A DNA stretch of 64,000 nt, from positions 124,001 to 188,000 of the forward strand of contig JAUIEJ010000001.1 in assembly GCA_030428885.1 (NCBI GenBank), read 5' to 3'. Positions 1 through 64,000 of this stretch are shown here, piece by piece. Within the stretch, counting starts at the first letter, position 1, and each line of letters opens with the position of its first letter. Both the position numbers and the translations under genes were made by a program. The stretch comes from Gemmatimonadota bacterium. Lineage in GTDB: Bacteria > Gemmatimonadota > Gemmatimonadetes > Longimicrobiales > Gaopeijiaceae. The notes under the pieces are model-generated. The model saw only the letters and a list, made by a program, of their open reading frames with translations, had not been told where the DNA came from and did no database searches.

Positions 1-91
1 AGCCCTGGATCAGTCCGGCGTCCCATACTGTCTTGATCTCCAGGGCGCTCTTGCCCTTCTGCGCCCGCCCGTGGATGTACACGATCCTCAT
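1..91 (-). CDS. alpha/beta-hydrolase-like protein, 5' part only
   Basis: Only the first 30 codons lie in the window; the gene runs off the left edge. It starts at an ATG whose first bases overlap the TGA of the caspase gene (ATGA), so it is probably translated by coupling and belongs to the same minus-strand operon. The start, MRIVYIHGRAQKGKS, looks like the first beta strand and oxyanion loop (HGR) of a cytoplasmic alpha/beta hydrolase, but no catalytic residue is inside the window. The call is inferred from this short stretch and from the neighbouring hydrolases. Confidence 0.5.
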   Translation of the reverse strand, partial: MRIVYIHGRAQKGKSALEIKTVWDAGLIQG

Positions 92-2145
92 GTAGTCAGC
101 TCCTTCTCTCGAATCTGATCTCGCTCCTCGCCCTCCAACCGCTCCCCCAGCACGCGTCCGGCTTCGTCGGGGAAGGTGGTGAACATCGCCGTCGTCGGAG
201 CCGACGGCAGATCGACCAACAGCGGAGGTGGCGCCTCTGCACGCAGAATCCGGGACCAGCCGCGACGCAGGATGGGGAAGTCGGGGGCCACCGGCACGTA
301 CTCCCGCACGTCGTCGAGCCGACGGCTCGACAGCATCACGATGTCGTACGGCACGGCCTGCTCTCGCGCCACGAAGTAGCCGATCATGTCGTCCACGCGC
401 TCGACTTCGTCGGCCTCGGCGTAGGCGTACGCAGCGTACACGCCGAGCATGGGGTTGCGGTGCTTGAACTCACGCATGCGGCCAGCCACCTCGACGAAGT
501 CGGCGCCGAGCAGGCTCGTGCGACCCGCGCGGAACGCGGCCTCGGCGAGCACCAGCAGCCGTCGCTCTTCGTCCGGGTCTTCGGATTCGTCCCACGGGCC
601 GCCCGGAGCGGGTCGGTACCGCAGGCTCTCGACTCCGGATTCCGAGAGCACGGCCTCACCGAGGAACCCGGGGAAGTGGGCGAACCCTCCCCAGAGCCCG
701 TCTTCGAACTGCACCATCACCGATCCCGGTCGGTAGCCCCGCACGAAGGCGTAGCCGGGCTCCTGCCCCCAGCCCTCGTTCGGGCCCAATACGGCCTGGA
801 TGAAGGCACCGGTGATCGAGATGCCCGTCTCCGTTTCGAAGCTGTGGCGGGTCGGGGCCCGGGCGAACTCGGCGAGGCGGCCCTCCACTTCGTCGTCGGC
901 CTCGATGGGATGAGCCAGGGTCGGATCCGCTCCGGCCTCCATCACCCGCAGCTCGGTCCGTACGCGACCCGTGAGGACGTCTTCGTGCACCACGGTATAG
1001 ACGCCGTCTTCGCTCGGACGGTCGGCGCGTCGCCCACTCTGGTCGAGCACGTATCGCTCGACGAGTTGTGCTTCGGGTCCGGTGGAGTCGCCGGCGAGTC
1101 CCATACTCGGACGCAGCAGGACTTCGTTGTCGGCGTTCCGTCCGGTGAGCAACGCCAGGGGCTCGGGCGCGAGGGGCTCTTGCACGTACCCCGGCTTGGT
1201 GGCCCGCACCCCGTAGATGCCGGCCGGAAGCGTCTCGGTCAGTTCCGGGCCGTCTCCGGACGCCCGTTCGATCGGGTTGGCCACGTTCGACATCTCCAAC
1301 ACCGCGATCGAACTCCCTGCGGCCGGCGATCCGTCCGGGTGCTTCGCGCGGATCACGAGCGTGCCCTGCTGCGGGGGCCCCAACTCGATCAGGGCATGCT
1401 CCTGACCCGAGGTGGGCCTAATGTCGGGGGTCTGCCTCCGGCCGGTGAGACGGGAGGATTCCTCGGGGACGATCCGGTCCAGGTAGGGTTTCAGGCGCCC
1501 AGCGTAGATCACCGTGGCGCCGGTGGACGGATGGAGCGAGCGAACCTCGCCGACATCGCCGTTCAGGGCGTCCTGCAGCGCCTTCGTGAAGATCCCGTGG
1601 GCGTCGATGATCTGCTGGTCCGTGCCCCGCTCGATCACCTCCATGGCGGATCGACCGCTGATCGTGCTGTTGAAGATGTCGACGACAGCGTTGGTGTTCC
1701 CCGAGGCTCGAGAGGGGAAGACGGCCGGCGAGCCCTTCGCTACGGAGAAGAACTGTGAGGGGACCGAGGTGCGGCAGGCGTCGGCGAAGAACGCCACGTG
1801 CCGCAGGCGCCGGTTGGCCCGCGCCCGGGTGGTCGACGCCGAAGCGTCGATGGGGTCTTCGTACCCTCCGGAGAGGAGCCAGTAGTCCTCGTCGTGTCCG
1901 GCCGCCACCCCATGCCCTGCGAAGAACACGAAGACCTGCTCGATGCCCTTGGTATCGGCGATCTCCTTCCCAGCCGCCAGCAAGGCCTCGCTTGTGACCG
2001 GTTTGTCCTGCGAGTTGAATTCCCGGACGTCGAACCCGTGGCCCCGGGCCCAATCGGCGAACACCCGGGCGCTCGGCGCCGCGGCCGGGAGGTCGGCGAG
2101 TCCCTTGGTCGTGCTGATCCCGATGGAGAGGGCGATGCGGGTCAT
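88..2145 (-). CDS. Caspase-like (C14) protease with long C-terminal extension
   Basis: A 685-residue protein that starts with a caspase/metacaspase p20-like domain (about residues 1-230). The catalytic dyad is visible: His78 in FVFFAGHGV and Cys124 in FFADACRTS. No signal peptide is seen, so it is probably cytoplasmic. A beta-sandwich-like segment (about 265-345, rich in G and P, carboxypeptidase-regulatory style) and an uncharacterised C-terminal half follow. The open frame extends far upstream, but the ATG at 2145 is chosen because it overlaps the subtilase stop (ATGA) and begins directly with the first strand MTRIALSIGI. The downstream hydrolase start overlaps its TGA in the same way. Caspase-like proteases of bacteria cleave after Arg or Asp and often act in cell-suicide or immune modules; the substrate here is unknown, with the adjacent subtilase an obvious possible partner. 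Confidence 0.85.
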   Translation of the reverse strand: MTRIALSIGISTTKGLADLPAAAPSARVFADWARGHGFDVREFNSQDKPVTSEALLAAGKEIADTKGIEQVFVFFAGHGVAAGHDEDYWLLSGGYEDPIDASASTTRARANRRLRHVAFFADACRTSVPSQFFSVAKGSPAVFPSRASGNTNAVVDIFNSTISGRSAMEVIERGTDQQIIDAHGIFTKALQDALNGDVGEVRSLHPSTGATVIYAGRLKPYLDRIVPEESSRLTGRRQTPDIRPTSGQEHALIELGPPQQGTLVIRAKHPDGSPAAGSSIAVLEMSNVANPIERASGDGPELTETLPAGIYGVRATKPGYVQEPLAPEPLALLTGRNADNEVLLRPSMGLAGDSTGPEAQLVERYVLDQSGRRADRPSEDGVYTVVHEDVLTGRVRTELRVMEAGADPTLAHPIEADDEVEGRLAEFARAPTRHSFETETGISITGAFIQAVLGPNEGWGQEPGYAFVRGYRPGSVMVQFEDGLWGGFAHFPGFLGEAVLSESGVESLRYRPAPGGPWDESEDPDEERRLLVLAEAAFRAGRTSLLGADFVEVAGRMREFKHRNPMLGVYAAYAYAEADEVERVDDMIGYFVAREQAVPYDIVMLSSRRLDDVREYVPVAPDFPILRRGWSRILRAEAPPPLLVDLPSAPTTAMFTTFPDEAGRVLGERLEGEERDQIREKELTT

Positions 2146-3464
2146 TGGGGGGTCGTCCCGGGCGGAAGAAGGGCTTCGATGTGAGCGAGGGCCGTGCGGT
2201 AGGTGGCTTGGCGCTCCGGCGCCGAGGTGTACTCGAGGGCCCGTCGATAGAGGGCGACGGCCTGCTGCAACCGGGCCGTGCGCTCCGGGGGTGGCGCATC
2301 GGCGGACCCATGCCAGAGGGTCGCCGCCAGGTTCGCGATCACGTTGGGACTCCGGGGCGCGACCTCGACCGCGATGCGCAGGAGGGACTCGGCGGCGGCC
2401 GTCTGATGCGTATTCAGCAGGAACCGGCCGTAGTTGGCGTACAACACCTCCCCGAACAGACTGCATGCCGGGCATGGCCCGTCCCCGGTTGCGTGTCGAT
2501 GGGGGTGGAGGCCCGCCGCCTGCTCGTACAGGGTCCGGACGGTCGCGAGCTCCATCATGCCCGAGGGGATCAGCACTTCGGCGAAGCTGGCGGCCGAGGC
2601 CTGGTTGAGACTCGCGAGGAAGGCGGGTAGCTCCGATCGGTCGTTGAGAAGGGCGAGGAAGGCGCCGATCAGCGGCGTCGCGAAGCTGGTGCCCAGAAGT
2701 CCGTCGGCCTGCTCGAGGGTGAAGTCGACGCGGCGGCTCTGGCGGGTCGGCAGGTCGGCACCGGCCTCGGTGGTCGAACCGCCGTCGTCGGTGGGGCGCA
2801 CCTGGTGCGTGCCGGTCTGGAATCCGCACCCCATCACCGCCGAAGACCGGGCCGGGCAGAGGACGAAGTCCCTGGAGTTGCCCGCGGCCGCGACGACGGT
2901 GACGCCCTTCTCGTGCGCCGCTTCCGCAGCTCGACAGAGCGGGCAGTCCTCCACGGCCCGAGGATTCGGTTCACCCGAGAAGAACGCCGAGGCGACGCCG
3001 CCGTGGAGGTCGGCGTCGGTCCGGTAGGGCACGTGGGAGCCGAGGCTCAGCGAGATGATGTGGGCGCCGTCGTCGACGGCCGCCTCGATGGCCCGGCAGA
3101 CCTCATCGTACACGGGCGTACCCGAGGGGTCGCAGACTTCGTAGAGCAACAGCTCGGCCTGCGGCGCCACCTCCGAGGCCAGGAGGGCCACAGCTGTGCC
3201 GTGGGCGACGGCAGCGGGCGTCGGGGCGGGGCGGTGCACCCGCATCTGGCGCGCCAGACTCGGCACGGCCACGTCGAAGCTGCCGTCGATCACGGCCAGA
3301 CGGACGCCCTGCCCCCACCGCTCCAGCGAGTGGGCGACCGAGACGGCGTCCCAGAATCGCTCCTTCTTCGGGTAGCCCCAGGTACCGTGGCCCGGATCGT
3401 ACCGCTCGAGCAGAGCCTCGGCCGAATCGGCGGATTCGAGCGTGCAGACCCGCGGCGGGGTCAT
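2142..3464 (-). CDS. Subtilisin-like (S8) serine protease with C-terminal TPR-like repeats
   Basis: A 440-residue subtilase. The triad is complete: Asp60 in LAVIDGSFD, His89 in AHGTAVA, Ser260 in LLGTSFATP, plus the oxyanion Asn196 in AAAGNS. No signal peptide or classic propeptide is seen, so it may act inside the cell, unlike most secreted subtilases. Residues about 310-435 form alpha-helical TPR-like repeats, with a CPAC pair before them (region around residues 328-334) that could bind a metal. It is the first gene of the run subtilase, caspase, hydrolase, joined by ATGA overlaps, and is divergent from the small membrane protein at 3567, leaving about 100 bases for promoters. A protease cascade with the caspase is an inference from the coupling. 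Confidence 0.88.
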   Translation of the reverse strand: MTPPRVCTLESADSAEALLERYDPGHGTWGYPKKERFWDAVSVAHSLERWGQGVRLAVIDGSFDVAVPSLARQMRVHRPAPTPAAVAHGTAVALLASEVAPQAELLLYEVCDPSGTPVYDEVCRAIEAAVDDGAHIISLSLGSHVPYRTDADLHGGVASAFFSGEPNPRAVEDCPLCRAAEAAHEKGVTVVAAAGNSRDFVLCPARSSAVMGCGFQTGTHQVRPTDDGGSTTEAGADLPTRQSRRVDFTLEQADGLLGTSFATPLIGAFLALLNDRSELPAFLASLNQASAASFAEVLIPSGMMELATVRTLYEQAAGLHPHRHATGDGPCPACSLFGEVLYANYGRFLLNTHQTAAAESLLRIAVEVAPRSPNVIANLAATLWHGSADAPPPERTARLQQAVALYRRALEYTSAPERQATYRTALAHIEALLPPGTTPQ

Positions 3465-3566
3465 GGGGGGCCTCCGTCGACCCGGACCACGAAGTCCGTG
3501 CGTCCCGGGCCCGGGGCGAGTAGCGTGCGATCACCACCCTCGACCCCCGCGAACGGAGGAACACCG

Positions 3567-4010
3567 ATGAACGCACCGACGCAGCCGAACGGCCCTGCGG
3601 AGACTCCGGCCCGGCGGTCCGGGCTCGCGCTCGGGGTGGCGCTGGTGGTGCTCGTCGCATTCGGCGCCTTCGTGTGGTACATGATCGGCCGGGTCGAGGC
3701 CGACGACGTCACGTGGGCGCGCCTGGGCTGGCTGTTCGGGTCGGTCGAGGCCATCGCGTTCGGCGCCGCCGGCGTGTTGTTCGGGTCCAGCGTCCAGCGA
3801 GACCGGGCCGAGAAGGCGGAGAAGGTTGCCGAGGCGCACCGGGGCGACGCCATCAAGGGCCGGGTCCTCGCCGACCGGGTCAAGGCCGGCGAACCCCGGT
3901 CCCCCGGCCGTGTGGAGGTCGTCGAGCGCGGGGGGGCCGGCGACGGCGGAGAGCGGAGGTCGCGCCTCGCCGAGCTCGAACGACTGGCGTGGGACCCGTT
4001 CCCCGACTGA
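3567..4010 (+). CDS. Small two-helix membrane protein, unknown function
   Basis: A 147-residue protein. The start is fixed by a strong Shine-Dalgarno site GGAGGA at 3555-3560, six bases before the ATG. After a short Pro-rich N-terminus there are two hydrophobic helices (about residues 18-40 and 54-76), then a charged cytoplasmic tail of about 70 residues rich in Arg, Glu and Lys that may be partly helical. I recognise no family. It lies between the minus-strand subtilase and the minus-strand MBL-fold gene, the only plus-strand gene of this cluster. In a protease-based conflict module a small membrane protein of this shape could be the effector or membrane anchor, but that is a guess from position. 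Confidence 0.75.
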   Translation: MNAPTQPNGPAETPARRSGLALGVALVVLVAFGAFVWYMIGRVEADDVTWARLGWLFGSVEAIAFGAAGVLFGSSVQRDRAEKAEKVAEAHRGDAIKGRVLADRVKAGEPRSPGRVEVVERGGAGDGGERRSRLAELERLAWDPFPD

Positions 4011-4074
4011 GTGCGCCGGGGTCGGACCGGGTCGTGTCCCTGGGGTGGGTGATACATGGGCGCTCCGGGATGCG

Positions 4075-5733
4075 TTACCGCGCGGCGTCGATCTGGTGTT
4101 CCTCCAGCGTCACCACGGCCCAGTCGCCCCCGCTCTCCTCGAGCTGGGCGAAGAAGAGGCGCCTTCCGTCGGTGCGCACGTTCACGAGGCCGTACCGGAT
4201 GCCCCGTACGAACTGGGCGCGGTCGATGCGCGGCCAATCCTGGTTCGAGTCCTGCGAGGACCCGAGAAAGAGGCGGAAGCGCGCCATCTCCGCCTCGGTG
4301 TCGTGGAGTGTCTTCGCGCCTTTGGGCCGCTTCGACTCCACCGCCGGGCGGGCGTCCGGGTATTCCGCCAGGTAGTCGAGGTGGGTGATGCCCACGCTGC
4401 GGGACACCTCCGTCATGTAGACCAGAGGCGCCACGAGCTTGTCGTCTTCCACGAGCCGTCGTCCCGTGACGGCGCTGGCCGCCACCACCGTGGGCCGGGG
4501 GTGATCGTGGGTCTCGGCGTCGCCGCTGGAGATCACCGTGCACAGCGGGCGCAGTCCGTCGAGGAACCCGAACGACACGTCGTCGCTGCCGTGGTGACAC
4601 CCCTTCGCCACGTCGCAATGGAACTCCGGAAGAAACGCCGTCCCGAAGGCCTCCATCAGGTGGTTCTGGGAATGGGTGTTCAGGTCCCCCGTCAGCAGGA
4701 TCCGGCGATCGCCGTAGTCCAGGCGTAGCACGACGCTGTGCCCGTTGGTGTTTTTCGAGGTGCCTCCCGGCAGCCGCTTCAGCGCCGGCGCTCCGTCGGC
4801 GGTCCCCTCCACCGGACCCAGCACCCGGATCGTCACCGCCGAGTCGCCGTTCGGACCGAACTCCGGAAGGTAGTCGTCGTCGGTGGAGAGGCGCCGAATG
4901 GGGGTGCGCGCGGCGGACGACGCCTTGGAGGTCTGCGTCACGGAGTGGATGAACTGCCCCCAGCTTCCGCTCAGCGTGTCGGTATCGGGGTCGTCGAGCT
5001 TCTCCACCGCCGCGAGGGCGTCGTTGCGGTTGCCCAGGAGCTTCGTGTAGTGCCCGTCCTGCGTGGGGCCCAGGGTGCGGCTCCGCTTCCCGCTGCTGGT
5101 GAAGCGAACCCACCACGACAGGCCGGCATGGTACATGGCGTCGACCTCGACGGACTCGGCGTCGAGCTCCGCGTCGTTGGCGGGATCGTCGAGATGGAGA
5201 AGGTCCCACAGGCCGCCGAAGTGGTCGAGGTCGCAGTGCGACGCGACCATGGCGTCCAACTTGATCGTCGAGGGCCCTGCCACACGATCAGCGAAGCTCC
5301 GGTAGTCGCGGGTGAACTTCCAGTCCACGAAGTCGGCGGCGTTCTTCCCCCCGTTCTGATTGCGACGGATGTTGCCCCCGTCGACCATCAGGTTGTGCCC
5401 CTCGGGGGTGACCACCAGGAGCCCGTCGCCCTGCCCCACGTCGATGACGTACACCTCCAGGAGGGGCTCCCCTCCCAGGTGGTCGGTCATCACCCACATC
5501 TCGTGCCCGGGCCAGTCGGCGCCCCGGGCGCTGATGCGGGCCACGCCGGCGGCGTTGATCCGCTCGAGCACCCGAACGCGGTCCCCCCAGATGAGCCATC
5601 CCCGGCGACCGGTTCCGCTCTGCTTGCCCTCGGCGGCCTTGGCCACGGCCGTCTCCGCGTCGGCGCGACTGCGGTAGTAGGGAGCCGTGTCGGTCGAGAC
5701 GACGTCGTCCCACCACTGAGCGTGCGCGGGCAT
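4075..5733 (-). CDS. ComEC-like metallo-beta-lactamase-fold hydrolase
   Basis: A 552-residue protein without signal peptide or membrane segments. After an N-terminal part of about 90 residues (SH3-like, with a WLIWGDRVRVLE stretch) comes an MBL fold of the ComEC/Rec2 C-terminal type: YVIDVGQGDGLLV (about 95-107), MVDGG (116-120), and the metal motif SHCDLDHFGG with His166, Asp168, Asp170 and His171. A later CHHGSDD motif supplies another His pair. Stand-alone ComEC-like MBL proteins are soluble nucleases or phosphodiesterases in known cases, but the substrate here cannot be read. It is transcribed in the same direction as the caspase/subtilase genes and is separated from them only by the convergent small membrane protein, so it may be part of the same system. 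Confidence 0.8.
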   Translation of the reverse strand: MPAHAQWWDDVVSTDTAPYYRSRADAETAVAKAAEGKQSGTGRRGWLIWGDRVRVLERINAAGVARISARGADWPGHEMWVMTDHLGGEPLLEVYVIDVGQGDGLLVVTPEGHNLMVDGGNIRRNQNGGKNAADFVDWKFTRDYRSFADRVAGPSTIKLDAMVASHCDLDHFGGLWDLLHLDDPANDAELDAESVEVDAMYHAGLSWWVRFTSSGKRSRTLGPTQDGHYTKLLGNRNDALAAVEKLDDPDTDTLSGSWGQFIHSVTQTSKASSAARTPIRRLSTDDDYLPEFGPNGDSAVTIRVLGPVEGTADGAPALKRLPGGTSKNTNGHSVVLRLDYGDRRILLTGDLNTHSQNHLMEAFGTAFLPEFHCDVAKGCHHGSDDVSFGFLDGLRPLCTVISSGDAETHDHPRPTVVAASAVTGRRLVEDDKLVAPLVYMTEVSRSVGITHLDYLAEYPDARPAVESKRPKGAKTLHDTEAEMARFRLFLGSSQDSNQDWPRIDRAQFVRGIRYGLVNVRTDGRRLFFAQLEESGGDWAVVTLEEHQIDAAR

Positions 5734-5882
5734 GGCCGGGCTCCTGTCGGATCGGGGAGGATAGCGTATCGGCAGGATTGCTGGCGGGCTGTGGAAGACG
5801 CAAGGATTTCACGGTCATGGCCGCGGACCGCTTGGCAGCAGGGACGGCCCTGGAGGAGCGCGGGGCCCTCCCTTCAGGGGAA

Positions 5883-7310
5883 TCACAGAGCCGACGACTC
5901 CCCTCCCGAGTCTTCGATCCCGAGCTTCTGCATCTTCTTCCAGAGGTGACTCCGGTCGATTCCCAATGCACTGGCGGTACGGCCGATCTGCCAGTCCTGC
6001 GACTCGAGCACCTCGAGGATGAAATCTCTCTCGAATCGGTTGCGCGCTTCCCGCAGGTCCTGGGACCCCCCGTCGGTTGAAGCCTGAAGTCGTCCGGGGT
6101 CTTCCAGCGCCGCGTTGAGCGCGGATTCCACGTCTCTGGCGGACAGGACTTCGTTGTCCGAGAGCACGCACAGGCGCTCGATCACGTTCTTGAGCTCTCG
6201 CACGTTCCCTGGCCACGAATGTCCACGAAGCCGCTGGAGCGCGGGGGGACTCAGCCGTCTCGGTGGGACCCGATGTTCGCGGCAGGCCTCCGTGATGAAG
6301 TGCTCGGAGAGCAGTTCGATATCGTCGAGGCGCTGGGTGAGGGGAGGGACGTGGATGCTGACCACGTTCAGTCGGAACCAGAGGTCGTCCCGGAAGTTGC
6401 CGGCGCTCACTTCCGTCGCGAGGCGCTTGTTGGTCGCCGCGAGGATTCTGACGTCGACGGACTGGGTCGTGTCCGATCCGATGGGACGGACCTCGCCCGT
6501 CTCGATCACTCGCAGGACCTTGGCCTGGGTCATCAACGACATGTCTCCGACCTCATCGAGAAAGAGCGTGCCGCCGTCGGCCTGGGCGAAGCACCCCTTT
6601 CGCACGCCGCGCGCCCCTGTGAAGGCGTGCGCCACGTGGCCGAAGAGTTCGTCCTCGATCATCGTCTCGGGAACGGCCGCGCAGTTGATCGCCACGAAGG
6701 GCCCGTGGGATCGGGTGCTCCGCTTGTGCAGAGCCTTGGCAACGCGCTCCTTTCCTGTCCCGCTCGCACCGTGGATCAACACGCGGATCCGCGTGGGGGC
6801 ACTCCGGTCGATCACGCGATAGACCGCCTGCATGGCGGGCGAGACGCCGACCATCCCGTACCGTTCCAGCCCCTCGGCCAGGGAGCGGGTGCGGGTCCGC
6901 CGCTCATCCACCTGGCGAACGGCCGAGTGCACGGCCGCGAGGGTTGCGCGCGAGTCGGCCGGCTTTTCGATGAAGTCGACGGCCCCGAGCTTCATCGTCT
7001 CCACCGCGGTCGGGACCGTGCCTTTTCCGCTGACGATCACCACCGCCAGGTCGATCTCTCGACGGGCGACCTCCTGCAGCACCTCCGTACCCGAGAGGCG
7101 GGGGAGCTCGAGGTCCAGGAGCACCACATCGATGGCTTCGCGATCGATCAGGTCGAGGGCGGTGCGCCCGTCGCCAGCCTCGAGCGTTGCGAACCCTACG
7201 CTCTCGAGGAGTTCGCAGAGGCTGCGCCGCACATTGGGGTCGTCGTCGACGATGAGTGCCGTTGCACTGGACACGCTGCTCAATCCCTCCACAGTCGGTC
7301 GCGCACTCAT
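5883..7310 (-). CDS. NtrC-family sigma-54-dependent response regulator
   Basis: A 475-residue regulator with three domains in order: receiver (about 17-135, phospho-acceptor Asp66 in VVLLDLELP, acidic pocket Asp22-24, Lys116 in FIEKP), sigma-54 AAA+ ATPase (about 152-385, Walker A GASGTGKE at 181-188, Walker B GGTLFLDEVGD), and a C-terminal Fis-type helix-turn-helix (about 430-468). The sigma-54 contact loop reads HAFTGA (228-233) instead of the usual GAFTGA; the FT pair that touches sigma-54 is intact. The ATG overlaps the stop of the histidine kinase (ATGA), so the two are a coupled two-component pair. The likely target is the sigma-54-type promoter upstream of the barrel/lipoprotein genes that diverge from the kinase. 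Confidence 0.95.
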   Translation of the reverse strand: MSARPTVEGLSSVSSATALIVDDDPNVRRSLCELLESVGFATLEAGDGRTALDLIDREAIDVVLLDLELPRLSGTEVLQEVARREIDLAVVIVSGKGTVPTAVETMKLGAVDFIEKPADSRATLAAVHSAVRQVDERRTRTRSLAEGLERYGMVGVSPAMQAVYRVIDRSAPTRIRVLIHGASGTGKERVAKALHKRSTRSHGPFVAINCAAVPETMIEDELFGHVAHAFTGARGVRKGCFAQADGGTLFLDEVGDMSLMTQAKVLRVIETGEVRPIGSDTTQSVDVRILAATNKRLATEVSAGNFRDDLWFRLNVVSIHVPPLTQRLDDIELLSEHFITEACREHRVPPRRLSPPALQRLRGHSWPGNVRELKNVIERLCVLSDNEVLSARDVESALNAALEDPGRLQASTDGGSQDLREARNRFERDFILEVLESQDWQIGRTASALGIDRSHLWKKMQKLGIEDSGGESSAL

Positions 7311-9817
7311 GCTTCGGCCTCTACTTCCGGGCCCTTCACCGGCAGCCGAAGAGTGAAGACCGTGCCGACGCCATCCTCACTGGTGAAGCGAATATCGCCA
7401 CCGTGGTCCCGTGCGATCTTCCGGACGATCGCCAGCCCCAATCCCGAGCCCCCCTCCATCGATGTCACGCCGGCTTCGAGCACGTCCTTCCCCAGGTGGC
7501 TCGGTATCCCCGTCCCGGTGTCGATCACCTCGATTTCGACCCAGCTCCGGGGGTCCCCGGCCTCGTGGTGGACGTTCGGGAGTGACATCGTAGCGATCGT
7601 GATCGTGCCGCCTCTGTCCAGAGCGTTGATTGAGTTGATCGTCAGGTTCTCCAAGGCCATCTCGATCTGCTCTCGATCCAGTCGAACCATGGGCAGTGCG
7701 TGTCCCGGGTCCACCCTCAGTCGGATGTCCGGAGGAGTTCGCGATCTCATGGATGCCGCGAAGGCGGTCACCAACTCGTTCACATCGACGTCTTCCAGCT
7801 CCGGCCCCTGGAGGTCCACCACCTTGAGGAAGCTGGACGTGAGTCGTCGGAGCTCTCCGATACCGTCGACGATGCGGTCCGAGTAGGGATCCAACCGACT
7901 GGCCACCGCGGGTGCCCGCCGATGGTATTCCGCCTGGAGCCGCTGGAGCGTGAGCAACATGTGGGTGAGCGGGTTCTTGATTCCGTGGGCGATCCGCTGA
8001 GCCATGAGGGGCCAGGCGGTCGGGTCGTCCCGCTCGAGGGTTCCGGACTCTGGCGCGGACGGAGGGACCAGCCCGACGGCCCAGTGCACGCCGGCTCGGT
8101 GGGGAACCTCGATGGGAATGGCCCGGGCGGTTCGGTCCGGTCCTCGGGGGTCGAGTGGATTGGCCACCGTCGTGGAAGCTTCGGTAGGCGCCTCCTGCGC
8201 GAGAAGCGTGGTGCAGAACTCTCCCAGGTCCGGCCGGAACGGGGTCAGGTCGCGGACGGTCGACAGCGCGGCGCGACCCGCAGCCAACTGAGGGTGGGCC
8301 CATGTGAGAGTGCCTCGGTGGTCGAACAGGAGAAGGCCCGTCCACCCGACCTCCATGAGGCGTGCGGTCGCCGCCTCGAACACCGCGAACCGGTCGAGTC
8401 TCCGGCGCGCGGCGGTTACCCCCCCGACCCCCCCGATGGCCAGGATCACTCCCAGCAAGGATCCGCCGTACCGGTAGATGAGGTAGAATCGGTTGGGGAC
8501 GAGATGCGCCAGCATGGTGGAGGAGCCATTGGCGATCACCACCCGTGCCGGCTCTCCGATCCCCCGTCTCTGTACGGAGACGACGGCTCCGCCCGCGAAC
8601 ACGGCTTTGATTCCGAGACCGGGGGTGAGAAGCGCGAACCCGGTGGGAGTGGAGAAGGCGACTTCTTCGAAGCCATCGCCATCGGCGTCCGGCCAGGCCT
8701 CGCCGTAGCCCAGGTCGAACGGGACCTCATTGGATCGGACGACTTCCAGATTGGCGTCGACGGCCACCACGCGACGATGCCCATCCCCGCTGGCCACGAA
8801 TTCGTCGCCGGGGTCTCGGTCGAGATTCACGCCGACGACGTCGATCACAGGTTCTCGAAGCTCCCGATAGCGGCGTATTTGCCAGCCGTTCGGGTCGAGA
8901 ACCCGGCCCTCGAAGCTGGGGCCCCCGCGAACCAGCAGAACGTCGTCCTGCGGCCCTCCGGCTGCACCGGTGCGGCTGAATCGAGCGACGTCTTGCAGCG
9001 GGAGCTCCTGGGTCCAGGCGACGGCTGGGCCGCTCGCCAACGAGAACATCAGGAGATAGCTCTTCGAGTCGTCGAGACCCCCGGCAGTGGCCCCGTGATT
9101 GGTGGCCTGGGTGGCGACCAGGAGTTCAGGCACCCCGTCACCATCGAAGTCCTCGAAGGTCCATGCGCGCGGAGCTGCTCCGACCACCGAGCTGCCGCGA
9201 GGTGCGCCCTCCGGTAGGGAATGCACGTACACGCCACGCGGTAGGCGAGCGTAGTCGGTCGTCAGCAACGTGACGAGTTCGGCGGCGGAGTCCGAGTTCG
9301 TGTCTACGACCCAGGTCGCGAGTACGCGGGGATCCCACGGAAGGGACCCGTCGACCTCCTGACGCGGCTCCCCCGTCGCCAGCAGGAACCCGAGGATCTT
9401 CCGGCCCGACGCATCGCTCACGCTGGCGAAGAGGGAGTCGTTGCGAAGTACGGGGGTCAGGACTTCGATCGACCCGTCGGCGTCGAGGTCGATGAGGTGC
9501 GGGTCCTGAGCCAGGCCGTCGTAGTTCATCTGGTCGATGGACTGATCTTCGATATCGCGAAAGATCACCGAAGAGCGGGGTCCCGGGGTGTCGCCGGTAC
9601 TGTTCCGCCAGTCGGTGACCACCAGTTCGTCCCGGCCGTCCCCGTCGAGATCCCGTGCGACGGCGCGGCCCGGGAACTCGCCGATGATGCGCAGGCTGGC
9701 TGGGTAGCGGCGGGGATCCGTATCCGCGACACAGGCACTGGTGCCGACCACGGCCGCGACCGTCGCCAGGCCGCGGACCAGGCTCCTGAACCGAAGGAGA
9801 GCTCCACGAGCAACCAT
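7307..9817 (-). CDS. Membrane histidine kinase with periplasmic FG-GAP-like sensor
   Basis: An 836-residue sensor kinase. A signal sequence or anchor (about 8-30, ending GTSAC) leads a large extracytoplasmic part (to about 440) of repeated Asp-rich loops such as DLDGDGRDELVV, DLDADGSIEVL, DFDGDGVPELLV and DADGDGFEEVAF. These are FG-GAP/VCBS calcium-binding beta-propeller blades. A transmembrane helix follows (about 445-465), then a short PAS-like linker and the kinase core: phospho-acceptor His611 in AHGIKNPL, N box NLTINSINAL, and G boxes DTGTGIP and GGSGLGLAIV. The ATG at 9817 was chosen because it precedes the hydrophobic segment; the frame is open to a GTG at 10078, but that extension looks non-coding. 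The HAMP-less H-box resembles NtrB/AtoS-like kinases that pair with NtrC-type regulators. Confidence 0.92.
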   Translation of the reverse strand: MVARGALLRFRSLVRGLATVAAVVGTSACVADTDPRRYPASLRIIGEFPGRAVARDLDGDGRDELVVTDWRNSTGDTPGPRSSVIFRDIEDQSIDQMNYDGLAQDPHLIDLDADGSIEVLTPVLRNDSLFASVSDASGRKILGFLLATGEPRQEVDGSLPWDPRVLATWVVDTNSDSAAELVTLLTTDYARLPRGVYVHSLPEGAPRGSSVVGAAPRAWTFEDFDGDGVPELLVATQATNHGATAGGLDDSKSYLLMFSLASGPAVAWTQELPLQDVARFSRTGAAGGPQDDVLLVRGGPSFEGRVLDPNGWQIRRYRELREPVIDVVGVNLDRDPGDEFVASGDGHRRVVAVDANLEVVRSNEVPFDLGYGEAWPDADGDGFEEVAFSTPTGFALLTPGLGIKAVFAGGAVVSVQRRGIGEPARVVIANGSSTMLAHLVPNRFYLIYRYGGSLLGVILAIGGVGGVTAARRRLDRFAVFEAATARLMEVGWTGLLLFDHRGTLTWAHPQLAAGRAALSTVRDLTPFRPDLGEFCTTLLAQEAPTEASTTVANPLDPRGPDRTARAIPIEVPHRAGVHWAVGLVPPSAPESGTLERDDPTAWPLMAQRIAHGIKNPLTHMLLTLQRLQAEYHRRAPAVASRLDPYSDRIVDGIGELRRLTSSFLKVVDLQGPELEDVDVNELVTAFAASMRSRTPPDIRLRVDPGHALPMVRLDREQIEMALENLTINSINALDRGGTITIATMSLPNVHHEAGDPRSWVEIEVIDTGTGIPSHLGKDVLEAGVTSMEGGSGLGLAIVRKIARDHGGDIRFTSEDGVGTVFTLRLPVKGPEVEAEA

Positions 9818-10123
9818 GAATGTACCCTGGGAGGAATATCCCACCGGCCCGATCCGTGCGCCGGCATGAGTCCCAGGATCAAGCGCCGTGCCAGACGAGA
9901 ACGGCGCAGTCGGGTTGAATACCAGATCAGCGGAGCCGCCGCTGAATGCCGGAGCTGCCGTGGTCGACGGTGGGATCCGTGCAACGTGGCACCTCGACTC
10001 CGTTGACAAAAGGCAACCCTCTGAAGCCGCCCGCCGGACCGATGCCGCGGGCCTCGTTGGAGACCTCTGCTCTGGCACGCCCCTTGTTGTAGGGCCGGCC
10101 AGACTCCAGAGGAGGGGCGCCCA
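9818..10123. other. Intergenic region between divergent kinase and barrel operons
   Basis: About 306 bases without a convincing gene. It holds the sigma-54-type promoter at 10073-10088 and the ribosome binding site for the barrel gene. A nine-base word GATCCGTGC occurs twice (9851 and 9974), and TTGACA occurs at 10003 without a matching -10. The stretch between about 9850 and 10050 is where enhancer sites for the response regulator would be expected, but I see no clear dyad. Confidence 0.6.
10073..10088 (+). promoter_or_regulatory. Sigma-54 (-24/-12) promoter
   Basis: The sequence TGGCACG, four C residues, then TTGTT matches the sigma-54 consensus TGGCACG-N4-TTGCW except for one base in the -12 element (GT for GC). 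GG at 10074-10075 and GT at 10086-10087 are exactly 12 bases apart. The predicted transcription start near 10100 leaves a leader of about 25 bases to the GTG at 10124. The NtrC-type regulator encoded next door is the natural activator. Confidence 0.75.
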
Positions 10124-10861
10124 GTGAGGCCGTTTCGACGAGACGTTTCCGGAGGGAAGGGCCTGAGCGGCCGCATGGCCGCTGTCGCGTGGCTCGTTGT
10201 GATGGCGATGCCGGCCGCTGCGTCGGGGCAGGTTCTGGCCGGGGCGAAGATCGGGGCTGGGGTCACCAACGTCTACGGCGACGATGTCGGTTCGGGGGGC
10301 CTGAGAACCGGACTTCTCGGCGGCCTCTGGTTGCGGTTGCCCGTCGTTGGGGGGCTCGGCCTGCAGGTCGAGGCTCTGCTCGCGCAGAAGGGGTTCTCCG
10401 ACTCGGCCGATGAAGCGTCGGTCGGCCTGAGGCTCAACTACCTGGACGTACCGGTGCTGCTTCAGTTGGCGACCCGGGGCGGTGATTCGTGGTCCGCGCT
10501 GTTCACCCTGGGGGGTGCGGTCGGGTTCAAGCGAGGCTGTACTGCGAGCTTCTCCGCTGGGGGTGTGTCCGCATCCACGGACTGCTCGGTCCTGGAGCGT
10601 GACGGAGGCTTCGACATCGAGAGCCGAGACGCGTCGGTCATCTTCGGAACCGGGTTTCGAGTCGACCGCGCGCGATGGGTGACCACCGTCGAGCTGCGGG
10701 GCCAGGTTGGACTCAAGGAGGCCCTCGGGGTCTTCGATCCCGCGACCGTCAACAACCTCGAAGCCCGAAACGGGAGTCTCTCCTTGATTCTGGGTCTCGG
10801 AGTTCCGCTCGGCGGGGGTCCCGCTCGAGACCGAGGTCTGCAGGAGGGGACGGTTCGATGA
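10124..10861 (+). CDS. Outer-membrane beta-barrel protein (porin-like)
   Basis: A 245-residue exported protein. The GTG start is supported by GGAGGG at 10111-10116, seven bases upstream; an in-frame ATG at 10175 would give a more usual signal peptide (hydrophobic core AVAWLVVMAM, cleavage near AAASGQ). The mature part has alternating hydrophobic strands and glycine-rich turns (ligand-free eight-stranded type, as in the PorT/OmpW-like outer-membrane beta-barrel families) and two Cys in a central loop. It is the first gene of a three-gene operon driven by the sigma-54 promoter; its TGA overlaps the next start (ATGA). The products of this operon probably change the cell envelope in response to the signal sensed by the divergent kinase. 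Confidence 0.8.
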   Translation: MRPFRRDVSGGKGLSGRMAAVAWLVVMAMPAAASGQVLAGAKIGAGVTNVYGDDVGSGGLRTGLLGGLWLRLPVVGGLGLQVEALLAQKGFSDSADEASVGLRLNYLDVPVLLQLATRGGDSWSALFTLGGAVGFKRGCTASFSAGGVSASTDCSVLERDGGFDIESRDASVIFGTGFRVDRARWVTTVELRGQVGLKEALGVFDPATVNNLEARNGSLSLILGLGVPLGGGPARDRGLQEGTVR

Positions 10862-11358
10862 GGGCCCTCTGCGCCTGTCTGGTGATTCTCGGAACGTCGG
10901 GGTGCGGGGGGGCGGGTGCCTTGGACATGATGTTCCTTGGAGGCGGGACGGATCCTCAGAGCGAGTACGTGCAGCCGGAGCCGCGTGTGTTCCCGGCGAG
11001 CATCGACCGGGTGGGTTCGGAGGTCATTCTCGCTCTCTCCCTCGTCGGTGCGGCGGTCGATCGAACCGAGCGAAGGGAGGATGGATCGATGCAGATCGTG
11101 AGTCGGCCGATCACCGCCCGCCGAAGCGACGGGCTCGACTGTGGTCGCGACCCCTCCAAGGTCGGTTCGGGTCGGGCAGACGAATACATCGCCGGCGAAG
11201 TCGTGGTGGAGTTCACGCTGCGCTCGGTCGATGCCGGGACCCGCGCAGACGTCAGTGAGGGGGGGAGCCCGGGATGCATCACCACAGGGGTCATCGGAAC
11301 CCGGGTGTTGGACGAAGTAGGGCGGGTGTTGGGAGGACTTCCATTCAACGAGGAGTGA
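10858..11358 (+). CDS. Putative lipoprotein, unknown function
   Basis: A 166-residue protein with a short lipoprotein-like signal (CACLVILGTSGC). The ATG overlaps the stop of the barrel gene (ATGA) and has GGAGGGG eight bases upstream, so coupling is likely. The mature part is small, with two further Cys residues (in LDCGRD and PGCITT) that could form a disulphide, and ends in a short amphipathic strand-helix. No family recognised. It shares layout with the next gene: both end in a similar arrangement of beta strands followed by GCITTG/GCVPSG and a final helix, so the two could be distant paralogues. Confidence 0.7.
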   Translation: MRALCACLVILGTSGCGGAGALDMMFLGGGTDPQSEYVQPEPRVFPASIDRVGSEVILALSLVGAAVDRTERREDGSMQIVSRPITARRSDGLDCGRDPSKVGSGRADEYIAGEVVVEFTLRSVDAGTRADVSEGGSPGCITTGVIGTRVLDEVGRVLGGLPFNEE

Positions 11359-11361
11359 GCA

Positions 11362-11826
11362 ATGCTTCGGAGCCCTGGGCGAGCGCTGGTCCTCGGCGTT
11401 GTGATGCTGTCGAGCACCCTGGTCGGATGCGCCACGCGGGCGGCGAGTATCCGCTACGCCCCCCCCGAGGAATCGCGCTTTCCCATCGACCGAGACACCG
11501 GTGTCGAGATCGTACGTGGCGCCGTTGCAGAACTCGGCGGGATCGTGGACAACGTTCAGGTTCTGGAGGAGTACACGATCGTGACCACCAGCCGGCTGTC
11601 GAAAGACAGTCTCGCCGAGGGCGCGCTGGAGTGTCGCCAGAACTGGCGAGGGATCTTCAGTGGGGGCTGGGTCGAGGAGAGCGGCGCCATCACGGTCACC
11701 GTTCAACTCCGAGACGCCGGTAGTGGGATCGCCGTCACGATCCGCGAGGCCGGCACCGATGGGTGTGTTCCGAGCGGCGCGGTGGGGGACGAAATCAGGG
11801 CGGCGTTTCAGGGGGCCGGGGGGTAG
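11362..11826 (+). CDS. Putative lipoprotein, unknown function
   Basis: A 154-residue lipoprotein with a good lipobox (LVGC at about residue 23) after a hydrophobic core. It starts three bases after the stop of the preceding gene, with a GAGGAG-like site in the overlap region. The mature domain alternates short beta strands and helices (IVTTSRLSKDSL, ITVTVQLRDAG) and carries one Cys pair (ECRQ, DGCVPS). No named family recognised. Last gene of the sigma-54-controlled operon; the convergent amidohydrolase follows after 22 bases. Confidence 0.7.
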   Translation: MLRSPGRALVLGVVMLSSTLVGCATRAASIRYAPPEESRFPIDRDTGVEIVRGAVAELGGIVDNVQVLEEYTIVTTSRLSKDSLAEGALECRQNWRGIFSGGWVEESGAITVTVQLRDAGSGIAVTIREAGTDGCVPSGAVGDEIRAAFQGAGG

Positions 11827-11848
11827 CAGACCGAGCCCGCTGAGGGCT

Positions 11849-13300
11849 TCACCCCCCGGCCAGCGCCGCCGCCACGGCCGCATCGAGCTCCGCCCGGTCG
11901 AGCCAGTGTCCGGCACGCACCACGCCCACCACGTTCCCCACCTGCCCGATGTCGTCGGCGGGGTTGCCCTCCAGCACGACCAGATCGGCCAGGTATCCGG
12001 CCTCCACCACCCCGAGGGAGTCGGCCATGCCGAACACCCGGGCGGGGTTCAGGGTGGCGGTGCGCAGGGCCTCGATGGGTGACAGCCCGAGCTCGACCAT
12101 GAGCGCCAGCTCGTGGTGCAGGCTGCGGCCGGGCACCAGGTAGGTGTTGCCGATGTCCGAGCCGGCGAGCAGGGTGACGCCGGCTTCCCGGAGCACCGCG
12201 AAGTCCCGTTCTCCGGCCTCCGCCACCGGTCCCATGGTGGCCAGGAATCCCTGTTCCTCGGGAGAGGCGGCCTGCGCCTCCCACTCCGCGTGGAGTCCCC
12301 GGGGAAGCAGCGAGCTCGCGTCGTCGGCCGCCATGGTTTCCAGGGGATCCCGCATGGACCGGCCGTTCACGAGGGTGGGGGTGACGGCCACTCCGGCGTC
12401 GACCAGGGCCTGGGCGCCCTCGCGGCAGAGCCCGGGATCGGAGGTGTCGTTGGCGCGCTCCACGAGATCGAAGTAGGCGATCATGTTCTGGGGAAAGGGC
12501 AGCGTCGGGCCCTCGAGTTGGGCCGCCCGCGCCGCCGTGATCGCCTCGGCCTCGCTGGAGCAGGCCAGGGTGAGGGCCATGCCGTGTTCGATGGTGCGCA
12601 TGCCGGCGGCTGCGGCGTCGTGCGCGGTCACCCCCAGGGGCAGGTGTCCGTCCACCGCGAGCCCCCGGGAGGCTGCCTGTTCGGCCACTACGTCGAAGAG
12701 TGCGGGTGAGAGCTCGTCGTACACCTTGATGAAGCGCGCACCGGCGTCGGCCAATCCGTCGACCGCGGCGCGGGCTTCCGCCGCATCGGCCACTTCCACC
12801 GCCCCGGGCTGGACCGAGGGCGCCCCGTCGATGATGGGGCCGTTGGCGAGGAAGCGGGGCCCGAGCAGGGTGCCCGCCGACACCGCCCGGGCAATCGAGT
12901 CCACCGCCCGGAACGGATCGGGAAGGGACGTGTGCAGGTTGCGCACCGCCGTCACGCCGTGGGCGAGGAGGAGCGGGAAGTGCCAACGCGTGGCCGCGGC
13001 CGAGTGCACGTGGGCGTCCCACAGTCCGGGGATCACGGTGCGTCCCTCGGCGTCCACGAGCTGGGCGTTTTCGGGGGACTCCAAGTCGCCCGCGGGCGCG
13101 ATCGCCGTGATGCGGTCCCCCGCGATGAAGAGGTCCTGCGGGGGCGAGAGGGTGCCCGTGGCGACGTCGAGCACGCTCGCGCCGCGGATCACGAGATCGG
13201 CGTCGGGGGCGGGGGCGTCGGGAGCACAGGCGACGAGCAGGAGCGCCGTCGTGAGGGCGGCGGCGGCCCGGATCGGAGGGACGGCGACGCGAGGGAGCAT
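11849..13300 (-). CDS. Amidohydrolase-superfamily lipoprotein (imidazolonepropionase-like)
   Basis: A 483-residue exported metal-dependent hydrolase. A lipobox LVAC (Cys25) follows a hydrophobic signal, so it is likely anchored in the outer or inner membrane on the outside. The metal site shows DAHVHS (His97, His99), a candidate carboxylated Lys in RFIKVYDE, DGHLPLG and EHGM His ligands, and the late Asp in LLAGSDIGN. The N-terminal strand DLVIRGASVLD and C-terminal DLVVLEGNP form the small beta-sandwich typical of this family. The frame stays open upstream to 13369, but the ATG at 13300 gives the lipoprotein signal. Related enzymes hydrolyse cyclic amides, dipeptides or organophosphates; the substrate here is unknown. 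Confidence 0.88.
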   Translation of the reverse strand: MLPRVAVPPIRAAAALTTALLLVACAPDAPAPDADLVIRGASVLDVATGTLSPPQDLFIAGDRITAIAPAGDLESPENAQLVDAEGRTVIPGLWDAHVHSAAATRWHFPLLLAHGVTAVRNLHTSLPDPFRAVDSIARAVSAGTLLGPRFLANGPIIDGAPSVQPGAVEVADAAEARAAVDGLADAGARFIKVYDELSPALFDVVAEQAASRGLAVDGHLPLGVTAHDAAAAGMRTIEHGMALTLACSSEAEAITAARAAQLEGPTLPFPQNMIAYFDLVERANDTSDPGLCREGAQALVDAGVAVTPTLVNGRSMRDPLETMAADDASSLLPRGLHAEWEAQAASPEEQGFLATMGPVAEAGERDFAVLREAGVTLLAGSDIGNTYLVPGRSLHHELALMVELGLSPIEALRTATLNPARVFGMADSLGVVEAGYLADLVVLEGNPADDIGQVGNVVGVVRAGHWLDRAELDAAVAAALAGG

Positions 13301-13388
13301 GGACGTGTGAGGCGGGGAGGAGGCGGGTCGGCGTCCGCCCATGGTGCGGCCGGCGTGAGGTGGCAGCAAGCGGAGTCGGGGGGGCCTC

Positions 13389-14300
13389 CTACCCGCACCC
13401 GTCCCGCGGAAACCGATCCGGATTGTTGATGAACAGCCCGTCCACCCCGAGCTCGCACAGGAAGTGGTTCAGCTCGAGCGGGCTGGGGTCGTCGAAGGTG
13501 TAGGGGATCACGGTCAGGCCAATGGCGTGGGCCCCCGCCACCGCCCCGGGGTGGTCCAGCAGGAGCTGCTTGGCGGGGCCGATGCCGGTGGCGAACTCCG
13601 ACACGTCGCGGAGTCCTTCGTCCGTGAGCCAGCGGTCCGCGTCCGAGCCGCCGATGAGGAAGGTCATGGGCAGATCGGAGTCCCACTCCTCGCGCAGGAT
13701 GCGCAGACTCTCGGCGCTGAAGGACTGCACGATCACCGGCGTCTCGGGGTCGGCTCCGTTCCGTTCGAGCCCGTGACGCGCGAGTTCCTCCACGAGTAGC
13801 CGCTCCATGGAGAACCCCTGCTCGACGTAGGTCTCCGGCGCCTTCGTCTCGGGGAAGATGCCGGCCTGGCCTCGCGCCAGTTCGATCACTTCGGTCAACG
13901 TCGGGATGCGGGCTCCCGCGAAGTCCTCGCCGAACCACGACCCCGCGTCGAGCCGCCGGATCTCCTCCAGGGTGAAGTCGACGGCGAACCACCGGCGCAG
14001 GGTCTCGTCCCCGCGCTGGATCTCGCGGAAGCGGTCCGGAAACACCTCGGCCACATCGGTCGTGCGGTCGAGGGTCACGTCGTGCAGGGCGATCAGCACG
14101 CCGTCGCGGGTGATCTGGAGGTCGGGCTCGATGAAGTCGGCGCCCTGATCGATGGCGAGCTCGTAGGCCTCGCGGGTGTGCTCCGGAGCGTAGGCCAAGG
14201 CCCCGCGATGGGCCACGAGCAGAGGCGCGGCGTCGTCGGGTGAGCATCCGGTCAACACGATGAGGAGCACCAGGGCGAGGGTGGACACGAGCGAGCGCAC
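13389..14300 (-). CDS. Glycerophosphodiester phosphodiesterase lipoprotein
   Basis: A 303-residue GDPD-family enzyme that cleaves glycerophosphodiesters from phospholipid breakdown into glycerol-3-phosphate and an alcohol. The GTG start at 14300 has GGAG five bases upstream and yields a short signal with lipobox LTGC (Cys19). Catalytic and calcium residues are visible: HRG (His31), PEHT (Glu40), IEPDLQITRDG (Glu58, Asp60) and LHD (His73). The C-terminal IGLTVIPYTFDDP and GVDGLFINNP motifs close the TIM barrel. It is in tandem with the amidohydrolase (88-base gap) and follows another lipoprotein; all three may share a scavenging role. Confidence 0.93.
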   Translation of the reverse strand: MRSLVSTLALVLLIVLTGCSPDDAAPLLVAHRGALAYAPEHTREAYELAIDQGADFIEPDLQITRDGVLIALHDVTLDRTTDVAEVFPDRFREIQRGDETLRRWFAVDFTLEEIRRLDAGSWFGEDFAGARIPTLTEVIELARGQAGIFPETKAPETYVEQGFSMERLLVEELARHGLERNGADPETPVIVQSFSAESLRILREEWDSDLPMTFLIGGSDADRWLTDEGLRDVSEFATGIGPAKQLLLDHPGAVAGAHAIGLTVIPYTFDDPSPLELNHFLCELGVDGLFINNPDRFPRDGCG

Positions 14301-14416
14301 ATCGACTCCGGGCAGACCGAGAGGGAACGGACCGTTGCCCGGCAATCTACGGCGCGGCGCGATGGGCCGATGCGTCTGTCGCCGGATGGTGACGTGGGAC
14401 GACCCGACTTCGCGCC

Positions 14417-15496
14417 TCAGCGCTCGAACACCCGCGCGCCCGACGTGAAGCCCTCCACCGCCTCGTGGGTGTCGAACCACTCGATGCGCAGTCGGTCGGG
14501 GGCGAGCATCTCGACCAGGAGAGTGCCTCTCGCGAAGTCGAAATTCGGCGTGCCCTCGCGGCTGACGTTCCACGCGCGCAGGGAGACGATGCCGGTCTCG
14601 GGGGTGATCTCGTCCCACGACGGCGCGCCGGGATCGATGGTGACCAGTCCCACGGCGGGCTCGGTCCACCCCGGTATGGCGATCCGGGTCTCGTAGCGCT
14701 CCTGGAGGCGGCCCAGGAAGAGCTGGTGATGGGTCTGGTCGAACCGGAACGAGATGTCGGCCGGGGTGCCCTCCTCGAACCAGTTGCCCGCGGCCGTGCC
14801 GGCGACGTCGTACACCAGGCGACCGAGGGGGTCGTCGGCGGTGTGGACCAGCGCTTCCATCTCGGCGCGCAGCGGCGCGGGGAACTGTGAGATGGGGCTG
14901 AACGAGTAGGCATACCCCTCGGGAATGCGGGCCATGTTGACCCACTCGTGGGGCTCGAGGCCGGTGTGGATCAGCCCGAAGTCGAAGTTGAACTCGGTGA
15001 ACATGCGGGCGATGGTGTCGCCGGCCTGGACCGAGTCGCCGATCTGGAGTCCCCCTCTCGGGGTCACGTGTGAGAAGACCGCATAGACGCCGGGTGGTCC
15101 CATGAGGGTGATGCCGCCGTCCTCGGCCGGATCCAGAGCCCAGACCACGCCGGGACCGGGCGCGCGGATGTCCAGGCGTTCCATGAGGCAGGGCCGCGCC
15201 GACGGGAACACCCAGGCGCGATCGCAGGTGGACCAGTAGGTGTGACCCACCGGGAGGATCTTGTTGTTCTCGCCCAGGGGCGTGATGGCCGCCACCTGAT
15301 CCAGTGGAATGGGCGACACCGAGAAGTGGGGACCCGGGCCTGGAGGGGGCGGCTCGGAGGGAGGGGGCGGATCGTCGTCGTCGTCGCGGGGTGCCGCCGG
15401 GGAGTCCCCACCGCCGCACGCGGCGAATGAGGCGCCGAGGGCCAGGACCAGCCCGAGAACGACCCGGTCCATCCGGGTGTTGGATCGTCGGATCAT
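14417..15496 (-). CDS. Lipoprotein with degenerate M23/biotinyl-lipoyl-like domain
   Basis: A 359-residue lipoprotein: basic n-region, hydrophobic core and Cys27 in FAACGGG, followed by an acidic and proline-rich linker (DDDDDPPPP style, about 33-50). The core has the layout of an M23 peptidase fold (VYAVFSHVTPRGG, then GDSVQAGDTIARM) but lacks a clear HxH zinc motif; the position carries GLIHTGLEPHE. It may be a non-catalytic relative. The C-terminal half (about 215-359) is beta-rich with no recognised domain. The ATG at 15496 is preferred over 15472 because it adds the basic residues expected in a signal peptide. Confidence 0.65.
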   Translation of the reverse strand: MIRRSNTRMDRVVLGLVLALGASFAACGGGDSPAAPRDDDDDPPPPSEPPPPGPGPHFSVSPIPLDQVAAITPLGENNKILPVGHTYWSTCDRAWVFPSARPCLMERLDIRAPGPGVVWALDPAEDGGITLMGPPGVYAVFSHVTPRGGLQIGDSVQAGDTIARMFTEFNFDFGLIHTGLEPHEWVNMARIPEGYAYSFSPISQFPAPLRAEMEALVHTADDPLGRLVYDVAGTAAGNWFEEGTPADISFRFDQTHHQLFLGRLQERYETRIAIPGWTEPAVGLVTIDPGAPSWDEITPETGIVSLRAWNVSREGTPNFDFARGTLLVEMLAPDRLRIEWFDTHEAVEGFTSGARVFER

Positions 15497-15605
15497 GAGC
15501 AGACGGTGCTCGGCGCGAGGATCCGTCGCAAGGCCGGCGACACCGGCTGATCGGAGCATTCCGCCGCCCCGTCGTCGGATGGAGCTTTCGGAGTCCAGAG
15601 CGCTG

Positions 15606-15638
15606 TTGACTCCGCGGAGCGAGTGCATGCATAATGCA
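15606..15638 (+). promoter_or_regulatory. Sigma-70-type promoter and palindrome of the first toxin-antitoxin pair
   Basis: TTGACT at 15606-15611 and CATAAT at 15630-15635 are separated by 18 bases. The expected transcription start falls near 15642, the first base of the antitoxin ATG, so the message may be leaderless. A perfect short inverted repeat TGCAT-N5-ATGCA at 15624-15638 covers the -10 element and is a probable autorepression site for the antitoxin. Confidence 0.65.
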
Positions 15639-15641
15639 GGC

Positions 15642-15887
15642 ATGGCCAAGAACGTGACGATCCGAAGTGTGCCCGACGAGGTTCGCGATCGGCTGGCGGC
15701 CCGTGCCTCGGCGCGGGGCCAGTCGCTGCAGGAGTTCCTGCTCGGGCAGCTCGAGGCCTTGGCGTCCCGCCCCGACCCCACCGAGTGGGTGGCCCAGGCA
15801 CGGGCGCGGAAGGCCATGATGCGCACCCGCCCCGATTCCCGTCAGATCGCGGACATGATCCGCGAGGACCGCGACGGGCCGAGGTGA
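15642..15887 (+). CDS. FitA/VapB-like ribbon-helix-helix antitoxin
   Basis: An 81-residue antitoxin. The N-terminus NVTIRSVPDEVRDRLAARA is a ribbon-helix-helix DNA-binding fold of the FitA/StbC type (strand, then two helices ending SLQEFLLGQL). The C-terminal tail, with WVAQARARKAMMR, is the usual toxin-neutralising arm. Its stop overlaps the GTG of the PIN toxin (GTGA). The palindrome over its promoter fits autoregulation. No Shine-Dalgarno site is seen, in line with a leaderless message. Confidence 0.9.
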   Translation: MAKNVTIRSVPDEVRDRLAARASARGQSLQEFLLGQLEALASRPDPTEWVAQARARKAMMRTRPDSRQIADMIREDRDGPR

Positions 15888-16309
15888 TCCGCTCGGTGGA
15901 TCCGACGCCCCGCTCTCCCGTCGTCGTGGACGCGTCGGTCGTGGCCGATGCCCTGCTGGCGACCGACGATCGAGGCGCGTGGGCGGAGGAGATCGTCGCG
16001 ACCCGCCCCCTCGTGGCGCCCCACCTTCTTCTGGCCGAGGTCGCCCAGGTCCTGCGACGCAGTGTGGCCCGAGGCCTCCTGGACCCCGCCGATGCCGACG
16101 GAGCCCACGGCCGACTCCTCGAACTCCCGGTGCAGCTCTTCCCGTACGACGTATTCGGGGACCGCGCCTGGGCCCTACGCGACTCCATGACCCTGTACGA
16201 CGCGTGGTACGTCGCCCTGGCCGAGGGCCTCGCTCTGCCGCTCGCCACCTGCGACGAGAGGCTCGGCCGGGCGCACGGCACCCGATGTGAGTTCCTGCTG
16301 CCGCAGTGA
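15884..16309 (+). CDS. PIN-domain toxin (VapC-like)
   Basis: A 141-residue PIN-domain ribonuclease. Acidic metal-binding residues are in place: Asp16 in VVVDASVV, Glu52 in LLLAEVAQVL, Asp106 in TLYDAWYVAL and Asp124 in ATCDERL. Such toxins cleave tRNA or rRNA when the antitoxin is lost. The GTG start overlaps the antitoxin TGA by two bases and leads directly into the domain after ten residues. The pair forms a complete type II module. Confidence 0.9.
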   Translation: MIRSVDPTPRSPVVVDASVVADALLATDDRGAWAEEIVATRPLVAPHLLLAEVAQVLRRSVARGLLDPADADGAHGRLLELPVQLFPYDVFGDRAWALRDSMTLYDAWYVALAEGLALPLATCDERLGRAHGTRCEFLLPQ

Positions 16310-16333
16310 GCCAGATCTACCCGTCGATAGGGT

Positions 16334-16364
16334 GTACGTATTATTGTGAACAAAACCTACGTAC
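16334..16364 (+). promoter_or_regulatory. Inverted-repeat operator of the second toxin-antitoxin pair
   Basis: GTACGTA (16334-16340) and its reverse complement TACGTAC (16358-16364) flank 17 bases of AT-rich sequence, unusual for this window. A -10-like TATTAT lies at 16339-16344. A strong ribosome binding site GGAGG follows at 16370-16374, six bases before the ATG at 16381. It is a likely antitoxin binding site over the start of transcription. Confidence 0.6.
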
Positions 16365-16380
16365 GGTCCGGAGGCGCCCC

Positions 16381-16614
16381 ATGGCCAAGAAGAAGCTCAC
16401 CCTGAGCGTCGATGAAGGGGTGATCCGGCGAGCCAAGCAGTTTTCGGCGGAGCACGACACGACCGTCTCTCAGCTCGTGACGGACTTTCTCGCGTCCCTG
16501 GAGGACGAACGCACCGGGGAGACGCCCGTGGTGTCCAGCCTTCGCGGGGCCCTGCGAGCGGGGAGCAGTCGCGAGGAGTACCGGAAGCACCTGCGTCGGA
16601 AGCACGGGGCGTGA
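16381..16614 (+). CDS. Antitoxin of PIN toxin, DUF6364/ribbon-helix-helix type
   Basis: A 77-residue protein that begins MAKKKLTLSVDEGVIRRAKQ, the signature of DUF6364-like ribbon-helix-helix antitoxins, followed by TTVSQLVTDFLASL (second helix) and a basic C-terminus that should bind the toxin. The start is fixed by GGAGG at 16370-16374. Its TGA overlaps the GTG of the next gene (GTGA). It is not similar to the antitoxin of the pair just upstream, so the two modules were not made by a local duplication. Confidence 0.88.
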   Translation: MAKKKLTLSVDEGVIRRAKQFSAEHDTTVSQLVTDFLASLEDERTGETPVVSSLRGALRAGSSREEYRKHLRRKHGA

Positions 16615-17027
16615 CGCGCGTACTGTACGACGTGAACGTCGTACTCGACGTGCTGGCCGACCGGGAAGGACACGCCGAGGCGTCGAGCGCGGCTCTGGGT
16701 CTCTCGGAGCGCGGCCGGGTCGAAGGTGCCCTCGCGGCCCATACCGTGACGACGCTCCATTACCTGCTGGAGCGTGACCTGGGGCGTGCGGGGGCGCGGC
16801 GGGCCCTCACGGCTCTGCTCAGCATCGTCGAGATCGAGGCCGTGGACGGCCATCGCCTCCGACACGCGCTGGGCATGGCGTGGCCGGACTTCGAGGATGC
16901 CGTACAGGCGGCGTGCGCCGAAGCCACCGGTGCGGACTACCTCGTGACGCGCGACACGACGGGCTTCAAGAAGTCCGCCGTCCGTGTCGTCACACCGGCG
17001 GAGCTGGTGGCGCTGATCGAAGCGTAG
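16611..17027 (+). CDS. PIN-domain toxin
   Basis: A 138-residue PIN protein: Asp7 in VLYDVNVVLD, Asp96 in WPDFEDAVQAA (preceded by Glu95) and Asp115 in LVTRDTTGF. The usual second acidic position lies in a Thr/His-rich stretch (HTVTTLHYLLE), so one ligand may differ from the classic set. The family typically pairs with DUF6364-like antitoxins, as here. The last 38 bases overlap the 3' end of the convergent STAND-ATPase gene, so transcripts of the two would be complementary at their ends. Confidence 0.88.
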   Translation: MTRVLYDVNVVLDVLADREGHAEASSAALGLSERGRVEGALAAHTVTTLHYLLERDLGRAGARRALTALLSIVEIEAVDGHRLRHALGMAWPDFEDAVQAACAEATGADYLVTRDTTGFKKSAVRVVTPAELVALIEA

Positions 17028-20022
17028 GGGGTTGCTCGTCCCAGCCGTCCGCCTGCAGTGCGTCCACCACTCGCTCCCGGGCCTCCTGCGCCTGTCGCGT
17101 GAGGGGGTGGCCCCTGTCGAGCACCTCCTCGTGGGTGGCCACCACCTGCTCCATCTCGTCCAGCGCCCGGCGCACCGCCTCCGGCTCCCGGGCGCCCCGG
17201 GCGGTGTCCACGGTCCATGCCGCGCGCTCCACCAGAGCTCGGAGCGTGTCGACGTGGGTGGGCCCGAGGGAGTCGGCGCGGCGGGCCACGAGGGTGTCGA
17301 AGGCCGTCCTCCCTTCAACCGACCGCCCGGCGTCGCGGAGCGCTTCCGCATACAGCAGGCACGCCTTCAGCGTGATTCGATGGTCCCAGCCGAGGACCGA
17401 GGCGAGCTCTTCGAGCACTTGGCCGAACAGCGGGAGGGCCGTATCGGTCCGCCCGGTGTCGGCCAGGAGCGACGCCACGTCGAGGCGCGCCCGGAGGGTC
17501 CACGGATGGAGGGGGCCGTCCGTGTGCTCCCGACCCTCGAGGAGGTTGCGGGCTTCGACGAGCGCCTCCTCGAGTCGCCCCGCCTCCCGCAGGGCGGAGG
17601 CGAGGTTGCTCCGGGTCACCAGCGTCATGGGGTGGTGGGGCCCGAGCACCCGTTCCTTGTCGGCCAGAAGCTGTCGGCTGAGCGGTTCGGCCCGGTCGAG
17701 GTCGCCGAGGTTCTCGTAGCACGAGACCAGATTGCCTCGCGAGGCGAGGGTGCTGGGGTGGTCGGGCCCCAGAATGCTGAGCCGGTCGGCGACGAGTCCC
17801 TCGAAGATCACCCGCGCCTCGTCCGTGCGGCCCTTCCACAGGAGCCAGTGCCCGAGGTTGTTCCGCACGTGGAGCGCGACCGGATGGTCCCTGCCCACCC
17901 GTCGGGTTTCGGCCTCCAGCACCTCCTGGAGTTCGGAGATCGCCTCGCGGCCCCGCGAGCTGTACCCGAGGGCGTCAGCGCGGCAGGTCCTCGCGTGCAG
18001 CACCTCACCTTCGTCCGCATCCGACTCGGCCAGAAGCTCCAGGAGGCGATCGAACTCCGCGACCGCTTCCCGAGCCCGATCGGCCTTCTGGAGGGCCACG
18101 CCCCGCCGGCGCCGAGCCCGGAGCGCCCCCTCGTGATGGTCCCCGTGGCGCGCGCTCAGCGTGTCGACGATCTCCCCGAGTTCGGCGACCGCGGTCTCCG
18201 CCTCGCCGGTGTGCATGAGAAGCCATGCGTGGCCGCGTCTCAGCTCCAGGTGCGCGTCGGAGTCCACGTCGTGTTCTCGCGCATGCTCCTCGAGCAGGCT
18301 CCGGTACCGCTCCAGGGCGCCCTCGTAGTCGCCCTGCAGTCCCATGGCATCGGCGACTTTGCCACGGAACGTCCAGTGGAGATCGGCCAGTTCGGGTTTG
18401 CCGCCCGTCCACTCCACACCCCGCTCGGCCACCTCGCGGCATCGCGCCAGCTCCTCACCTTCCGCGAGAAGCTCGAGCAGTCGGTGGGCCGAGTCGACCA
18501 CGTCCTCATCGATCTCGAGCAGGCTCTGCTCCGCCCCCAGGAAGTGGGCCTCCAGCACCGCGCGACGAGCCGCCGCCGACAGGGTGTCCCAGTCGGGCCG
18601 GCGTTTCTGATCCGCGGCCCACCGGAGGAGGGCGGTGCGGGCCCGGGTCAGTTCGTCGGGAAGGAAGAGCGTCATCGACTCGTCCGAGGCCCGCTCGAAC
18701 AGGCCCGCCTCGACGAACGCCGCGAGGGCGGCGTCCACGGACCGCACCCAACCCCACGGGGAATGGGCTTGGGCCAGCCCGCTCTCGGCGTCCGTGAGAT
18801 CCAGAAGTCCGGCGGCGGCGGGAATCCAGTCGGGGTTGAACTCCGACCCCTGGAGGGTGGAGAGCGCCAGGACCTCGCGCACATGCTCCGGGAGTTCGCG
18901 CCAGATCGCCCCGATGATCTCGGCATCGCCGGCGGGGAGCGTGTCGATCTGCTCCTGGGTGAGAGACGCCCCGCCCGCGGCCAGCGCCCGTCGCACCACC
19001 CGGAGCGACATCAGCCCCTGCAGGCGGTTGGGGTTGCCGTCGGCCCGATCGCACAGGGCGCGCACGACCCGGGAGTCCACGCCGCCCCCGACGCTCTCGA
19101 TCAAGCGCACCAGGGCGGCGTCGGCAAGCCGGTCCAGGTCGTGGCGCTCGGCCCGGCCAGCGTCGAGCCAGGGCTGGAGGGCGTGGCCGAAGGTGCCCAC
19201 CTCGTCAGCCTGGATCGCCAGTTGATCGGGCCAGGCCGTGGCCAGGATCAGCACGTGACCCGGCGTGTTCAGGAGCTTTCCCACGCAGCGCACCGTACCC
19301 GGATCCGCCCAGTGGGCGTCGTCGATCACCAGCACCACCGGCAGGTCCCGGCCCGAGAGCCGGGCGAGCTGTTCGGCCATTTCGGCGCCCCGCTCCTCGG
19401 CATGGGACCCCTGATGAGTATCCACCCGACGCGCCCGGGTGCCGGCGTTTCGGTCCCGGTAGCTCCGCCATTCCGCCGATAGCACCTCCCACCCGGAGGT
19501 GGCGATCCCGTGCCAGGTCATGGCGAGATTCACCGGGTCGGGGAGGCCGAAGAGGCCCGCCACGGCGCCGGCCGCGGCCAGCCGCGCCTTCCAGCGCTCC
19601 CCCGTGCTCTCCAGTGCGGCGGCCAGGGGCCCCACGTGGGACTGGAACTGCTGCTCCGCGTACTGGAGCGCCGCCAGCTCCCGGCCCATCTGGTCGCGTT
19701 GGCAACTGACGCCCAGCCACAGGAAGGGAATGGGCGTGTCTTCGCCGACGTCGAACGGCGGCGGGAAGACCCGCTTGCGGGCCTGGAGCCACGACCCCTC
19801 GCCCGCGTCGAGGCGGGGCGGCCAGTACGGGTGGGGGGCCGACATCGCCAGCCGGCCGTACAGCTCCCGGACGATGCGCGTCTTGCCCCACCCCGTGGGA
19901 GCGGCCAGGACCACGAGGCGACTCCGGCCCGAGGCGGCGACGGCCTCGTAGGCGGCGACGAGGTGTTCGAGGCGTTCCCGTCGGTCGTCCCCGACGAACG
20001 TGGGGTCCATCGCGAGTGGCAT
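16990..20022 (-). CDS. STAND-type ATPase with C-terminal kinesin-light-chain-like TPRs
   Basis: A 1010-residue protein. The P-loop ATPase is at the N-terminus: APTGWGKTR (Lys47), Walker B VVLVIDDAHWAD (Asp234-235). The long C-terminal half (about 480-960) is made of TPRs of the kinesin light chain type with repeated words such as LGPDHPSTLASRGNL and LGPHHPMTLVTRSNL. No effector domain is visible at either end, which is unusual for STAND immune sensors; it may act through a partner or be a regulator of the AfsR/MalT kind lacking its DNA-binding domain. The ATG at 20022 is chosen over other in-frame starts because GGAG lies about ten bases upstream and it begins just before the ATPase. The gene ends inside the convergent PIN toxin gene. 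Confidence 0.82.
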   Translation of the reverse strand: MPLAMDPTFVGDDRRERLEHLVAAYEAVAASGRSRLVVLAAPTGWGKTRIVRELYGRLAMSAPHPYWPPRLDAGEGSWLQARKRVFPPPFDVGEDTPIPFLWLGVSCQRDQMGRELAALQYAEQQFQSHVGPLAAALESTGERWKARLAAAGAVAGLFGLPDPVNLAMTWHGIATSGWEVLSAEWRSYRDRNAGTRARRVDTHQGSHAEERGAEMAEQLARLSGRDLPVVLVIDDAHWADPGTVRCVGKLLNTPGHVLILATAWPDQLAIQADEVGTFGHALQPWLDAGRAERHDLDRLADAALVRLIESVGGGVDSRVVRALCDRADGNPNRLQGLMSLRVVRRALAAGGASLTQEQIDTLPAGDAEIIGAIWRELPEHVREVLALSTLQGSEFNPDWIPAAAGLLDLTDAESGLAQAHSPWGWVRSVDAALAAFVEAGLFERASDESMTLFLPDELTRARTALLRWAADQKRRPDWDTLSAAARRAVLEAHFLGAEQSLLEIDEDVVDSAHRLLELLAEGEELARCREVAERGVEWTGGKPELADLHWTFRGKVADAMGLQGDYEGALERYRSLLEEHAREHDVDSDAHLELRRGHAWLLMHTGEAETAVAELGEIVDTLSARHGDHHEGALRARRRRGVALQKADRAREAVAEFDRLLELLAESDADEGEVLHARTCRADALGYSSRGREAISELQEVLEAETRRVGRDHPVALHVRNNLGHWLLWKGRTDEARVIFEGLVADRLSILGPDHPSTLASRGNLVSCYENLGDLDRAEPLSRQLLADKERVLGPHHPMTLVTRSNLASALREAGRLEEALVEARNLLEGREHTDGPLHPWTLRARLDVASLLADTGRTDTALPLFGQVLEELASVLGWDHRITLKACLLYAEALRDAGRSVEGRTAFDTLVARRADSLGPTHVDTLRALVERAAWTVDTARGAREPEAVRRALDEMEQVVATHEEVLDRGHPLTRQAQEARERVVDALQADGWDEQPPTLRSAPPAPPV

Positions 20023-20185
20023 ACGTGCACTACTCCACCAGAGCCCGGGGCCGCACCATCGAGCGGAATCCCGCCCATGGTAGTGCGAGGCCGCGGCCGG
20101 GACCACAGCCCACTCTCCGCTGGAACGGGCCGTCGGGCGGCCGATACTGCCGGTGTCAGCCCACTCTGGAAGAAGGAGGCCGTTC

Positions 20186-20614
20186 GTGGAGATTCTCGCC
20201 CTCGCCGCCGTCGCCGGCGGCGTGGCGTTCGCCGGTTGGCTGCGGGACCGTCACCGGCACCACGCCAAGAATCAGGACGGCCGTTGCGCCCAATGCGGGA
20301 CTCCCTGGCAGGATCCGGCGACGGGCGATCCGTTCCTCCTCCACGGGCGCCTCGTGTGCGCCCCCTGCGCGGGACGCGAGCAGGAGCGGATGATGCGGCA
20401 CTTCGGCGTTCTCGCCGGGGCCACGGCCTTCGCGTCGACCTCGATCCTCGTCGCCCAGGGACCGGTGGCACTGATGCTCCTGCCCCTCGCCACCGGTGCG
20501 GGGCTGACGCTCGGGGCCGTGAGCGTGATGAAGCTCGCCAATCGGCGGGCCCAGCGCCGGATCGCCACCGGCGAGTCCCCCGAGTTCGAGACCCTGCTCC
20601 TGCGGGACCGGTAG
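20186..20614 (+). CDS. Small zinc-ribbon membrane protein
   Basis: A 142-residue protein. A GTG start with AAGGAGG (20173-20179) six bases upstream is preferred to the longer open frame. A first helix (residues about 2-18) is followed by a His-rich basic stretch (RDRHRHHAK), then a treble-clef-like zinc ribbon with two CxxC knuckles (CAQC and CAPC about 30 residues apart), and a second hydrophobic region (about 75-115) that can span the membrane. I recognise no family. It lies divergent from the STAND ATPase and in tandem with the PARP-like gene. Confidence 0.75.
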   Translation: MEILALAAVAGGVAFAGWLRDRHRHHAKNQDGRCAQCGTPWQDPATGDPFLLHGRLVCAPCAGREQERMMRHFGVLAGATAFASTSILVAQGPVALMLLPLATGAGLTLGAVSVMKLANRRAQRRIATGESPEFETLLLRDR

Positions 20615-20743
20615 GGAGGGGCGACGCCCGACGGCAGTTGCTTCAGGCTTCGCGCGCCGATACGGTGGCGTCGAGGCCGTCCCGCAGACGACAGGGGTGG
20701 TCTCGATTTCGCAGGATCGCCCCCCCCGTCGGAGACCTCGCCC

Positions 20744-21415
20744 ATGGCGCTCAAGCACCTCGTGTCCAACCTGAAGACGCTGGACGACGGTGACGCCCTC
20801 ATCGATCACATCTTCGCCGAGCAAGGGGTCCCCGAGAATCAGTATCTGGCCAAGTACTTCGACGCCGAAATTCGCCGAGCGGTCTTCTCGGGCGGGGGGC
20901 TCTCGGGACGGCACGTGAAGCTGTCGCCCGCCGCCGAGATCCTGAAGGGCGCGCTGCAGCGGCGCTACGCCCGGAACCAGTCGAAAGCCACGCGGCGGGA
21001 GGGGGAGTCGTTTTTCCCCATGACGGCGTACCACGGCACCATGAGTTCCCGCATCGCGGGCCTCATCGTCACCGGAGGCTTCAACCTCGCCAGCCAGACC
21101 GTGCGGGGAAAAGGCGCCTACTTCTACCGGGCGCCCCTCCACGAGCGGGCCGAGGGGTACGCCATCAGCAACGGCGAAGACCCGGAAGGCGTGGTCCTGG
21201 AGGTGACCATCTTCTCGGCCACCACCGGCAAGATCGCCAATCCGCGCCGGGACAAACTCGTCCACACGTCGGGCCCCGACATCCTCGTGGCCAAGAACCC
21301 GCTCCTCATCTTCCCCAAGGCCGTGTTCGTGCCCGGCGAGAAGATGCTGAACTCCACCGGAATGCGGGAATGGCAGTCGTACACGGGACCCCACTTCCAG
21401 CGGCGGATGCTCTGA
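20744..21415 (+). CDS. PARP-like ADP-ribosyltransferase-fold protein
   Basis: A 223-residue protein. The second half has the order of motifs of a PARP catalytic fold: AYHGTM (His97), IVTGGFN, GKGAYFYRAPLHERAEGY (Tyr126) and a final DILVAKNPLLIFPKAVFVP. In PARPs the last motif is NEYIVY with the catalytic Glu; here the aligned stretch is NPLLIF, so the Glu appears replaced. Such H-Y-hydrophobic variants are either mono-ADP-ribosyltransferases or inactive. The N-terminal 90 residues are helical and unrecognised. No signal peptide, so it is probably cytoplasmic. The start at 20744 is the only ATG giving the full helical region; there is no strong ribosome site. The neighbours (STAND ATPase, caspase) suggest a conflict-type role, but that is inference. 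Confidence 0.65.
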   Translation: MALKHLVSNLKTLDDGDALIDHIFAEQGVPENQYLAKYFDAEIRRAVFSGGGLSGRHVKLSPAAEILKGALQRRYARNQSKATRREGESFFPMTAYHGTMSSRIAGLIVTGGFNLASQTVRGKGAYFYRAPLHERAEGYAISNGEDPEGVVLEVTIFSATTGKIANPRRDKLVHTSGPDILVAKNPLLIFPKAVFVPGEKMLNSTGMREWQSYTGPHFQRRML

Positions 21416-21436
21416 GGCGCGACGTCGGCCCGTAGC

Positions 21437-23662
21437 CTACCGGAACAGCACCTGGTTGGGGCGGATGCTCCCCCGGTCGATGACCAGGTGCTGGTAGCCG
21501 GTCTGGGGCCCGCCGGTGCGGACGTAGTCGTCGGGGCCGTCGGACTTCACGTCGGCCCGGTAGCGCTCGTACAGGTACTGGCTGAGCTCGATGGCCGAGA
21601 TGGCCGTGTCGCCGTCGGCATCGGCGAGACGGTCGCCCACGGCGTCGGCCATGAAGTGGGAGAGGTAGCCTCCGGCCCGGAACTTGGCCGCCACCGACGA
21701 GGTGACGTCCTCTTCCGACGAGAAGAAGCCGATGCGGCCGGGGACCGACACGACGTCCTTGGAGAAGCCGCCGCTGAAGCAGGCGTCCAGGACCAGCATG
21801 GCGATGCCCGGGTCGATCTCCGCCAGGAGCGACGAGAACTCGTCGTCGGTGATGCCGGCGTCGAAGAGCTCCAGGGTCTCGTCCATGGCGTCGGGATCGG
21901 TGATCTGGGGGCCGCCCCGCTCCACCCGGCCGCCGTGGCCCGAGTAGAAGAAGACGAAGAGGTCGTCGGGCCCGGCGCGGCTGCCCACGTCCCGGATCGC
22001 CTGCTGCACGTTGGCCAGGGTCGCCTCGCCGTCGGTGAGGATCACGGCGTCGCCGGGCCGCATGCCCGCCCCCGTCTGGAGGGCCTGGGCCACGGTGTGG
22101 GCGTCTTCGGCCGTGTAGGCCAGATCGTTGGCCCGGCCCCCGTAGTCGCTGATGCCCACGAACACGCCCATGACCCGCCCCCCCGTGCCGTCGTCCACGG
22201 TTCGCATCCCCGCCTGGGGTGACACCGCGAGCTCGTAGGCGCCGGTGTCGCCGGCCCGGTACGAGGTGGCCACCAGGCGATAGCGGCCGCTCTCGGGGAG
22301 CACCAGATCGATGCGGGACTCCTGGAGGCTGCCCTCCCAGTCGTCGTTGTCGATGACCTCGCCGCCGGGGGTCACCACCTGGACGTAGGTGTCGAAGGCC
22401 TGGGAGGTCATGCGCACCGAGACCCCGTCGCCCGCCGCGCCTTCGAAGACGTACAGGTCCCGGAACTGACCCGTGTCCCGAAGGGCGTCGTCGTCGTCCA
22501 GCGCCGAGCGCACCGACGATCCCACCGGGAGGGCGGCCACGTCCCGACGCTGTTGCTCGGCCCGGTCCGGGGCGCCCCGGTCGATGCGCAGGGAGTACGA
22601 CCCGGTTTCGCCCGGGGCGTACGACGTGACGATGACCCGGTATTCCCCCGACTCGGTGAGGGTCATCTCCACCTCGCTCTCCCCCGGGCGTCCCTCCAGG
22701 TCGTCGTTCTCCCGCCGGTCGTCGTCGGGCCCGCGGACGATGAGGTAGGGATCGAACTCCGACGACGACAGGGTGGCCACCAGCGTCTCGCCGGGGGTGC
22801 CGGCGAAGGTGTAGAGGTCGGCAAACTCGCCCGTGCGCAGCGTATCGTCGCCCGCCGCCAGCGAGCCCGCCTCGGTGCGGGGCGCCCGGGCCATGGCCGG
22901 CTCTGCCTCGGTGAGGGTGATGCGGAGGGAATAGGCCCCGGTCTCACCGGCGGAGTAGCTGGTGACCCCGACCCGGTACTCCCCCGCCTCGTCCAGCGTC
23001 TCGGAGATCACCGAACGGCGGGCGTCGCCCTCGAAGTCGTCGTTCTCGAAGACGCGGCCCGAGGGGGAGACCAGGATCAGGTAGGTGTCGAGATCACCGG
23101 AGCGGAGGTCCAGGAGGGCGTGCTGCCCCGCCTCGCCTTCGAAGGTGTAGGTGTCCCGGTACTCGCCCCCCTCCAGGCGGTCGTCGCCGCTCTCGAGTCG
23201 TCCGGCTTCGACCCGCACGCCGGGGTCGAGGGCGGCCAGGGCGCCGCCGTCCCGGGCCCGGACCTCGATGCGGTAGTCGCCCGTCTCCCCGGGCTCGAAC
23301 GAGGTGGCCCACACGACCCAGGTGCCCGGCTCGTCCACGGCGACCTCGGCGTACGAATGACGGACGTCGCCCTCGAAGTCGTCGTTTTCGGTCTGGATCC
23401 CGCCGGGGGAGCGGATCACCACGTAGGTGTCGAAGGCGTCGGAGGTGACGTCGGCCCCGAGCATCTGCCCCACCTCCACCTCCACCTCGAAGCGGTCCAC
23501 GAACTCGCCGCTTTCCAGCCGGGAGTCGCCGGGCCCCAGGGTGCCGCTCTGCTCCACCAGCACGGTGCCGGGGGCAGTCTCGGAGTCCCCCGAATCCCCG
23601 CCGCAGGCGCCGAGGGCCGCGAGGGTCAGCAGAATGGTTGCGGTGGCCGGTCGCCGGTTCAT
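21437..23662 (-). CDS. Caspase-family (C14) lipoprotein with four PPC domains
   Basis: A 741-residue exported protein. The signal ends at lipobox ALGAC (Cys20). Four PPC-like (bacterial pre-peptidase C-terminal) beta-sandwich repeats follow at about 34-136, 150-250, 264-361 and 380-481; each shows F-TY or DPYL, a GG or DN acidic loop (for example ENDDFEGD) and an ETG-Y-L end. The caspase domain is last (about 496-741) with His576 in FYSGHGG and Cys628 in LDACFSGG, plus the first strand VMGVFVGISDYG. The ATG has AGGAG five bases upstream. The protein differs from the caspase at 88-2145 by its export and its PPC repeats, so it probably acts on the cell surface or in the periplasm. Confidence 0.92.
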   Translation of the reverse strand: MNRRPATATILLTLAALGACGGDSGDSETAPGTVLVEQSGTLGPGDSRLESGEFVDRFEVEVEVGQMLGADVTSDAFDTYVVIRSPGGIQTENDDFEGDVRHSYAEVAVDEPGTWVVWATSFEPGETGDYRIEVRARDGGALAALDPGVRVEAGRLESGDDRLEGGEYRDTYTFEGEAGQHALLDLRSGDLDTYLILVSPSGRVFENDDFEGDARRSVISETLDEAGEYRVGVTSYSAGETGAYSLRITLTEAEPAMARAPRTEAGSLAAGDDTLRTGEFADLYTFAGTPGETLVATLSSSEFDPYLIVRGPDDDRRENDDLEGRPGESEVEMTLTESGEYRVIVTSYAPGETGSYSLRIDRGAPDRAEQQRRDVAALPVGSSVRSALDDDDALRDTGQFRDLYVFEGAAGDGVSVRMTSQAFDTYVQVVTPGGEVIDNDDWEGSLQESRIDLVLPESGRYRLVATSYRAGDTGAYELAVSPQAGMRTVDDGTGGRVMGVFVGISDYGGRANDLAYTAEDAHTVAQALQTGAGMRPGDAVILTDGEATLANVQQAIRDVGSRAGPDDLFVFFYSGHGGRVERGGPQITDPDAMDETLELFDAGITDDEFSSLLAEIDPGIAMLVLDACFSGGFSKDVVSVPGRIGFFSSEEDVTSSVAAKFRAGGYLSHFMADAVGDRLADADGDTAISAIELSQYLYERYRADVKSDGPDDYVRTGGPQTGYQHLVIDRGSIRPNQVLFR

Positions 23663-23743
23663 CGTTCTCCTCGCGCTCGTGGTCCTGCCAGTGTACTTCT
23701 TGGCGGCAGCCCGAGCCACGTTTCCCCTCGATCCACGCCGGTC

Positions 23744-24109
23744 ATGGCCCTGTTCTCGTTCCTCTCCAAGCTGCTCCGCGGTCCCCACGGCCTCGCCCCC
23801 GCCGAGTTCCTGACGCGGCGCGAGCCCGCGCATCCGGTCCTGGACGTGCGCACGCCGGGCGAATTCGCCCAGGGGCATGTGAAGGGCGCCATCAACGTGG
23901 ACATCCACGGTCCGGACTTCGCGGCAGCGGTGGATCGCCTGGCGAAGAAGGGGACGCTGAAGGCCGACCAGCCGGTCTACCTGTACTGCCGTTCGGGGGC
24001 GCGCTCGGGTCGGGCCGCCCGGTTCCTGCGGGAACGGGGATACGGCGAAGCGTACAACGTGGGGGGACTCGGAGGGCTGAAGGCCGCCGGGGCCGAGGTG
24101 GGGCGGTAG
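23744..24109 (+). CDS. Rhodanese-like sulphurtransferase
   Basis: A 121-residue single-domain rhodanese. The signature strand HPVLDVRTPGEFAQGHVKGA is followed by the active-site loop YCRSGARSGRAA (the Cys carries the persulphide) and the C-terminal AYNVGGLGGLK. It has a short N-terminal hydrophobic stretch FSFLSKLL that is too short for a signal. It is divergent from the caspase lipoprotein (81-base gap) and convergent with the next gene. Confidence 0.95.
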   Translation: MALFSFLSKLLRGPHGLAPAEFLTRREPAHPVLDVRTPGEFAQGHVKGAINVDIHGPDFAAAVDRLAKKGTLKADQPVYLYCRSGARSGRAARFLRERGYGEAYNVGGLGGLKAAGAEVGR

Positions 24110-24120
24110 CCCCAGGTCGC

Positions 24121-24606
24121 TCAGGCCTCGGGCGTCTCCATCCGGGCTTCGACTCCGGTGCGCTCCCGGAGCTCGTCCACGAAGAGGTTGGGCCGGCCCG
24201 GCGAGATCACCACCGTGCGGTCGCCGAACTCCAGCACCACGGAGCGCTTCGGATCCGTGACCCACGCCCGGTAGGCGCCGAGCTTGGAGTTGTGGAACCG
24301 GCCGGTGAAGCCGAAGACGCCCCCGTTCCCGAAGGTGCGCAGCGATCGTCGCATGGCGTCGGGGGCGATGGCGGCGCCGCTCAGCCCCGAGAGGGCCAGT
24401 CGATACGGAGCCCAGGCCCTGCGGTGGATGAGCAGATCCCGACCTTCGAACGAGTACCCGGCGGGGCCGTAGGCGTAGAGCACCAGCATGAGGGCCCAGG
24501 CCGCCGCGCCGCCCCACGGCGTCAGGAACACCATGCCGGCGAAGAGCACGAAGATTCCACCGGTGATCCACTTCACGCTCGCCGACCAGGGCGCTCGATA
24601 CCGCAT
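24121..24606 (-). CDS. Small membrane protein with PH-like domain
   Basis: A 161-residue protein. The start is fixed by GGAGG five bases upstream of the ATG. Two hydrophobic helices near the N-terminus (about 11-30 and 34-49) are followed by a cytoplasmic beta-rich domain whose end reads YRAWVTDPKRSVVLEF and VVISPGRP-NLFVDELR. This is the pattern of bacterial PH (pleckstrin homology) domains next to two membrane helices. Function unknown. Confidence 0.75.
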   Translation of the reverse strand: MRYRAPWSASVKWITGGIFVLFAGMVFLTPWGGAAAWALMLVLYAYGPAGYSFEGRDLLIHRRAWAPYRLALSGLSGAAIAPDAMRRSLRTFGNGGVFGFTGRFHNSKLGAYRAWVTDPKRSVVLEFGDRTVVISPGRPNLFVDELRERTGVEARMETPEA

Positions 24607-24779
24607 TTCGACCTCCGCGCTCGTTCGTTGCCCTCTCCCACCGGTGTCCCGGGTCCGGTGGGCCTCATTCCATCATACGGCCGCCGAGCCGGCTTTCGTC
24701 ATGGGGCCCGGCGTCGGTGGCCGCGCCCGCTGGGCGACTCCATCTTCCAACGATCCTCCGACCCCCGCCCGCCCCGCCC

Positions 24780-26264
24780 ATGCGCCTCCCCTTCGACAAC
24801 AGTTACGCCGCCGAATTGAAGGGACTGTATGCGCCGTGGCGAGGGGCCCCGGTGCCCGATCCCCGCATGGTGCTGTTCAACGGGGAGTTGGCTGAGGCAC
24901 TGGGGTTGGACCCCCAGGCCCTGAATTCCCCGAGGGGCGCCGCCGTCCTGGCCGGAGCCGAGGTGCCCGAGGGGGCCGCGCCCCTGGCCCAGGTCTACGC
25001 CGGGCACCAGTTCGGGGGCTTCTCGCCCCAGTTGGGCGACGGGCGCGCCCTGCTCCTGGGCGAGGTGATCGACCCCACCGGCGCTCGCTGGGACCTCCAC
25101 CTCAAGGGCTCGGGGCCCACACCCTTCGCCCGGGGCGGCGACGGAAAAGCGGTGCTGGGGCCGGTGCTCCGGGAGTACCTCATGGGCGAGGCCATGCATG
25201 CCCTGGGCATCCCCACCTCCCGGGCGCTGGCGGCGGTCGTCACCGGCGAGCGGATCGTGCGCGACGGAGGCCCCAAGCCCGGCGCGGTTCTGGCGCGCGT
25301 CGCCTCGAGCCACCTCCGGGTGGGCACCCTGGAGTTCTTCGCCGCCCGGGGCCAACGCGAGCACCTGGCCCAACTGGTGGACTACGCCCTGCGGCGCCAC
25401 GCGCCGGATCGGGCCGAGGCCGACGATCCCGCCCTGGAGCTCCTCCGATTCGTGCGCGACGCCCAGGCGCGGCTGGTGGCCCTCTGGATGGGTGTGGGGT
25501 TCATCCACGGCGTCATGAACACCGACAACACCACCCTGTCGGGCGAGACCCTGGACTACGGCCCCTGCGCCTTCATGGACCGCTACGACCCGGCCACGGT
25601 CTTCAGCTCCATCGATCGCGGCGGTCGCTATGCCTACGGGAATCAGCCCGGGATCATGCAGTGGAATCTGGCGCGCCTGGCCGAGGCCCTGGTGCCCCTG
25701 CTGGTGGCCCGGGACACCACCGAGGCGGTGGCGCTGGCCACGGCCGAGGTGGAGGCGTTCGAGCCCCGGTATCGTGCGGAATGGAGCGCGGTTCTCGGCC
25801 GCAAACTGGGCCTGGACGAAGGGGGACTCCCGGCCGATCCCGACACCGATCCTCTCGTGCGCGACCTCTTCGCCCTGCTTCGGGAGCAGGACGTGGATTT
25901 CACCGGGTTCTTCCGCCGCTTGTCGGCCGTTCTCACGGGGGACTCCGCCCCGGTGCGGGCCCTCTTCGACGATCCCGAGGCGGGGGGCGCGTGGGTGGAT
26001 CGGTGGCGGGCCCGGGTGGATGTCGCCGGGGAGGGGGCGGTGGAGCGCGCCGCCGCCATGGACCGGGTCAACCCGATCTACATTCCCCGCAACCACCTGG
26101 TGGAGCCCGCCCTCCAGGCCGCTGAGGCGGAACTCGACATCGGGGCGCTGGAGACTCTCCTGGCCCTCCTGCGAGAGCCCTACCGGCGCCGACCGGGAAT
26201 GGAGGGCTTCGCAGAGCCCGCGCCGCCGGACTTCGGCCCGTACGTGACCTACTGCGGCACCTGA
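24780..26264 (+). CDS. selO: Protein adenylyltransferase SelO (YdiU family)
   Basis: A 494-residue SelO homologue, the pseudokinase that transfers AMP from ATP to Ser, Thr or Tyr of target proteins. Visible marks: YAGHQFGGFSPQLGDGRA, GSGPTPFARGGDGKAVL, REYLMGEAMHALGIPTSRA, the metal site NTDNTT and DYGPCAFMD. It ends with YCGT, with Cys where animal SelO has selenocysteine. Length is normal for the bacterial family. The ATG at 24780 gives the canonical MRLPFDNSY start; no Shine-Dalgarno site is obvious. It stands alone between the PH-like gene (divergent) and a convergent Uma2 gene. Confidence 0.97.
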   Translation: MRLPFDNSYAAELKGLYAPWRGAPVPDPRMVLFNGELAEALGLDPQALNSPRGAAVLAGAEVPEGAAPLAQVYAGHQFGGFSPQLGDGRALLLGEVIDPTGARWDLHLKGSGPTPFARGGDGKAVLGPVLREYLMGEAMHALGIPTSRALAAVVTGERIVRDGGPKPGAVLARVASSHLRVGTLEFFAARGQREHLAQLVDYALRRHAPDRAEADDPALELLRFVRDAQARLVALWMGVGFIHGVMNTDNTTLSGETLDYGPCAFMDRYDPATVFSSIDRGGRYAYGNQPGIMQWNLARLAEALVPLLVARDTTEAVALATAEVEAFEPRYRAEWSAVLGRKLGLDEGGLPADPDTDPLVRDLFALLREQDVDFTGFFRRLSAVLTGDSAPVRALFDDPEAGGAWVDRWRARVDVAGEGAVERAAAMDRVNPIYIPRNHLVEPALQAAEAELDIGALETLLALLREPYRRRPGMEGFAEPAPPDFGPYVTYCGT

Positions 26265-26271
26265 TGCACCC

Positions 26272-26823
26272 CTACATGGGGCCGAACAGCCCCTCGATGC
26301 CGATCTCCAACCGCGCCGTCGTGGCCGGGGGGCTCCAGGTCAGAACCTCATGGACGGTCGTGGGGTCGACGTCTTCGCCGAAGCGCCATACCTGGACCAC
26401 CCGGGCGTCCGGGTCCACCACCCAATACTCGGGCACTCCGAAGTCCCGGTAGCGCTGCGGCTTCAGAACCCGATCGGTGGCCCGGGACGAGGGAGACACG
26501 ATCTCCACTACCAGTCCCGGAGTCGTCTCCACCCCTCGGCTCGTGATCCCTGCCCGACCGTCGTTCGGCACGAAGAGAAGATCGGGGCAGAGAAGCGTGC
26601 CCTCCACGAAGAGGAGGTCGACACCGGGAAGGACGACCCCCAGCGCCTGGTCTTCGACGAACCCGTGCAGCGCCAGAGACAGCCGGAGCAGGACGTGCTG
26701 GTGCGCCGGTGACGGCGCGGGGGTCACCCGCACTTCTCCGTCGATGACCTCGTATCGATCGCCGTCGTCGGGGAGGCGGGCGAACTCGTCATAGGTCCGG
26801 CGAGATCCCGTGGGCGCGTTCAT
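26272..26823 (-). CDS. Uma2-family (DUF820) putative endonuclease
   Basis: A 183-residue Uma2 protein. The restriction-nuclease-like core is visible: VIDGEVRVTPAPSPAHQ, CPDLLFVPN, GLVVEIVSPSSRATDR (PD-x-EVL type acidic residues) and YRDFGVPEYWVVDPDARVV. Family members are usually multi-copy in cyanobacteria and other large genomes and their substrate is not known. Start at the ATG at 26823 rather than the earlier in-frame ATGs because the conserved region begins soon after and upstream codons look non-coding. Confidence 0.88.
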   Translation of the reverse strand: MNAPTGSRRTYDEFARLPDDGDRYEVIDGEVRVTPAPSPAHQHVLLRLSLALHGFVEDQALGVVLPGVDLLFVEGTLLCPDLLFVPNDGRAGITSRGVETTPGLVVEIVSPSSRATDRVLKPQRYRDFGVPEYWVVDPDARVVQVWRFGEDVDPTTVHEVLTWSPPATTARLEIGIEGLFGPM

Positions 26824-26922
26824 GGGGGTGGGTGTGGTCACGGGTGAACGATCATGGCCGGGATGGGGCGATCCCATGGCACGATGCGCCGCCCGGCCGG
26901 GCACCCGCAACGACGGTCGCCC

Positions 26923-29589
26923 TCACGCGTCGCGAATCGTGAGGGCCGGATCCACCCGGGCGACCCGGAGCGCGGGGACCAGCGCCGACGCCACCAGGGC
27001 GACGGCCAGGGCCCCCGCCAGGGCGGCCAGAACCGAGGGGGGCACCGGGTCGATGGCCACCACGAACCCGTTGAGCACCGTGCCCAGCCACTGGGACGCC
27101 AGGAGCCCCAGGGCCACCCCCACGGCGAGGAGCCTCGCCCCCTGGAGCACCACCATGGCCACCACCCGGGGGCGGGACGCGCCCAGGGCGAGGCGGGTGC
27201 CGATTTCCCGGGTCTGGAGGCTCACCCGGTAGGCCACCAGGCCGTAGACCCCCACGCAGGCCAGGAGCAGTCCCACGGCGGCGAAGGCGGTGGCCAGAGC
27301 CGCGCTCGTGCGCTCTTCGCCGAGCACGTCGGAGCGGAGCTGCTCCAGCGTCGCGTCGCCGAAGGTGGCCAGGGTGGGGTCGATGGTCGCCACCGCCCGC
27401 CGCATGGCGCCCAGGGGATCGCCGCTCCGGGGGGCGGCCACCAGATGGACGATCTCGGCCGAGGAGCCCGTGGGCTCCTGCTCCAGGGGGAGGTACCACG
27501 ATTCCGTGTAGGCGCCTTCGCGGTGCAGGGTGGGGATCACGCCCACCACCTCCCGGAAGGGGCGCCCCTCCCGGTCCACGCCGATCCGTTTCCCGATGGG
27601 GTCTTCGCCGGGCCACAGACGCTGGGCCAGGGCCTGGTCCACGATGACCACGAGGGGTGAGCCCGGCCGGTCCTGGGGTCCGAACGCGCGACCCCGCACC
27701 ACGGACACGCCCACCGTCTCGAAGAACCCCGGGGTGACGTAGGTGTGGTGAATGAGCTGGGGCGGGGCGTCGGCCGGGCGCTCCTGGCCCTCGGCCCGGA
27801 CCGGCGCGGCCCAGTCGCCGCAACAGAGGGGGTTCACCGAGATGATGCCCACCGACGCCACCTCGGGCAGCCGGCCGATCTCGGTCTCCAGGGCCTGGTA
27901 CAACGCCCCCCGGGCATCGGGGGTGGACCAGCGTTCCGTGTCCACGGCGACCTGGAGCGTGGCGATCCCCTCGGTCTCGAACCCCAGATCGGCGCGGCGC
28001 ATTCCCTCGAAGTGACGGAAGAGGGCCGCCGAGCCGGCCAGGAGCGTCAGGGCCAGGGCGACCTCCGAGACCACCATGGCGCCCTGGAGGCGACCGCCGT
28101 GGGCGCCACCTCGAGCGCCCCGGCGCAGAGCTCCACCCAGGTCGCCCCGGGACGCCCGCCACGCCGCGCCGCCACCGGTGACGAGGCCGGCCGCCACCGC
28201 GAACCCGAGAGCGCCGAACACCACCACCGGCTCGAAGCGCATGCGGGGCACGTCGAGCTGGGTGCGGAAGACGTCGGGAATGAGGGCGCCGGCCGCTCCG
28301 GCCAGCAGCGCTGCCAACCCCAGTCCCGCCACGGCGCCGCCCACGAAGAGCACGAGGGATTCGGTGGCGGCCAGGCGTGCGATGCGCAGGCGGGAGGCCC
28401 CCAGGATGCCTCGGAGGGTGGTCTCGGACGATCGCGCCGACATGCGGAGGCCCAGGAGGTTGCCGACGTTGACGCAGGCCAGGACCAGGAGGAACACCAC
28501 CGCCGCCGACAGGGCGCGCAGGGGGTCGGCGTGGTCCCGGATGAAGTCGGCCCGGATCGAGGCCACGTGGACCCCGTCGTCGGGGGTCGTGCCCGGCGCC
28601 TCGGCCTGGAGCGCCCCGTACACCCGGGCCACGTCGGCCCGGGCCGCCTCGGCGTCGATCCCCGGGGCCAGGCGCGCCACCACGTTGAGGTTGTGGGGCT
28701 GCCACGCCGCCGGGTCGAACCGCCCCGGGAGCCAGACGTCGGCGTCGTAGGGGTAGCCGAAGCCCGCGGGGAGGACGCCCACGACCCGCAGGGGGCCGTC
28801 GGCCGTGCGCAGGGTGCCGCCCACGGCCTCGGGGGCGCCGCCGAGGTGGCGCGTCCACACGGCGTACGACACCAGGGCGACCCGGGCGTCGGGGCCGGCG
28901 GCCTCCTCGTCGGGGGTGAACCCCCGGCCCAGGGCGGGGCGAACGCCCACCAGGTCGGCCCACCCGTCGGACACCGAGATGCTGGACACCCGGGTCGCCC
29001 CGTCGTCGCCCAGGATCGCCAGGGACCCGCCCCCCATGGCGGCTACTCCGGTGAAGGCCCGGGCCGACTCCCGGAGGGCGAGGAAGTCGCGCGGGCTCAT
29101 GTTGTAGACCCGCTCGCCACCGTCGGCGTCGACGAACGAACGCAGCCGGACCAGGGCGTCGGCGTCGTCGAAGGGAAGGGCGCCCCGATACACGGTGTTG
29201 AGCACACCGAGGATCGAGGTCGTGCCCCCCAGGCCGATGGCCAGGGTCAGGAGGACCGAGAGGGTGAACGCCGGGGTGCGGGCCAGTCCCCGGACGGCGA
29301 CCCGGATGTCCGACCCCAGGTCGGCCGCCAGTTCCCGGAGCGTGGGCCCGAAGGCCCGCCCGCCCGGTGCGTCGATGCCCACCACCAGGGCCACCGGGGT
29401 CTCGTCGCGGGTGAAGACCACCCGCAGCTCCACCTCGCCGATCCGGACCCGGGCCGCCCGGGCGTCGAAGGGGTCGGGGCCGGGGTCGCCCTCGCCGCGC
29501 TGCAGTCCATCGAGTGCCCGGGACACCCGCCGCCGAGCCACGGGACCCAGCGAGCGCAGCGTACCTTCGGCGTCGCGGGAGAGGCGCAC
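26923..29589 (-). CDS. ADOP-type MacB/FtsX permease with RelE-like N-terminus
   Basis: An 888-residue protein. From about residue 85 it is a standard ADOP permease: amphipathic helix, first membrane helix, MacB-like periplasmic core, three-helix FtsX block, a second periplasmic core and a final FtsX block (ADOP permeases are orphan ABC permeases). The first 75 residues do not match the usual helical ADOP N-terminus. They read MRLSRDAEGTLRSLGP, then VSRALDGL, RVRIGEVELRVVF, and VALVVGID, the RelE/ParE toxin pattern. A Phd-type antitoxin lies 23 bases upstream. The start is uncertain: the GTG at 29589 sits in a frame that remains open upstream (WEVRLS precedes it; a CTG at 29616 overlaps the antitoxin TGA), and an internal GTG could start the permease alone. 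The long open frame makes a true fusion likely. Confidence 0.85.
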   Translation of the reverse strand: MRLSRDAEGTLRSLGPVARRRVSRALDGLQRGEGDPGPDPFDARAARVRIGEVELRVVFTRDETPVALVVGIDAPGGRAFGPTLRELAADLGSDIRVAVRGLARTPAFTLSVLLTLAIGLGGTTSILGVLNTVYRGALPFDDADALVRLRSFVDADGGERVYNMSPRDFLALRESARAFTGVAAMGGGSLAILGDDGATRVSSISVSDGWADLVGVRPALGRGFTPDEEAAGPDARVALVSYAVWTRHLGGAPEAVGGTLRTADGPLRVVGVLPAGFGYPYDADVWLPGRFDPAAWQPHNLNVVARLAPGIDAEAARADVARVYGALQAEAPGTTPDDGVHVASIRADFIRDHADPLRALSAAVVFLLVLACVNVGNLLGLRMSARSSETTLRGILGASRLRIARLAATESLVLFVGGAVAGLGLAALLAGAAGALIPDVFRTQLDVPRMRFEPVVVFGALGFAVAAGLVTGGGAAWRASRGDLGGALRRGARGGAHGGRLQGAMVVSEVALALTLLAGSAALFRHFEGMRRADLGFETEGIATLQVAVDTERWSTPDARGALYQALETEIGRLPEVASVGIISVNPLCCGDWAAPVRAEGQERPADAPPQLIHHTYVTPGFFETVGVSVVRGRAFGPQDRPGSPLVVIVDQALAQRLWPGEDPIGKRIGVDREGRPFREVVGVIPTLHREGAYTESWYLPLEQEPTGSSAEIVHLVAAPRSGDPLGAMRRAVATIDPTLATFGDATLEQLRSDVLGEERTSAALATAFAAVGLLLACVGVYGLVAYRVSLQTREIGTRLALGASRPRVVAMVVLQGARLLAVGVALGLLASQWLGTVLNGFVVAIDPVPPSVLAALAGALAVALVASALVPALRVARVDPALTIRDA

Positions 29590-29612
29590 CTCCCACCGCG
29601 CGCCCGGTGCGT

Positions 29613-29867
29613 TCAGAGCCCCAACTCGCGCTTGAGGGCGTGCCAGGCCGCGGCTTCGTCGGTATCCAGTTCGTCCAGCGCCCGGCTGACTTCCTGGCGG
29701 CTCAGGAACCCCCGGAGGCGGTCCGCCAGCGTGGCGTCGGAGGCCGGTACGATGGCCGCCAACTCCTGGCCCCGCCGCGTCACCAGGACCGATTCCCCGC
29801 CGTAGGCCGCCCGGTTGATGAGCTCGGCCAGGCGCTTCCGCGCCTCTACGGTCGTCACGTCGTCCAC
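29613..29867 (-). CDS. Phd/YefM-family antitoxin
   Basis: An 84-residue antitoxin. MDDVTTVEARKRLAELINRA and VLVTRRGQELAAIVP are the Phd/YefM signature (dimer strand and helices), and the C-terminal helix (VSRALDELDTDEAAAWHALK) is the toxin-binding part. GTG start at 29867 with a purine-rich stretch (GGGGGA) upstream. Its normal partner is a RelE- or Doc-type toxin; the only candidate is the RelE-like N-terminus of the permease 23 bases downstream. Confidence 0.88.
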   Translation of the reverse strand: MDDVTTVEARKRLAELINRAAYGGESVLVTRRGQELAAIVPASDATLADRLRGFLSRQEVSRALDELDTDEAAAWHALKRELGL

Positions 29868-29931
29868 GCTCCGTCCCCCGTTACGAGATGTACAGTTCGT
29901 ACGTTGGGTACGCCGGAGGGGGGGCGAGGTT

Positions 29932-30363
29932 TCAATCCGTGGGCGGCGCCTCCCGAAACGGATTCACGATCCGCAGGCCGAAGACCGTCTGGTCGTGTTG
30001 GAGATCCTCGGTGAGGAGGGTCTCGCAGCCGGCCGCGAGGGCCTGGGCGACGATGAGGGAATCCCACCAGGAAAAGCCGAATCGATCTTCCACCGCCCAA
30101 GCGTGCTCGAGTACGGCGAGATCGGTGACCACCGGTGCCCAGGTCGCCAGGGCCGCGACGTCGTCACGAACCTCCTCGGCGTCTGCCGGCGGGGCCAGCT
30201 TCCGTACGAGCGTGACGTAGAACTCCTGCAGGACCTGGACGCTCAGGCGGCCCGATCCGCGGTCCCATAGAACCGCCAGCCACTCCACGGCACGTCTCTG
30301 CTTCTCGGGATCCGACGGATCCCGGGCGTAGACCAGCACGTTGGTGTCAACGAAGACCGGCAC
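29932..30363 (-). CDS. PIN-domain toxin (VapC-like)
   Basis: A 143-residue PIN ribonuclease toxin with a full acidic set: Asp6 in FVDTNVLVYA, Glu47 in VLQEFYVTL, Asp101 in WWDSLIVAQA and Asp120 in LLTEDLQH. It starts at a GTG inside the end of the antitoxin gene (17-base overlap), so translation should be coupled. It is a third type II pair in the window and is unlike the two at 15.6-17.0 kb in sequence. Confidence 0.93.
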   Translation of the reverse strand: MPVFVDTNVLVYARDPSDPEKQRRAVEWLAVLWDRGSGRLSVQVLQEFYVTLVRKLAPPADAEEVRDDVAALATWAPVVTDLAVLEHAWAVEDRFGFSWWDSLIVAQALAAGCETLLTEDLQHDQTVFGLRIVNPFREAPPTD

Positions 30364-30601
30364 GATCGTGCAACTCCGCTCTGGACGGGAGTCGCCGCTC
30401 GGGCACCACGGCCACGTAGGGCGCCTTCGCCAGGAATCGGCGGCGCGCCGCTTCGTACGCCTCGCCGGACTCCATCTTCTCGCGGAGAAGGGCGCCGACG
30501 AAGCGCGAGACGCTGGTGTCCCGGCGTGCCGCCTCGATCCGGGCCCAGCGCGCCGTGTCTTCGTCGAGGGTGATGGTGACGTTTCGTCTGGAGCGGCTCA
30601 T
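30347..30601 (-). CDS. CopG/ribbon-helix-helix antitoxin
   Basis: An 84-residue antitoxin: RRNVTITLDEDTARWARIEAA is the ribbon and first helix, TSVSRFVGALLREK the second helix, then a tail with AKAPYVAVVPERRLPSRAELH for toxin binding. The ATG lies two bases from a pair of palindromes on the promoter side, the usual place for an autorepressor. Confidence 0.9.
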   Translation of the reverse strand: MSRSRRNVTITLDEDTARWARIEAARRDTSVSRFVGALLREKMESGEAYEAARRRFLAKAPYVAVVPERRLPSRAELHDRAGLR

Positions 30602-30602
30602 A

Positions 30603-30635
30603 CACGAAGTTCGTGCTGCACGAGATTCGTGTCAA
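30603..30635 (-). promoter_or_regulatory. Tandem palindromic operator and promoter of the toxin-antitoxin pair
   Basis: Two 13-base palindromes, CACGAAGTTCGTG (30603-30615, perfect arms of six) and CACGAGATTCGTG (30619-30631, one mismatch), are set 16 bases apart. A consensus TTGACA lies on the minus strand at 30635-30630. With a 17-base spacer the -10 would be GAACTT inside the first palindrome, a weak match. The site fits a ribbon-helix-helix antitoxin dimer pair. The TTGACA overlaps the stop region of the upstream kinase gene. Confidence 0.7.
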
Positions 30636-33178
30636 TTCGCCGGTCCCTCTCCCGCCTCCATCGGACCTTCGTCCAGCAGCGCCCGGGTGCGCTCGGTTCG
30701 GGGATCGTCGGGGCCGAACCGGGACTCGAGGATCTCCAGCGCCTCTTCCAGCAGGCCCCGGGCCCCGCCCCCATCGCCCGCGGCTCGCGCCGTGCCGGCC
30801 AGTCCCACCAGGCTCTGGGCCACGTCGGGGTGATCCGGGCCGAGCCGACGCCGACGGAGAGCCAGGGCTTGGCGGTGCAGGGAATCGCTGCGTTGGAGCT
30901 GGCCCCGGGCCCGGGCGACCTCGGCCAGACCGTTGAGACTGAAGGCCACGTGGGGATGCTCGGGCCCCAGGACCTCCCGCCGGATGTCCAGGGAGCGACG
31001 GTACAATCCCTCGGCCTCGTCCCACGACGCCCGCTCTCTCAACACGTCGCCCAGGTTGCTCATGACGCTGGCCGTCCGGGGATGCCGCTCCCCGAACCCG
31101 TCCGACGCCAGCTCCAGGCTTCGGCGCAGCAGTTCCTCGGCCTCGCCGTACTCGCCCCGATCCCGGAGGGAGAGGGCCAGGTTGGCCATGGCCAGCGCCA
31201 CCTGGGGGTTGGAGGGGCCCAGAAGCCGCTGGCGCAGCGCCAGGGACTCCCGCAGGAGCGGCTCCGCCTCGTCGTTTCTGCCCTGGGCCTGCAGCACCAG
31301 GGCGAGGTTGTTGAGGGTCACCACCAGCGCCGGATGGGTCGCGCCGTAGAGGGTGCGACGCATGGCGAGGGACTCCCGGTAGAGGGCCGCGGCGTCGTCG
31401 TAGCGGCCCTGGAGCTGGTGGAGCAGGGCCACGTTGTGCACCGACTCCGCCACATCCCGGTGGGGCGGCTCGAAGAGGCGACGCCGCATGTCCAGGGCAT
31501 CCACGAGAAGGGGCTCGGCCCCCTCGAAGTCCTGGCGTGCGAAGAGCAACAACTGGCCGAGGTCGTTGAGGCTCTCGGCGATGGCTTCGTGGGGACCCCG
31601 GAACCGGGCTCGCCGGACGCGCAGCGCCTCTTCGAAGAGGGTCTGGGCCTCGTCGAACTGGCCCCGGGCGTCCAGGACTCCGCCCAACGCGTTGAGGCTG
31701 CGGGCCACGTCGGCGTGGTCGGGACCGAGCACGTCGCGGCGGATCGCCAGGGACCGGCGCAGGGGCGGCTCGGCCTGGTCCGGGAGTCCCAGACTGCGGT
31801 AGAGGCCGCCCACCACCTCCATGAGGGCCGCCTGCACTTCGGGTTGCCCCGACAGCTCCGCCTCGATCCGCGCTTCGCTCCGGTCCAGCAGGGCCCGGGC
31901 CGTGAGGGTGTCGCCCAGCGCTTCGGCCGGATCCGACCCCTGGAGGAGGTCCACCAGGAGCGCCGTCACCTGCTGGGCCTTGTCCCGCTCGCCGGCGATC
32001 CGGACGGACTGGATCGCGAACACCGTGAGGCCGGCCAGGAGTCCCACCACCGCCAGCGTCGACGCCGCCACCCCCCACCGGTGGCGCCCCACGAACTTCC
32101 GCAGACGGTAGGGCAGCGAATCGGCCTGGGCCGTGATGGGGAGCCCCCTGCGGTAGCGGTCCACCTCGTCGGCCAGCCGGTCGGCGGACTCGTAGCGGCG
32201 CTCGGGCTCGGGCCGGAGGGCCGTGGCGACGATGAGGTCCAGGTCCCCCCGCAACCGGGTGGCGGGCACCGGAGCCTCGGCGCCCCGCCGTGCCGCCGTG
32301 GCGCTGGGTCGGGCTCCGCCCTCGGCCCGCTCGCCCGTGAGAAGGGTGAACAGCAGGAGTCCCAGGCCGTAGACGTCCGACGCGGTGGTGAGGGGCGCAC
32401 CCCGGATCTGCTCGGGACTGGCGAAGGCCGGGGTGAGATAGCGGGCGTCGGCCCGGGTGGCGTCCTGGGACCCCTCGTCCGAGTCCAGCAGCTTGGCGAC
32501 CCCGAAGTCCAGCAGCTTGGGCTCGCCGTCCGGCGTGATGAGGATGTTGGACGGCTTCAGGTCGCGGTGCAGGACCAGGTTCTGGTGGGCGTAGTTCACC
32601 GCGCGGCAGATGGAGCGGAAGAGCGTCAGACGCTCGTCGAGTCCCGGCGAGGTGTGGGCCAGGTGCTCCGTGAGCGGCACCCCGTCGATGTACTCCATGA
32701 CGAAATACGGGCGGCCGTCGGAGGTGACGCCCCCGTCCAGGAGACGGGCGATGTGGGGGTGGTCGAGACGGGCCAGGACCTGCCGCTCCAGGAGGAAGCG
32801 ACCCAGGACTTCGTCGGTGTCCATGCCCCGGCGAATCACCTTGATGGCCACCCGCTGCTCGAAGCCGCCCTCGTCTCGTTCGCCCTCGTAGACGATGCCC
32901 ATGCCCCCGCGGCCGATCTCCCGGGTGATGCGGAACGGGCCGATCCGTTCGGGAAGGCCCACCCGCCCCCGGGCCACGAGGCGGGCGCCCAGATCCAGGA
33001 GCGGTTCCTCGAGAAAGGACCCGGTGCGGTCGTGGTGACGGAGCAGGCCCTGGAGTTCGTCCCGGAGGGGCGACCCGGGGGGGCAGCGTTCGTCGACGAA
33101 GGCGGCCCGGGACTCGGGCGGGAGTTCCAGCGCCTCTCCGAAGAGGGCCTTGAGAGCGCTCCAGTCCGCCGAGGCCAT
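30632..33178 (-). CDS. Ser/Thr protein kinase with membrane helix and TPRs
   Basis: An 848-residue Hanks-type kinase. The ATG at 33178 is preferred over the GTG at 33217 because MASADWSALKALFGEAL is the usual start of this family. A leading helical domain (about 1-75), kinase domain (about 80-345) with GRGGMGIVY, Lys113 in VAIKVI, HRDLKPSN (Asp206) and DFG (Asp224), then one membrane helix near 360-385, and about ten kinesin-light-chain TPRs to the C-terminus. The TPRs are outside if topology is normal. It lies directly after the ECF sigma gene. Sigma-plus-kinase pairs of this kind are frequent in Acidobacteriota and Gemmatimonadota and the kinase probably governs the sigma factor or vice versa. 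Confidence 0.93.
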   Translation of the reverse strand: MASADWSALKALFGEALELPPESRAAFVDERCPPGSPLRDELQGLLRHHDRTGSFLEEPLLDLGARLVARGRVGLPERIGPFRITREIGRGGMGIVYEGERDEGGFEQRVAIKVIRRGMDTDEVLGRFLLERQVLARLDHPHIARLLDGGVTSDGRPYFVMEYIDGVPLTEHLAHTSPGLDERLTLFRSICRAVNYAHQNLVLHRDLKPSNILITPDGEPKLLDFGVAKLLDSDEGSQDATRADARYLTPAFASPEQIRGAPLTTASDVYGLGLLLFTLLTGERAEGGARPSATAARRGAEAPVPATRLRGDLDLIVATALRPEPERRYESADRLADEVDRYRRGLPITAQADSLPYRLRKFVGRHRWGVAASTLAVVGLLAGLTVFAIQSVRIAGERDKAQQVTALLVDLLQGSDPAEALGDTLTARALLDRSEARIEAELSGQPEVQAALMEVVGGLYRSLGLPDQAEPPLRRSLAIRRDVLGPDHADVARSLNALGGVLDARGQFDEAQTLFEEALRVRRARFRGPHEAIAESLNDLGQLLLFARQDFEGAEPLLVDALDMRRRLFEPPHRDVAESVHNVALLHQLQGRYDDAAALYRESLAMRRTLYGATHPALVVTLNNLALVLQAQGRNDEAEPLLRESLALRQRLLGPSNPQVALAMANLALSLRDRGEYGEAEELLRRSLELASDGFGERHPRTASVMSNLGDVLRERASWDEAEGLYRRSLDIRREVLGPEHPHVAFSLNGLAEVARARGQLQRSDSLHRQALALRRRRLGPDHPDVAQSLVGLAGTARAAGDGGGARGLLEEALEILESRFGPDDPRTERTRALLDEGPMEAGEGPAN

Positions 33179-33194
33179 GGGCTCGGGACCCGGG

Positions 33195-33770
33195 TCAGCC
33201 GGTCCGGGTGAGCTCACGATGGAGCCACGCCTTGGCCATGGCCCACTCCCGCTTGACCGTGGCGGGAGAGATGTCCAGCACCTCGGCCGTCTCTTCGATG
33301 GTGAGGCCGCCGAAGAAGCGGTAGGTGACGATCTCGCCCTGGCGGGGATCCACCTTCGTCAGGGCCGACAGGGCATCGTCCAGTCCCACGAGGGTCTGGG
33401 GGTGTCCGTCGCCCAGGGGCTCGGATTCGAGCTGCTCGATGGAGACGTGGTCTGCGCCCGCGCCCCGCTTCTGGGCCAGGCGTTCCCGGGCGTGATCGAT
33501 GACGATGCGGCGGATCGAACGAGACGCGATGGCGAAGAAGTGGGCCCGGTTCTTCCAGGTCACCCGCGTCTGGTCCACCAGTTTGAGGTACGCCTCGTGG
33601 ACCAGAGCCGTGGTGTTCAGCGTGAACTCGGCCGGCTCGGACCGCCGTTGCCCGTGGGCGATGGCCCGGAGCTCGTCGTACACCAGCGGCAACAGGCGGT
33701 CGAGGGCCTGTTGGTTGCCGCCGCTCGCTTCCTGGAGGAGCTGCGTCACTTCCGTGGGGGGAGCCGCCAT
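33195..33770 (-). CDS. ECF-type sigma factor (TIGR02999-like)
   Basis: A 191-residue sigma factor of the type described as 'sigma-70 family, ECF, TIGR02999'. Region 2 reads LLPLVYDELRAIAHGQRRS, FTLNTTALVHEAYLKL, and WKNRAHFFAIASRSIRRIVIDHAR; region 4 has GLTIEETAEVLDISPATVKREWAMAKAWL (helix-turn-helix). No anti-sigma gene is next to it; control by the following Ser/Thr kinase is likely. It starts 39 bases after the giant VWA gene. Confidence 0.95.
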   Translation of the reverse strand: MAAPPTEVTQLLQEASGGNQQALDRLLPLVYDELRAIAHGQRRSEPAEFTLNTTALVHEAYLKLVDQTRVTWKNRAHFFAIASRSIRRIVIDHARERLAQKRGAGADHVSIEQLESEPLGDGHPQTLVGLDDALSALTKVDPRQGEIVTYRFFGGLTIEETAEVLDISPATVKREWAMAKAWLHRELTRTG

Positions 33771-33809
33771 GGGCCCAACATAGGGGCGGGCCGCCTCCCG
33801 GGACCACGG

Positions 33810-36800
33810 TCAGCCGCCGTACCGGGTGAGGTAGGCCTCGTACAGTCCCTCGGCCTCGCCGCAGTCCCCCCGTTGGGCCGCCGCCAGGATGCTGAACGCC
33901 AGCGCTCTCTGGTCGGTGTCCCGGACCCGGCTCGATTCCGCACGGGCCCAGGCGTAGAGCTGGGGACACCGGCCCGGCTCGAAGATGGCGTTGGGCCGCT
34001 CCCGCTGGAGTTCTTCCAGCGACCGGATCCGGTCTTCCACCGAGGCCCGATCGGGGGCGCCGGGGAGGAGGTCGAGGTAGCGGCGCGCCGCCTCGATGGC
34101 GCCCAGCGTGCGGCCCTCGGCCTCGTAGGCCAGGGAGAGGTTGAACTGGGCGGTGGCGGCGTCGGGGTGCTCCCGGGCGGCCTGCTCGAAGGTCAGGCGG
34201 GCCGACTCGAAGTCGTCCTGCTGGAGGTAGGCCAGGGCGGTGCGGTACAGGTCGGCCAGACGCACCCGGCTCGCCCCGTCGACGTAGGGATCCTGGGTGC
34301 GGACCTGGCCCGCCAGCGAGGCCCGCCGGAACGCCCGGTACAGCTCCTCGGCGGAGTTGGCGGAGTACTGCTTTCCCGTGCCCGCCGATCGCACCAGATC
34401 GCCCAGTTGGGTCTCGGCCGCGCCGCCGGACTCGAGTCCCAGCCCCACGCCGTCGAGCTGGATGGGGATGGGGCTCGAGCGAATGCGGGAGCCGGCGTCC
34501 CGCACGGCCCCGTCCCCCCCGCAACTGTTCTGGCCGTCGCTGAGGAGGAGGATCTGCCCGGCCCGGCCCCGGGCGTTCTGCTCCAGATGGGCCTGGGCCG
34601 CCCCCACCGCCGGAGCCATGGGGGTGCCCCCGCCGGGCCGCACGCCGGCGATGGCCTGCTCCATGACGCCCCGGTCCACGGTGAAGTCCTGCACCACCCG
34701 CCACCCGCTCCCGCAGCCGCCGCTGTAGGTCATGAGGGCGACCTCGACGTTGGGCCCCAGGGACCGCACGGTGTGCTGAGCGGCGGAGCGGGCCGCCTCG
34801 ATCTTTCCGTCGTTGCCCATGCTCCCGGAGGCGTCGATGAGGAGGACGACGGAGCGATCCACCGGCACCGTGGGGGCGGTGCCCGGGCCCACCTGCAGGG
34901 TCTGGATGAAGCCCTGGATCCAGCCCCGGTCGCAGTCCGGGGCGGTGGACAGGGCCTCTTCGGCCAGGCGCCCGGCGGCGTCCAGGTCGCCCGACGCCCG
35001 GGCCGCGCCGGCCCGGTCCATGAGGGCTTCGGCCCGCTCCTGGCCCCGGGCCTCCACCCGGAACTCCAGCAGATCGGTCTGGACCCACTCCAGGGTGGGG
35101 TCCATGGCGGCCACCTGATCGCCGAGCTCCACGGCGGCCACGAAGTCGCACTGGTTGGCGGCCTCCACCGCCTGCCGCATGAGACGGGCGGCCTCGTCGG
35201 CCAGACCCTCCATGGCCGCCTCGATCCCGGCGAGTTCGCAGCCCGGGAGATCGGCCAGGGCCGCGGCGTCCCGGAGGGTGGCCAACGCCGCGTCCGTGCG
35301 TCCCGCCCCGGCCTCGAGGCGGGCCGTGGCCTGGAGTTCCTCCGCCGTGCGCTCCGCCGCGGCGGCCCGGTCCAGCGCTGCCTTCTCGGCCTGGAATTCG
35401 CCCCGGAGCGCCCCCACCTCGGGGGGAACACCGTTGGGGAACGCCGACGCCAACCACCGTTCCACCAGCTCGACGATGCGGGTCTGGGCGTTGGCAGCGG
35501 CGGCCCAGTCGCAGCGCGCCCGGGCGTCGTCTCGCTCGCCTTCCAGGGTCGACGTCAGGGGCTCCAGGTCCCGCACCACCTCGTCCAGGGGGGTGCCGCC
35601 GGGGTTCTCGCCGCCCGGCGGCCCGCCGCCCCCACCCGTGGAGTCGGCGGGCGGCGGATCGACGGTCGTCGGCCCGGGGGCGCTGTCGGCCGGGGTGGCC
35701 ACCACGGGCCGCAGCACGAGCTCTCCCAGGTCGAGGGCCGCTCCGGTGCCGTCGACGGTAGCCTGGGCCGTGGCGCGGTACCGCACGCCGTCGGCTTCGG
35801 CGAGGGCCGTGACCTCCAGGCCGGCGCCCACCAGGACGGGGTCGGGGGACGCCAGGGAGAACCGGTCGCCCACCGAGTGGGCCCATTCGCCGGCGAACAG
35901 GGTCGAGGTGATGACCGCGTCCACGGGAGCGGCGCGCCCGTCGGGAACGTCGGCCACGGCCAGGGAGCCCAGGGCGGAGAAGCGCCCCGCGCCGTAGAGG
36001 GGAAGGGTGATCTCCACCGGGTCGGGCAGCACCGGACTCTCCCACACCGGGATGTCGTTCAACACCACCCGGCCGGTTCGTTCGATGGAGGCGCCGCCCA
36101 CCGTCATGGCCGCGGTGACCACGAGTTCGTCGGTGGTCTTCTCGAACACGCCGCGGCCGCGGAAGGCCGGGCCGTCGGGGGCCGCCGCCTCGTCGTTCAC
36201 GGTGACGTCCACGTCGGGGGCGGAAAGAGGCCCGCCCGTGACGTCGGCCACGGCGATGGCGAACCCGTCGAGACGAACGTCCCACCGCTCCACGGCGAAG
36301 GGCCCCACGCTCAACTCGTGGCCCGGCGCGAGATCCAGTTCCAGAGGCCGAGCCACGGGGCGGATCAGGTAGTCCTGGGCCTCCCGGAGCGTGACGGCCA
36401 GGCGCGGGGAATCTTCGAGCCGGAGCACCCGGGCGTTGACCAGGGAAAATGTGCCGTCGCCGGCGACGACCCCCGTTCCGAAGTCGTCGCCCTGAAGGGA
36501 CCCGCCCACGATCTCGAGAGAGGCCCCGCTCGCCGGCTCGAACGACCCCACCACCGTGAGGTGGGCGGCCTCGAAGAAGGGCAGCTCCAGACGGACGAAG
36601 GGTTGGTCCCGGGACATCCACGTGGCCTGGGTCGAGGCCCGGGCGGGCGGGTTCGGCGGCGCCCGCTGGGCTTCGACCGTGAAGGGCTCGCCCTCGCGAA
36701 GAGTGAGGAGGAGCGCCTGGGGATCGGCCGGTGAGGACCGGGCGGCGTCGGCCGGGCCCGTGACCGTGATGTCGGCGTCGGGAATGGAGTATCCGGCGGC

Positions 36801-39800
36801 GTCGGTCACCTCGACGGTGATGAGGGTTCGCGCGCCCTGGTTCAGGACCAGCATCTGTTCGGGGGTGATGGAGCCGGGCTGGGCGCGGGTCAGGACCGCG
36901 GGCCCCCGAGGGGTGGCGGCCAACCCCACGTCGGCGGCCGCCGAGCCCAGGCTGAGCCAGGCCCGGGGCTCCCGACCCGGCGCTCCGGATCCGGTCAGTC
37001 GGTAGCGCTCCAGCCAGTCCTCCGAGACGGCCGAGACCTCCAGGTCGAAGGCCCCGGGGGCCACGGCGCCCATGGGCTGGCCGTCCAGGACCACCCACGG
37101 ACGTTCGGTGCCCGGGTCGCCGCCCACGATCTCCACGGTTCCGGTGAAGCGGGCCGGGGCGACCTCGATGGACACGGTATCGCTACCGAGCCCGATGTCG
37201 CCCGGACCCAGGGGGACCACTTCCAGAACATGGGGGCCGGCCCGGAGGGGGTGGGCCTCCCAGTCGGCGTCCACCGTGATCTCGCTGGCTTCGGTGCCCC
37301 CGGCACCGGTGAGGAACCACCGGTATCCGCGCACCAGGGTGCGGGCGTCGAGGGTCGGGGGTCCGGCGGGAAGATCGGTGCGGGTCTGGACCGCGGCGGC
37401 CCCGTCGACGGTGCCCAGGAGCACCGCATCGGCCGCACCCGTGGTCACGTCGACGGTGACGAGCTCGAACAGACCGCCCAGGAGTTCGGCGTACTCGTTC
37501 TCGAAGTCCTGGACGTGCTGGGCAACGGTGGCGGCCCGCGCCCCATCGCCCAGATCCCCGGGGAGAAACGCCCGGCCCTTCTTCTGCATGGAGCCCAGGG
37601 CCTTCGTGAGCTCCGCCGCCGACGCCCCGTCGATCCGGGACCGGATCCGCTCCAGCTTGTGGATCTGTTTGCGCAGGCGGAGCAGGTAGGGGAAGTACGG
37701 GTGGGAGAGGGCGAGGGAGAGCCAGTCACCCTGGCCCGTGGCCCGGTAGATCACGTCGTGGGCCCCGGCGAAGAGGTCGTCCACCACCTCCGACCCGCTG
37801 CCCAGCTCCCGGGCCAGGGAGAGGCCCCGTGCGTCGTAGAAGCCCTGCATCCGGGCCCCCACGTCCCGGGCCACCCGGGCCTCCTCGTCGCGATACGCCC
37901 CGGCCCACTCCGCCACCCGGGCCGAGTCGGGGCTCACGTTGCCCGACAACCAGGAGTCGTTGGTTTCGGCGGTGATCCCCACGTGGTATTCCCGGATCTC
38001 CGGACCGTCCTGGGCCACCCACCCCCGGTTGGCCTCCAGGAGCTTCCGGATCGCGTCGTAGCGAGCCTCGAAGAGGAACAACACGTCGGCGATGGACTGG
38101 AGCAGTTCGGTGGAGCGCCGCTGCGCCTCCACCGGATCCACCACGGTGCTGTCGGCCACCTCCCGGGCCAGCTCGGCGAGAAGGCGCCGACCTTCGGCAG
38201 TGGACGCCCGGAAGGCGTCGCGAATGGGCACGTCGGCGTCGGGGTCGTAGCCCGTGCCGGGAAACGGGTCGGCGGACCGGGCGATGAGGGGCCAGGTGGC
38301 CTTGTCGATGGCGGCGGCCCGGGCGTCGAGACGGTCCAGTTCCTCCTGGAACTCCAGCGGCTCCACGAGGGCGGCCAGCTCCTTCTGCTTGCGCCGGGCG
38401 GCCTCTTCGATGAGGGGCGGCAGCACCCGGTCTTCCAGCAATACCTGCCGGCGGCCCCAGACGTCGGCCACGAGTCGGCCGAACATCTTCCGCGAGGCCG
38501 CCTGACGGTGGGCCTCCCAGTCCCGGTTGCTGCCTCCCCACTCCCCCGGGTCGTCCCGGAGCAGGTACACGGGCACCGTGGCTCCGAAGTCCAGCCGGGT
38601 GTCGTCGTCGATGCTGGGGGCGATGCCCCAATCGTCGCGGATCCACTCGGTGGTCATCTCCCGGCTGCCCGGGACCGGGTTCAGAAAGCTCCCCACGTTG
38701 GCCGCCACGGCCGCCTGCCGCGCGGCGGTGAGGTTGAGGGCCATGAGCTGGTCGGTCTCGATCTGGTTGCCCACGTAGGCCAGGTCGAGCAGCGCCTCCC
38801 GGGGCTGGATGACCCGTCGACTCGTGCGCAGCATGACCCCCTGGTCGAAGGGTGCGGGCTGGCGGCGGGCGACTTCCCGCACGTCGGACACGAGGTCCTG
38901 GGCCCCCGAGCCGTCCCACCGGATCCACCCCTGCAGTTCCGGAGGCTTCACCCCGGTGGAGTCCACGGCCCAGACGCCGTTTTCCACCAGGAGGTCCACG
39001 ACGTCGCTCCGGGCCGAGGAGAGGGTCCACGACGAGTAGATGCCCGTGGCCACGTCCTTGAGGAAGAGCACCGTGGCCACCTGGGGCACGTAGGCCGTGA
39101 GGAGGTCGGTGGTGAGGGCCAGGGTGAGCTGCCGAGCGGTGCCCTCGTCCATGAAGGCCCCGCCGCTGAGCTTCGCGGCGGTACCGAGGGTTCCGCCGAT
39201 GGCGCCCACCACCCCCGGGGTCTTGTACCCGAAGTGCTCCACCACGTCGACGAGTCCCACGGCACTGGCCACGACCTGGGCGTGGGCCCGGGCCATCTGT
39301 TCGGGCGAGCTCGTTCCCGAGTCCCAGTAGATGGCCTTCAGGTTGGCGTACAACTGGTACCCGTCGTTGAACTGGCCGTAGACCTTCTTGATGAACTGGC
39401 CGCCCTGGACCGCCGCCTTGAAGCTGGCCAGCCCGAGGCTCATGCCCTGCTCGACCCGGGTGGGCTCGATGACCTGGGTGCGGGTGGCGCCCGTTTCGTC
39501 GGTCCAGCGCACGGTGACGGGGCGGAGGCCGGCCGGGTCGGTGAACCGGTGCAGCCGCATGACGAGCTCGACGGCCACGTGGGGTTCGCCCTCGAAGTAC
39601 TCCTTGACCCGACGCGCCAGCGTTTCGTCCTGCCAGCCGAAGGTGCGGCCCAGGTCCTCGATGATCCTCACCTCGTCCAGGACGTCGGCCGGGGCGAGCA
39701 CCCGCTCCACGAAGGTGGTGCCGTCCCACATCAGTCCCACCTGGCCCCGGGTGAACTCGCCGGTGGCGACCCGGAGCAGGAGGGCGTCCAGATTGGCGGC

Positions 39801-41429
39801 GCCGATGGCCCGCAGGTGCTGGTTCAGCCGGGTGCCCACCCGCTGGCGCATTTCCCGGAACGCGTCGGCGTTCCGAAGCGACGCCCCCACGCTCTGCACG
39901 AGATCGGTGCGGGCGGCGCTCAGGTACCGGGCCACGTGCCCCGCGTACGGGTCGGTGCCGGCCTCGGCGGCGTCGATACGGGCCCGCAGGTCCTGGTCGA
40001 ACTCCCGCCGCATCTCGGGATCCAGGTTGGCGTACGCCACGGCCAGGGCGTTCAGGACGCCGTTGAGCTGGGCGTCGTCCTGGAGGGACTCCACGGTGGC
40101 CGTGATCCGGCGCCCGTCGGGCCCGTCTTCGGTGGACGCCTCGATTCCCGCTCGCAGGCGTTCCACCAACAGGTCCAGGTGGCGCTCGTGGCCAGCCACC
40201 AGGAGCCGGCGGTTGTAGTCCTCCAGTTCCTCGGCCGACAGTTCGGGAAACCCGGCCGGCGGCTGGACCCAGGCGACGTATTCGGGAGGGAGCTGCTCCC
40301 GCTGCTGGAACCAGCGCCACGCCTCCGACATGCGCTCGGTGTACTTCTTCAGGTACTTGAGCTCGCCGTCGTGGGTCTGGAAGAGCTGTCGGGTCTGGTT
40401 GGTCATCCACCCGAATAGGTCGGTCTCGGGAAAGCCCCGGGGCTCGCTGAGGCCCTCGGGGTTGTAGCGGGAGTAGACCTCGCGGTAGGGCCGGGTGCTG
40501 CCGTCGGGATTCAGGACGTCTTCGGTGATGACGCCCTTGGCGAAGGCCCACTGATCGAGCTGCTCCACGGCGAAGTAGCTGTTGTACTTTTCGGGGTCCG
40601 ACAGCACCCATTCGTGGAGATAACTGGGCAGTGCGGGGGGCGCGTCGGCGTTGATGCCGCCGCCGGCGCGTCCGCCCGGCGCGGCCGTGGGGCCCGCCCG
40701 GATGTCCCACGCCCGGGTGGGCGAGAGGAACTCGATCATGGCCACGCCGGGGTGCATGGGTCGGCCGTATTCCCCGGTGACGCGGAGGAAGTATCCCGCC
40801 GCCGATTCGCCGTTCAGCAGTTCGGCGGCGGCGAAACTCGAGGCCCGGCGCGACGGAAAGTTCGTGACGTCGTCGTCGCTCTGGAACTGCTTGTTCAGGT
40901 CGGCCGGCGGCATGGCCGACAGGTCGCCTCCCGCCGCGGCCCAGCGCAGCCACGCCTGGTGCCGCTCCCCCGACGATCCCACCCGCATGGCGTGACCGAT
41001 GTCCTGGCCGTCGCGCTTCATGGCCGCCTGGGTCTGCATCACCAGCTCGTACTTGGCGGCGTCGAGGGTGAGGAAGACCTGGGGGTCGGCGGCGTGGAAC
41101 GCGGCCCGGAGGTCGGCGTCGCCTGAAAAGGCCTGGTAGTGCTCCAGGACGCCGATGGCGGTCCCCATTCCGGGATTCATCTCGTAGGCGGTCAAGGCCC
41201 CGGCGATGGCGGGGGTCATGCCCGGCAGGGCGCTCCACTTGGCCTCGATGCGGGCCCGGTCTTCGGTGGTGGTGCCCCGGGTGTCGATGGGCTTGAAGAC
41301 GAAGAAGGGCTCCACCGCCTCGGAGGGGGCGTCGGGGTGGACGGCGGCCAGCGACAGCGCCACCCCCAGTGCCACGGCCCCCCGGGTCCACCACCGTCGC
41401 CCGGTCCGCCCCGTCCCCCGCGCCCTCAT
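33810..41429 (-). CDS. Giant secreted protein with C-terminal VWA and TPR domains
   Basis: A 2539-residue protein. The start at 41429 overlaps the M48 protease TGA (ATGA); the N-terminus (TGRRWWTRGAVALGVAL) is a signal peptide with a Tat-like twin Arg. About 1-900 is a long, mostly helical region with a glycine-rich hydrophobic stretch (VVGAIGGTLGTAAKL); no family recognised. The middle (about 1270-2000) holds several beta-sandwich segments of the carboxypeptidase-regulatory/Ig type (for example SIPDADITVTGPADAA). Near the C-terminus a von Willebrand A domain begins (about 2190) with the full MIDAS DASGS (Asp2199) and GGGTPMAPA, followed by TPRs (about 2385-2480). The role is probably a large extracellular or periplasmic scaffold; with M48, SH3/barrel and kinase genes around it, it may be part of a membrane-spanning assembly. 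Confidence 0.85.
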   Translation of the reverse strand: MRARGTGRTGRRWWTRGAVALGVALSLAAVHPDAPSEAVEPFFVFKPIDTRGTTTEDRARIEAKWSALPGMTPAIAGALTAYEMNPGMGTAIGVLEHYQAFSGDADLRAAFHAADPQVFLTLDAAKYELVMQTQAAMKRDGQDIGHAMRVGSSGERHQAWLRWAAAGGDLSAMPPADLNKQFQSDDDVTNFPSRRASSFAAAELLNGESAAGYFLRVTGEYGRPMHPGVAMIEFLSPTRAWDIRAGPTAAPGGRAGGGINADAPPALPSYLHEWVLSDPEKYNSYFAVEQLDQWAFAKGVITEDVLNPDGSTRPYREVYSRYNPEGLSEPRGFPETDLFGWMTNQTRQLFQTHDGELKYLKKYTERMSEAWRWFQQREQLPPEYVAWVQPPAGFPELSAEELEDYNRRLLVAGHERHLDLLVERLRAGIEASTEDGPDGRRITATVESLQDDAQLNGVLNALAVAYANLDPEMRREFDQDLRARIDAAEAGTDPYAGHVARYLSAARTDLVQSVGASLRNADAFREMRQRVGTRLNQHLRAIGAANLDALLLRVATGEFTRGQVGLMWDGTTFVERVLAPADVLDEVRIIEDLGRTFGWQDETLARRVKEYFEGEPHVAVELVMRLHRFTDPAGLRPVTVRWTDETGATRTQVIEPTRVEQGMSLGLASFKAAVQGGQFIKKVYGQFNDGYQLYANLKAIYWDSGTSSPEQMARAHAQVVASAVGLVDVVEHFGYKTPGVVGAIGGTLGTAAKLSGGAFMDEGTARQLTLALTTDLLTAYVPQVATVLFLKDVATGIYSSWTLSSARSDVVDLLVENGVWAVDSTGVKPPELQGWIRWDGSGAQDLVSDVREVARRQPAPFDQGVMLRTSRRVIQPREALLDLAYVGNQIETDQLMALNLTAARQAAVAANVGSFLNPVPGSREMTTEWIRDDWGIAPSIDDDTRLDFGATVPVYLLRDDPGEWGGSNRDWEAHRQAASRKMFGRLVADVWGRRQVLLEDRVLPPLIEEAARRKQKELAALVEPLEFQEELDRLDARAAAIDKATWPLIARSADPFPGTGYDPDADVPIRDAFRASTAEGRRLLAELAREVADSTVVDPVEAQRRSTELLQSIADVLFLFEARYDAIRKLLEANRGWVAQDGPEIREYHVGITAETNDSWLSGNVSPDSARVAEWAGAYRDEEARVARDVGARMQGFYDARGLSLARELGSGSEVVDDLFAGAHDVIYRATGQGDWLSLALSHPYFPYLLRLRKQIHKLERIRSRIDGASAAELTKALGSMQKKGRAFLPGDLGDGARAATVAQHVQDFENEYAELLGGLFELVTVDVTTGAADAVLLGTVDGAAAVQTRTDLPAGPPTLDARTLVRGYRWFLTGAGGTEASEITVDADWEAHPLRAGPHVLEVVPLGPGDIGLGSDTVSIEVAPARFTGTVEIVGGDPGTERPWVVLDGQPMGAVAPGAFDLEVSAVSEDWLERYRLTGSGAPGREPRAWLSLGSAAADVGLAATPRGPAVLTRAQPGSITPEQMLVLNQGARTLITVEVTDAAGYSIPDADITVTGPADAARSSPADPQALLLTLREGEPFTVEAQRAPPNPPARASTQATWMSRDQPFVRLELPFFEAAHLTVVGSFEPASGASLEIVGGSLQGDDFGTGVVAGDGTFSLVNARVLRLEDSPRLAVTLREAQDYLIRPVARPLELDLAPGHELSVGPFAVERWDVRLDGFAIAVADVTGGPLSAPDVDVTVNDEAAAPDGPAFRGRGVFEKTTDELVVTAAMTVGGASIERTGRVVLNDIPVWESPVLPDPVEITLPLYGAGRFSALGSLAVADVPDGRAAPVDAVITSTLFAGEWAHSVGDRFSLASPDPVLVGAGLEVTALAEADGVRYRATAQATVDGTGAALDLGELVLRPVVATPADSAPGPTTVDPPPADSTGGGGGPPGGENPGGTPLDEVVRDLEPLTSTLEGERDDARARCDWAAAANAQTRIVELVERWLASAFPNGVPPEVGALRGEFQAEKAALDRAAAAERTAEELQATARLEAGAGRTDAALATLRDAAALADLPGCELAGIEAAMEGLADEAARLMRQAVEAANQCDFVAAVELGDQVAAMDPTLEWVQTDLLEFRVEARGQERAEALMDRAGAARASGDLDAAGRLAEEALSTAPDCDRGWIQGFIQTLQVGPGTAPTVPVDRSVVLLIDASGSMGNDGKIEAARSAAQHTVRSLGPNVEVALMTYSGGCGSGWRVVQDFTVDRGVMEQAIAGVRPGGGTPMAPAVGAAQAHLEQNARGRAGQILLLSDGQNSCGGDGAVRDAGSRIRSSPIPIQLDGVGLGLESGGAAETQLGDLVRSAGTGKQYSANSAEELYRAFRRASLAGQVRTQDPYVDGASRVRLADLYRTALAYLQQDDFESARLTFEQAAREHPDAATAQFNLSLAYEAEGRTLGAIEAARRYLDLLPGAPDRASVEDRIRSLEELQRERPNAIFEPGRCPQLYAWARAESSRVRDTDQRALAFSILAAAQRGDCGEAEGLYEAYLTRYGG

Positions 41430-42802
41430 CCGCCCAACCTCCGCCGGATCTCGGTGAACTCCCGGCTGTCGATCTGCATCTCCCGGTCCAGGGGGAAGTC
41501 CTCCAGGTACCGGGTCGTGCGCTCGATCCGCTCCGACGTCGGGGGGTGGGTGGCGGTGAGCCGGAAGGGCGTGCTGGGATCGATCTGGTAGAGGCGCACG
41601 AAGAGGCTCGTCATGAACGTCGGGTTGTAGCCGGCGTTGAACGCGATGTGGGTGGCGTAACGGTCGGCCTCCGACTCGTACTGCCGGCTGTAGCCCTTCA
41701 GCAGGAGGTTCACCCCCACGTCGACGCCGATGTCGATGAGCTGGCGGTACAACTCGTTCTCCACCTTCACCAGGGAGAGGAGCGCCGATGCCGTCATGCG
41801 GGTGCGGATCTCCGACACGGTCAGCCGGGCGGCGTGATGGGCGTAGACGTGGCCGAGTTCGTGGGCCAGCACCGCCACCAGCTCGGCCTCGCTCTCGGCG
41901 AAACGCACCAGGCCCGTGTTCACCAGGATGGTGCCCGGGAGGGCGGCCGCGTTGGGCTCGGGCGAGTCGATGACCTCCACCACGTTGTGGATCGGGGGGC
42001 CCAGGGAGTTGGCCTGGAGCTTGTCCACGAGCCGCTGCAGGTAGGCCTTCAGTTCGGGATCGGCCGCCGGGGCGCCCGCCGGCCCGAGTTGGGCCAGACC
42101 CTGGCGGGCGAGGGACATCTCGAACTGGGGCGTCACCTGGACGACGGTCTCGACCTGGAACGTCTGGGGGTTGAAGGTGGTGACCCGGGCTTCCGGCCGG
42201 TCGTAGTAGTCGGCGTACTGGTACCAACCGTCGAGAAAGGCCTCCTCGAAGGGGCGCACCAGCTCCGCCATCTCGCGGTGGAGCTCGGCGTCGGTGGAGA
42301 CGGCCTCCACGTAGGTGGCGTAGTAGCGCGCGTTGCGGCCGTCGCCCTGCTGGGCGTACGCGTTGGCCAGGTACCGGGCCGCGTCCACGGCGTAGGGATC
42401 GGCCTCCAGGATCCGGGTGAGGAACTCGATGGCGTGGGGGTATCCCCGGCCGTCCACGTAGTAGGACTGGTAGAAGAAGACGATGCCCAGTCCCACGGCG
42501 GCGTCCCGGCTATGGGGGTTTGCCGCCAGCGCTTCCTCCAGGATCTCCTGCGCCCGCTCGAGGCTGCCTCGCGTACGGCGTTCGTCTCCCGCCGACACGG
42601 CGTCGAATCCGTCGGCCACCCAGTCCCAGGCGACATCCACGTGCTCCGAGACGTCGGGGAGTCGCTGGCCCTCGGCCGAGGGACCCCGGTAGTCGGGGAA
42701 TCCCCCCTGCATGGCCTGGGCGGGGGCGACGCCGAGGCCACACGCCAGGCCGAGGAGGACGAGGCTCCGGGAGCCGGGGAGCCGGAGGGAGGGGAACGGC
42801 AT
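41426..42802 (-). CDS. M48-family metalloprotease with N-terminal TPRs
   Basis: A 458-residue exported protease with signal peptide (core LVLLGLACGLGVA, cleavage near AQA). Residues about 60-190 are TPR-like (AQEILEEALAANPHSRDAA, IEFLTRILEADPYAVDAARYLANAYAQQG). The M48 zinc site is complete: HELGH (His314, Glu315, His318) and the third ligand Glu378 in ESEADRYA. It resembles the BepA/YfgC type of periplasmic proteases that handle outer-membrane proteins, although here the TPRs precede the catalytic domain. It starts four bases after the SH3/barrel gene and its TGA overlaps the giant gene start. Confidence 0.93.
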   Translation of the reverse strand: MPFPSLRLPGSRSLVLLGLACGLGVAPAQAMQGGFPDYRGPSAEGQRLPDVSEHVDVAWDWVADGFDAVSAGDERRTRGSLERAQEILEEALAANPHSRDAAVGLGIVFFYQSYYVDGRGYPHAIEFLTRILEADPYAVDAARYLANAYAQQGDGRNARYYATYVEAVSTDAELHREMAELVRPFEEAFLDGWYQYADYYDRPEARVTTFNPQTFQVETVVQVTPQFEMSLARQGLAQLGPAGAPAADPELKAYLQRLVDKLQANSLGPPIHNVVEVIDSPEPNAAALPGTILVNTGLVRFAESEAELVAVLAHELGHVYAHHAARLTVSEIRTRMTASALLSLVKVENELYRQLIDIGVDVGVNLLLKGYSRQYESEADRYATHIAFNAGYNPTFMTSLFVRLYQIDPSTPFRLTATHPPTSERIERTTRYLEDFPLDREMQIDSREFTEIRRRLGG

Positions 42803-42806
42803 GGCG

Positions 42807-43856
42807 TCAGTGGAACACGAAGCCGGCCTTCATGAAGGTCTGGTCGTTCTGGCGACCGGCCCACGCCCCGAACTGGACCCCTCCGATGCGCGGCTCGACC
42901 CCCACCAGGAGGTTGACCAGGGACTCGGTGAGGGTGTCGTCGTCGCCGGTGTAGCGGATCTGACCGACCTGGACCGCCACCCGCACCACGTTGCCCTTCT
43001 GATTGCGATAGAAGCCGCCCACTTCGCCGCCGTACCCGATGGTCTGGTAGCTGCCCACCGACGGCGTGATGCTGCCCATGTACCGGGTCCAGTCGCCGAA
43101 GCCCCCGAGGTGGAGGCCGAAGGGAAGCTCCAGGGAGGGCTGGAGGAGGTAGACGCTGAGGGCGCCCGAGACCTCCAGGTCCCACACCGCGTCGTCTTCG
43201 GTGGCCGAGTCGCCCGAGAACGGGCCGCCGCCCAGCTTCTCGATCCCCGGCAGCACCCCGTCGGTGCGGCGTCGACCCTGGATCTCGTTTCGGAACTCCA
43301 CGATGGGCGAGAGCATCCGGGCCCAGGCGAGCTCACCGCCGGGGTGGGGGCCCTCGGTGGAGGAGAAGGCCAGCCGGCCCCAGCCGCCCCGACCGTACAG
43401 GCCTCCCTCGTCGTCGAAGGTCCGGACGGCGTCGGATCCGCCCGCCGCCGCCGGTGCCCCGCCGGCCGACGGGGGCCGGGCCGGGGGCGGGGGCGGAACG
43501 GCCCGATCTCCCGGGGGGCGTGCCGGCGCCGGCGGGCGATCGGGATCGGGAGCCGGGGCCGGTGGGGAGGTGTCGGTGGGGGGAGCCCCTTCGGGCACGG
43601 GGGTGGTGAGGGCTTCCTGCACCCACCCGATCACCCCTTCGGCGGTGCTGACCGCGACCCAATCCTCCTGGCGCTCGAGCACTTCGAGCACCGTCCCGGC
43701 CGCCACGGTGGCCCGGACCTCGGACTCGGTGTTGGGCCGCCGGAAGATCTGGGCCTCGGTCGAGACGGTCACCTGCTCCACCGGCTGGGCCGACACCGCA
43801 GCGGGCGAACAGGCCAGGGTGGCCGCGACGAGAAGCAGTAGGACTCGGCTGGACAC
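42807..43856 (-). CDS. SH3-domain protein with outer-membrane barrel-like C-terminus
   Basis: A 349-residue exported protein. The GTG at 43856 is preferred (GGAG five bases upstream); the frame also allows a GTG at 43889. A signal peptide (core VLLLLVAATLAC, ending AVSAQ) precedes a bacterial SH3 domain (about 30-90: AQIFRRPNTES, VLEVLERQEDWVAV, IGWVQEALT). A proline-rich linker (about 95-145) leads to a region of alternating beta strands ending in FVFH, a typical C-terminal aromatic end for an outer-membrane barrel. First gene of the run to the M48 protease, giant VWA protein, sigma factor and kinase. Confidence 0.82.
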   Translation of the reverse strand: MSSRVLLLLVAATLACSPAAVSAQPVEQVTVSTEAQIFRRPNTESEVRATVAAGTVLEVLERQEDWVAVSTAEGVIGWVQEALTTPVPEGAPPTDTSPPAPAPDPDRPPAPARPPGDRAVPPPPPARPPSAGGAPAAAGGSDAVRTFDDEGGLYGRGGWGRLAFSSTEGPHPGGELAWARMLSPIVEFRNEIQGRRRTDGVLPGIEKLGGGPFSGDSATEDDAVWDLEVSGALSVYLLQPSLELPFGLHLGGFGDWTRYMGSITPSVGSYQTIGYGGEVGGFYRNQKGNVVRVAVQVGQIRYTGDDDTLTESLVNLLVGVEPRIGGVQFGAWAGRQNDQTFMKAGFVFH

Positions 43857-43989
43857 GAGCTCTCCGGGTGGGGGGAAGGATCCGCTCACCCCCCTGACGC
43901 GGAAAACGCCGTCGGAATCGGCTCACGCTTGGGCCGGAGGCCGTCACGCGAGCGTGTACCGGGGCGGCGGCCCGGCGTATCGTTGAACC

Positions 43990-44991
43990 ATGAACCGCAC
44001 CCTCCTCGACGCCCTCGCCGCCCATCACCGGCTCACCCCCGACGGCGTGGAGGCCATGCTCGACCTCGCCGCCGCCCGCCCCGATCGCGGGGAGATGGAG
44101 CGGTTCCTGGGCCGTGTACTCCGCCTCGCCGGCGTGTTGTCCGTGGCCGCCGGCGTGGTGTTCTTCGTGGCGGCGAACTGGTCGGCCTTTCCGGTGTTCG
44201 GGCGCTTCGCCGTGGTCCACGGCGCCCTGGCCGTGGCCGTGGGCGTGGCGCTCTGGCGTCCCCCTCCTCGGGCGGAGGGACGATCCGCGTTGCTCCTCGC
44301 CTTCATCGTCACCGGGGCCCTCTTCGCGCTCTACGGGCAGACCTACCAGACCGGGGCCGACGTCTACGAGCTGTTCCTCGGGTGGGCGATCTTCGGCAGC
44401 GTCTTCGCCCTGGCGGCCCAGTGGAGCGTCGTGTGGGCGGCGTGGCTCCTGGTCCTCGACGCGGCCCTCTGGCTCTTCTGCGGGGCCCGGCCCGAGGCCG
44501 GTCTTCTCTGGGTCGCCTTGTCGCCGTGGGCTGGGGGCACCGCCGACCTCCTGCTGCTGCCCCTGGGGGTGAACGTCGCCGTGTGGGCCCTCGCCGACGG
44601 GCTCCATGGGACTCCACTGGGGCCCCTCGTGCCCCGCTGGCTGGGACGCTTCGCCCTGGCGTGTGGTGTGATCAGCGGCACGTGGGCCGGGATGATGGTC
44701 GTGGTGGGGTCGCGGGCCGCCGGTGGAGGAACGGGGCTGGGCGTTCCGCTTCTCGTGTTCGCGGCGGTGGCGGTGTACACGCTGCGCCGACGCCGCGACG
44801 TCTTTCCCCTGGCGGCCATCGACGGAGCCCTGATCCTGCTGAGCACCACCTGGCTCGTGCAGGCCGGCGACTTCGGCGAGATCGGGATGTTCTTCGTGGT
44901 GGCCGCCTGGCTGATCGTCGTGTCGACCGTGAGCGGGCGCACCCTCGTGGGCCTGGTCCGACGGTGGGGTGACCCCGAGGCGGGCTCGTGA
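43990..44991 (+). CDS. DUF2157 membrane protein
   Basis: A 333-residue polytopic membrane protein, with about ten hydrophobic helices after a soluble N-terminal stretch (about 1-35). The N-terminus (LLDALAAHHRLTPDG) and first membrane block (LRLAGVLSVAAGVVFFVAANWSAFPVF) are the DUF2157 signature. It forms a conserved three-gene operon with DUF4401 and GDYXXLXY proteins. Function unknown. The next gene starts with a GTG overlapping its TGA. Confidence 0.92.
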   Translation: MNRTLLDALAAHHRLTPDGVEAMLDLAAARPDRGEMERFLGRVLRLAGVLSVAAGVVFFVAANWSAFPVFGRFAVVHGALAVAVGVALWRPPPRAEGRSALLLAFIVTGALFALYGQTYQTGADVYELFLGWAIFGSVFALAAQWSVVWAAWLLVLDAALWLFCGARPEAGLLWVALSPWAGGTADLLLLPLGVNVAVWALADGLHGTPLGPLVPRWLGRFALACGVISGTWAGMMVVVGSRAAGGGTGLGVPLLVFAAVAVYTLRRRRDVFPLAAIDGALILLSTTWLVQAGDFGEIGMFFVVAAWLIVVSTVSGRTLVGLVRRWGDPEAGS

Positions 44992-45965
44992 GCACCTGGG
45001 AGCTCGAGGGGGCCATGGCCGAGCGCGGCCTGATTCCGGACGACGCCCCGCCGCTGGCCTTCGGGGCCGAGGGCCGCCCGTGGTTCGTGAGCCTGCTCCT
45101 CGGCGCGGCGGGCTGGTTGGCCAGCCTCTTCTCGCTGGCGTTCGCGGCGCTGCTCTTCCGTCCCGACTCCCCGGGGGCCATCGCAGTCCTCGGGATGGTC
45201 ACGCTCGGCACCGGCTTCGCTCTGTACGCCTCGGACCGCGGCGACACCTTCTTCGAGCAGCTCGCCCTGGCTCTCGCCCTCGCCGGGCAGCTCGCCCTGG
45301 TGTATGCCGTCGGCGACGCGAGCGGATCGGGCACCGTCGTTGCGGCGTTCGCCGCCGCCCTGGCGGCGGCCCTCACCGTCGGTCTTCCCAACCCCTTCGC
45401 CCGGTCACTCTCGGCCCTGGTGGCCTGTGTGGCGTGGGCGCTGCTCGTGCGACTGGGGTGGTGGGACGGCGAGGCCGGGTCCATCGGGGCGGCGGTCGTG
45501 GGGTGGCTGGTCGTCTGGGCGCCCGTGGCCGTGGGGGTCCACCTCCTGATCGCCCGGGAGTCCCGCTGGATGGCCACGCCGGCTCGGCGCATCGCCCGAC
45601 CCGCGTTGACGGGCCTCCTGGTGGCGCTGTCGTTGGGGACCTGGACGTCGGAGCCCTTCGGGGCCCTGCCGCTCCGGGCGCCGACGGGTGCGGTGCCCAT
45701 GGACTGGCTCGCCCTGTGGCCGCTGCTCGGTGTCGCGGCGGCGCTGTTCTCCGCCGTGTGCGCATTCCGGCTGCGACATCGGGCCCTGGTGGGCGTGGCC
45801 ATCGCCGGCGCGCTCCTGCATGCCGTGCACTTCTACTACCTGCTGGGGATCAGCCTGGTGGTGAAGTCGTACCTCATGCTCGCCATCGGCGCGGTGCTCC
45901 TCGTCGTCGCCCGCGCCCGGACCGCCCGGATTCCCCACGGCGCGTCGCTGGAGACCGGCCCATGA
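44988..45965 (+). CDS. DUF4401 membrane protein
   Basis: A 325-residue membrane protein with about eight helices. After a short soluble part (LEGAMAERGLIPDDA) the first helices are SLLLGAAGWLASLFSLAFAALLF, typical of DUF4401. GTG start overlapping the previous TGA; its own TGA overlaps the next ATG (ATGA). DUF4401 proteins occur with DUF2157 and GDYXXLXY partners and probably form a membrane complex of unknown role. Confidence 0.9.
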   Translation: MSTWELEGAMAERGLIPDDAPPLAFGAEGRPWFVSLLLGAAGWLASLFSLAFAALLFRPDSPGAIAVLGMVTLGTGFALYASDRGDTFFEQLALALALAGQLALVYAVGDASGSGTVVAAFAAALAAALTVGLPNPFARSLSALVACVAWALLVRLGWWDGEAGSIGAAVVGWLVVWAPVAVGVHLLIARESRWMATPARRIARPALTGLLVALSLGTWTSEPFGALPLRAPTGAVPMDWLALWPLLGVAAALFSAVCAFRLRHRALVGVAIAGALLHAVHFYYLLGISLVVKSYLMLAIGAVLLVVARARTARIPHGASLETGP

Positions 45966-46435
45966 TGTCTCGCCGGCTCACCCGCGGCCTCATCCTCCTC
46001 GGCACCGCCCTCGTGCTGTGGGGCGTGGACGCGTCGATCTACCGCAAGGAGCGGGTGATCCGCTCGGGCGAGACCATCTATCTGGCCCTGGCCCCCGTCG
46101 ACCCCCGCTCCCTGATGCAGGGCGACTACATGGCCCTCCGCTTCCGGTTGGCGGAGAGCATCGAAGCGTGGCGGGACACCGATCCCCGGGCGCGGCGAGC
46201 GCCTCTCGCCATCGACGCCCGGGGCGTGGCCTCGTTGGATCCCCGTGGCGACGGGCCCGCCATCGCCTTCCGCGTCCGCGGGGGTCGGGTGTGGCTGGGA
46301 ACGAACGCGTACTTCTTCGAAGAGGGCACGGGCGACCGCTACGGATCCGCCCGGTTCGGCGAGTTCCGCATCGATCCGGCGACGGGCGAAGCGGTGCTCG
46401 TGGGACTCCGGGACGGCGATCTCAACCCCCTGTGA
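45962..46435 (+). CDS. GDYXXLXY-domain membrane protein
   Basis: A 157-residue protein with one N-terminal membrane helix (GLILLGTALVLWGV) and the family motif PRSLMQGDYMALRF, a variant of GDYXXLXY with Phe at the last position. The rest is predicted extracellular and beta-rich. It is the third partner of the DUF2157-DUF4401 operon, with start overlapping the DUF4401 stop. Confidence 0.92.
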   Translation: MMSRRLTRGLILLGTALVLWGVDASIYRKERVIRSGETIYLALAPVDPRSLMQGDYMALRFRLAESIEAWRDTDPRARRAPLAIDARGVASLDPRGDGPAIAFRVRGGRVWLGTNAYFFEEGTGDRYGSARFGEFRIDPATGEAVLVGLRDGDLNPL

Positions 46436-46437
46436 CC

Positions 46438-49074
46438 TCACTCCTCCCGCATGGCCACCATGGGGTCGACGCGCATGGCCCGGCGGGCGGGTAGCCACGA
46501 GGCCGTCGCGGCTCCCAGGGCCGAGACCAGCACCACGGTGGCGATGATGCGGGGGTCGGTGGCGGTGATGCCGAAGAGGAGTCCCTCCAGCACCGACGAC
46601 GAGAGCAGGGCCACGCACCCTCCCACCACGAGTCCGATCCCGGCCAGGGCCGCCGTCTCCCGGGCCACCATGCGCTGGACGCCGGCGGCGCTGGCGCCCA
46701 GGGCCAGGCGGATGCCGATTTCCCGGGTGCGCTGCTCCACCATGTGGGCGAGGACGCTGAACACCCCCACCACCGCCAGCAGCAGGGCGAGGGCCCCGAA
46801 GGCCACGAACAGGGTGGTGGCGAAGACCCGGTCGCCCAGGGTCTCCAGGAGGACATCGTTGAACGTACGCATGGCGAAGACCGGTGCGGCGGCCTCCAAC
46901 CCGGCCACCACGCCCCGCACCTCGGAGGCCACGGCCAGGGGATCGTCGTCGCCGGTGCGCACCACGAAGGTCATGGTGGCCGGGGGGTCGTTTTCCCCGA
47001 ACGGCCAGTAGACGGCGGGTCGCAGGTCACGCTCGGGGCCGAACTCCGGCACGCTTTCCACCACCCCCACCACCTCCCACCCCACCTCGTTCCATTCCGG
47101 GAGGATGCGTTTGCCGAGCCACTCGCCGTCGGGGAAGATCGTCTCCGCCAGTCGCTGGCTGATCACCACGACGCCGGCACCGCCCCGCTCCGTGTCTTCG
47201 AACAGGCGCCCCCGGATCAGGTCGATGCCCGCCGCGTCGAAGAAGCCCGGCGTGACCCGCCGCACCTCCACGAACGACGCCTCGATCTCCGGGTCGTCGG
47301 GCGAAGGGAGGGTGGTGATGTTGTAGCCGCCCTGGAGCGGGGTGCGCTCGCTGATGCCCACCGACGCCACCGCCGGCAGGCGTTGGATGCCCGCCACCGC
47401 CTCTTCGAAGAACCGCTGCCGCTCCGGGGCGGAGGTCCAACTGTCGGGAAGCTGGACCATGAAGGTCATGGCCCCGTCGGGGTCGATCCCCATCTCCACC
47501 GAGGTCACGTTCCGGAAGCTCTGGACCAGGAGGGCGGCGCCGCTCACCAGGAGCACCGCCAGGGCCACTTCGCCCACCACCAGCATGCGCTGCAGGCGGC
47601 TGCCCCGTTCGGCCGATCCCCGTCCGCCGCCCCGGAGCACGTCGTGGATGCGGTGCACGTCGAGGCGAAGGGTGGGGACGAGCCCCACCAGGAGTCCCGT
47701 CGCCAGGACCAGCCCCACGGCGGCCGTGAGGACCAGGGGATTCAGCCCGATGGTGGAGGCCCGGGGCAGGTCGCCCCCCCACAGTCCCAGGAGGATCCGG
47801 GTGAGGATCTCGGCCAGCGCCACCCCCAGGGCACCGGCCACCACGGCCAGGGCCACGCTCTCGGCGAGATGCTGGATCGTGAGGGTTCCGCGGCCCGCGC
47901 CCAACGCCGCGCGCACGGCCGTTTCCCGGGTCCGCTGTTCCCCCCGGACCAGCATGAGGTTGGCCGCGTTGACGCACGCCACCAGGAGCACCACGCCCAC
48001 GGCGCCCATGAGGAGCCACACCGAGCCCGCGGCCCCGCCCAGGACCGCCTCCTTCAGGGGGACGGCCGTGGCCACCCACCCCTCCTGGTTCGAGGGGAAT
48101 CGTTCGCCGATGCCGTCGGTGATGCCCGTGAGTTCCTCCGCCGCGGTTTCGGGTGTGAAGCCCGGCGCCAGACGTCCGATGGTGGGGAGGGAGCGGCTGC
48201 CCCGGTTGTCGTCGGAGAGGGCCCCTTCGTCCCATGCGAAGGGCACGAGAAACTGGGGATCGCCCACGAACCAGAAGCTTTCCGGAAGGAGCCCGATGAC
48301 CTGATGGGGCACGCCGTCGATCCGCACCTCGCGCCCCACGATCTCCGGGTCTCCCGCGAACCGGCTCTGCCAGGCTCCGTGGGTGATGACGAGGGTGCGT
48401 TCGGAGCCCTGGCGGTCGGCATCGGGGTCGAAGTCCCGTCCCCGTGCGGGCTCCACACCCAGGACCTGGAGGAAGTTGGCCGTGACCCCCAGCGCCCGGG
48501 CCCGGTCGGCGGGCCCGTCGTCGGTGAGGGTCACGGAGCGCACCGAATAGCCGGCCAGGCCCGTGAGGGACGTGGTGGCCGCCCGCACGTCGAGGTAGTT
48601 CGGGATCGAAAACGGCCCGGATCCGCCGCTGGCCTCGAACCGGTTGTTCACCCGGACCAGACGATCTGCGTCGGCCCACGGCAGCGGCCGGAGCAGGGCG
48701 CCGTGGAGAACGCTGAACATGGCCACCGTGGCGCCGATCCCCAGGGCCAGGGTGAGGATCACCGTGGCGGCGTATCCCGGTGTGCGGCGCATCATCCGCG
48801 CCGTCGTGCGCGCACTTCTCACGGTCTCGTCGAACATTCCCACCACCCTCCCCTGTCGTACCCGTCGTCGTTCGATGCGCTCACACTCGGCGAGCGCCGC
48901 GTCGAAATCCCCGAACCGCCGATGGACGTCCCGTTCGGCGTCGGCTCGGGTCCAGCCCTCCCCCACGAGGCGATCGATGCGCTCGTCGAGGTGGAACCGG
49001 AGTTCCCGTTCGTTCTCGTCCCGCGTGCGGTGTCCCAGTCCCAGCAACCGCCCCAGCCACCCCCCTCCGCTCAT
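46438..49074 (-). CDS. ADOP-type MacB/FtsX permease
   Basis: An 878-residue orphan ABC permease of the ADOP kind. It starts with the usual helical N-terminal domain (about 1-75, ending ERIERRRVRQGRV), then first membrane helix and MacB-like periplasmic core, an FtsX-type three-helix block (LLMGAVGVVLLVACVNAANLMLVRGEQRTRETAVRAALGAGRG), a second core and a final block (VVGVFSVLAHMVEQRTREIGIRLALGASAAGVQ). No ATPase gene is nearby. The start overlaps the PadR stop (ATGA). Confidence 0.95.
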   Translation of the reverse strand: MSGGGWLGRLLGLGHRTRDENERELRFHLDERIDRLVGEGWTRADAERDVHRRFGDFDAALAECERIERRRVRQGRVVGMFDETVRSARTTARMMRRTPGYAATVILTLALGIGATVAMFSVLHGALLRPLPWADADRLVRVNNRFEASGGSGPFSIPNYLDVRAATTSLTGLAGYSVRSVTLTDDGPADRARALGVTANFLQVLGVEPARGRDFDPDADRQGSERTLVITHGAWQSRFAGDPEIVGREVRIDGVPHQVIGLLPESFWFVGDPQFLVPFAWDEGALSDDNRGSRSLPTIGRLAPGFTPETAAEELTGITDGIGERFPSNQEGWVATAVPLKEAVLGGAAGSVWLLMGAVGVVLLVACVNAANLMLVRGEQRTRETAVRAALGAGRGTLTIQHLAESVALAVVAGALGVALAEILTRILLGLWGGDLPRASTIGLNPLVLTAAVGLVLATGLLVGLVPTLRLDVHRIHDVLRGGGRGSAERGSRLQRMLVVGEVALAVLLVSGAALLVQSFRNVTSVEMGIDPDGAMTFMVQLPDSWTSAPERQRFFEEAVAGIQRLPAVASVGISERTPLQGGYNITTLPSPDDPEIEASFVEVRRVTPGFFDAAGIDLIRGRLFEDTERGGAGVVVISQRLAETIFPDGEWLGKRILPEWNEVGWEVVGVVESVPEFGPERDLRPAVYWPFGENDPPATMTFVVRTGDDDPLAVASEVRGVVAGLEAAAPVFAMRTFNDVLLETLGDRVFATTLFVAFGALALLLAVVGVFSVLAHMVEQRTREIGIRLALGASAAGVQRMVARETAALAGIGLVVGGCVALLSSSVLEGLLFGITATDPRIIATVVLVSALGAATASWLPARRAMRVDPMVAMREE

Positions 49075-49427
49075 CCCCCCAGCGCCTCCGCCGCATCCGT
49101 GAGTCCCAGCAGGCGCGACACCACGCCCGCGTGTGATTTCCAGCGGGCGATCTCGCCCCGCAGTTCCGCCCGCCCGGCTTCGGTGAGGGAGTAGATGCGG
49201 GCCGGTCGGCCCGACGGGGCCTCGTCCCACACGTCGTCCACGAAGCCCGCGTTGCGCAGGCGATGGAGGGCCGGGTACAGAGCCCCCTCCTTGATGTCCA
49301 GGGCGTCGCCGGAGCGGCGCTCGATCCATTCCGCCACGCCGAGGCCGTGGAGAGGCCCGTCGGCCAGGGCCTGGAGGATCAGGAGGTTCAGGGTTCCGTA
49401 GATCGATCCGGAAGGAACGCGGGTCAT
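49071..49427 (-). CDS. PadR-family transcriptional regulator
   Basis: A 118-residue PadR-s1 type repressor with the winged helix at the N-terminus: GTLNLLILQALADGPLHGLG, LDIKEGALYPALHRLRNAG, RIYSLTEAGRAELR. Its start is followed on the promoter side by a perfect palindrome at 49481-49510, and its stop overlaps the start of the ADOP permease, so it probably controls that gene and itself. Such pairs are common in Acidobacteriota and Gemmatimonadota. Confidence 0.95.
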   Translation of the reverse strand: MTRVPSGSIYGTLNLLILQALADGPLHGLGVAEWIERRSGDALDIKEGALYPALHRLRNAGFVDDVWDEAPSGRPARIYSLTEAGRAELRGEIARWKSHAGVVSRLLGLTDAAEALGG

Positions 49428-49480
49428 GGCTCGTCCAGGGGCCGAGGGACAGAAGGTCCGAACCTCGGCAGGTTAGTACA

Positions 49481-49510
49481 CTAAGCTGTCTAGGGCCATA
49501 GACAGCTTAG
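49481..49510. promoter_or_regulatory. Perfect inverted repeat upstream of padR (probable operator)
   Basis: CTAAGCTGTCTA and TAGACAGCTTAG form perfect 12-base arms around six bases (49493-49498). It is 54 bases before the PadR start on the minus-strand promoter side. AT content is much higher than the surroundings. It fits a PadR dimer site, though the motif differs from the canonical ATGT-N8-ACAT of PadR. Confidence 0.75.
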
Positions 49511-49553
49511 GTCTCCGAAGGGTTGCATCGGGAATCCCGCGGGCCGCCTCCTC

Positions 49554-50006
49554 TCAGACGCGGCCCGCCCGGTCGGCGGCCACGAAGACCCAATCCGACA
49601 GGAACCGATCGCTGAAGCCCGGCATCCAGTCGTGGGTGAAGACCCGTCCGTGGTGGGCGAAGAGCGGGTCGGGCCCGGGCATGCTCCGGTGCCCCGCGGC
49701 GTCGGGAATCTGGTGCACCCGCACCCCCACCAGGCCGAGCCCCCCGGCGGCGGCCTCGTCGATGGCGACTTGCACGTGTCGGAAGAGGTGGGTCTCGGCG
49801 CCCACGAGCACGGCCACCACGTCGACGTCGGCGAGTTCGCCCCGCACCCACGCGGCCACGCCCTCGGGGCCGCCCTTCTGCACCGACGCCCAGGTGAAGT
49901 CGTCGCAGAAGCCCCGGGACCCCCGGTCGGGCCCGTCCCAGATCTGCCGGAGGAGGTCGGCCCGGGAGGCGTCCAACGTGCGGTCGAAGGCGAAGAAGAC
50001 GTTCAT
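49554..50006 (-). CDS. TIR-like DUF1863 (ThsB-type) protein
   Basis: A 150-residue single-domain protein with the pattern of the DUF1863/MTH538 TIR-like family, which includes the Thoeris ThsB sensors: NVFFAFDRTLDASRADLL, GFCDDFTWASVQKGG, AAWVRGELADVDVVAVLVGAE-TH, VQVAIDEAAAGGLGLVGVRVHQI. ThsB proteins turn phage infection into a cyclic nucleotide signal; others may be inactive. No ThsA (SLOG or macro effector) gene is next to it in the window. The ATG at 50006 begins directly with the first strand. Separated by 118 bases from a divergent lipoprotein gene. Confidence 0.72.
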   Translation of the reverse strand: MNVFFAFDRTLDASRADLLRQIWDGPDRGSRGFCDDFTWASVQKGGPEGVAAWVRGELADVDVVAVLVGAETHLFRHVQVAIDEAAAGGLGLVGVRVHQIPDAAGHRSMPGPDPLFAHHGRVFTHDWMPGFSDRFLSDWVFVAADRAGRV

Positions 50007-50124
50007 GGGCGCGAAGCTAGGGGCCGCCCGGCGCTCGGGGCAATCGCCGCCCCCCTCGTGATCCCGGAGCGGCGGAACCGCCGCGTCTTGAAGCAGAACG
50101 TGTCCCGGAACCCTGGAGGATGTC

Positions 50125-50727
50125 GTGAACGTGAGCCGCCTGCCCATCGGGTCCCTCGTGGCGTTGGTCATCGCCTGCATCGCGGGCGGGTGCGGGGGGC
50201 CGGAGGCCTCCCCGGGACCCTGCGACCCGCTGACCGCCGCCACGGGGTGTGAAGGTGTCCAGGCCGAGACCCTCATCTGCAATCCATCGGATCCGGTCGG
50301 GCAGGCCAGGGCCGGGTTCTGCGTGTATGCGGGTTTCGGCAGCGGGGCCATCGCGGACTCCTGGGATTACGGGATCCGGATCGGTCCGGGCGCCGCCGGA
50401 CAGGTCACGGTGACCTCGGGCTGGCCGACCCGGACCTTCGTCCGCCGGTTCGATCTCGACGAGTCGGACCTCGACGGCCTCTGGCGTCTCCACGAGCTGA
50501 TGGGGCTGGACGGCACGGAGCCCGAAGGGCCGGTCTACGTCGGTGGAAGCGCGGTGCGGTTGGCGGTGGTGGTGGAAGGGGTGCCCACGACCCTCGGTGC
50601 CTGGTTGGACGAGGCGGCGGAGGGGCGCAAGCAGCGGCTGGCGCGCCAGGCCCAGGCCCTGGTGCCGCCTGCGGTGTGGGACGAGTTGCGCGCGGCCACC
50701 GGGGTGCAGAGGATCGGCCGACAGTAG
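50125..50727 (+). CDS. Putative lipoprotein, unknown function
   Basis: A 200-residue protein with a lipoprotein-like signal (VALVIACIAGGC, lipobox AGGC). The GTG start has GGAGG at 50115-50119, five bases upstream. The mature part has four more Cys residues in the first third (CDPL, GCEG, ICNP, FCVY), which may form two disulphides, then a small alpha/beta C-terminal domain (TFVRRFDLDESDLDGLWRL, GSAVRLAVVVEGVPTTL). No family recognised. Convergent with the ADOP permease. Confidence 0.7.
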   Translation: MNVSRLPIGSLVALVIACIAGGCGGPEASPGPCDPLTAATGCEGVQAETLICNPSDPVGQARAGFCVYAGFGSGAIADSWDYGIRIGPGAAGQVTVTSGWPTRTFVRRFDLDESDLDGLWRLHELMGLDGTEPEGPVYVGGSAVRLAVVVEGVPTTLGAWLDEAAEGRKQRLARQAQALVPPAVWDELRAATGVQRIGRQ

Positions 50728-50730
50728 GGC

Positions 50731-53448
50731 TCACCCCTCCGCCCGCAGCGCCTGGCTGGCCTGGATCTTCAGGATGCGTCGCGTGGGCACCAGGCAGGAG
50801 CCCACGCCCACGGCCGAAACCACGGCCACGGCGAGGCCGATGGTGGCGAGCACGGTCCCCAGGGCCGCCCCGGCGCCCGTGCCCACGCCGAGCTGGAGGG
50901 TGATGTAGGTCGCCAGGGGCGCGCCCAGGAGCGCGCCCAGGCCGATCTGGATCAGGGAGCGGCGCAGGATCGACAGGACCAGGTCGGCCCGGGGTGCACC
51001 CAGGGCTCCCCGGATCCCGATCTCCCGGGTGCGTTCCGAGATGGCGAACGAGACGATGGCGTGGATCCCCGACGAGGCGAGGGTCACCAGAACCAGGACC
51101 AGGAGTGCCATGCCTCCGGCGACGCCCATGGCCAGGTACCAGTCCCCCTGGCGCACCCGCACCAGCTCCACCGGGGCGCCGATCACGGCGTCCGGCGCCG
51201 TTTCGGCCACCAGCGCCCGGAGCCGCGAGGCGGCTTCGGACGGGGGGCCGGCGACGTGGATGCCGAGCTGCAGGGGGTGGATCGTGCCCGGTGCCGCGGG
51301 GAGGTAGAGGGCCGGGCCGCCGTTGGGGCTGACCATGTTGGTGCCCAGGTGTCCCACCACGCCCACCACCTCGAGCCACTGCGATCCGGTGCTTCCGCCC
51401 CGATCGACGACGCGGATCCGGCGTCCCAGGGGATCGCTCTCGCCGAAGAATCGCTGGGCCAGGACGGTGTTGACGACGGCCGACGAGACGACGCCTTCCA
51501 CGTCGGCGGCGTCGAAGCCCCGTCCCTGGAGCACGGGGGCGTCCAGGGCCCGGAAGAAGTCCACGTCCACCCGGGCGGTGCGGACCCAGACCCCGTCCCG
51601 GCGGCTCTCGTCCCCCTCGACCTGGACGGGACGGGCGGTGTGCTCCATCCGAGGCAGGGCATCGGCTACGGCGACGCTCCGCACGCCCGGTTCGTCCAGG
51701 AGGCGGTCCACCACGGTCCGTTGAGTGGTCGCCAGGCGCTGGGCGAAGAGCGCCCGGTCCGAGCCCTCTTCGCCGGCCATGCCGGTCACGGGCATGCGGA
51801 GTTCCAGGGCCAGGTATTCCTCGGCGGGAATGCCGGCCAGGTCCCGGGCCACGAGGCGGTCGTTCATGCCCCGGGCCAGGGCAAAGGCGATGGAGACCAC
51901 CGTGACGGAGAGGGCGACGTCGGCCACGATGAGCCCGGCGGTGACCCGGCCGAAGCGCACGTTGGAGCCCCCGCCTCCGGCCTGCTTCAGAGTTCCCTGG
52001 ATGTCGCGTCCCGTGAGCCGGAGGGCCGGGATCACTCCGGCCACGGTGGCGGCGACGATCGCCAGTCCCAGGGCCCGCATGGCGGACCGGGGCGTCAGGC
52101 CCAGGTCGAGCCAGTACGGTAGGTCGGCGCCCCCGGCCAGAAGCCCGAAGTCCAGGGCGCCCAGGATCCGGTCCACCGCCACGACCCCGAGGCCGGCGGC
52201 CAGGACCGCCAACACCAGGGTCTCCACGAAGATCTGCGACACGATCCGGATCCGGCCCGCGCCCAGGGCCGTGCGCACCGCGAGCTCCCGAAACCGCACG
52301 GCGGTGCGGGCGAAGATCAGCATGGCCACGTTGCCCGCCGCCACCATCAGGAGCACCAGCGCCAGGATCCGGAAGAACGCGAAGCCCTCCACCGCCTCCA
52401 GGCCCCCCCGGGGGACCCCGATGGTGAACATGCCGAAGGGCACGATCTCGGGCTGGAGGCGGTTGCGGACCTCGGAGGGGTCGGGAAGAGGGGCCCGCCC
52501 CACCCGGGTGATCTCCGACTGGGCGGCGTCGGGGCCCACCCCGTCGGCCAGGCGAACGAAGACCCCCATGGGGCTCTCGGCGGTGCCCGGGAGGACGTCG
52601 TCGCGGTGGGGAAGCCAGAGCTGCTGGGCCATGGGAAAGCGAAACCCGTCGGGCATGACGCCCACCACGGTGTGGGGTTCGCCGGCGACGCGCACCGTGC
52701 GCCCCACGATGCCGGGGTCGGCGCCGAACCGGGCGCTCCACAGGTCGTAGCCGAGCACGGCCACGGCGGGAGCTCCCGCCGCCTCGTCGGCCGCCCCCAG
52801 GGTCCGGCCCAGGAGTGCCGGGCGCCGCAGGATCTCGAACGCCGAAGCCGTGACCACGGCCGCGGGCACGGCGGCGGCCTGGCCCTCGGCGTCGATCTGC
52901 ACCGAGAGGGTCCGGAACCCCCCCACGGCCGAGACGCCGGACAGCTCCGCGGACCAGAACTCCAGGTCGGCGGTGGTGGGCAGGGCCGTATGAGCCATGA
53001 CCGGGTCCCAGAACCGGACGGCGCGAACCCGGTTGGCCGGGTCTTCCGGAAGGGGCCGCTCGATGGCGTCGGCCAAGTGGGTGGGGGCCAGGCCCACGGG
53101 GATCCCCACGGCCAGGGCGAAGGCCGCCACCAGGGTGAGGCCCGGGTGCTTGACCAGCATGCGGAGGCCCAGCCGCACGTCGATCCACGAAAACCGGAGG
53201 TGGTCGAGCCAGGCGAGTCCCCGGGCCCGCCGGGCGCTCTCCCGGTGGGCTTCCTCGTGGCCGAACTCCAGGTGGGCGCGACGACGGGCCTCGGGACGGG
53301 GGACTCCCTGTCGCACGAGATGGTCGGTTCGCATGTCGATGTGCGCGCGGAACTCCTCCCGCATCTCCCGCTCGAACTCGGTGCGTCGGGTGACGCCCCG
53401 ACCCAGGGAACGGAGCCGGGCCAACATTCTGGCGATCCAGGAGCTCAC
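50731..53448 (-). CDS. ADOP-type MacB/FtsX permease
   Basis: A 905-residue ADOP permease. N-terminal helical domain (about 1-85: RTEFEREMREEFRAHIDMRTDHLVRQG, PEARRRAHLEFG), then first membrane helix (LTLVAAFALAVGIPVGLA), periplasmic core, FtsX block (RFRELAVRTALGAGRIRIVSQI), second core and final block (RTREIGIRGALGAPRADLVLSIL). GTG start one base after the PadR stop. It is 36-40% identical by eye to no other permease in the window; the three ADOPs look like separate lineages. Probably an antimicrobial- or lipoprotein-export partner lacking its own ATPase. Confidence 0.94.
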   Translation of the reverse strand: MSSWIARMLARLRSLGRGVTRRTEFEREMREEFRAHIDMRTDHLVRQGVPRPEARRRAHLEFGHEEAHRESARRARGLAWLDHLRFSWIDVRLGLRMLVKHPGLTLVAAFALAVGIPVGLAPTHLADAIERPLPEDPANRVRAVRFWDPVMAHTALPTTADLEFWSAELSGVSAVGGFRTLSVQIDAEGQAAAVPAAVVTASAFEILRRPALLGRTLGAADEAAGAPAVAVLGYDLWSARFGADPGIVGRTVRVAGEPHTVVGVMPDGFRFPMAQQLWLPHRDDVLPGTAESPMGVFVRLADGVGPDAAQSEITRVGRAPLPDPSEVRNRLQPEIVPFGMFTIGVPRGGLEAVEGFAFFRILALVLLMVAAGNVAMLIFARTAVRFRELAVRTALGAGRIRIVSQIFVETLVLAVLAAGLGVVAVDRILGALDFGLLAGGADLPYWLDLGLTPRSAMRALGLAIVAATVAGVIPALRLTGRDIQGTLKQAGGGGSNVRFGRVTAGLIVADVALSVTVVSIAFALARGMNDRLVARDLAGIPAEEYLALELRMPVTGMAGEEGSDRALFAQRLATTQRTVVDRLLDEPGVRSVAVADALPRMEHTARPVQVEGDESRRDGVWVRTARVDVDFFRALDAPVLQGRGFDAADVEGVVSSAVVNTVLAQRFFGESDPLGRRIRVVDRGGSTGSQWLEVVGVVGHLGTNMVSPNGGPALYLPAAPGTIHPLQLGIHVAGPPSEAASRLRALVAETAPDAVIGAPVELVRVRQGDWYLAMGVAGGMALLVLVLVTLASSGIHAIVSFAISERTREIGIRGALGAPRADLVLSILRRSLIQIGLGALLGAPLATYITLQLGVGTGAGAALGTVLATIGLAVAVVSAVGVGSCLVPTRRILKIQASQALRAEG

Positions 53449-53449
53449 G

Positions 53450-53791
53450 TCAGGCCTCCTGCGGCGTGGCGGCGAGGACCGTGGACATGGCCACGGACAG
53501 CCGTTCCCACTTCTCCCGCTCCACGCCCAGCCGGCGGGCTCCGGCCCGGGTGAGACGATAGAACTTCGCCCGCCGGTTGTTGTCGGATCGGCCCCACTCG
53601 CTCTCGATGAGTCCGTCGTGCTGAAGACGGTAGAGGGCGGGATAGAGGGCTCCCTGTTGGATCTGGAGCGCCCCCTCGGAGATCTCCTGAATCCGCAACA
53701 GCACGCCGTATCCGTGCACGTCTCCCAGGGAGACCGCCTTGAGGACGAGGAGGTCGAGGGTTCCGGGGAGGATGTCGGCGGATTCGGGCAT
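53450..53791 (-). CDS. PadR-family transcriptional regulator
   Basis: A 113-residue PadR-s1 type repressor: GTLDLLVLKAVSLGDVHGYG, LQIQQGALYPALYRLQHDG, FYRLTRAGARRLG. It is in tandem with the ADOP permease (one-base gap). A perfect inverted repeat sits just four bases before its start and probably serves for autorepression. It differs from the PadR at 49071-49427 in sequence and operator. Confidence 0.95.
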   Translation of the reverse strand: MPESADILPGTLDLLVLKAVSLGDVHGYGVLLRIQEISEGALQIQQGALYPALYRLQHDGLIESEWGRSDNNRRAKFYRLTRAGARRLGVEREKWERLSVAMSTVLAATPQEA

Positions 53792-53794
53792 GGC

Positions 53795-53817
53795 GTCTCC
53801 TAGATGATTTAGGAGAC
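53795..53817. promoter_or_regulatory. Inverted repeat next to the second padR start (probable operator)
   Basis: GTCTCCTA and TAGGAGAC form perfect eight-base arms around seven bases (53803-53809). It begins four bases upstream of the PadR start codon, so repressor binding would block early transcription or the ribosome site. On the minus strand the left arm supplies AGGAGAC, which may also be the Shine-Dalgarno site. Confidence 0.72.
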
Positions 53818-53840
53818 GGTCGCGGGTCTTTCCTAACCTG

Positions 53841-54437
53841 TCAAGGAGAGAGGGCGTCCAACGCCTCCCGGAGCCGCCGGGCCGACGTTTCCAGCGACAC
53901 CTGCAGGTAGTCGGCGGCCTCGTCGGGCCTTCGCTGGATCGGCCCCTCGTCTTCCGGCTCGATGCGAAGGTCCACCAGCACGGGGCCCGGCGCGCGGAGC
54001 AACTCCGGGAGGGCCGCCTCGAAGCGGTCGGCGTCGTCGAACCCCACGGCTACGGGGAAGCCCGACGCCCGGGCCATTCCTGCGAAGTCCAGCCCGGGTC
54101 CGCCGGGCAGGGGCTGGTTGCCCGTGATCTCGTAGGTGCCGTTGTTGACGACCACGAGGACCAGGTTGTGGGCCCCGACGCCGGCGGCGGTGACCAGGGT
54201 GCCCAGGGTCATGAGCATGCTCCCGTCGCCGTTCAGGCAGATGACCCGTCGGTCGGGGCGGGCCAGCGCGATGCCCAGGGCGAAGTCGGCCGTGTGGCCC
54301 ATGGCGCTGTCGGCCGAGGCGAAGTCCAGGGGGTGGCGGCTCAAGCGTCCCCAGGGGCGCACCACCGACATCGACGTCACCACGACCTCGTCGGTGCGGT
54401 GGCGGACCAGGGCGTCCAGAGCGGCGCTCTTCTTCAC
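53841..54437 (-). CDS. TPP-dependent decarboxylase, C-terminal (TPP-binding) subunit
   Basis: A 198-residue subunit of a split sulphopyruvate/phosphonopyruvate decarboxylase-type enzyme. The TPP motif GDGSMLMTLGTL ... VVVNNGTYEITGNQ is intact. It begins VKKSAALDAL at a GTG overlapping the TGA of the partner gene (GTGA). The two-subunit enzyme converts a 3-substituted pyruvate to an aldehyde and CO2. Sulphopyruvate or phosphonopyruvate decarboxylation cannot be told apart by sequence reading alone, and no PEP mutase or sulpholactate genes are in the window. Confidence 0.88.
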   Translation of the reverse strand: MKKSAALDALVRHRTDEVVVTSMSVVRPWGRLSRHPLDFASADSAMGHTADFALGIALARPDRRVICLNGDGSMLMTLGTLVTAAGVGAHNLVLVVVNNGTYEITGNQPLPGGPGLDFAGMARASGFPVAVGFDDADRFEAALPELLRAPGPVLVDLRIEPEDEGPIQRRPDEAADYLQVSLETSARRLREALDALSP

Positions 54438-54970
54438 GGCGTGCCCCCCGACCTGGAGATGAGGAGGACCGCCGGCCGACGTTCCACCTCGGCGGTGTGC
54501 CGGATCCGGTCGACGTCGTCGGGCGATTCGTAGAGGCGGTAGGGGACGCCCCAGGCTCGCAGGGTGGGTTCGGTGAGAAGGGCCGTGGAGTCCACGTCGG
54601 TCCGGACCAGCCACGACCGGTCGGGCGGTTCGGAACCCGTCCATCCGGCGCCACGCATGCCCGCCAGCCCCCGGTAGGTGACCACGGTGACCAGGGGTAC
54701 CCCCATGCGTACGGCGACGCCCCGGAAGGAGTCGCCGCTCTCCAGGAGTCCCGTGTTCTGGATCACCACCACCGGGGTTCGACCCCCGACCCACAATCCC
54801 GCCGCCACGGCGAAGGCCTCGCCTTCCCGAGTCACGGGGATCCAGCGGGTGTCGGAGTGGGCGTCGAACCGGGCCATGAGGGGCGCCGTGACGGAGTCGG
54901 GGAGCCCCACGGCGTGGGTCACTCCCGCCTGGAGCAGGCGCTCGAAGACCGCGTCACCCACGGTGCTCAC
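54434..54970 (-). CDS. TPP-dependent decarboxylase, N-terminal (pyrimidine-binding) subunit
   Basis: A 178-residue subunit with the pyrimidine-binding half: AGVTHAVGLPDSVTAPLM, the activating Glu in TREGEAFAVAAGLWVGG, and VVVIQNTGLLESGDSF. This is the arrangement of the alpha subunit of sulphopyruvate decarboxylase (ComD-like) or the N-half of phosphonopyruvate decarboxylase. GTG start overlaps the symporter stop (GTGA), and its stop overlaps the next subunit start, so the three proteins should be made in step. Confidence 0.88.
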   Translation of the reverse strand: MSTVGDAVFERLLQAGVTHAVGLPDSVTAPLMARFDAHSDTRWIPVTREGEAFAVAAGLWVGGRTPVVVIQNTGLLESGDSFRGVAVRMGVPLVTVVTYRGLAGMRGAGWTGSEPPDRSWLVRTDVDSTALLTEPTLRAWGVPYRLYESPDDVDRIRHTAEVERRPAVLLISRSGGTP

Positions 54971-56169
54971 CGATCCACCAGCGCCGCCACCGCCAGATCG
55001 GCCGTCACGTTGGAGCCCGTGATGAACATGTCGGGCACGATGTCCAGGGCGATGAGGATGCCGATGCCTTCCAGGGGAAGTCCGAAGGCCTGGTAGAGGG
55101 GCGCCATGACGAACAGGCCCCCGCTGGGAATCCCCGGAGAGTAGAACGAGAGCGCGGCGATCCCGGCCACCACGGCGGCCGTCTCGGCCAGCCCCAGCTC
55201 CACCCCGAAGAGGGCGGCGATGAAAAACGTGCCCGTGATGCGCACCACCGGCGAGGCGTACTTGAAGAGGGAGACGGCCGCGGGAAGGGCCAGGCCCGCC
55301 ACCTCGGGCCGGATGCCCAGGGTCCTTTCGGCCTCTTCCATCATCACCGGCAGCGTGGCCAGCGACGACCGGGTGCTGAAGCCCACGGCCTGGGCCGGGG
55401 CCGCGCCCCGGGCGAAGCGGCGCAGCGAGACCCGGCTGAAAGCCGCCGTGATGGGGTAGAGCAGCAGGGTCGCCAGCACGACCAGGAGGGCCGTGGTGGC
55501 CACGAATCCGGCCACGGCGCCCACCAGCGATGCGCCGGTCCGGGCGGCCAGCGACAGGGCCAGGGCGAAGACTCCGACGGGGGCCGCGGCGAGAATCCAC
55601 TCGATGACCACGAACATGGCGTCGCCCACGGCCCGGGCACCGGCCACGATCCGGTTCCGGTCGTCGGTGGCGATGCGTCCGGCGGCGAGCCCGAAGATCA
55701 CGCTGAAGAGCACCAGGGGAAGGATGGCGCCGTCGGCGGCGGCCGCCACGGGGTTGGACGGCAGGAGGTCCACGAACCAGTCCCGGAAGGGCGGCAGGGT
55801 CACCTCCGACGTGGCCGTCTCGGTGATGAAGTCCGACGCCCGGGCCGAGGTGCCGCCCAGGAGTCCCAGGAGCGGCCGGGCCAGGAGACCCCCGATGAGC
55901 GACGACACCCCCACCAGCCCCACGAACCACCCCACGGCGCTCCCCCCCACCCGAGCCACTGCCCCGGTCCGGGCCGACGCCACGCCGGCCACCAGGAGCG
56001 AAACCAGGAGGGGCACCACCGTCATGCGGATGGCGTTGACCCAGAGCGCCCCCACCGGCTCCACCCAGGCCACCAGGGCGGCCCCGGCGCCGGCGTCGGC
56101 CGGCGCCAGGATCACCCCGAGGGCGAGGCCCGCCACCAGGCCTATCAGGACCCGCGCGGCCAGCGTCAC
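54967..56169 (-). CDS. Dicarboxylate/amino acid:cation symporter (DAACS family)
   Basis: A 400-residue inner-membrane transporter related to GltP/DctA. Marks of the family: an N-terminal hydrophobic pair, NAIRMTVVPLLVSLLVAGV, the serine-rich re-entrant loop FSTRSSLATLPVM, and the second loop SFYSPGIPSGGLFVMAPLYQAFGLP; DIVPDMFITGSNVTADL near the end. It imports acidic substrates with Na+ or H+. First gene of the operon with the TPP decarboxylase, so it probably brings in the substrate of that enzyme or its precursor. GTG start. Confidence 0.92.
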   Translation of the reverse strand: MTLAARVLIGLVAGLALGVILAPADAGAGAALVAWVEPVGALWVNAIRMTVVPLLVSLLVAGVASARTGAVARVGGSAVGWFVGLVGVSSLIGGLLARPLLGLLGGTSARASDFITETATSEVTLPPFRDWFVDLLPSNPVAAAADGAILPLVLFSVIFGLAAGRIATDDRNRIVAGARAVGDAMFVVIEWILAAAPVGVFALALSLAARTGASLVGAVAGFVATTALLVVLATLLLYPITAAFSRVSLRRFARGAAPAQAVGFSTRSSLATLPVMMEEAERTLGIRPEVAGLALPAAVSLFKYASPVVRITGTFFIAALFGVELGLAETAAVVAGIAALSFYSPGIPSGGLFVMAPLYQAFGLPLEGIGILIALDIVPDMFITGSNVTADLAVAALVDR

Positions 56170-56210
56170 GGGGTCACGGACCGGATCCGGAGTCCCATGG
56201 AACGGTGCGA

Positions 56211-57791
56211 CTACAGGAAGCTACGCGACCACGGCTCGTAGGTGATCTCGGGATCCGAGAAGATGGACGGTTTGTCCGTCGTGCGGACGCCCGGTTCGTG
56301 GGGGAAGGGCGTGATGCTCTGCTGGAAGGTGAAGGCGTTGTTGGGATCGTACTTCTGCTTCACGAAGAGCAGGCTGTTGTACCACTCGCCCCAGTAGATG
56401 TAGCGGAAGTCGGCCATGCCGCGCTGAGGATAGTTCTGGTATTTGTGCCCGTTCATGAGCGGGTCGAGGATGGCCATGAACCCGTCCAGCCACTTCTTCG
56501 CTTCGTCGTAGTCGGTGAAGTCGGTCCCCTCCTGGAAGAAGCTGTCCAGGTAGATGTCCATGTAGGTGTTGCGGTGGACGAAGGCGCAGTCGTCTTCGGC
56601 GACGGCATTGATGGCGCCGCCGTAGGGCTCGATGAAGACGATGCTGTAGGGGTTGGTGGCCTCCACGTTGGTGGCGAAGTACTCGAACACCCGGGTCCAG
56701 TCGTCGAGGGAGATCATCTCGTCGACGTACCCGCAGTCCTTGATCTCGTAGGTGACGTCGGCGGGGGTGGGCACACCAGGCAGGCTGTTCAGCAGGACCG
56801 GGTCGAGCTGGGGATAGGACTCGGTCTGGTCGAAGATGAGCTTCGGGTTGCCCACGTCCCGGAGTTCCTGGATCGCCTCCATGCCCTTCTCCCGGCCCTC
56901 GGTGCAGATGCCGGCCATGAGGACGATGGGCTCGTGGTCGGCGTTGGTCGTGAGGGCCGACATGTACCCGATGCTGCCGTACGGGCTGTCCTTCATGTAC
57001 GACGCCTGCATCTTCTCCAGGGCCCGCGGGGCGTCGTCTCGGTCCCAGGTGAGCACGAATCCCCACATCTCGGGCATGTAGACCAGCTTCAGCGTGACCT
57101 GCAGCAACACGCCGAAGTTGTTGCCGGTTCCGCCGCGAACGGCCCAGAACAGATCGGGGTTCTTGTCGCGGCTCGCCTCGACGATGCGGCCGTCCCAGAG
57201 CATCACCCGCCCCGAGACCATGCGGTCGAGCATCATCCCGAACATGCGCGACGTGAACCCGAAGCCGCCTCCCTGGATGAAGCCGCCCACCCCCACGTCT
57301 CCGCAGCCGCCGGTGGGCACGTGCACCCCGTACATCTCGAAGCTGCCGTTGAGATGGTCGAAGGTCGATCCCACGCCGACGTGGGCCACCATGCGCTCCA
57401 TGTCCACCACGACCTCGTTCAGCGCCGAGAGGTCGAGGACCACGGCGTCGTTGACGGAAAAGCCTGCGGTGGAGTGTCCCCCGGACCGGCAGGTGAACAC
57501 CCAGTCCTGCTCGTGGATGCACTTCATGGCCAGCCACACGTCCTCGGCGGTCGTGCAGTAGATCACGAGCAAGGGGTCGGAGGAGTACGGGGAGATGCCC
57601 TGGCCCTGACGCGCCTTGGGGTAGTCCGGCATGCCCGGAAGCACGCATTGCCCCTTGATGGAGGCGTCGAACGCGGCGAGGTCGCCCCGGGCCATGCCGA
57701 GTTCGGCGAAGACCCGATCTTCGACCTTGGGCCAATGCGTGTCGCGGTGAGCCGCCTGTCGCATCCGCCGCCAGTTGATGTTCGCCGCCAT
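56211..57791 (-). CDS. BBE-like FAD-linked oxidase (bicovalent flavin)
   Basis: A 526-residue flavoprotein of the berberine bridge enzyme/vanillyl-alcohol oxidase kind. The flavin attachment points are both present: CRSGGHSTAG (His106) and TGGCGDVGVGGFIQGGG (Cys163), so FAD is probably bound by His and Cys. No signal peptide. C-terminal BBE motif: YIYWGEWYNSLLFVKQKYDPNNAFTF. Such enzymes oxidise phenols, sugars or peptides using O2. It is the last gene of a run with a VioB-like ferritin protein, suggesting oxidative modification of a small molecule. Confidence 0.93.
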   Translation of the reverse strand: MAANINWRRMRQAAHRDTHWPKVEDRVFAELGMARGDLAAFDASIKGQCVLPGMPDYPKARQGQGISPYSSDPLLVIYCTTAEDVWLAMKCIHEQDWVFTCRSGGHSTAGFSVNDAVVLDLSALNEVVVDMERMVAHVGVGSTFDHLNGSFEMYGVHVPTGGCGDVGVGGFIQGGGFGFTSRMFGMMLDRMVSGRVMLWDGRIVEASRDKNPDLFWAVRGGTGNNFGVLLQVTLKLVYMPEMWGFVLTWDRDDAPRALEKMQASYMKDSPYGSIGYMSALTTNADHEPIVLMAGICTEGREKGMEAIQELRDVGNPKLIFDQTESYPQLDPVLLNSLPGVPTPADVTYEIKDCGYVDEMISLDDWTRVFEYFATNVEATNPYSIVFIEPYGGAINAVAEDDCAFVHRNTYMDIYLDSFFQEGTDFTDYDEAKKWLDGFMAILDPLMNGHKYQNYPQRGMADFRYIYWGEWYNSLLFVKQKYDPNNAFTFQQSITPFPHEPGVRTTDKPSIFSDPEITYEPWSRSFL

Positions 57792-57807
57792 GGTCCGTCT
57801 CCGGGTT

Positions 57808-58707
57808 TCAGGAAGAGGTGTACGGAATGCTCAGGGCGCCTTCCACGAAGCAACTGAGGGCGTCCGCGTCCCAGGCGCCCATCCAGAAGTCGATTCTCCA
57901 GGTCGCCGACGCCGACGTGGCGAGGGTGCCCCCCAGAACCCCGTCGGGGTCGTCGACCGAGGCGGCCGATCCGGTGAGGGGGAAGCCGAAACGTTCGATG
58001 ACGGCGCGCACCAGGAGCCGGCGGTCCTTGGGATGCTCGATGGCGTAGGTCAGCTCGGCGATCCTCCCCCGGAGAATCGCGCGCTTCGCCTCGTGTTTCT
58101 TCTTGTTCTTCTTCTCCAGCGCCTTCAGGTCCTTCTCCAGCGCCGCTCGCCGGTCCACGGCCGCCTGGAGGAAGTCCCAGAGGCCCGTGGCCCGCCCCAC
58201 CGTCTCCGGCTCGAGGGCCAGCCCCCGGGCGCCCTTCTCGACCAGAACGTCCTCGTCCAGCTTCCAGGCCGGGAGATCGGGCTTGTCCGGATCCAGGGGC
58301 ACGTTTCGATCGATGACGAGCGACGGTGACGAGGACTCGATGCGGATGTGAAACGGCGTGATGGGTTCGTAGCCCGGGAGCGTGAGCGCCCAGTTGCGGT
58401 TTTCCAGGACCGGCTCGTCGAGCAGGTCGAAGGTGGCCCCCTCGAGTTCCGGAATGGGTCGGGGGTCGCCCTTCCCCACCTGCTGGGCCTTGCGGATGAA
58501 AACGCCGTGGGGTGGGCCGTGGGAGCGGGCCGGACTGTCGGGTGAGGGCTGCATGTAGATCACCCGGTTGAGATCCGGCTCGTCTCCGAACGCGAAGGTG
58601 TATCCGCTGACTCCCCGCCGTTCATCGTAGGGGTCCGGATCGGTGGGCTGGCGGATCATGCACCAGCCGTCGAACTCCAGGATCAGGCTGACCGGGGCGT
58701 CACTCAT
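57808..58707 (-). CDS. Unknown protein in VioB-like/FAD oxidase operon
   Basis: A 299-residue protein without signal peptide or membrane helix. A beta-rich N-terminal half (VSLILEFDGWCMIRQ, YTFAFGDEPDLNRVIYMQ) is followed by a coiled-coil-like stretch of alternating Lys and Glu (about 188-215, KDLKALEKKNKKKHEAK) and a C-terminal beta part ending GALSIPYTSS. No family recognised. It overlaps the ferritin-like gene by eight bases and precedes the oxidase by 16 bases, so it is co-translated with them. Confidence 0.8.
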   Translation of the reverse strand: MSDAPVSLILEFDGWCMIRQPTDPDPYDERRGVSGYTFAFGDEPDLNRVIYMQPSPDSPARSHGPPHGVFIRKAQQVGKGDPRPIPELEGATFDLLDEPVLENRNWALTLPGYEPITPFHIRIESSSPSLVIDRNVPLDPDKPDLPAWKLDEDVLVEKGARGLALEPETVGRATGLWDFLQAAVDRRAALEKDLKALEKKNKKKHEAKRAILRGRIAELTYAIEHPKDRRLLVRAVIERFGFPLTGSAASVDDPDGVLGGTLATSASATWRIDFWMGAWDADALSCFVEGALSIPYTSS

Positions 58708-60037
58708 CGGTGGTTGCCAAGCCCGCGGTACGCTGGAGGTTCAGGCGGGAGCGCCAGAGGGTCTCGTAGACCTGGGTGAGCCGGTCGCCCAGGGGGGCGA
58801 GCACCTTCACCCCCAATTGGGACAACTGACTGAGTTCCTGCGCCATTTCCACCATGGCGTCGTATCGCATGGAGAGCAGTTGGAAGGCCGCGTCGCGGTG
58901 AGGAAGGAAGCGGACTCCCGGCGGGATGACGAAGCTCGGCCCCGCCGTCTCGGGTCCGTCCTCGCGAGCCGGCAACAGGGTCAGGCATTCGGCCAGGGGG
59001 CGAATGACGGTGGTCATCATGGGGAAGAACGAGGCCTGCTGAAGCGCGTCGAGATCGCGCTCGGACTCGTCGGTGTGGGCGAAGTACCGCATCAGCGAGA
59101 GGAGCAGGGTCTCGTAGCAGGCGTCGAAGAGCGCCATGACCTTTCGGGTCACCGGATGCGTCACGCGGCCCTCTGCCGGTCCGTCGAGGGTAGGATTCGC
59201 CAGGACGGGCCGGGCTTGCTCGGCGCCGACGCCCGCGGGCCCCATGTCCTCCAGAATGTCCATGAAGAGCTGGAAGTGGCTGGGCTGGGCATCCGGGCCT
59301 TCGGTCGGTCCGCCGTGTTCCTTCGCGCCCTCACCCTCCTCCCGGATCTGGTCGACCACCTCCAGCGCCGAGGCCCGATCGATCACCGCGCGCATGGCCA
59401 CGTTGTAGGCCGGCTTCTTCGCCATGGCGCTGGGATCGATGCCCCGGATCGCGCCCGGGAAGATGTCGGGCGTGGTGAACTGGGCCTCGGGCGGCCCGAT
59501 GAAGAGGCGGTCCTCGGGGAGCTCCTGGATCAGCTCGGCGACCTCGTCGTAGAGCTGGGCGATGAGGTCGAAGCGCGCCGGGTCGAAGACGCCGTTGGTG
59601 TGTTCGGCCAGCGTCTTCCATGCCTCCGAATCCGGAAGGAGCTTCTCCGGCATCTCGATCAGTGCGAACCGCACCATGGTCGGCAGGCTGAAGGGCTCCA
59701 GCGTGAGCTCCTGGGAGAGCCCCCCGTACGACACGGAAAACGGGAACGCCCGGCGATTCAGGGTCGGGGCCTCGCCGATGGCCGTGAGGAGGTTCAGCAC
59801 GAGGCCGAGATGCTCCATTTCCTCGCGCGCGACCAGCATGATGTGCCCACGCCACGGCCGCATCGCCTCGAGCTGCGCCCACGAAACGCCGCCTTCCTCG
59901 TGGGTCTTCTTCATGGTCACGGCGGCGAAGATGTACTGGCACATGACCCCGTGCTCGAGTTCGGCGGCCTGTTCGAGCAGGGAGACGAGCCGGGCGCGAC
60001 GCCGCATGAACACCGCGTCGCTCATGGGGGCGTTCAC
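58700..60037 (-). CDS. Ferritin-like protein, VioB/iminophenylpyruvate dimer synthase type
   Basis: A 445-residue protein with the ferritin-like domain of PF12902, as found in VioB and RebD. Two ExxH iron-binding motifs are visible: AAELEHGVMCQYIFA (Glu26, His29) and REEMEHLGLVLNLL (Glu73, His76), and PFSVSYGGLSQELTLEPF follows. The C-terminal half (about 250-445) is helical. VioB-type enzymes use iron and O2 to couple imines of indole or phenyl pyruvate; here the gene stands alone without VioA/RebO-type tryptophan oxidases, so the substrate is unknown. GTG start overlapping the cyclase TGA; a downstream ATG at 60025 is a possible alternative. Confidence 0.85.
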   Translation of the reverse strand: MNAPMSDAVFMRRRARLVSLLEQAAELEHGVMCQYIFAAVTMKKTHEEGGVSWAQLEAMRPWRGHIMLVAREEMEHLGLVLNLLTAIGEAPTLNRRAFPFSVSYGGLSQELTLEPFSLPTMVRFALIEMPEKLLPDSEAWKTLAEHTNGVFDPARFDLIAQLYDEVAELIQELPEDRLFIGPPEAQFTTPDIFPGAIRGIDPSAMAKKPAYNVAMRAVIDRASALEVVDQIREEGEGAKEHGGPTEGPDAQPSHFQLFMDILEDMGPAGVGAEQARPVLANPTLDGPAEGRVTHPVTRKVMALFDACYETLLLSLMRYFAHTDESERDLDALQQASFFPMMTTVIRPLAECLTLLPAREDGPETAGPSFVIPPGVRFLPHRDAAFQLLSMRYDAMVEMAQELSQLSQLGVKVLAPLGDRLTQVYETLWRSRLNLQRTAGLATTDE

Positions 60038-63000
60038 GAGGGGGCTCCGTCGATGAGGGTTCGCACGCGACCCACGAAGGGATGGTGCGTCTCGGGCAGT
60101 CGGGTCAGCGCCGCCTCCAACTCGTCGCGGGCGTCCCGGGTCCCGCCCGCGCTGGGCCCGTGTCGGGCGAGGTCGGCGAGAAGGTCCACCTCGTACAACA
60201 GGGCGCCCTGTCGGCGCGCCAGGGCCAGACCGCGGGCGGCGCGCTCCTGCGCCTCATCCGAGGACGGTCCGTGGCGGCGCCTCGCGACCTGGGCGCCGAG
60301 ACGGTGGGTCTCTGCGGCACTCCACATCTCGCCGGTCTCTTCCGTGAGCCGGCAGATGTCGAGGTAGGAGGCTTCGGCGTCGTCGAGCTGATCGAGTGTG
60401 AGTTGGACGGCGAGAAGTCGGCTCTCGAGATAGGGACGCATCAGGCGGGCTCCGGTCATGTTCCAGATCTCCAGTCCCTGACGAACCATGTCGAGGCCCC
60501 GCTCCGGGTCTCCGCCTTCCGAGGTCGCCCAGCCGGACCACACCAGGCCCTGGGCGAGCCAGTTGGGGAATCCCAGCTCCTGGGACTCGGCGATCATGGG
60601 CGCGCACACCTGAGACAGGGTCTCGAGGTCGTAGAGATGGATCAGGGCGATGCAGTAGCCCGTCTGCACCCAGGTCCGGGTGAAGGCGTGGTCGCCGAGT
60701 TCCGTCAGGCGCAGGGCCTCCTGGTAGAGACGTCGGGTTTCGTCGCCGCGCCCCTGGACGGCCCGGGCCATCATGAGATGCACGGCCGCCGTCGGGCCGG
60801 CCAGCTTGTTGTAGATGAGCTTGTGGTGGGCGTGCAGATCGGAATCGTACGCGTCCAGGGTCCGGGTCAGATGGTCCACCGCCTCGGTGAAGCGACCCAT
60901 GTACAGCGACGACGTGCCCCGGTCGTGCAGAGCCTCGACCATCAGGTCGTTGCTCCCCGAGGCGCGAGCGACCTCCTCGTTGGAAACGGCCAGTTGGTAG
61001 GCCAGCTCGAACTCCCCGCGCACCAGGTGATAGGTGAACACCCCGACCAGGGTGGGGAAGGTCTCGGCCGATCCCCCCAGCACCTCGCAGAGCGCGTGGG
61101 CACGACGGTAGGCCGCTCCGACCTCGTCGGACGCCCATCCCTGGGTGAAGGTGAGGGGGACGGCGCGCAGGACCTGCAGACTCAGCTCCCGTGCCGGATC
61201 GGGTTGCCCGATGCGCCCCACCGCTTCGAGACCCGCCGTGAAATGCTGGATCGCCTCGGGGTAGGCGGTGGTAGCCAGGGCGTTCTGGCCCGCCTGGAGC
61301 CAGTAGTCGGCTTCTCGATCCGGGGCTCCGGCCCGGCCGTAGTGGTGCGCCATGATCTCGGGCGCCACGTCGATGCCACTGCCCTCCAGGACTCCGGCGA
61401 TCCGTTGGTGCAGCCCCGTCCGGGTGCTGCGCAGCAGCGAGTTGTAGGCCGCCTCGTGGACCAGGGCGTGCCGGAACGAGTACCGACGGTCGCCCAGGCC
61501 GTGCTCCCTCTCGATGAGCTGGGAATCCCGGAGCCTCTCCAGGGCGCGATCGACGCTCTCCGGTGGCACGTCCGCGACCTCCCGCACGAGCTCCGCACTG
61601 AACTCACGGCCGACGCAGGCGGCGATCTGCGCCACACCCTTCGCGGCCCCCTGACGGTCGAGTCGGGCCAGCAGCGAGTCGTGCAGCGTTTCGGGGATCG
61701 AGGTCGGGTCGTGCTCGCCGTTCGCTGCGGGCGCCCCGGCCTCGAGAACCGTCTTGGTCAATTCCTCGACGAAGAGCGGTACGCCGTCCGTCCGGTCGAC
61801 GATCATCCGGATCATGGCGGCATCGAGGCCGCGATCCCGGCAGAGCTCGGAGACGATCTCTTCGGCGCTGCCCGGGGGCAGGCGCCCCAGTTCGATCCGG
61901 ACGTGGCCGCTGGTGGGCCAGGGCGGTTCGAAGACCGGGCGATAGGTGACCACGAGCAGGACCCGTTCCCCCTGCAGCTCGGTGAGGCAGCGGGCGAGAA
62001 GCTCGTTCGTCGAGGGGTCGGACCAGTGAAGATCCTCGACGGTGAGCAACAGCGGCGCCGTGGTGGATCGGTGGCGCGCCTGGGCCACGATCCCCCGGAG
62101 CACCGCCTCCTTCTCCTGAATGGGCTCCAGCCCCGACGGGGCGATGTCGTCGGTGAGGGGGATCCCGAGGAGCTTGGCGAAGGTGGGCAGATTCGCCTCG
62201 CCGTCGAGTCCTCCCTCTTCCAGCACCTCGGCCAGGCGCGCGAGCCGGACCGCCGGCGGCGCCTGGGGCTCGATTCCCGCCGATTCGAGATTCCGCACCA
62301 CCGGCCAGAAGGCGCTTCCCGAGTGATAGGGTGAACACGACAGGACCTGCTCCACCCAGCCTCGCTCCCGAAGGTCGTCGCGAAGCCACTGCAGGAGCCG
62401 GGATTTGCCGATGCCGGCTTCGCCCAGGAGGTGCACGACCTGGAGGGTGCCGGCCTCGGCGGTCCGGGAGGCCTGATCGAGGATCGCCACTTCCATGCCC
62501 CGGCCCACGAGGGGCAGGATCCGCCCTCCGCGCAGCGCCCGGTAGCGACTCGCGAGGCGGGACTCTCCCACGACCTCCCAGACCCGCACGGGCTCGGACA
62601 GCCCCTTCACCGGGGTGGGGCCCCGGTCGGTCAGTTCGAACAGGTCGCCCACCACCCTGCGCGTGGTATCGCTGATGACCACGGCGCCCGGTGTGGCGAG
62701 GCCCTCCAGCCGAGCGGCGAGGTTGGGCGTCGTGCCCACCACCGAACGCTCCCGGTAGTCTTCGCTCTCCACCAGGTCGCCGATCACGACCGGACCGGTG
62801 GCGATGCCCACACGAGCCTCCAGGGGCTGGTCGGCGAGCGCCTCGATCCGACCGACCTCGTCGACGAGGTCCAACGCCGTCCGGACGGCGCGCTCGGCGT
62901 CGTTCTCCCGGGCCACGGGCCAGCCGAAGTACACCATGGCGCCATCGCCCAGGTACTTGGCGACGTGCCCGCCGTAGCGGGACACACATCGCTCCACGGC

Positions 63001-63342
63001 CTCGGTGTAGCGACGGAGGACGGCGCGGAGGTCCTCCGGGTCCAGACGCGTGGACAGATCCGTGAACCCCACCACGTCGGCGAAGAGCACCGTGATCTGG
63101 CGGCGTTCCGGGGCGGAGGCCGGCTCACCCGTGGCGGCGTCGTCTCCGGGGGCCTCCGGGGGAGCCCCGATGTGCCGCTGCACCCGGAGAATCCGTTTTC
63201 GGTCGCCGAGGGAGAGCCCCATCTCCCGCAGGTCTTCGTCGGTGAGTTCCCCGAATACGTCCAGATCGACGCCGTGTTCGGCGAAGGTCTCGATCAGAGC
63301 GTCGAGGTCATGCGCCCGTAGCAGCCGGGAGAGATCGCTCAC
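60034..63342 (-). CDS. SAM domain-adenylate/guanylate cyclase-AAA-TPR regulator
   Basis: A 1102-residue cytoplasmic protein. N-terminal SAM domain (about 1-58: DALIETFAEHGVDLDVFGELTDEDLREMGLSLGDRKRIL), class III nucleotide cyclase (about 80-260: VLFADVVGFTDLSTRLD with Asp89, AKYLGDGAMVYFG with Asp133), STAND-like ATPase (GEAGIGKSR, Lys313; VEDLHWSD), then TPRs (about 700-1080). Domain order known from a large family of proteobacterial and other regulators. It heads an operon with the ferritin-like protein, unknown protein and oxidase, so it may sense ligand and signal or gate the pathway. GTG start. Confidence 0.93.
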   Translation of the reverse strand: MSDLSRLLRAHDLDALIETFAEHGVDLDVFGELTDEDLREMGLSLGDRKRILRVQRHIGAPPEAPGDDAATGEPASAPERRQITVLFADVVGFTDLSTRLDPEDLRAVLRRYTEAVERCVSRYGGHVAKYLGDGAMVYFGWPVARENDAERAVRTALDLVDEVGRIEALADQPLEARVGIATGPVVIGDLVESEDYRERSVVGTTPNLAARLEGLATPGAVVISDTTRRVVGDLFELTDRGPTPVKGLSEPVRVWEVVGESRLASRYRALRGGRILPLVGRGMEVAILDQASRTAEAGTLQVVHLLGEAGIGKSRLLQWLRDDLRERGWVEQVLSCSPYHSGSAFWPVVRNLESAGIEPQAPPAVRLARLAEVLEEGGLDGEANLPTFAKLLGIPLTDDIAPSGLEPIQEKEAVLRGIVAQARHRSTTAPLLLTVEDLHWSDPSTNELLARCLTELQGERVLLVVTYRPVFEPPWPTSGHVRIELGRLPPGSAEEIVSELCRDRGLDAAMIRMIVDRTDGVPLFVEELTKTVLEAGAPAANGEHDPTSIPETLHDSLLARLDRQGAAKGVAQIAACVGREFSAELVREVADVPPESVDRALERLRDSQLIEREHGLGDRRYSFRHALVHEAAYNSLLRSTRTGLHQRIAGVLEGSGIDVAPEIMAHHYGRAGAPDREADYWLQAGQNALATTAYPEAIQHFTAGLEAVGRIGQPDPARELSLQVLRAVPLTFTQGWASDEVGAAYRRAHALCEVLGGSAETFPTLVGVFTYHLVRGEFELAYQLAVSNEEVARASGSNDLMVEALHDRGTSSLYMGRFTEAVDHLTRTLDAYDSDLHAHHKLIYNKLAGPTAAVHLMMARAVQGRGDETRRLYQEALRLTELGDHAFTRTWVQTGYCIALIHLYDLETLSQVCAPMIAESQELGFPNWLAQGLVWSGWATSEGGDPERGLDMVRQGLEIWNMTGARLMRPYLESRLLAVQLTLDQLDDAEASYLDICRLTEETGEMWSAAETHRLGAQVARRRHGPSSDEAQERAARGLALARRQGALLYEVDLLADLARHGPSAGGTRDARDELEAALTRLPETHHPFVGRVRTLIDGAPS

Positions 63343-63434
63343 GGCGCGACGGGGAATCGTGCGACCAGGGTGGACTCGAAATCGTGCAAGGATACTCCGG
63401 GGGGGCGGATCACGATGGCTTCGAGATCACCCAT
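63339..63434 (-). CDS. Possible 31-residue leader peptide before the cyclase
   Basis: An ATG at 63434 opens a 31-codon frame, MGDLEAIVIRPPG to FPVAP, whose TGA overlaps the GTG of the cyclase (GTGA). Codon third positions are about 74% G or C, less than the neighbouring genes, and no Shine-Dalgarno site is visible, so it may be chance. If real, it would couple the cyclase to upstream translation. Confidence 0.3.
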   Translation of the reverse strand: MGDLEAIVIRPPGVSLHDFESTLVARFPVAP

Positions 63435-63572
63435 TATGAAACGTGGGGCCTGCTTTCGCGAGACAAACCGTCGACGACGTAACGACCGGCTTGCCCGCCG
63501 CTTCGGCCGATCCCTACGATCGAGCGCGCGCCCGAGTCGTTTCCGTTCCGCCCAGGACGAGGAGTCCACGCC

Positions 63573-64000
63573 ATGTGCACCACGATGATCCTCACCAAGC
63601 AGGCCACCGCCGACGGGTCGATGATGGTCACCCACTCCGACGACGACGAGATGGCCGATCAGCGGGTGGTGCGGGTGCCCGCCATGGATCATCCCGAGGG
63701 CGCGATGCGCCCGGTGTTTCCGCAGGTCGCGATCTACCCGCGCATGGTGACGGACACCCGGGGCCCCGCCTACGACACGGGCGGCGAGCCCACGCGGCCC
63801 ATCGGCTTCATTCCCCAGGTACCCCACACGTACGCGTACTTCGACGGCAACTACGGAATCGTCAACGAGCACAACCTGATGATGGGGGAGTGCACGGACG
63901 GCGCGAAGTACGTCGTGTCGGATCCCGTCACCGAGGAGGACGCGGAGAAGAGCGGGGGGCCCATGCGCATCTTCTACAGCTCCGAGCTGTCGCGGGTGGC
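63573..64000 (+). CDS. C69-family dipeptidase-like Ntn hydrolase, 5' part
   Basis: The first 142 codons of a gene that runs off the right edge. After the ATG comes CTTMILTKQATADGS, the start of C69 peptidases in which Cys2 becomes the N-terminal nucleophile after Met removal (or propeptide cleavage). Later parts DDDEMADQRVV and YFDGNYGIVNEHNLMMGECT fit the family, including the GECT segment. An AGGAG site lies at 63560-63564, eight bases upstream. It is divergent from the cyclase operon. Confidence 0.88.
   Translation, partial: MCTTMILTKQATADGSMMVTHSDDDEMADQRVVRVPAMDHPEGAMRPVFPQVAIYPRMVTDTRGPAYDTGGEPTRPIGFIPQVPHTYAYFDGNYGIVNEHNLMMGECTDGAKYVVSDPVTEEDAEKSGGPMRIFYSSELSRV

Follow-up and report, generated by a model that had tools for sequence, protein, structure and literature searches.

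The closest published plan to the locus described here is that of the ToxR-ToxM systems (Gerdes 2025, PMC11980606), which were called the first possible membrane-associated type II complex (PMC11980606). In both, a cytosolic N-terminal domain of RelE/ParE fold is combined with a membrane part and a periplasmic domain, and a small gene for a DNA-binding antitoxin lies upstream. However, ToxR is an RHH or HTH protein, whereas the antitoxin here is Phd; ToxM consists of a TM region, a disordered stretch and one C-terminal domain, whereas here we find a duplicated 8-TM permease of the MacB/FtsX type; and the active site is eroded in the fusion heads of the present system. The main text of PMC11980606 mentions neither permeases nor Gemmatimonadota. 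Standalone type II modules of the Phd/YefM-RelE kind (among loci L093-L161 of our analysis) share with this locus the gene order, the Phd subfamily, a 9-bp GTAC register and the RelE fold, but their toxin is a free protein of ~90 aa with an intact R..R..Y..R..Y set. Pairs of PadR and ADOP (TIGR03434) resemble it in that an orphan duplicated permease follows immediately after a repressor gene; their repressor, however, is PadR and the permease N-terminus is a helical prefix or absent, in place of the Phd and the RelE fold seen here. A search of the open-licence literature revealed no report of RelE-ADOP fusions; the phrase 'duplicated orphan permease' occurs there in a species description.

Layout of the fusion gene and its surroundings

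The window, i.e. the whole stretch of 64,000 nucleotides that was analysed, carries a minus-strand ORF that runs without interruption from 29880 to its stop codon (26923-26925) and contains a RelE-like domain and an ADOP permease in one frame. A phd gene (29867-29613) directly precedes it on the same strand. The features of the locus, in the order of transcription, are as follows.

29889-29911, minus strand: putative Phd operator with three GTAC cores in a 9-bp register (sequence; comparison across loci)
29613-29867, minus strand: phd antitoxin gene, 84 aa, GTG start (PF02604, 3.1e-9; TIGR01552, 1.1e-10; alignment)
29614-29616, minus strand: probable fusion start, a CTG that shares bases with the phd stop (CTGA), where G003, G344 and G022 have GTGA (comparison)
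29359-29595, minus strand: RelE-like domain, 79 aa, beta-alpha-alpha-beta-beta-beta, active-site Tyr and Arg lost (hhalign, AF2, Foldseek, residue table)
29308-29358, minus strand: linker leading into an amphipathic coupling helix, partly of low confidence (AF2 model; residues 81-87 with pLDDT < 50)
26926-29307, minus strand: ADOP with 8 predicted TM helices, two MacB-type periplasmic and two FtsX domains (TIGR03434, PF12704 twice, PF02687 twice, AF2, Foldseek)

The in-frame join of a RelE-like domain to a permease had been proposed in an initial annotation of this DNA and holds: no stop lies between the two parts, and the fusion recurs in relatives. The same annotation had named the upstream gene as Phd, which the PF02604 (3e-9) and TIGR01552 (1e-10) matches confirmed, and had placed its stop 23 bases before GTG 29589, where we find it as well. 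The ADOP part begins at about residue 101; it matches TIGR03434 with 647.2 bits (curated cut-off 622.3) and contains two copies each of MacB_PCD (PF12704) and FtsX (PF02687). The usual helical ADOP N-terminus is indeed absent from the window gene, as had been remarked, but this alone is uninformative since ADOPs without the prefix are not rare (e.g. L195). No ABC ATPase stands beside the fusion; the flanking genes scanned were those for Uma2, SelO, Phd, PIN, RHH-like, kinase-TPR, ECF sigma and caspase-like proteins. A search of Rfam revealed no match.

Directly upstream of phd lies a VapBC-like pair (29932-30601, minus strand), composed of a PIN-domain gene (PF01850, 1.4e-14) after a small RHH-like gene (DUF6364, below cut-off), so that two toxin-antitoxin modules stand in tandem. 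Next to it, a Ser/Thr kinase-TPR gene adjoins an ECF sigma factor (PF07638, 2.5e-52) at 30632-33809 (minus strand). The kinase-TPR gene and the adjacent ORF are also found upstream of the fusion in locus L045 (37% and 44% identity); this arrangement is not general. Elsewhere on the minus strand of the window, an open frame of 1075 aa (21440-24664) encodes caspase (Peptidase_C14) and PPC domains, and another of 2898 aa (33813-42506) shows recognisable domains, VWA and TPR, solely towards its C-terminus. Two further ADOP-like permeases lie on this strand at 46441-53796, with PadR matches close to where they begin.

Identity, distribution and history of the fused head

Single-sequence searches with the RelE-like part of the window revealed no match in Pfam, NCBIfam or the PDB sequences. 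Because its first 80 residues match neither a family model nor a PDB sequence, the RelE assignment could not be confirmed from the window alone; made from a single sequence it was a guess, and it became firm once relatives were added. A genome of the same genus (G003) encodes Phd, a RelE-like domain and ADOP with 44% identity over 295 aa, the whole length of the N-terminal query, and a third copy of the fusion was found in another genus (G344); the permeases of both are cut at contig ends. With a profile of toxin and TM1, ADOP candidates overwhelmed the result (11 scored per genome), but a toxin-only profile worked. Built from the three fused domains only and searched over 121 genomes of the family, it added six matches in long frames (928-1011 aa) and ten in standalone ORFs (87-151 aa); the standalone ORFs whose sequences were inspected are textbook RelE (YRVRVGxYRVVY...GHRxxVYR). 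Alignment of the fused-domain profile with the standalone RelE profile by hhalign gave 98.3% (E 1.9e-14). Searched with the standalone relatives, the PDB returned E. coli RelE, archaeal RelE and Rv2866, and Pfam returned PF05016.

AlphaFold predicted a beta-alpha-alpha-beta-beta-beta-alpha order for the window domain alone (pLDDT 69). In the full-length AF2 model (pLDDT 80.6), the RelE-like domain reaches ~75-85 outside one loop and is predicted to form a module of its own at the N-terminus, ahead of the coupling helix and TM1. A Foldseek search with the window domain returned RelE, ParE and HigB toxins as top matches (best: 4fxe RelBE, prob 1.00, E 6e-3, TM 0.54-0.61), and the permease part matched YbbP and MacB. 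The structure prediction that had been suggested for the head thus returned a RelE topology with RelE-fold toxins as its nearest structures; at moderate model confidence, the domain is predicted to have the RelE (BECR) fold of the RelE/ParE superfamily.

The class-wide search revealed one more copy, cut by a contig end (G319 = L061/L086), and its remaining matches were short ORFs or weak partial matches. A scan with a Phd profile covered 84,980 species genomes, of which the best 80 loci were considered. The best eleven Phds belong to the fusion system (fusions, including a new one in L083, remnants and a solitary Phd) and come from Gemmatimonadota, Longimicrobiales MAGs. The other Phds of the scan come from many phyla, and where a RelE adjoins them, it is a free protein of ~90 aa; no fusions in Acidobacteria were present among these best 80 loci. 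The search for other RelE-ADOP fusions, proposed as a check of the initial annotation, therefore yielded ten further heads, nine of them seen running into an ADOP. Together with the window this gives 11 RelE-like heads in at least seven genera of one family, ten seen in frame with ADOP and one cut by a contig end.

The fusion permeases fall into two ADOP clades, and a single clade was rejected (AU p = 0.0005); we distinguish type 1 (window, G003, G344 and L083) from type 2 (the six loci L040-L045). The Phds of all fusions form one clade with a support of 99/97 (tree on 84 columns). A single fusion event inherited with its permease is rejected by the permease tree, although the Phds are one clade. 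Since the Phds form one clade and yet the permeases two lineages, a Phd-RelE head may have been taken up once and then moved between permeases, or related modules may have been captured twice.

Four columns, R53, R60, Y63 and R80, do not vary among 24 standalone relatives. At most two of these arginines survive in the window head, from which Y63, R80 and the C-terminal Tyr are gone, and in most other fusions the loss goes further. In the profile columns of an alignment to 47 standalone relatives, with gaps counted as not kept, the 11 fused heads retain R61 twice, R81 three times and Y64 and Y85 in no case. E. coli RelE needs R61, R81 and Y87 for cleavage (PMC2807027), and in the alignment the fused heads lack this set of RNase residues. 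The fusions retain the N-terminal half (beta1, alpha1, alpha2), and in 11/11 fused heads the first strand has a W where standalone proteins have a Y. Between type-2 fusions, dS is near 1 and dN/dS is 0.22-0.35 for the permease; the linker between head and permease is unconstrained. For the fused head, dN/dS between type-2 fusions (0.34-0.65) and a high GC3 show that it is translated and subject to moderate purifying selection. Its residue losses point to a disarmed head, which would presumably not be toxic.

Phd, its putative operator and the translation starts

The fusion is directly preceded by a phd gene in every locus, the window included, except that of G281; in G024 the phd gene is shortened. 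The window Phd has an intact N-terminal DNA-binding domain and the C-terminal W..L(K/R)..L motif. Upstream of its gene, GTAC cores are found at 29911-29908, 29902-29899 and 29893-29890, the last of them inside a TGTACA (29894-29889) which lies 22-27 bp upstream of the phd start and is the only one within 14 kb around the locus. The GTACN5GTAC 9-bp register is also present in G003, L082 and L083 and recurs in 40 out of 69 phd loci of the standalone kind, compared with 0.2 expected from mononucleotide shuffling. Of 13 fusion-type loci, 12 contain TGTACA, where 0.38 would be expected. The same hexamer forms the core of the YefM operator, in which the spacing is 12 bp (PMC7730913). At the sequence level, the window phd thus has a putative autoregulatory operator.

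In the window genome, which has 107 PadR matches in 5.4 Mb, PadR is located upstream on the same strand of 41 of the 48 ADOP matches; the fusion ADOP has no PadR upstream and has Phd instead. Six other ADOP matches of this genome (G000) also lack an upstream PadR (C8:456937, C10:300579, C22:20696, C18:243021, C2:434562 and C16:15501).

The exceptional loci differ in what they have kept. In G281 the fusion (C2, L041) has no adjacent phd and keeps the upstream TGTACA, and the only Phd of fusion type in this genome stands alone (C328, L087), behind TGTACA, TTTTGTACAAAA. This is a split toxin-antitoxin pair, in an arrangement as expected of regulation in trans. In G024, phd lacks its first residues and the operator is lost, and the fusion is still open. 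Some fusion loci decay, as is seen from the degenerate copies L082 and L089, in which phd and operator are kept and the permease is broken. L042 and L089, related loci in two MAGs, show opposite damage: the former has lost the operator and the phd start and kept the fusion, the latter has kept operator and phd, but its RelE-permease breaks off a few codons from the start. Across nine loci, the identities of RelE and of Phd show only a moderate correlation (r = 0.64), which shared ancestry alone could give.

In G003, G344 and G022 the fusion begins at a GTG that overlaps the phd stop (GTGA), 7-9 codons ahead of the invariant W. The window reads CTGA at this position, with CTG 29616 placed 7 codons ahead of the W; a start at GTG 29589 would remove the beginning of the first strand. 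Both codons had been listed as candidates, and because relatives have GTGA at the same place, CTG 29616 is the likelier start on this comparison. None of the type-1 fusions (window, G003, G344, L083) has a Shine-Dalgarno sequence with a start codon at the usual ADOP start. All six type-2 loci have there, inside the fused frame, a perfect Shine-Dalgarno sequence and an ATG or GTG, 17-18 codons before the P-G/A-F of TM1. Since this internal start is retained in 6/6, type 2 may yield a long and a short permease as dual products of one gene, and type 1 the long one only.

Explanations for the fusion

On balance we lean towards a disarmed type II toxin-antitoxin module that was reused as a membrane-linked regulator, with Phd as the repressor and the RelE-like domain as a docking head on the permease. 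The fusion, its homology and conservation, the operator-like sites, the loss of the active site and the exchange of the regulator are read from sequence; from there we infer binding of Phd to the fused head, repression of the operon and feedback by the permease. Phd would repress its own operon by binding to the GTAC/TGTACA operator, taking the place of PadR, the repressor that accompanies most ADOPs in this genome. The RelE-like domain would have ceased to act as an RNase and would bind the antitoxin, as a head on the cytosolic side of an orphan 8-TM permease, and the level of free Phd, or the fit of Phd-RelE on the operator, would vary with how much permease is present and probably with its conformation. 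The state of the permease would in this way feed back on repression, by analogy with the toxin-dependent operator control of ordinary modules, but anchored in the membrane. The kept C-terminal motif of Phd, the constraint on the domain, the swap from PadR to Phd and the split pair of G281 argue for this regulator; the moderate identity correlation, G024 with its damaged phd and the degenerate L082 and L089 argue against it. The initial annotation had described a toxin-antitoxin module captured by a transporter gene, which is well supported by the RelE homology, the adjacent Phd, the kept operator and the occurrence in at least seven genera. It had left two readings, of which a degenerate module kept as regulator is favoured and a membrane-bound toxin disfavoured, the active-site residues being lost.

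An active membrane-bound toxin of the ToxR-ToxM kind would act with its head on ribosomes or another target and be released from Phd on membrane disturbance, e.g. upon entry of a phage or plasmid. The outline shared with ToxM (cytosolic N-terminal RelE fold, membrane part, periplasmic part, upstream DNA-binding antitoxin; PMC11980606) and the adjacency of Phd in all loci but one are consistent with it, and ParE-type members without the RelE catalytic residues yet inhibit gyrase (PMC11980606). We nevertheless think it decidedly unlikely: the fused heads have lost the catalytic residues while standalone relatives of the same Phd subfamily retain them, fusions persist without a neighbouring phd (G281, with its solitary Phd) and with a shortened one (G024), and no PADLOC match was found that would speak for a defence role. 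Passive capture, which we rather doubt, would mean that an ADOP landed behind phd-relE, the relE stop was lost and the operator was merely used, leaving the RelE part as a tolerated tail or a chaperone of Phd that transmits no permease signal. The faster evolution of the toxin domain (dN/dS 0.34-0.65 versus 0.22-0.35 for the permease), the permease's own Shine-Dalgarno sequence and start in 6/6 type-2 loci and the existence of degenerate copies would fit such a history. Against it stand a frame that has stayed open in all ten fusions seen, across two permease lineages, dN/dS values clearly below 1 at dS near 1, and the W at the domain start in all 11 heads, where standalone proteins have Y; moreover, the head is always made in the window type, because there is no internal start.

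That a sequencing error joins two ORFs, or that the permease is made from its own start, had been named as what would overturn the fusion. The assemblies are MAG-derived and type-2 relatives do have a good internal permease start, but the same fusion is found in many independent assemblies, with no stop between the RelE-like part and the permease in any of them, and the window type lacks a Shine-Dalgarno start at the usual ADOP site. A sequencing error or hidden stop is therefore rejected, as is an internal permease start for the window type, the latter being a real possibility for the sister type 2; as an explanation of the window locus, artefact or separate genes are extremely improbable.

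Going beyond the membrane-linked regulator, we tentatively entertain a new kind of membrane signal transducer, in which an exapted antitoxin repressor has as its receptor a dead toxin head on an orphan MacB-type permease, and a signal from the envelope or a substrate would pass directly from the permease to the promoter of its own operon. Such a head would be mobile between permease lineages, and PadR-ADOP pairs may share the plan. If true, this would be a clear case of a toxin-antitoxin pair that was disarmed and reused as a regulator, operator included, in at least seven genera, and it would bear on the long debate over the purpose of chromosomal toxin-antitoxin modules. It would also offer a handle on the ADOPs, which are abundant in these genomes (48 matches in the window genome); and if the head is a docking site for the repressor, PadR-ADOP pairs would become testable as permease-controlled switches.

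What the first reader, a model, noticed from the sequence alone, without database searches (positions are those of the whole stretch)
30632..43856. Five-gene run: SH3/barrel, M48 protease, 2539-residue VWA protein, sigma factor, TPR kinase
Spacings of 4, -4, 39 and 16 bases make one transcription unit likely. It contains an outer-membrane-like protein, a periplasmic-type M48 protease, a giant secreted VWA protein and, at the end, its likely regulators. This resembles an envelope machine with its own control genes and I do not recognise it as a described system.
Basis: inference. Interest (0 to 1): 0.75.

Follow-up and report, generated by a model that had tools for sequence, protein, structure and literature searches.

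The report
Exported M48 protease–giant VWA protein pair
Five neighbouring bacterial genes turn out to be two separate things: a rare, apparently undescribed pair made of an exported protease and a giant exported protein whose tail is conserved but whose front part seems exchangeable, and next to it one of a dozen ordinary sigma-factor/kinase switches that this genome carries.

Summary
The five genes are real and lie where stated, all on the minus strand: SH3 protein, M48 protease, 2539-residue VWA protein, sigma factor, kinase. The 'one machine with its own regulators' reading is only partly right. Two other genomes of the same class, from two other families, carry the M48 gene (45-47% identity) directly upstream of a giant VWA gene. 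Neither has the SH3 gene, the sigma factor or the kinase there. The conserved unit is therefore the pair M48 + giant. Between our giant and the relatives, only the last ~590 residues align (TPR, VWA, TPR; 43-44%). They hold all eight of our protein's cysteines, and all eight are invariant. The first ~1900 residues show no detectable similarity to the relatives, which match each other at 53% there. The relatives carry near their N-terminus a domain that elsewhere sits at the C-terminal end of RHS and type-VII-linked proteins. The sigma/kinase pair is one of 12 such pairs in this genome. Its sigma has the NTTA motif (DAED missing) of ECF43-like, kinase-activated sigma factors, a known mechanism. 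Best model: an exported protein with a constant TPR-VWA-TPR module and an exchangeable front, handled by its partner protease. Function is inferred.

The parts
41426..42802 (-). Exported M48 metallopeptidase with N-terminal TPR-like repeats; HELGH zinc motif; core gene of the conserved pair
   Evidence: Pfam M48 2e-29; 45-47% identity to M48 genes directly upstream of giant VWA genes in G254 and G241; N-terminal hydrophobic segment 13-31
33810..41429 (-). Giant exported protein, 2539 aa; core gene of the conserved pair
   Evidence: ORF and translation; C-terminal homology in two genomes
33810..35585 (-). Conserved C-terminal module of the giant (residues 1949-2539): TPR-like, VWA (about 2194-2356), TPR; eight cysteines, all invariant
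   Evidence: 43-44% identity, 8 of 8 cysteines conserved in three proteins; VWA and TPR
35586..35699 (-). Pro/Gly/Ser/Thr-rich linker (about residues 1911-1948) where similarity to the relatives ends
   Evidence: BLASTP alignment starts at residue 1914; low-complexity linker at the same place in G254
35700..41339 (-). N-terminal region (about residues 31-1910), no cysteine, no detectable relative
   Evidence: No Pfam hit at E<10; no match in related genomes (residues 1-1400 or 31-450), plasmids or phages (residues 1-1400); no alignment to G254/G241
42807..43856 (-). Exported SH3-domain protein, first gene of the run here; not conserved with the pair
   Evidence: SH3_4 1e-10; SH3 domain modelled well, rest not; no match beside the pair in G254/G241
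33195..33770 (-). ECF sigma factor, TIGR02999 family, NTTA instead of DAED in region 2.2; separate regulatory module
   Evidence: TIGR02999 2.5e-66; motif alignment; 18 copies of the family in the genome
30632..33178 (-). Transmembrane Ser/Thr kinase with TPR tail, partner of the sigma factor
   Evidence: Pkinase 4e-41, TPR_12 2e-102; hydrophobic segment at 384-402 of P0005, between kinase and TPR; the same sigma-kinase pairing 12 times in the genome

Best explanation
The run joins two unrelated units. Unit 1 (core: M48 + giant) is an exported pair. The M48 protease and the giant leave the cytoplasm, and the giant's C-terminal TPR-VWA-TPR module, stabilised by disulfides among eight fixed cysteines, is the constant part that docks on the envelope or on a partner. 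A flexible linker joins it to a large N-terminal region that differs between lineages and is the working or displayed part. The protease, encoded next door in all three genomes, most likely processes, releases or quality-controls the giant. Unit 2 (sigma + kinase) is an independent ECF43-like switch: the sigma lacks the acidic region 2.2 motif and should need phosphorylation by the membrane kinase next to it. Shown: gene identity, adjacency in three genomes, the homology boundary, the invariant cysteines, and recurrence of the sigma-kinase pair. Inferred: export, disulfides, protease-substrate relation, exchangeability as a function, sigma activation.
For: M48 adjacent to the giant in G000, G254 and G241 with gaps of -4, 14 and 1 bases. 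M48 identity 45-47% and C-terminal identity 43-44%, against no alignable N-terminus. Relatives are 53% identical to each other over the N-terminus, so the loss of similarity in ours is not a general property of the region. All eight cysteines of the 2539-aa protein lie in the conserved module and are invariant. Basic/hydrophobic N-termini suggest export. The relatives' N-terminal HSS...SGHY domain occurs at the extreme C-terminus of six other proteins, one of them RHS and one beside WXG100 genes, three of them with a small same-strand gene within about 15 bases downstream. Sigma: NTTA motif; 18 family members all carry a Thr there and no DAED; 12 are followed by a kinase; kinase activation of this type is established for ECF43 (PMC8999054, PMC13147305).
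Against: Only three carriers of the pair are known and one (G241) is split over two contigs. The N-terminus of our giant is functionally anonymous, and an extremely diverged homologue cannot be excluded without a reliable structure. No direct evidence shows that the protease acts on the giant, and no immunity-like gene sits next to it. The hydrophobicity scan gives no strong segment at the giant's own N-terminus, so its export rests on weaker sequence features. In this genome the close packing of all five genes is compatible with one transcript.
Confidence: 0.6

Rival explanations
1. One reading: one five-gene envelope machine whose last two genes regulate the first three.
For: All same strand, spacings 4, -4, 39, 16; Xanthomonas EcfK/PknS lie beside and control the T6SS genes they serve (PMC8999054), so a neighbouring target is plausible; no terminator found in the 39-base gap.
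Against: Sigma and kinase absent beside the pair in both relatives; the module recurs 12 times with different neighbours; closest sigma relatives in the genus only about 53% identical, no conserved context seen.
Confidence: 0.2
2. The giant is an effector- or toxin-like protein of polymorphic type: constant VWA module, exchangeable N-terminal activity, M48 as processing protease.
For: Sharp change from 43-44% identity to none at a linker; toxin-type C-terminal domain of RHS and WXG100-linked proteins found in the relatives' N-termini.
Against: That domain is not in our giant (hmmsearch); no adjacent small immunity-like gene in the window or the relatives; the variable part is N-terminal, opposite to classical polymorphic toxins; only three sequences.
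Confidence: 0.3
3. Ordinary envelope maintenance: a BepA-like quality-control protease with a large structural VWA/TPR scaffold.
For: M48 plus TPR resembles BepA in parts (NCBIfam hit 5.7e-21 but 75 bits against a cut-off of 570; PDB BepA 6ait).
Against: Reversed domain order (TPR before M48), far below the BepA cut-off, sporadic distribution (3 of 298 genomes with strong hits), which does not suit housekeeping.
Confidence: 0.2

Closest known systems
ECF43 sigma factors with cognate Hanks-type kinases (EcfK/PknS, EcfP/PknT)
   Same: ECF sigma lacking the DAED motif with a Thr in its place (NTTA here, QTTA consensus), encoded next to a transmembrane Ser/Thr kinase
   Different: Here the family is TIGR02999 in many copies; group assignment in the ECF classification and phosphorylation not tested; regulon unknown
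BepA (M48 beta-barrel assembly-enhancing protease)
   Same: Exported M48 protease with TPR repeats, HExxH motif
   Different: TPR precedes M48 instead of following it (the BepA order is from my own knowledge); score far below the family cut-off; encoded with a giant VWA protein
Polymorphic toxin systems (RHS, WXG100-linked)
   Same: Constant part plus variable part joined at a sharp boundary; relatives' N-terminus holds a domain otherwise found at the end of RHS and type-VII-linked proteins
   Different: Variable part is N-terminal, no immunity gene, VWA/TPR constant part with a neighbouring M48 protease

Membership tests
ECF43-like kinase-activated sigma factors | DAED of region 2.2 replaced by an uncharged motif with Thr (QTTA consensus) | tested here: met
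   NTTA in ours; all 18 family members in the genome carry a Thr there without DAED (motif from PMC13147305)
ECF43-like kinase-activated sigma factors | Hanks-type kinase gene next to the sigma gene | tested here: met
   Kinase 16 bases downstream; 12 of 18 in the genome
ECF43-like kinase-activated sigma factors | Phylogenetic placement in group ECF43 and phosphorylation by the cognate kinase | not tested
   ECF group models are not in the libraries used; TIGR02999 membership only
M48 peptidase family | M48 profile and HExxH zinc site | tested here: met
   PF01435 2.1e-29, above cut-off; HELGH here, HEIAH in relatives
BepA | NCBIfam equivalog cut-off of 570 bits | tested here: not met
   74.8 bits
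Polymorphic toxin system | Constant part fused to exchangeable domains | tested here: inconclusive
   Boundary seen in three proteins only
Polymorphic toxin system | Recognisable toxin domain in our protein | tested here: not met
   No Pfam hit at E<10 in residues 1-2110; relatives' domain not found in ours
Polymorphic toxin system | Adjacent immunity gene | tested here: not met
   Next genes are M48 and, 39 bases on, the sigma factor

The most novel reading that the evidence does not exclude
An undescribed exported two-gene system with the polymorphic layout reversed: a constant eight-cysteine TPR-VWA-TPR tail and a dedicated M48 protease carry exchangeable giant N-terminal regions, some of them with domains shared with toxin proteins.
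Probability: 0.3. Interest if true: 0.7.

Novelty: new variant of a known kind. Interest (0 to 1): 0.5.

Why it matters
If the N-terminal exchange holds up, this is a new way of building variable exported proteins with their own protease, found by synteny rather than by known domains, and it gives a concrete partner gene to test. The correction also matters: this genome holds many kinase-linked sigma factors, and proximity to one of them is weak evidence for regulation.

Tried and rejected
Search for relatives with the giant's N-terminus in the order, the phylum, the genome collection by short exact patterns, viral contigs, phages and plasmids: nothing. The genome contigs pattern scans reach only close relatives, so other phyla are effectively unsearched. 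AlphaFold without an alignment for giant residues 31-870 and for the SH3 gene: mean pLDDT about 40, so no fold search was made. Suspected shared nucleotidyltransferase-like motif (SDxDxT) and a shared RYNP stretch between ours and the relatives: hhalign and shuffles do not support them after counting the number of comparisons. Anti-phage defence: PADLOC hits only the generic kinase domain among the five proteins. Literature searches for an M48-VWA system found nothing in the held library. Two genome searches failed on the server, so the wider distribution of the SH3 protein was not measured.

Full report
Observation. The five genes are present on the minus strand with the coordinates and spacings given. 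Domain calls: SH3, M48, VWA and TPR at the end of the giant, ECF sigma of TIGR02999, Ser/Thr kinase with TPR and a single hydrophobic segment between kinase and TPR. A barrel in gene 1 is plausible from the sequence but unproven.

What is conserved. A search of 298 genomes of the phylum with the giant's C-terminal part gave two strong relatives, G241 and G254 (44%, E 1e-136 and 1e-121). The M48 protein gave the same two genomes (46-47%, E about 1e-120) while all other hits were at E 1e-20 to 1e-25. In G254 the M48 gene ends 14 bases before a 2261-residue giant; in G241 it ends one base before a giant that runs off the contig, and a matching C-terminal part starts another contig; that these two pieces are one gene is inferred. 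A further search of 288 genomes in the order of G254 found no more carriers. In neither relative is there an SH3 gene, a sigma factor or a cognate kinase beside the pair; the only kinase match is a weak one on the other strand several kilobases away in G254. The unit is therefore M48 + giant, rare and scattered over three families.

Architecture of the giant. Between ours and G254, BLASTP aligns only residues 1914-2537. M48 identities are 45.6, 46.5 and 68.8% and C-terminal identities 43.0, 44.0 and 71.1% (ours-G254, ours-G241, G254-G241), while the N-terminal regions are 53.4% identical between the relatives and not alignable to ours (hhalign; shuffles). A homologous N-terminus diverging at a similar pace should still have been detectable, so replacement is the simpler reading, though extreme divergence is not excluded. 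All eight cysteines of our protein lie in the C-terminal module and are invariant in the three proteins, which fits an oxidising, extracytoplasmic place (inference).

The relatives' N-terminus. A region around residues 200-340 (HSS...SGHY motif) matches six plasmid-encoded proteins, each time at or near the very C-terminal end; one is an RHS protein with a small overlapping downstream gene and one follows two WXG100 genes. That is the usual place of toxin domains (own knowledge of polymorphic toxins; general account in PMC3482391, found). A profile of this domain finds nothing in our giant. No immunity-like gene flanks the giant in the window. A toxin role is therefore a lead for the relatives, not a result for the window.

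The sigma-kinase pair. The genome holds 18 sigma genes over the TIGR02999 cut-off; 12, including ours, are followed within -13 to +70 bases by a same-strand kinase gene, and their other neighbours do not resemble the SH3 protein or the giant (gene calling there is rough). All 18 lack DAED in region 2.2 and carry a Thr there; ours reads NTTA. In ECF43 proteins the QTTA motif marks sigma factors that need phosphorylation by the neighbouring Hanks-type kinase (PMC8999054, PMC13147305). The mechanism of this unit is thus known in kind; its regulon is not.

Verdict. Observation confirmed; interpretation partly supported. The pair M48 + giant is a genuine, apparently undescribed module with a conserved tail and a lineage-specific front. 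The regulators are a recurring, independent module that may or may not act on its neighbour in this genome.

Noticed in passing
whole genome G000; window 33195-33770: 18 TIGR02999 sigma factors in one 5.4-Mb genome, all without DAED and with a Thr in region 2.2, 12 paired with kinases: a large set of predicted phosphorylation-activated sigma factors.
   Followed up: partly
L106:7254-8290 (G254) and L107:13380-14430 (G241): HSS...SGHY domain, not in Pfam, shared with the C-termini of an RHS protein, a WXG100-linked protein and four other plasmid-encoded proteins; candidate uncharacterised toxin domain.
   Followed up: partly
29613-30601: Phd/YefM antitoxin, PIN toxin and an 84-aa ORF directly downstream of the kinase on the same strand: a toxin-antitoxin module.
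   Followed up: no
49554-50351: 265-aa protein with a ThsB-type TIR domain (Pfam 1e-9; PADLOC 4e-19).
   Followed up: no
21437-24571: 1044-aa protein with a caspase (C14) domain and a PPC domain.
   Followed up: no
26923-29589, 46438-49329, 50731-53448: Three MacB/FtsX-type permeases within 27 kb, one next to a PadR regulator (53450-53791).
   Followed up: no
60034-63342: 1102-aa protein combining SAM, guanylate cyclase, AAA and TPR domains.
   Followed up: no
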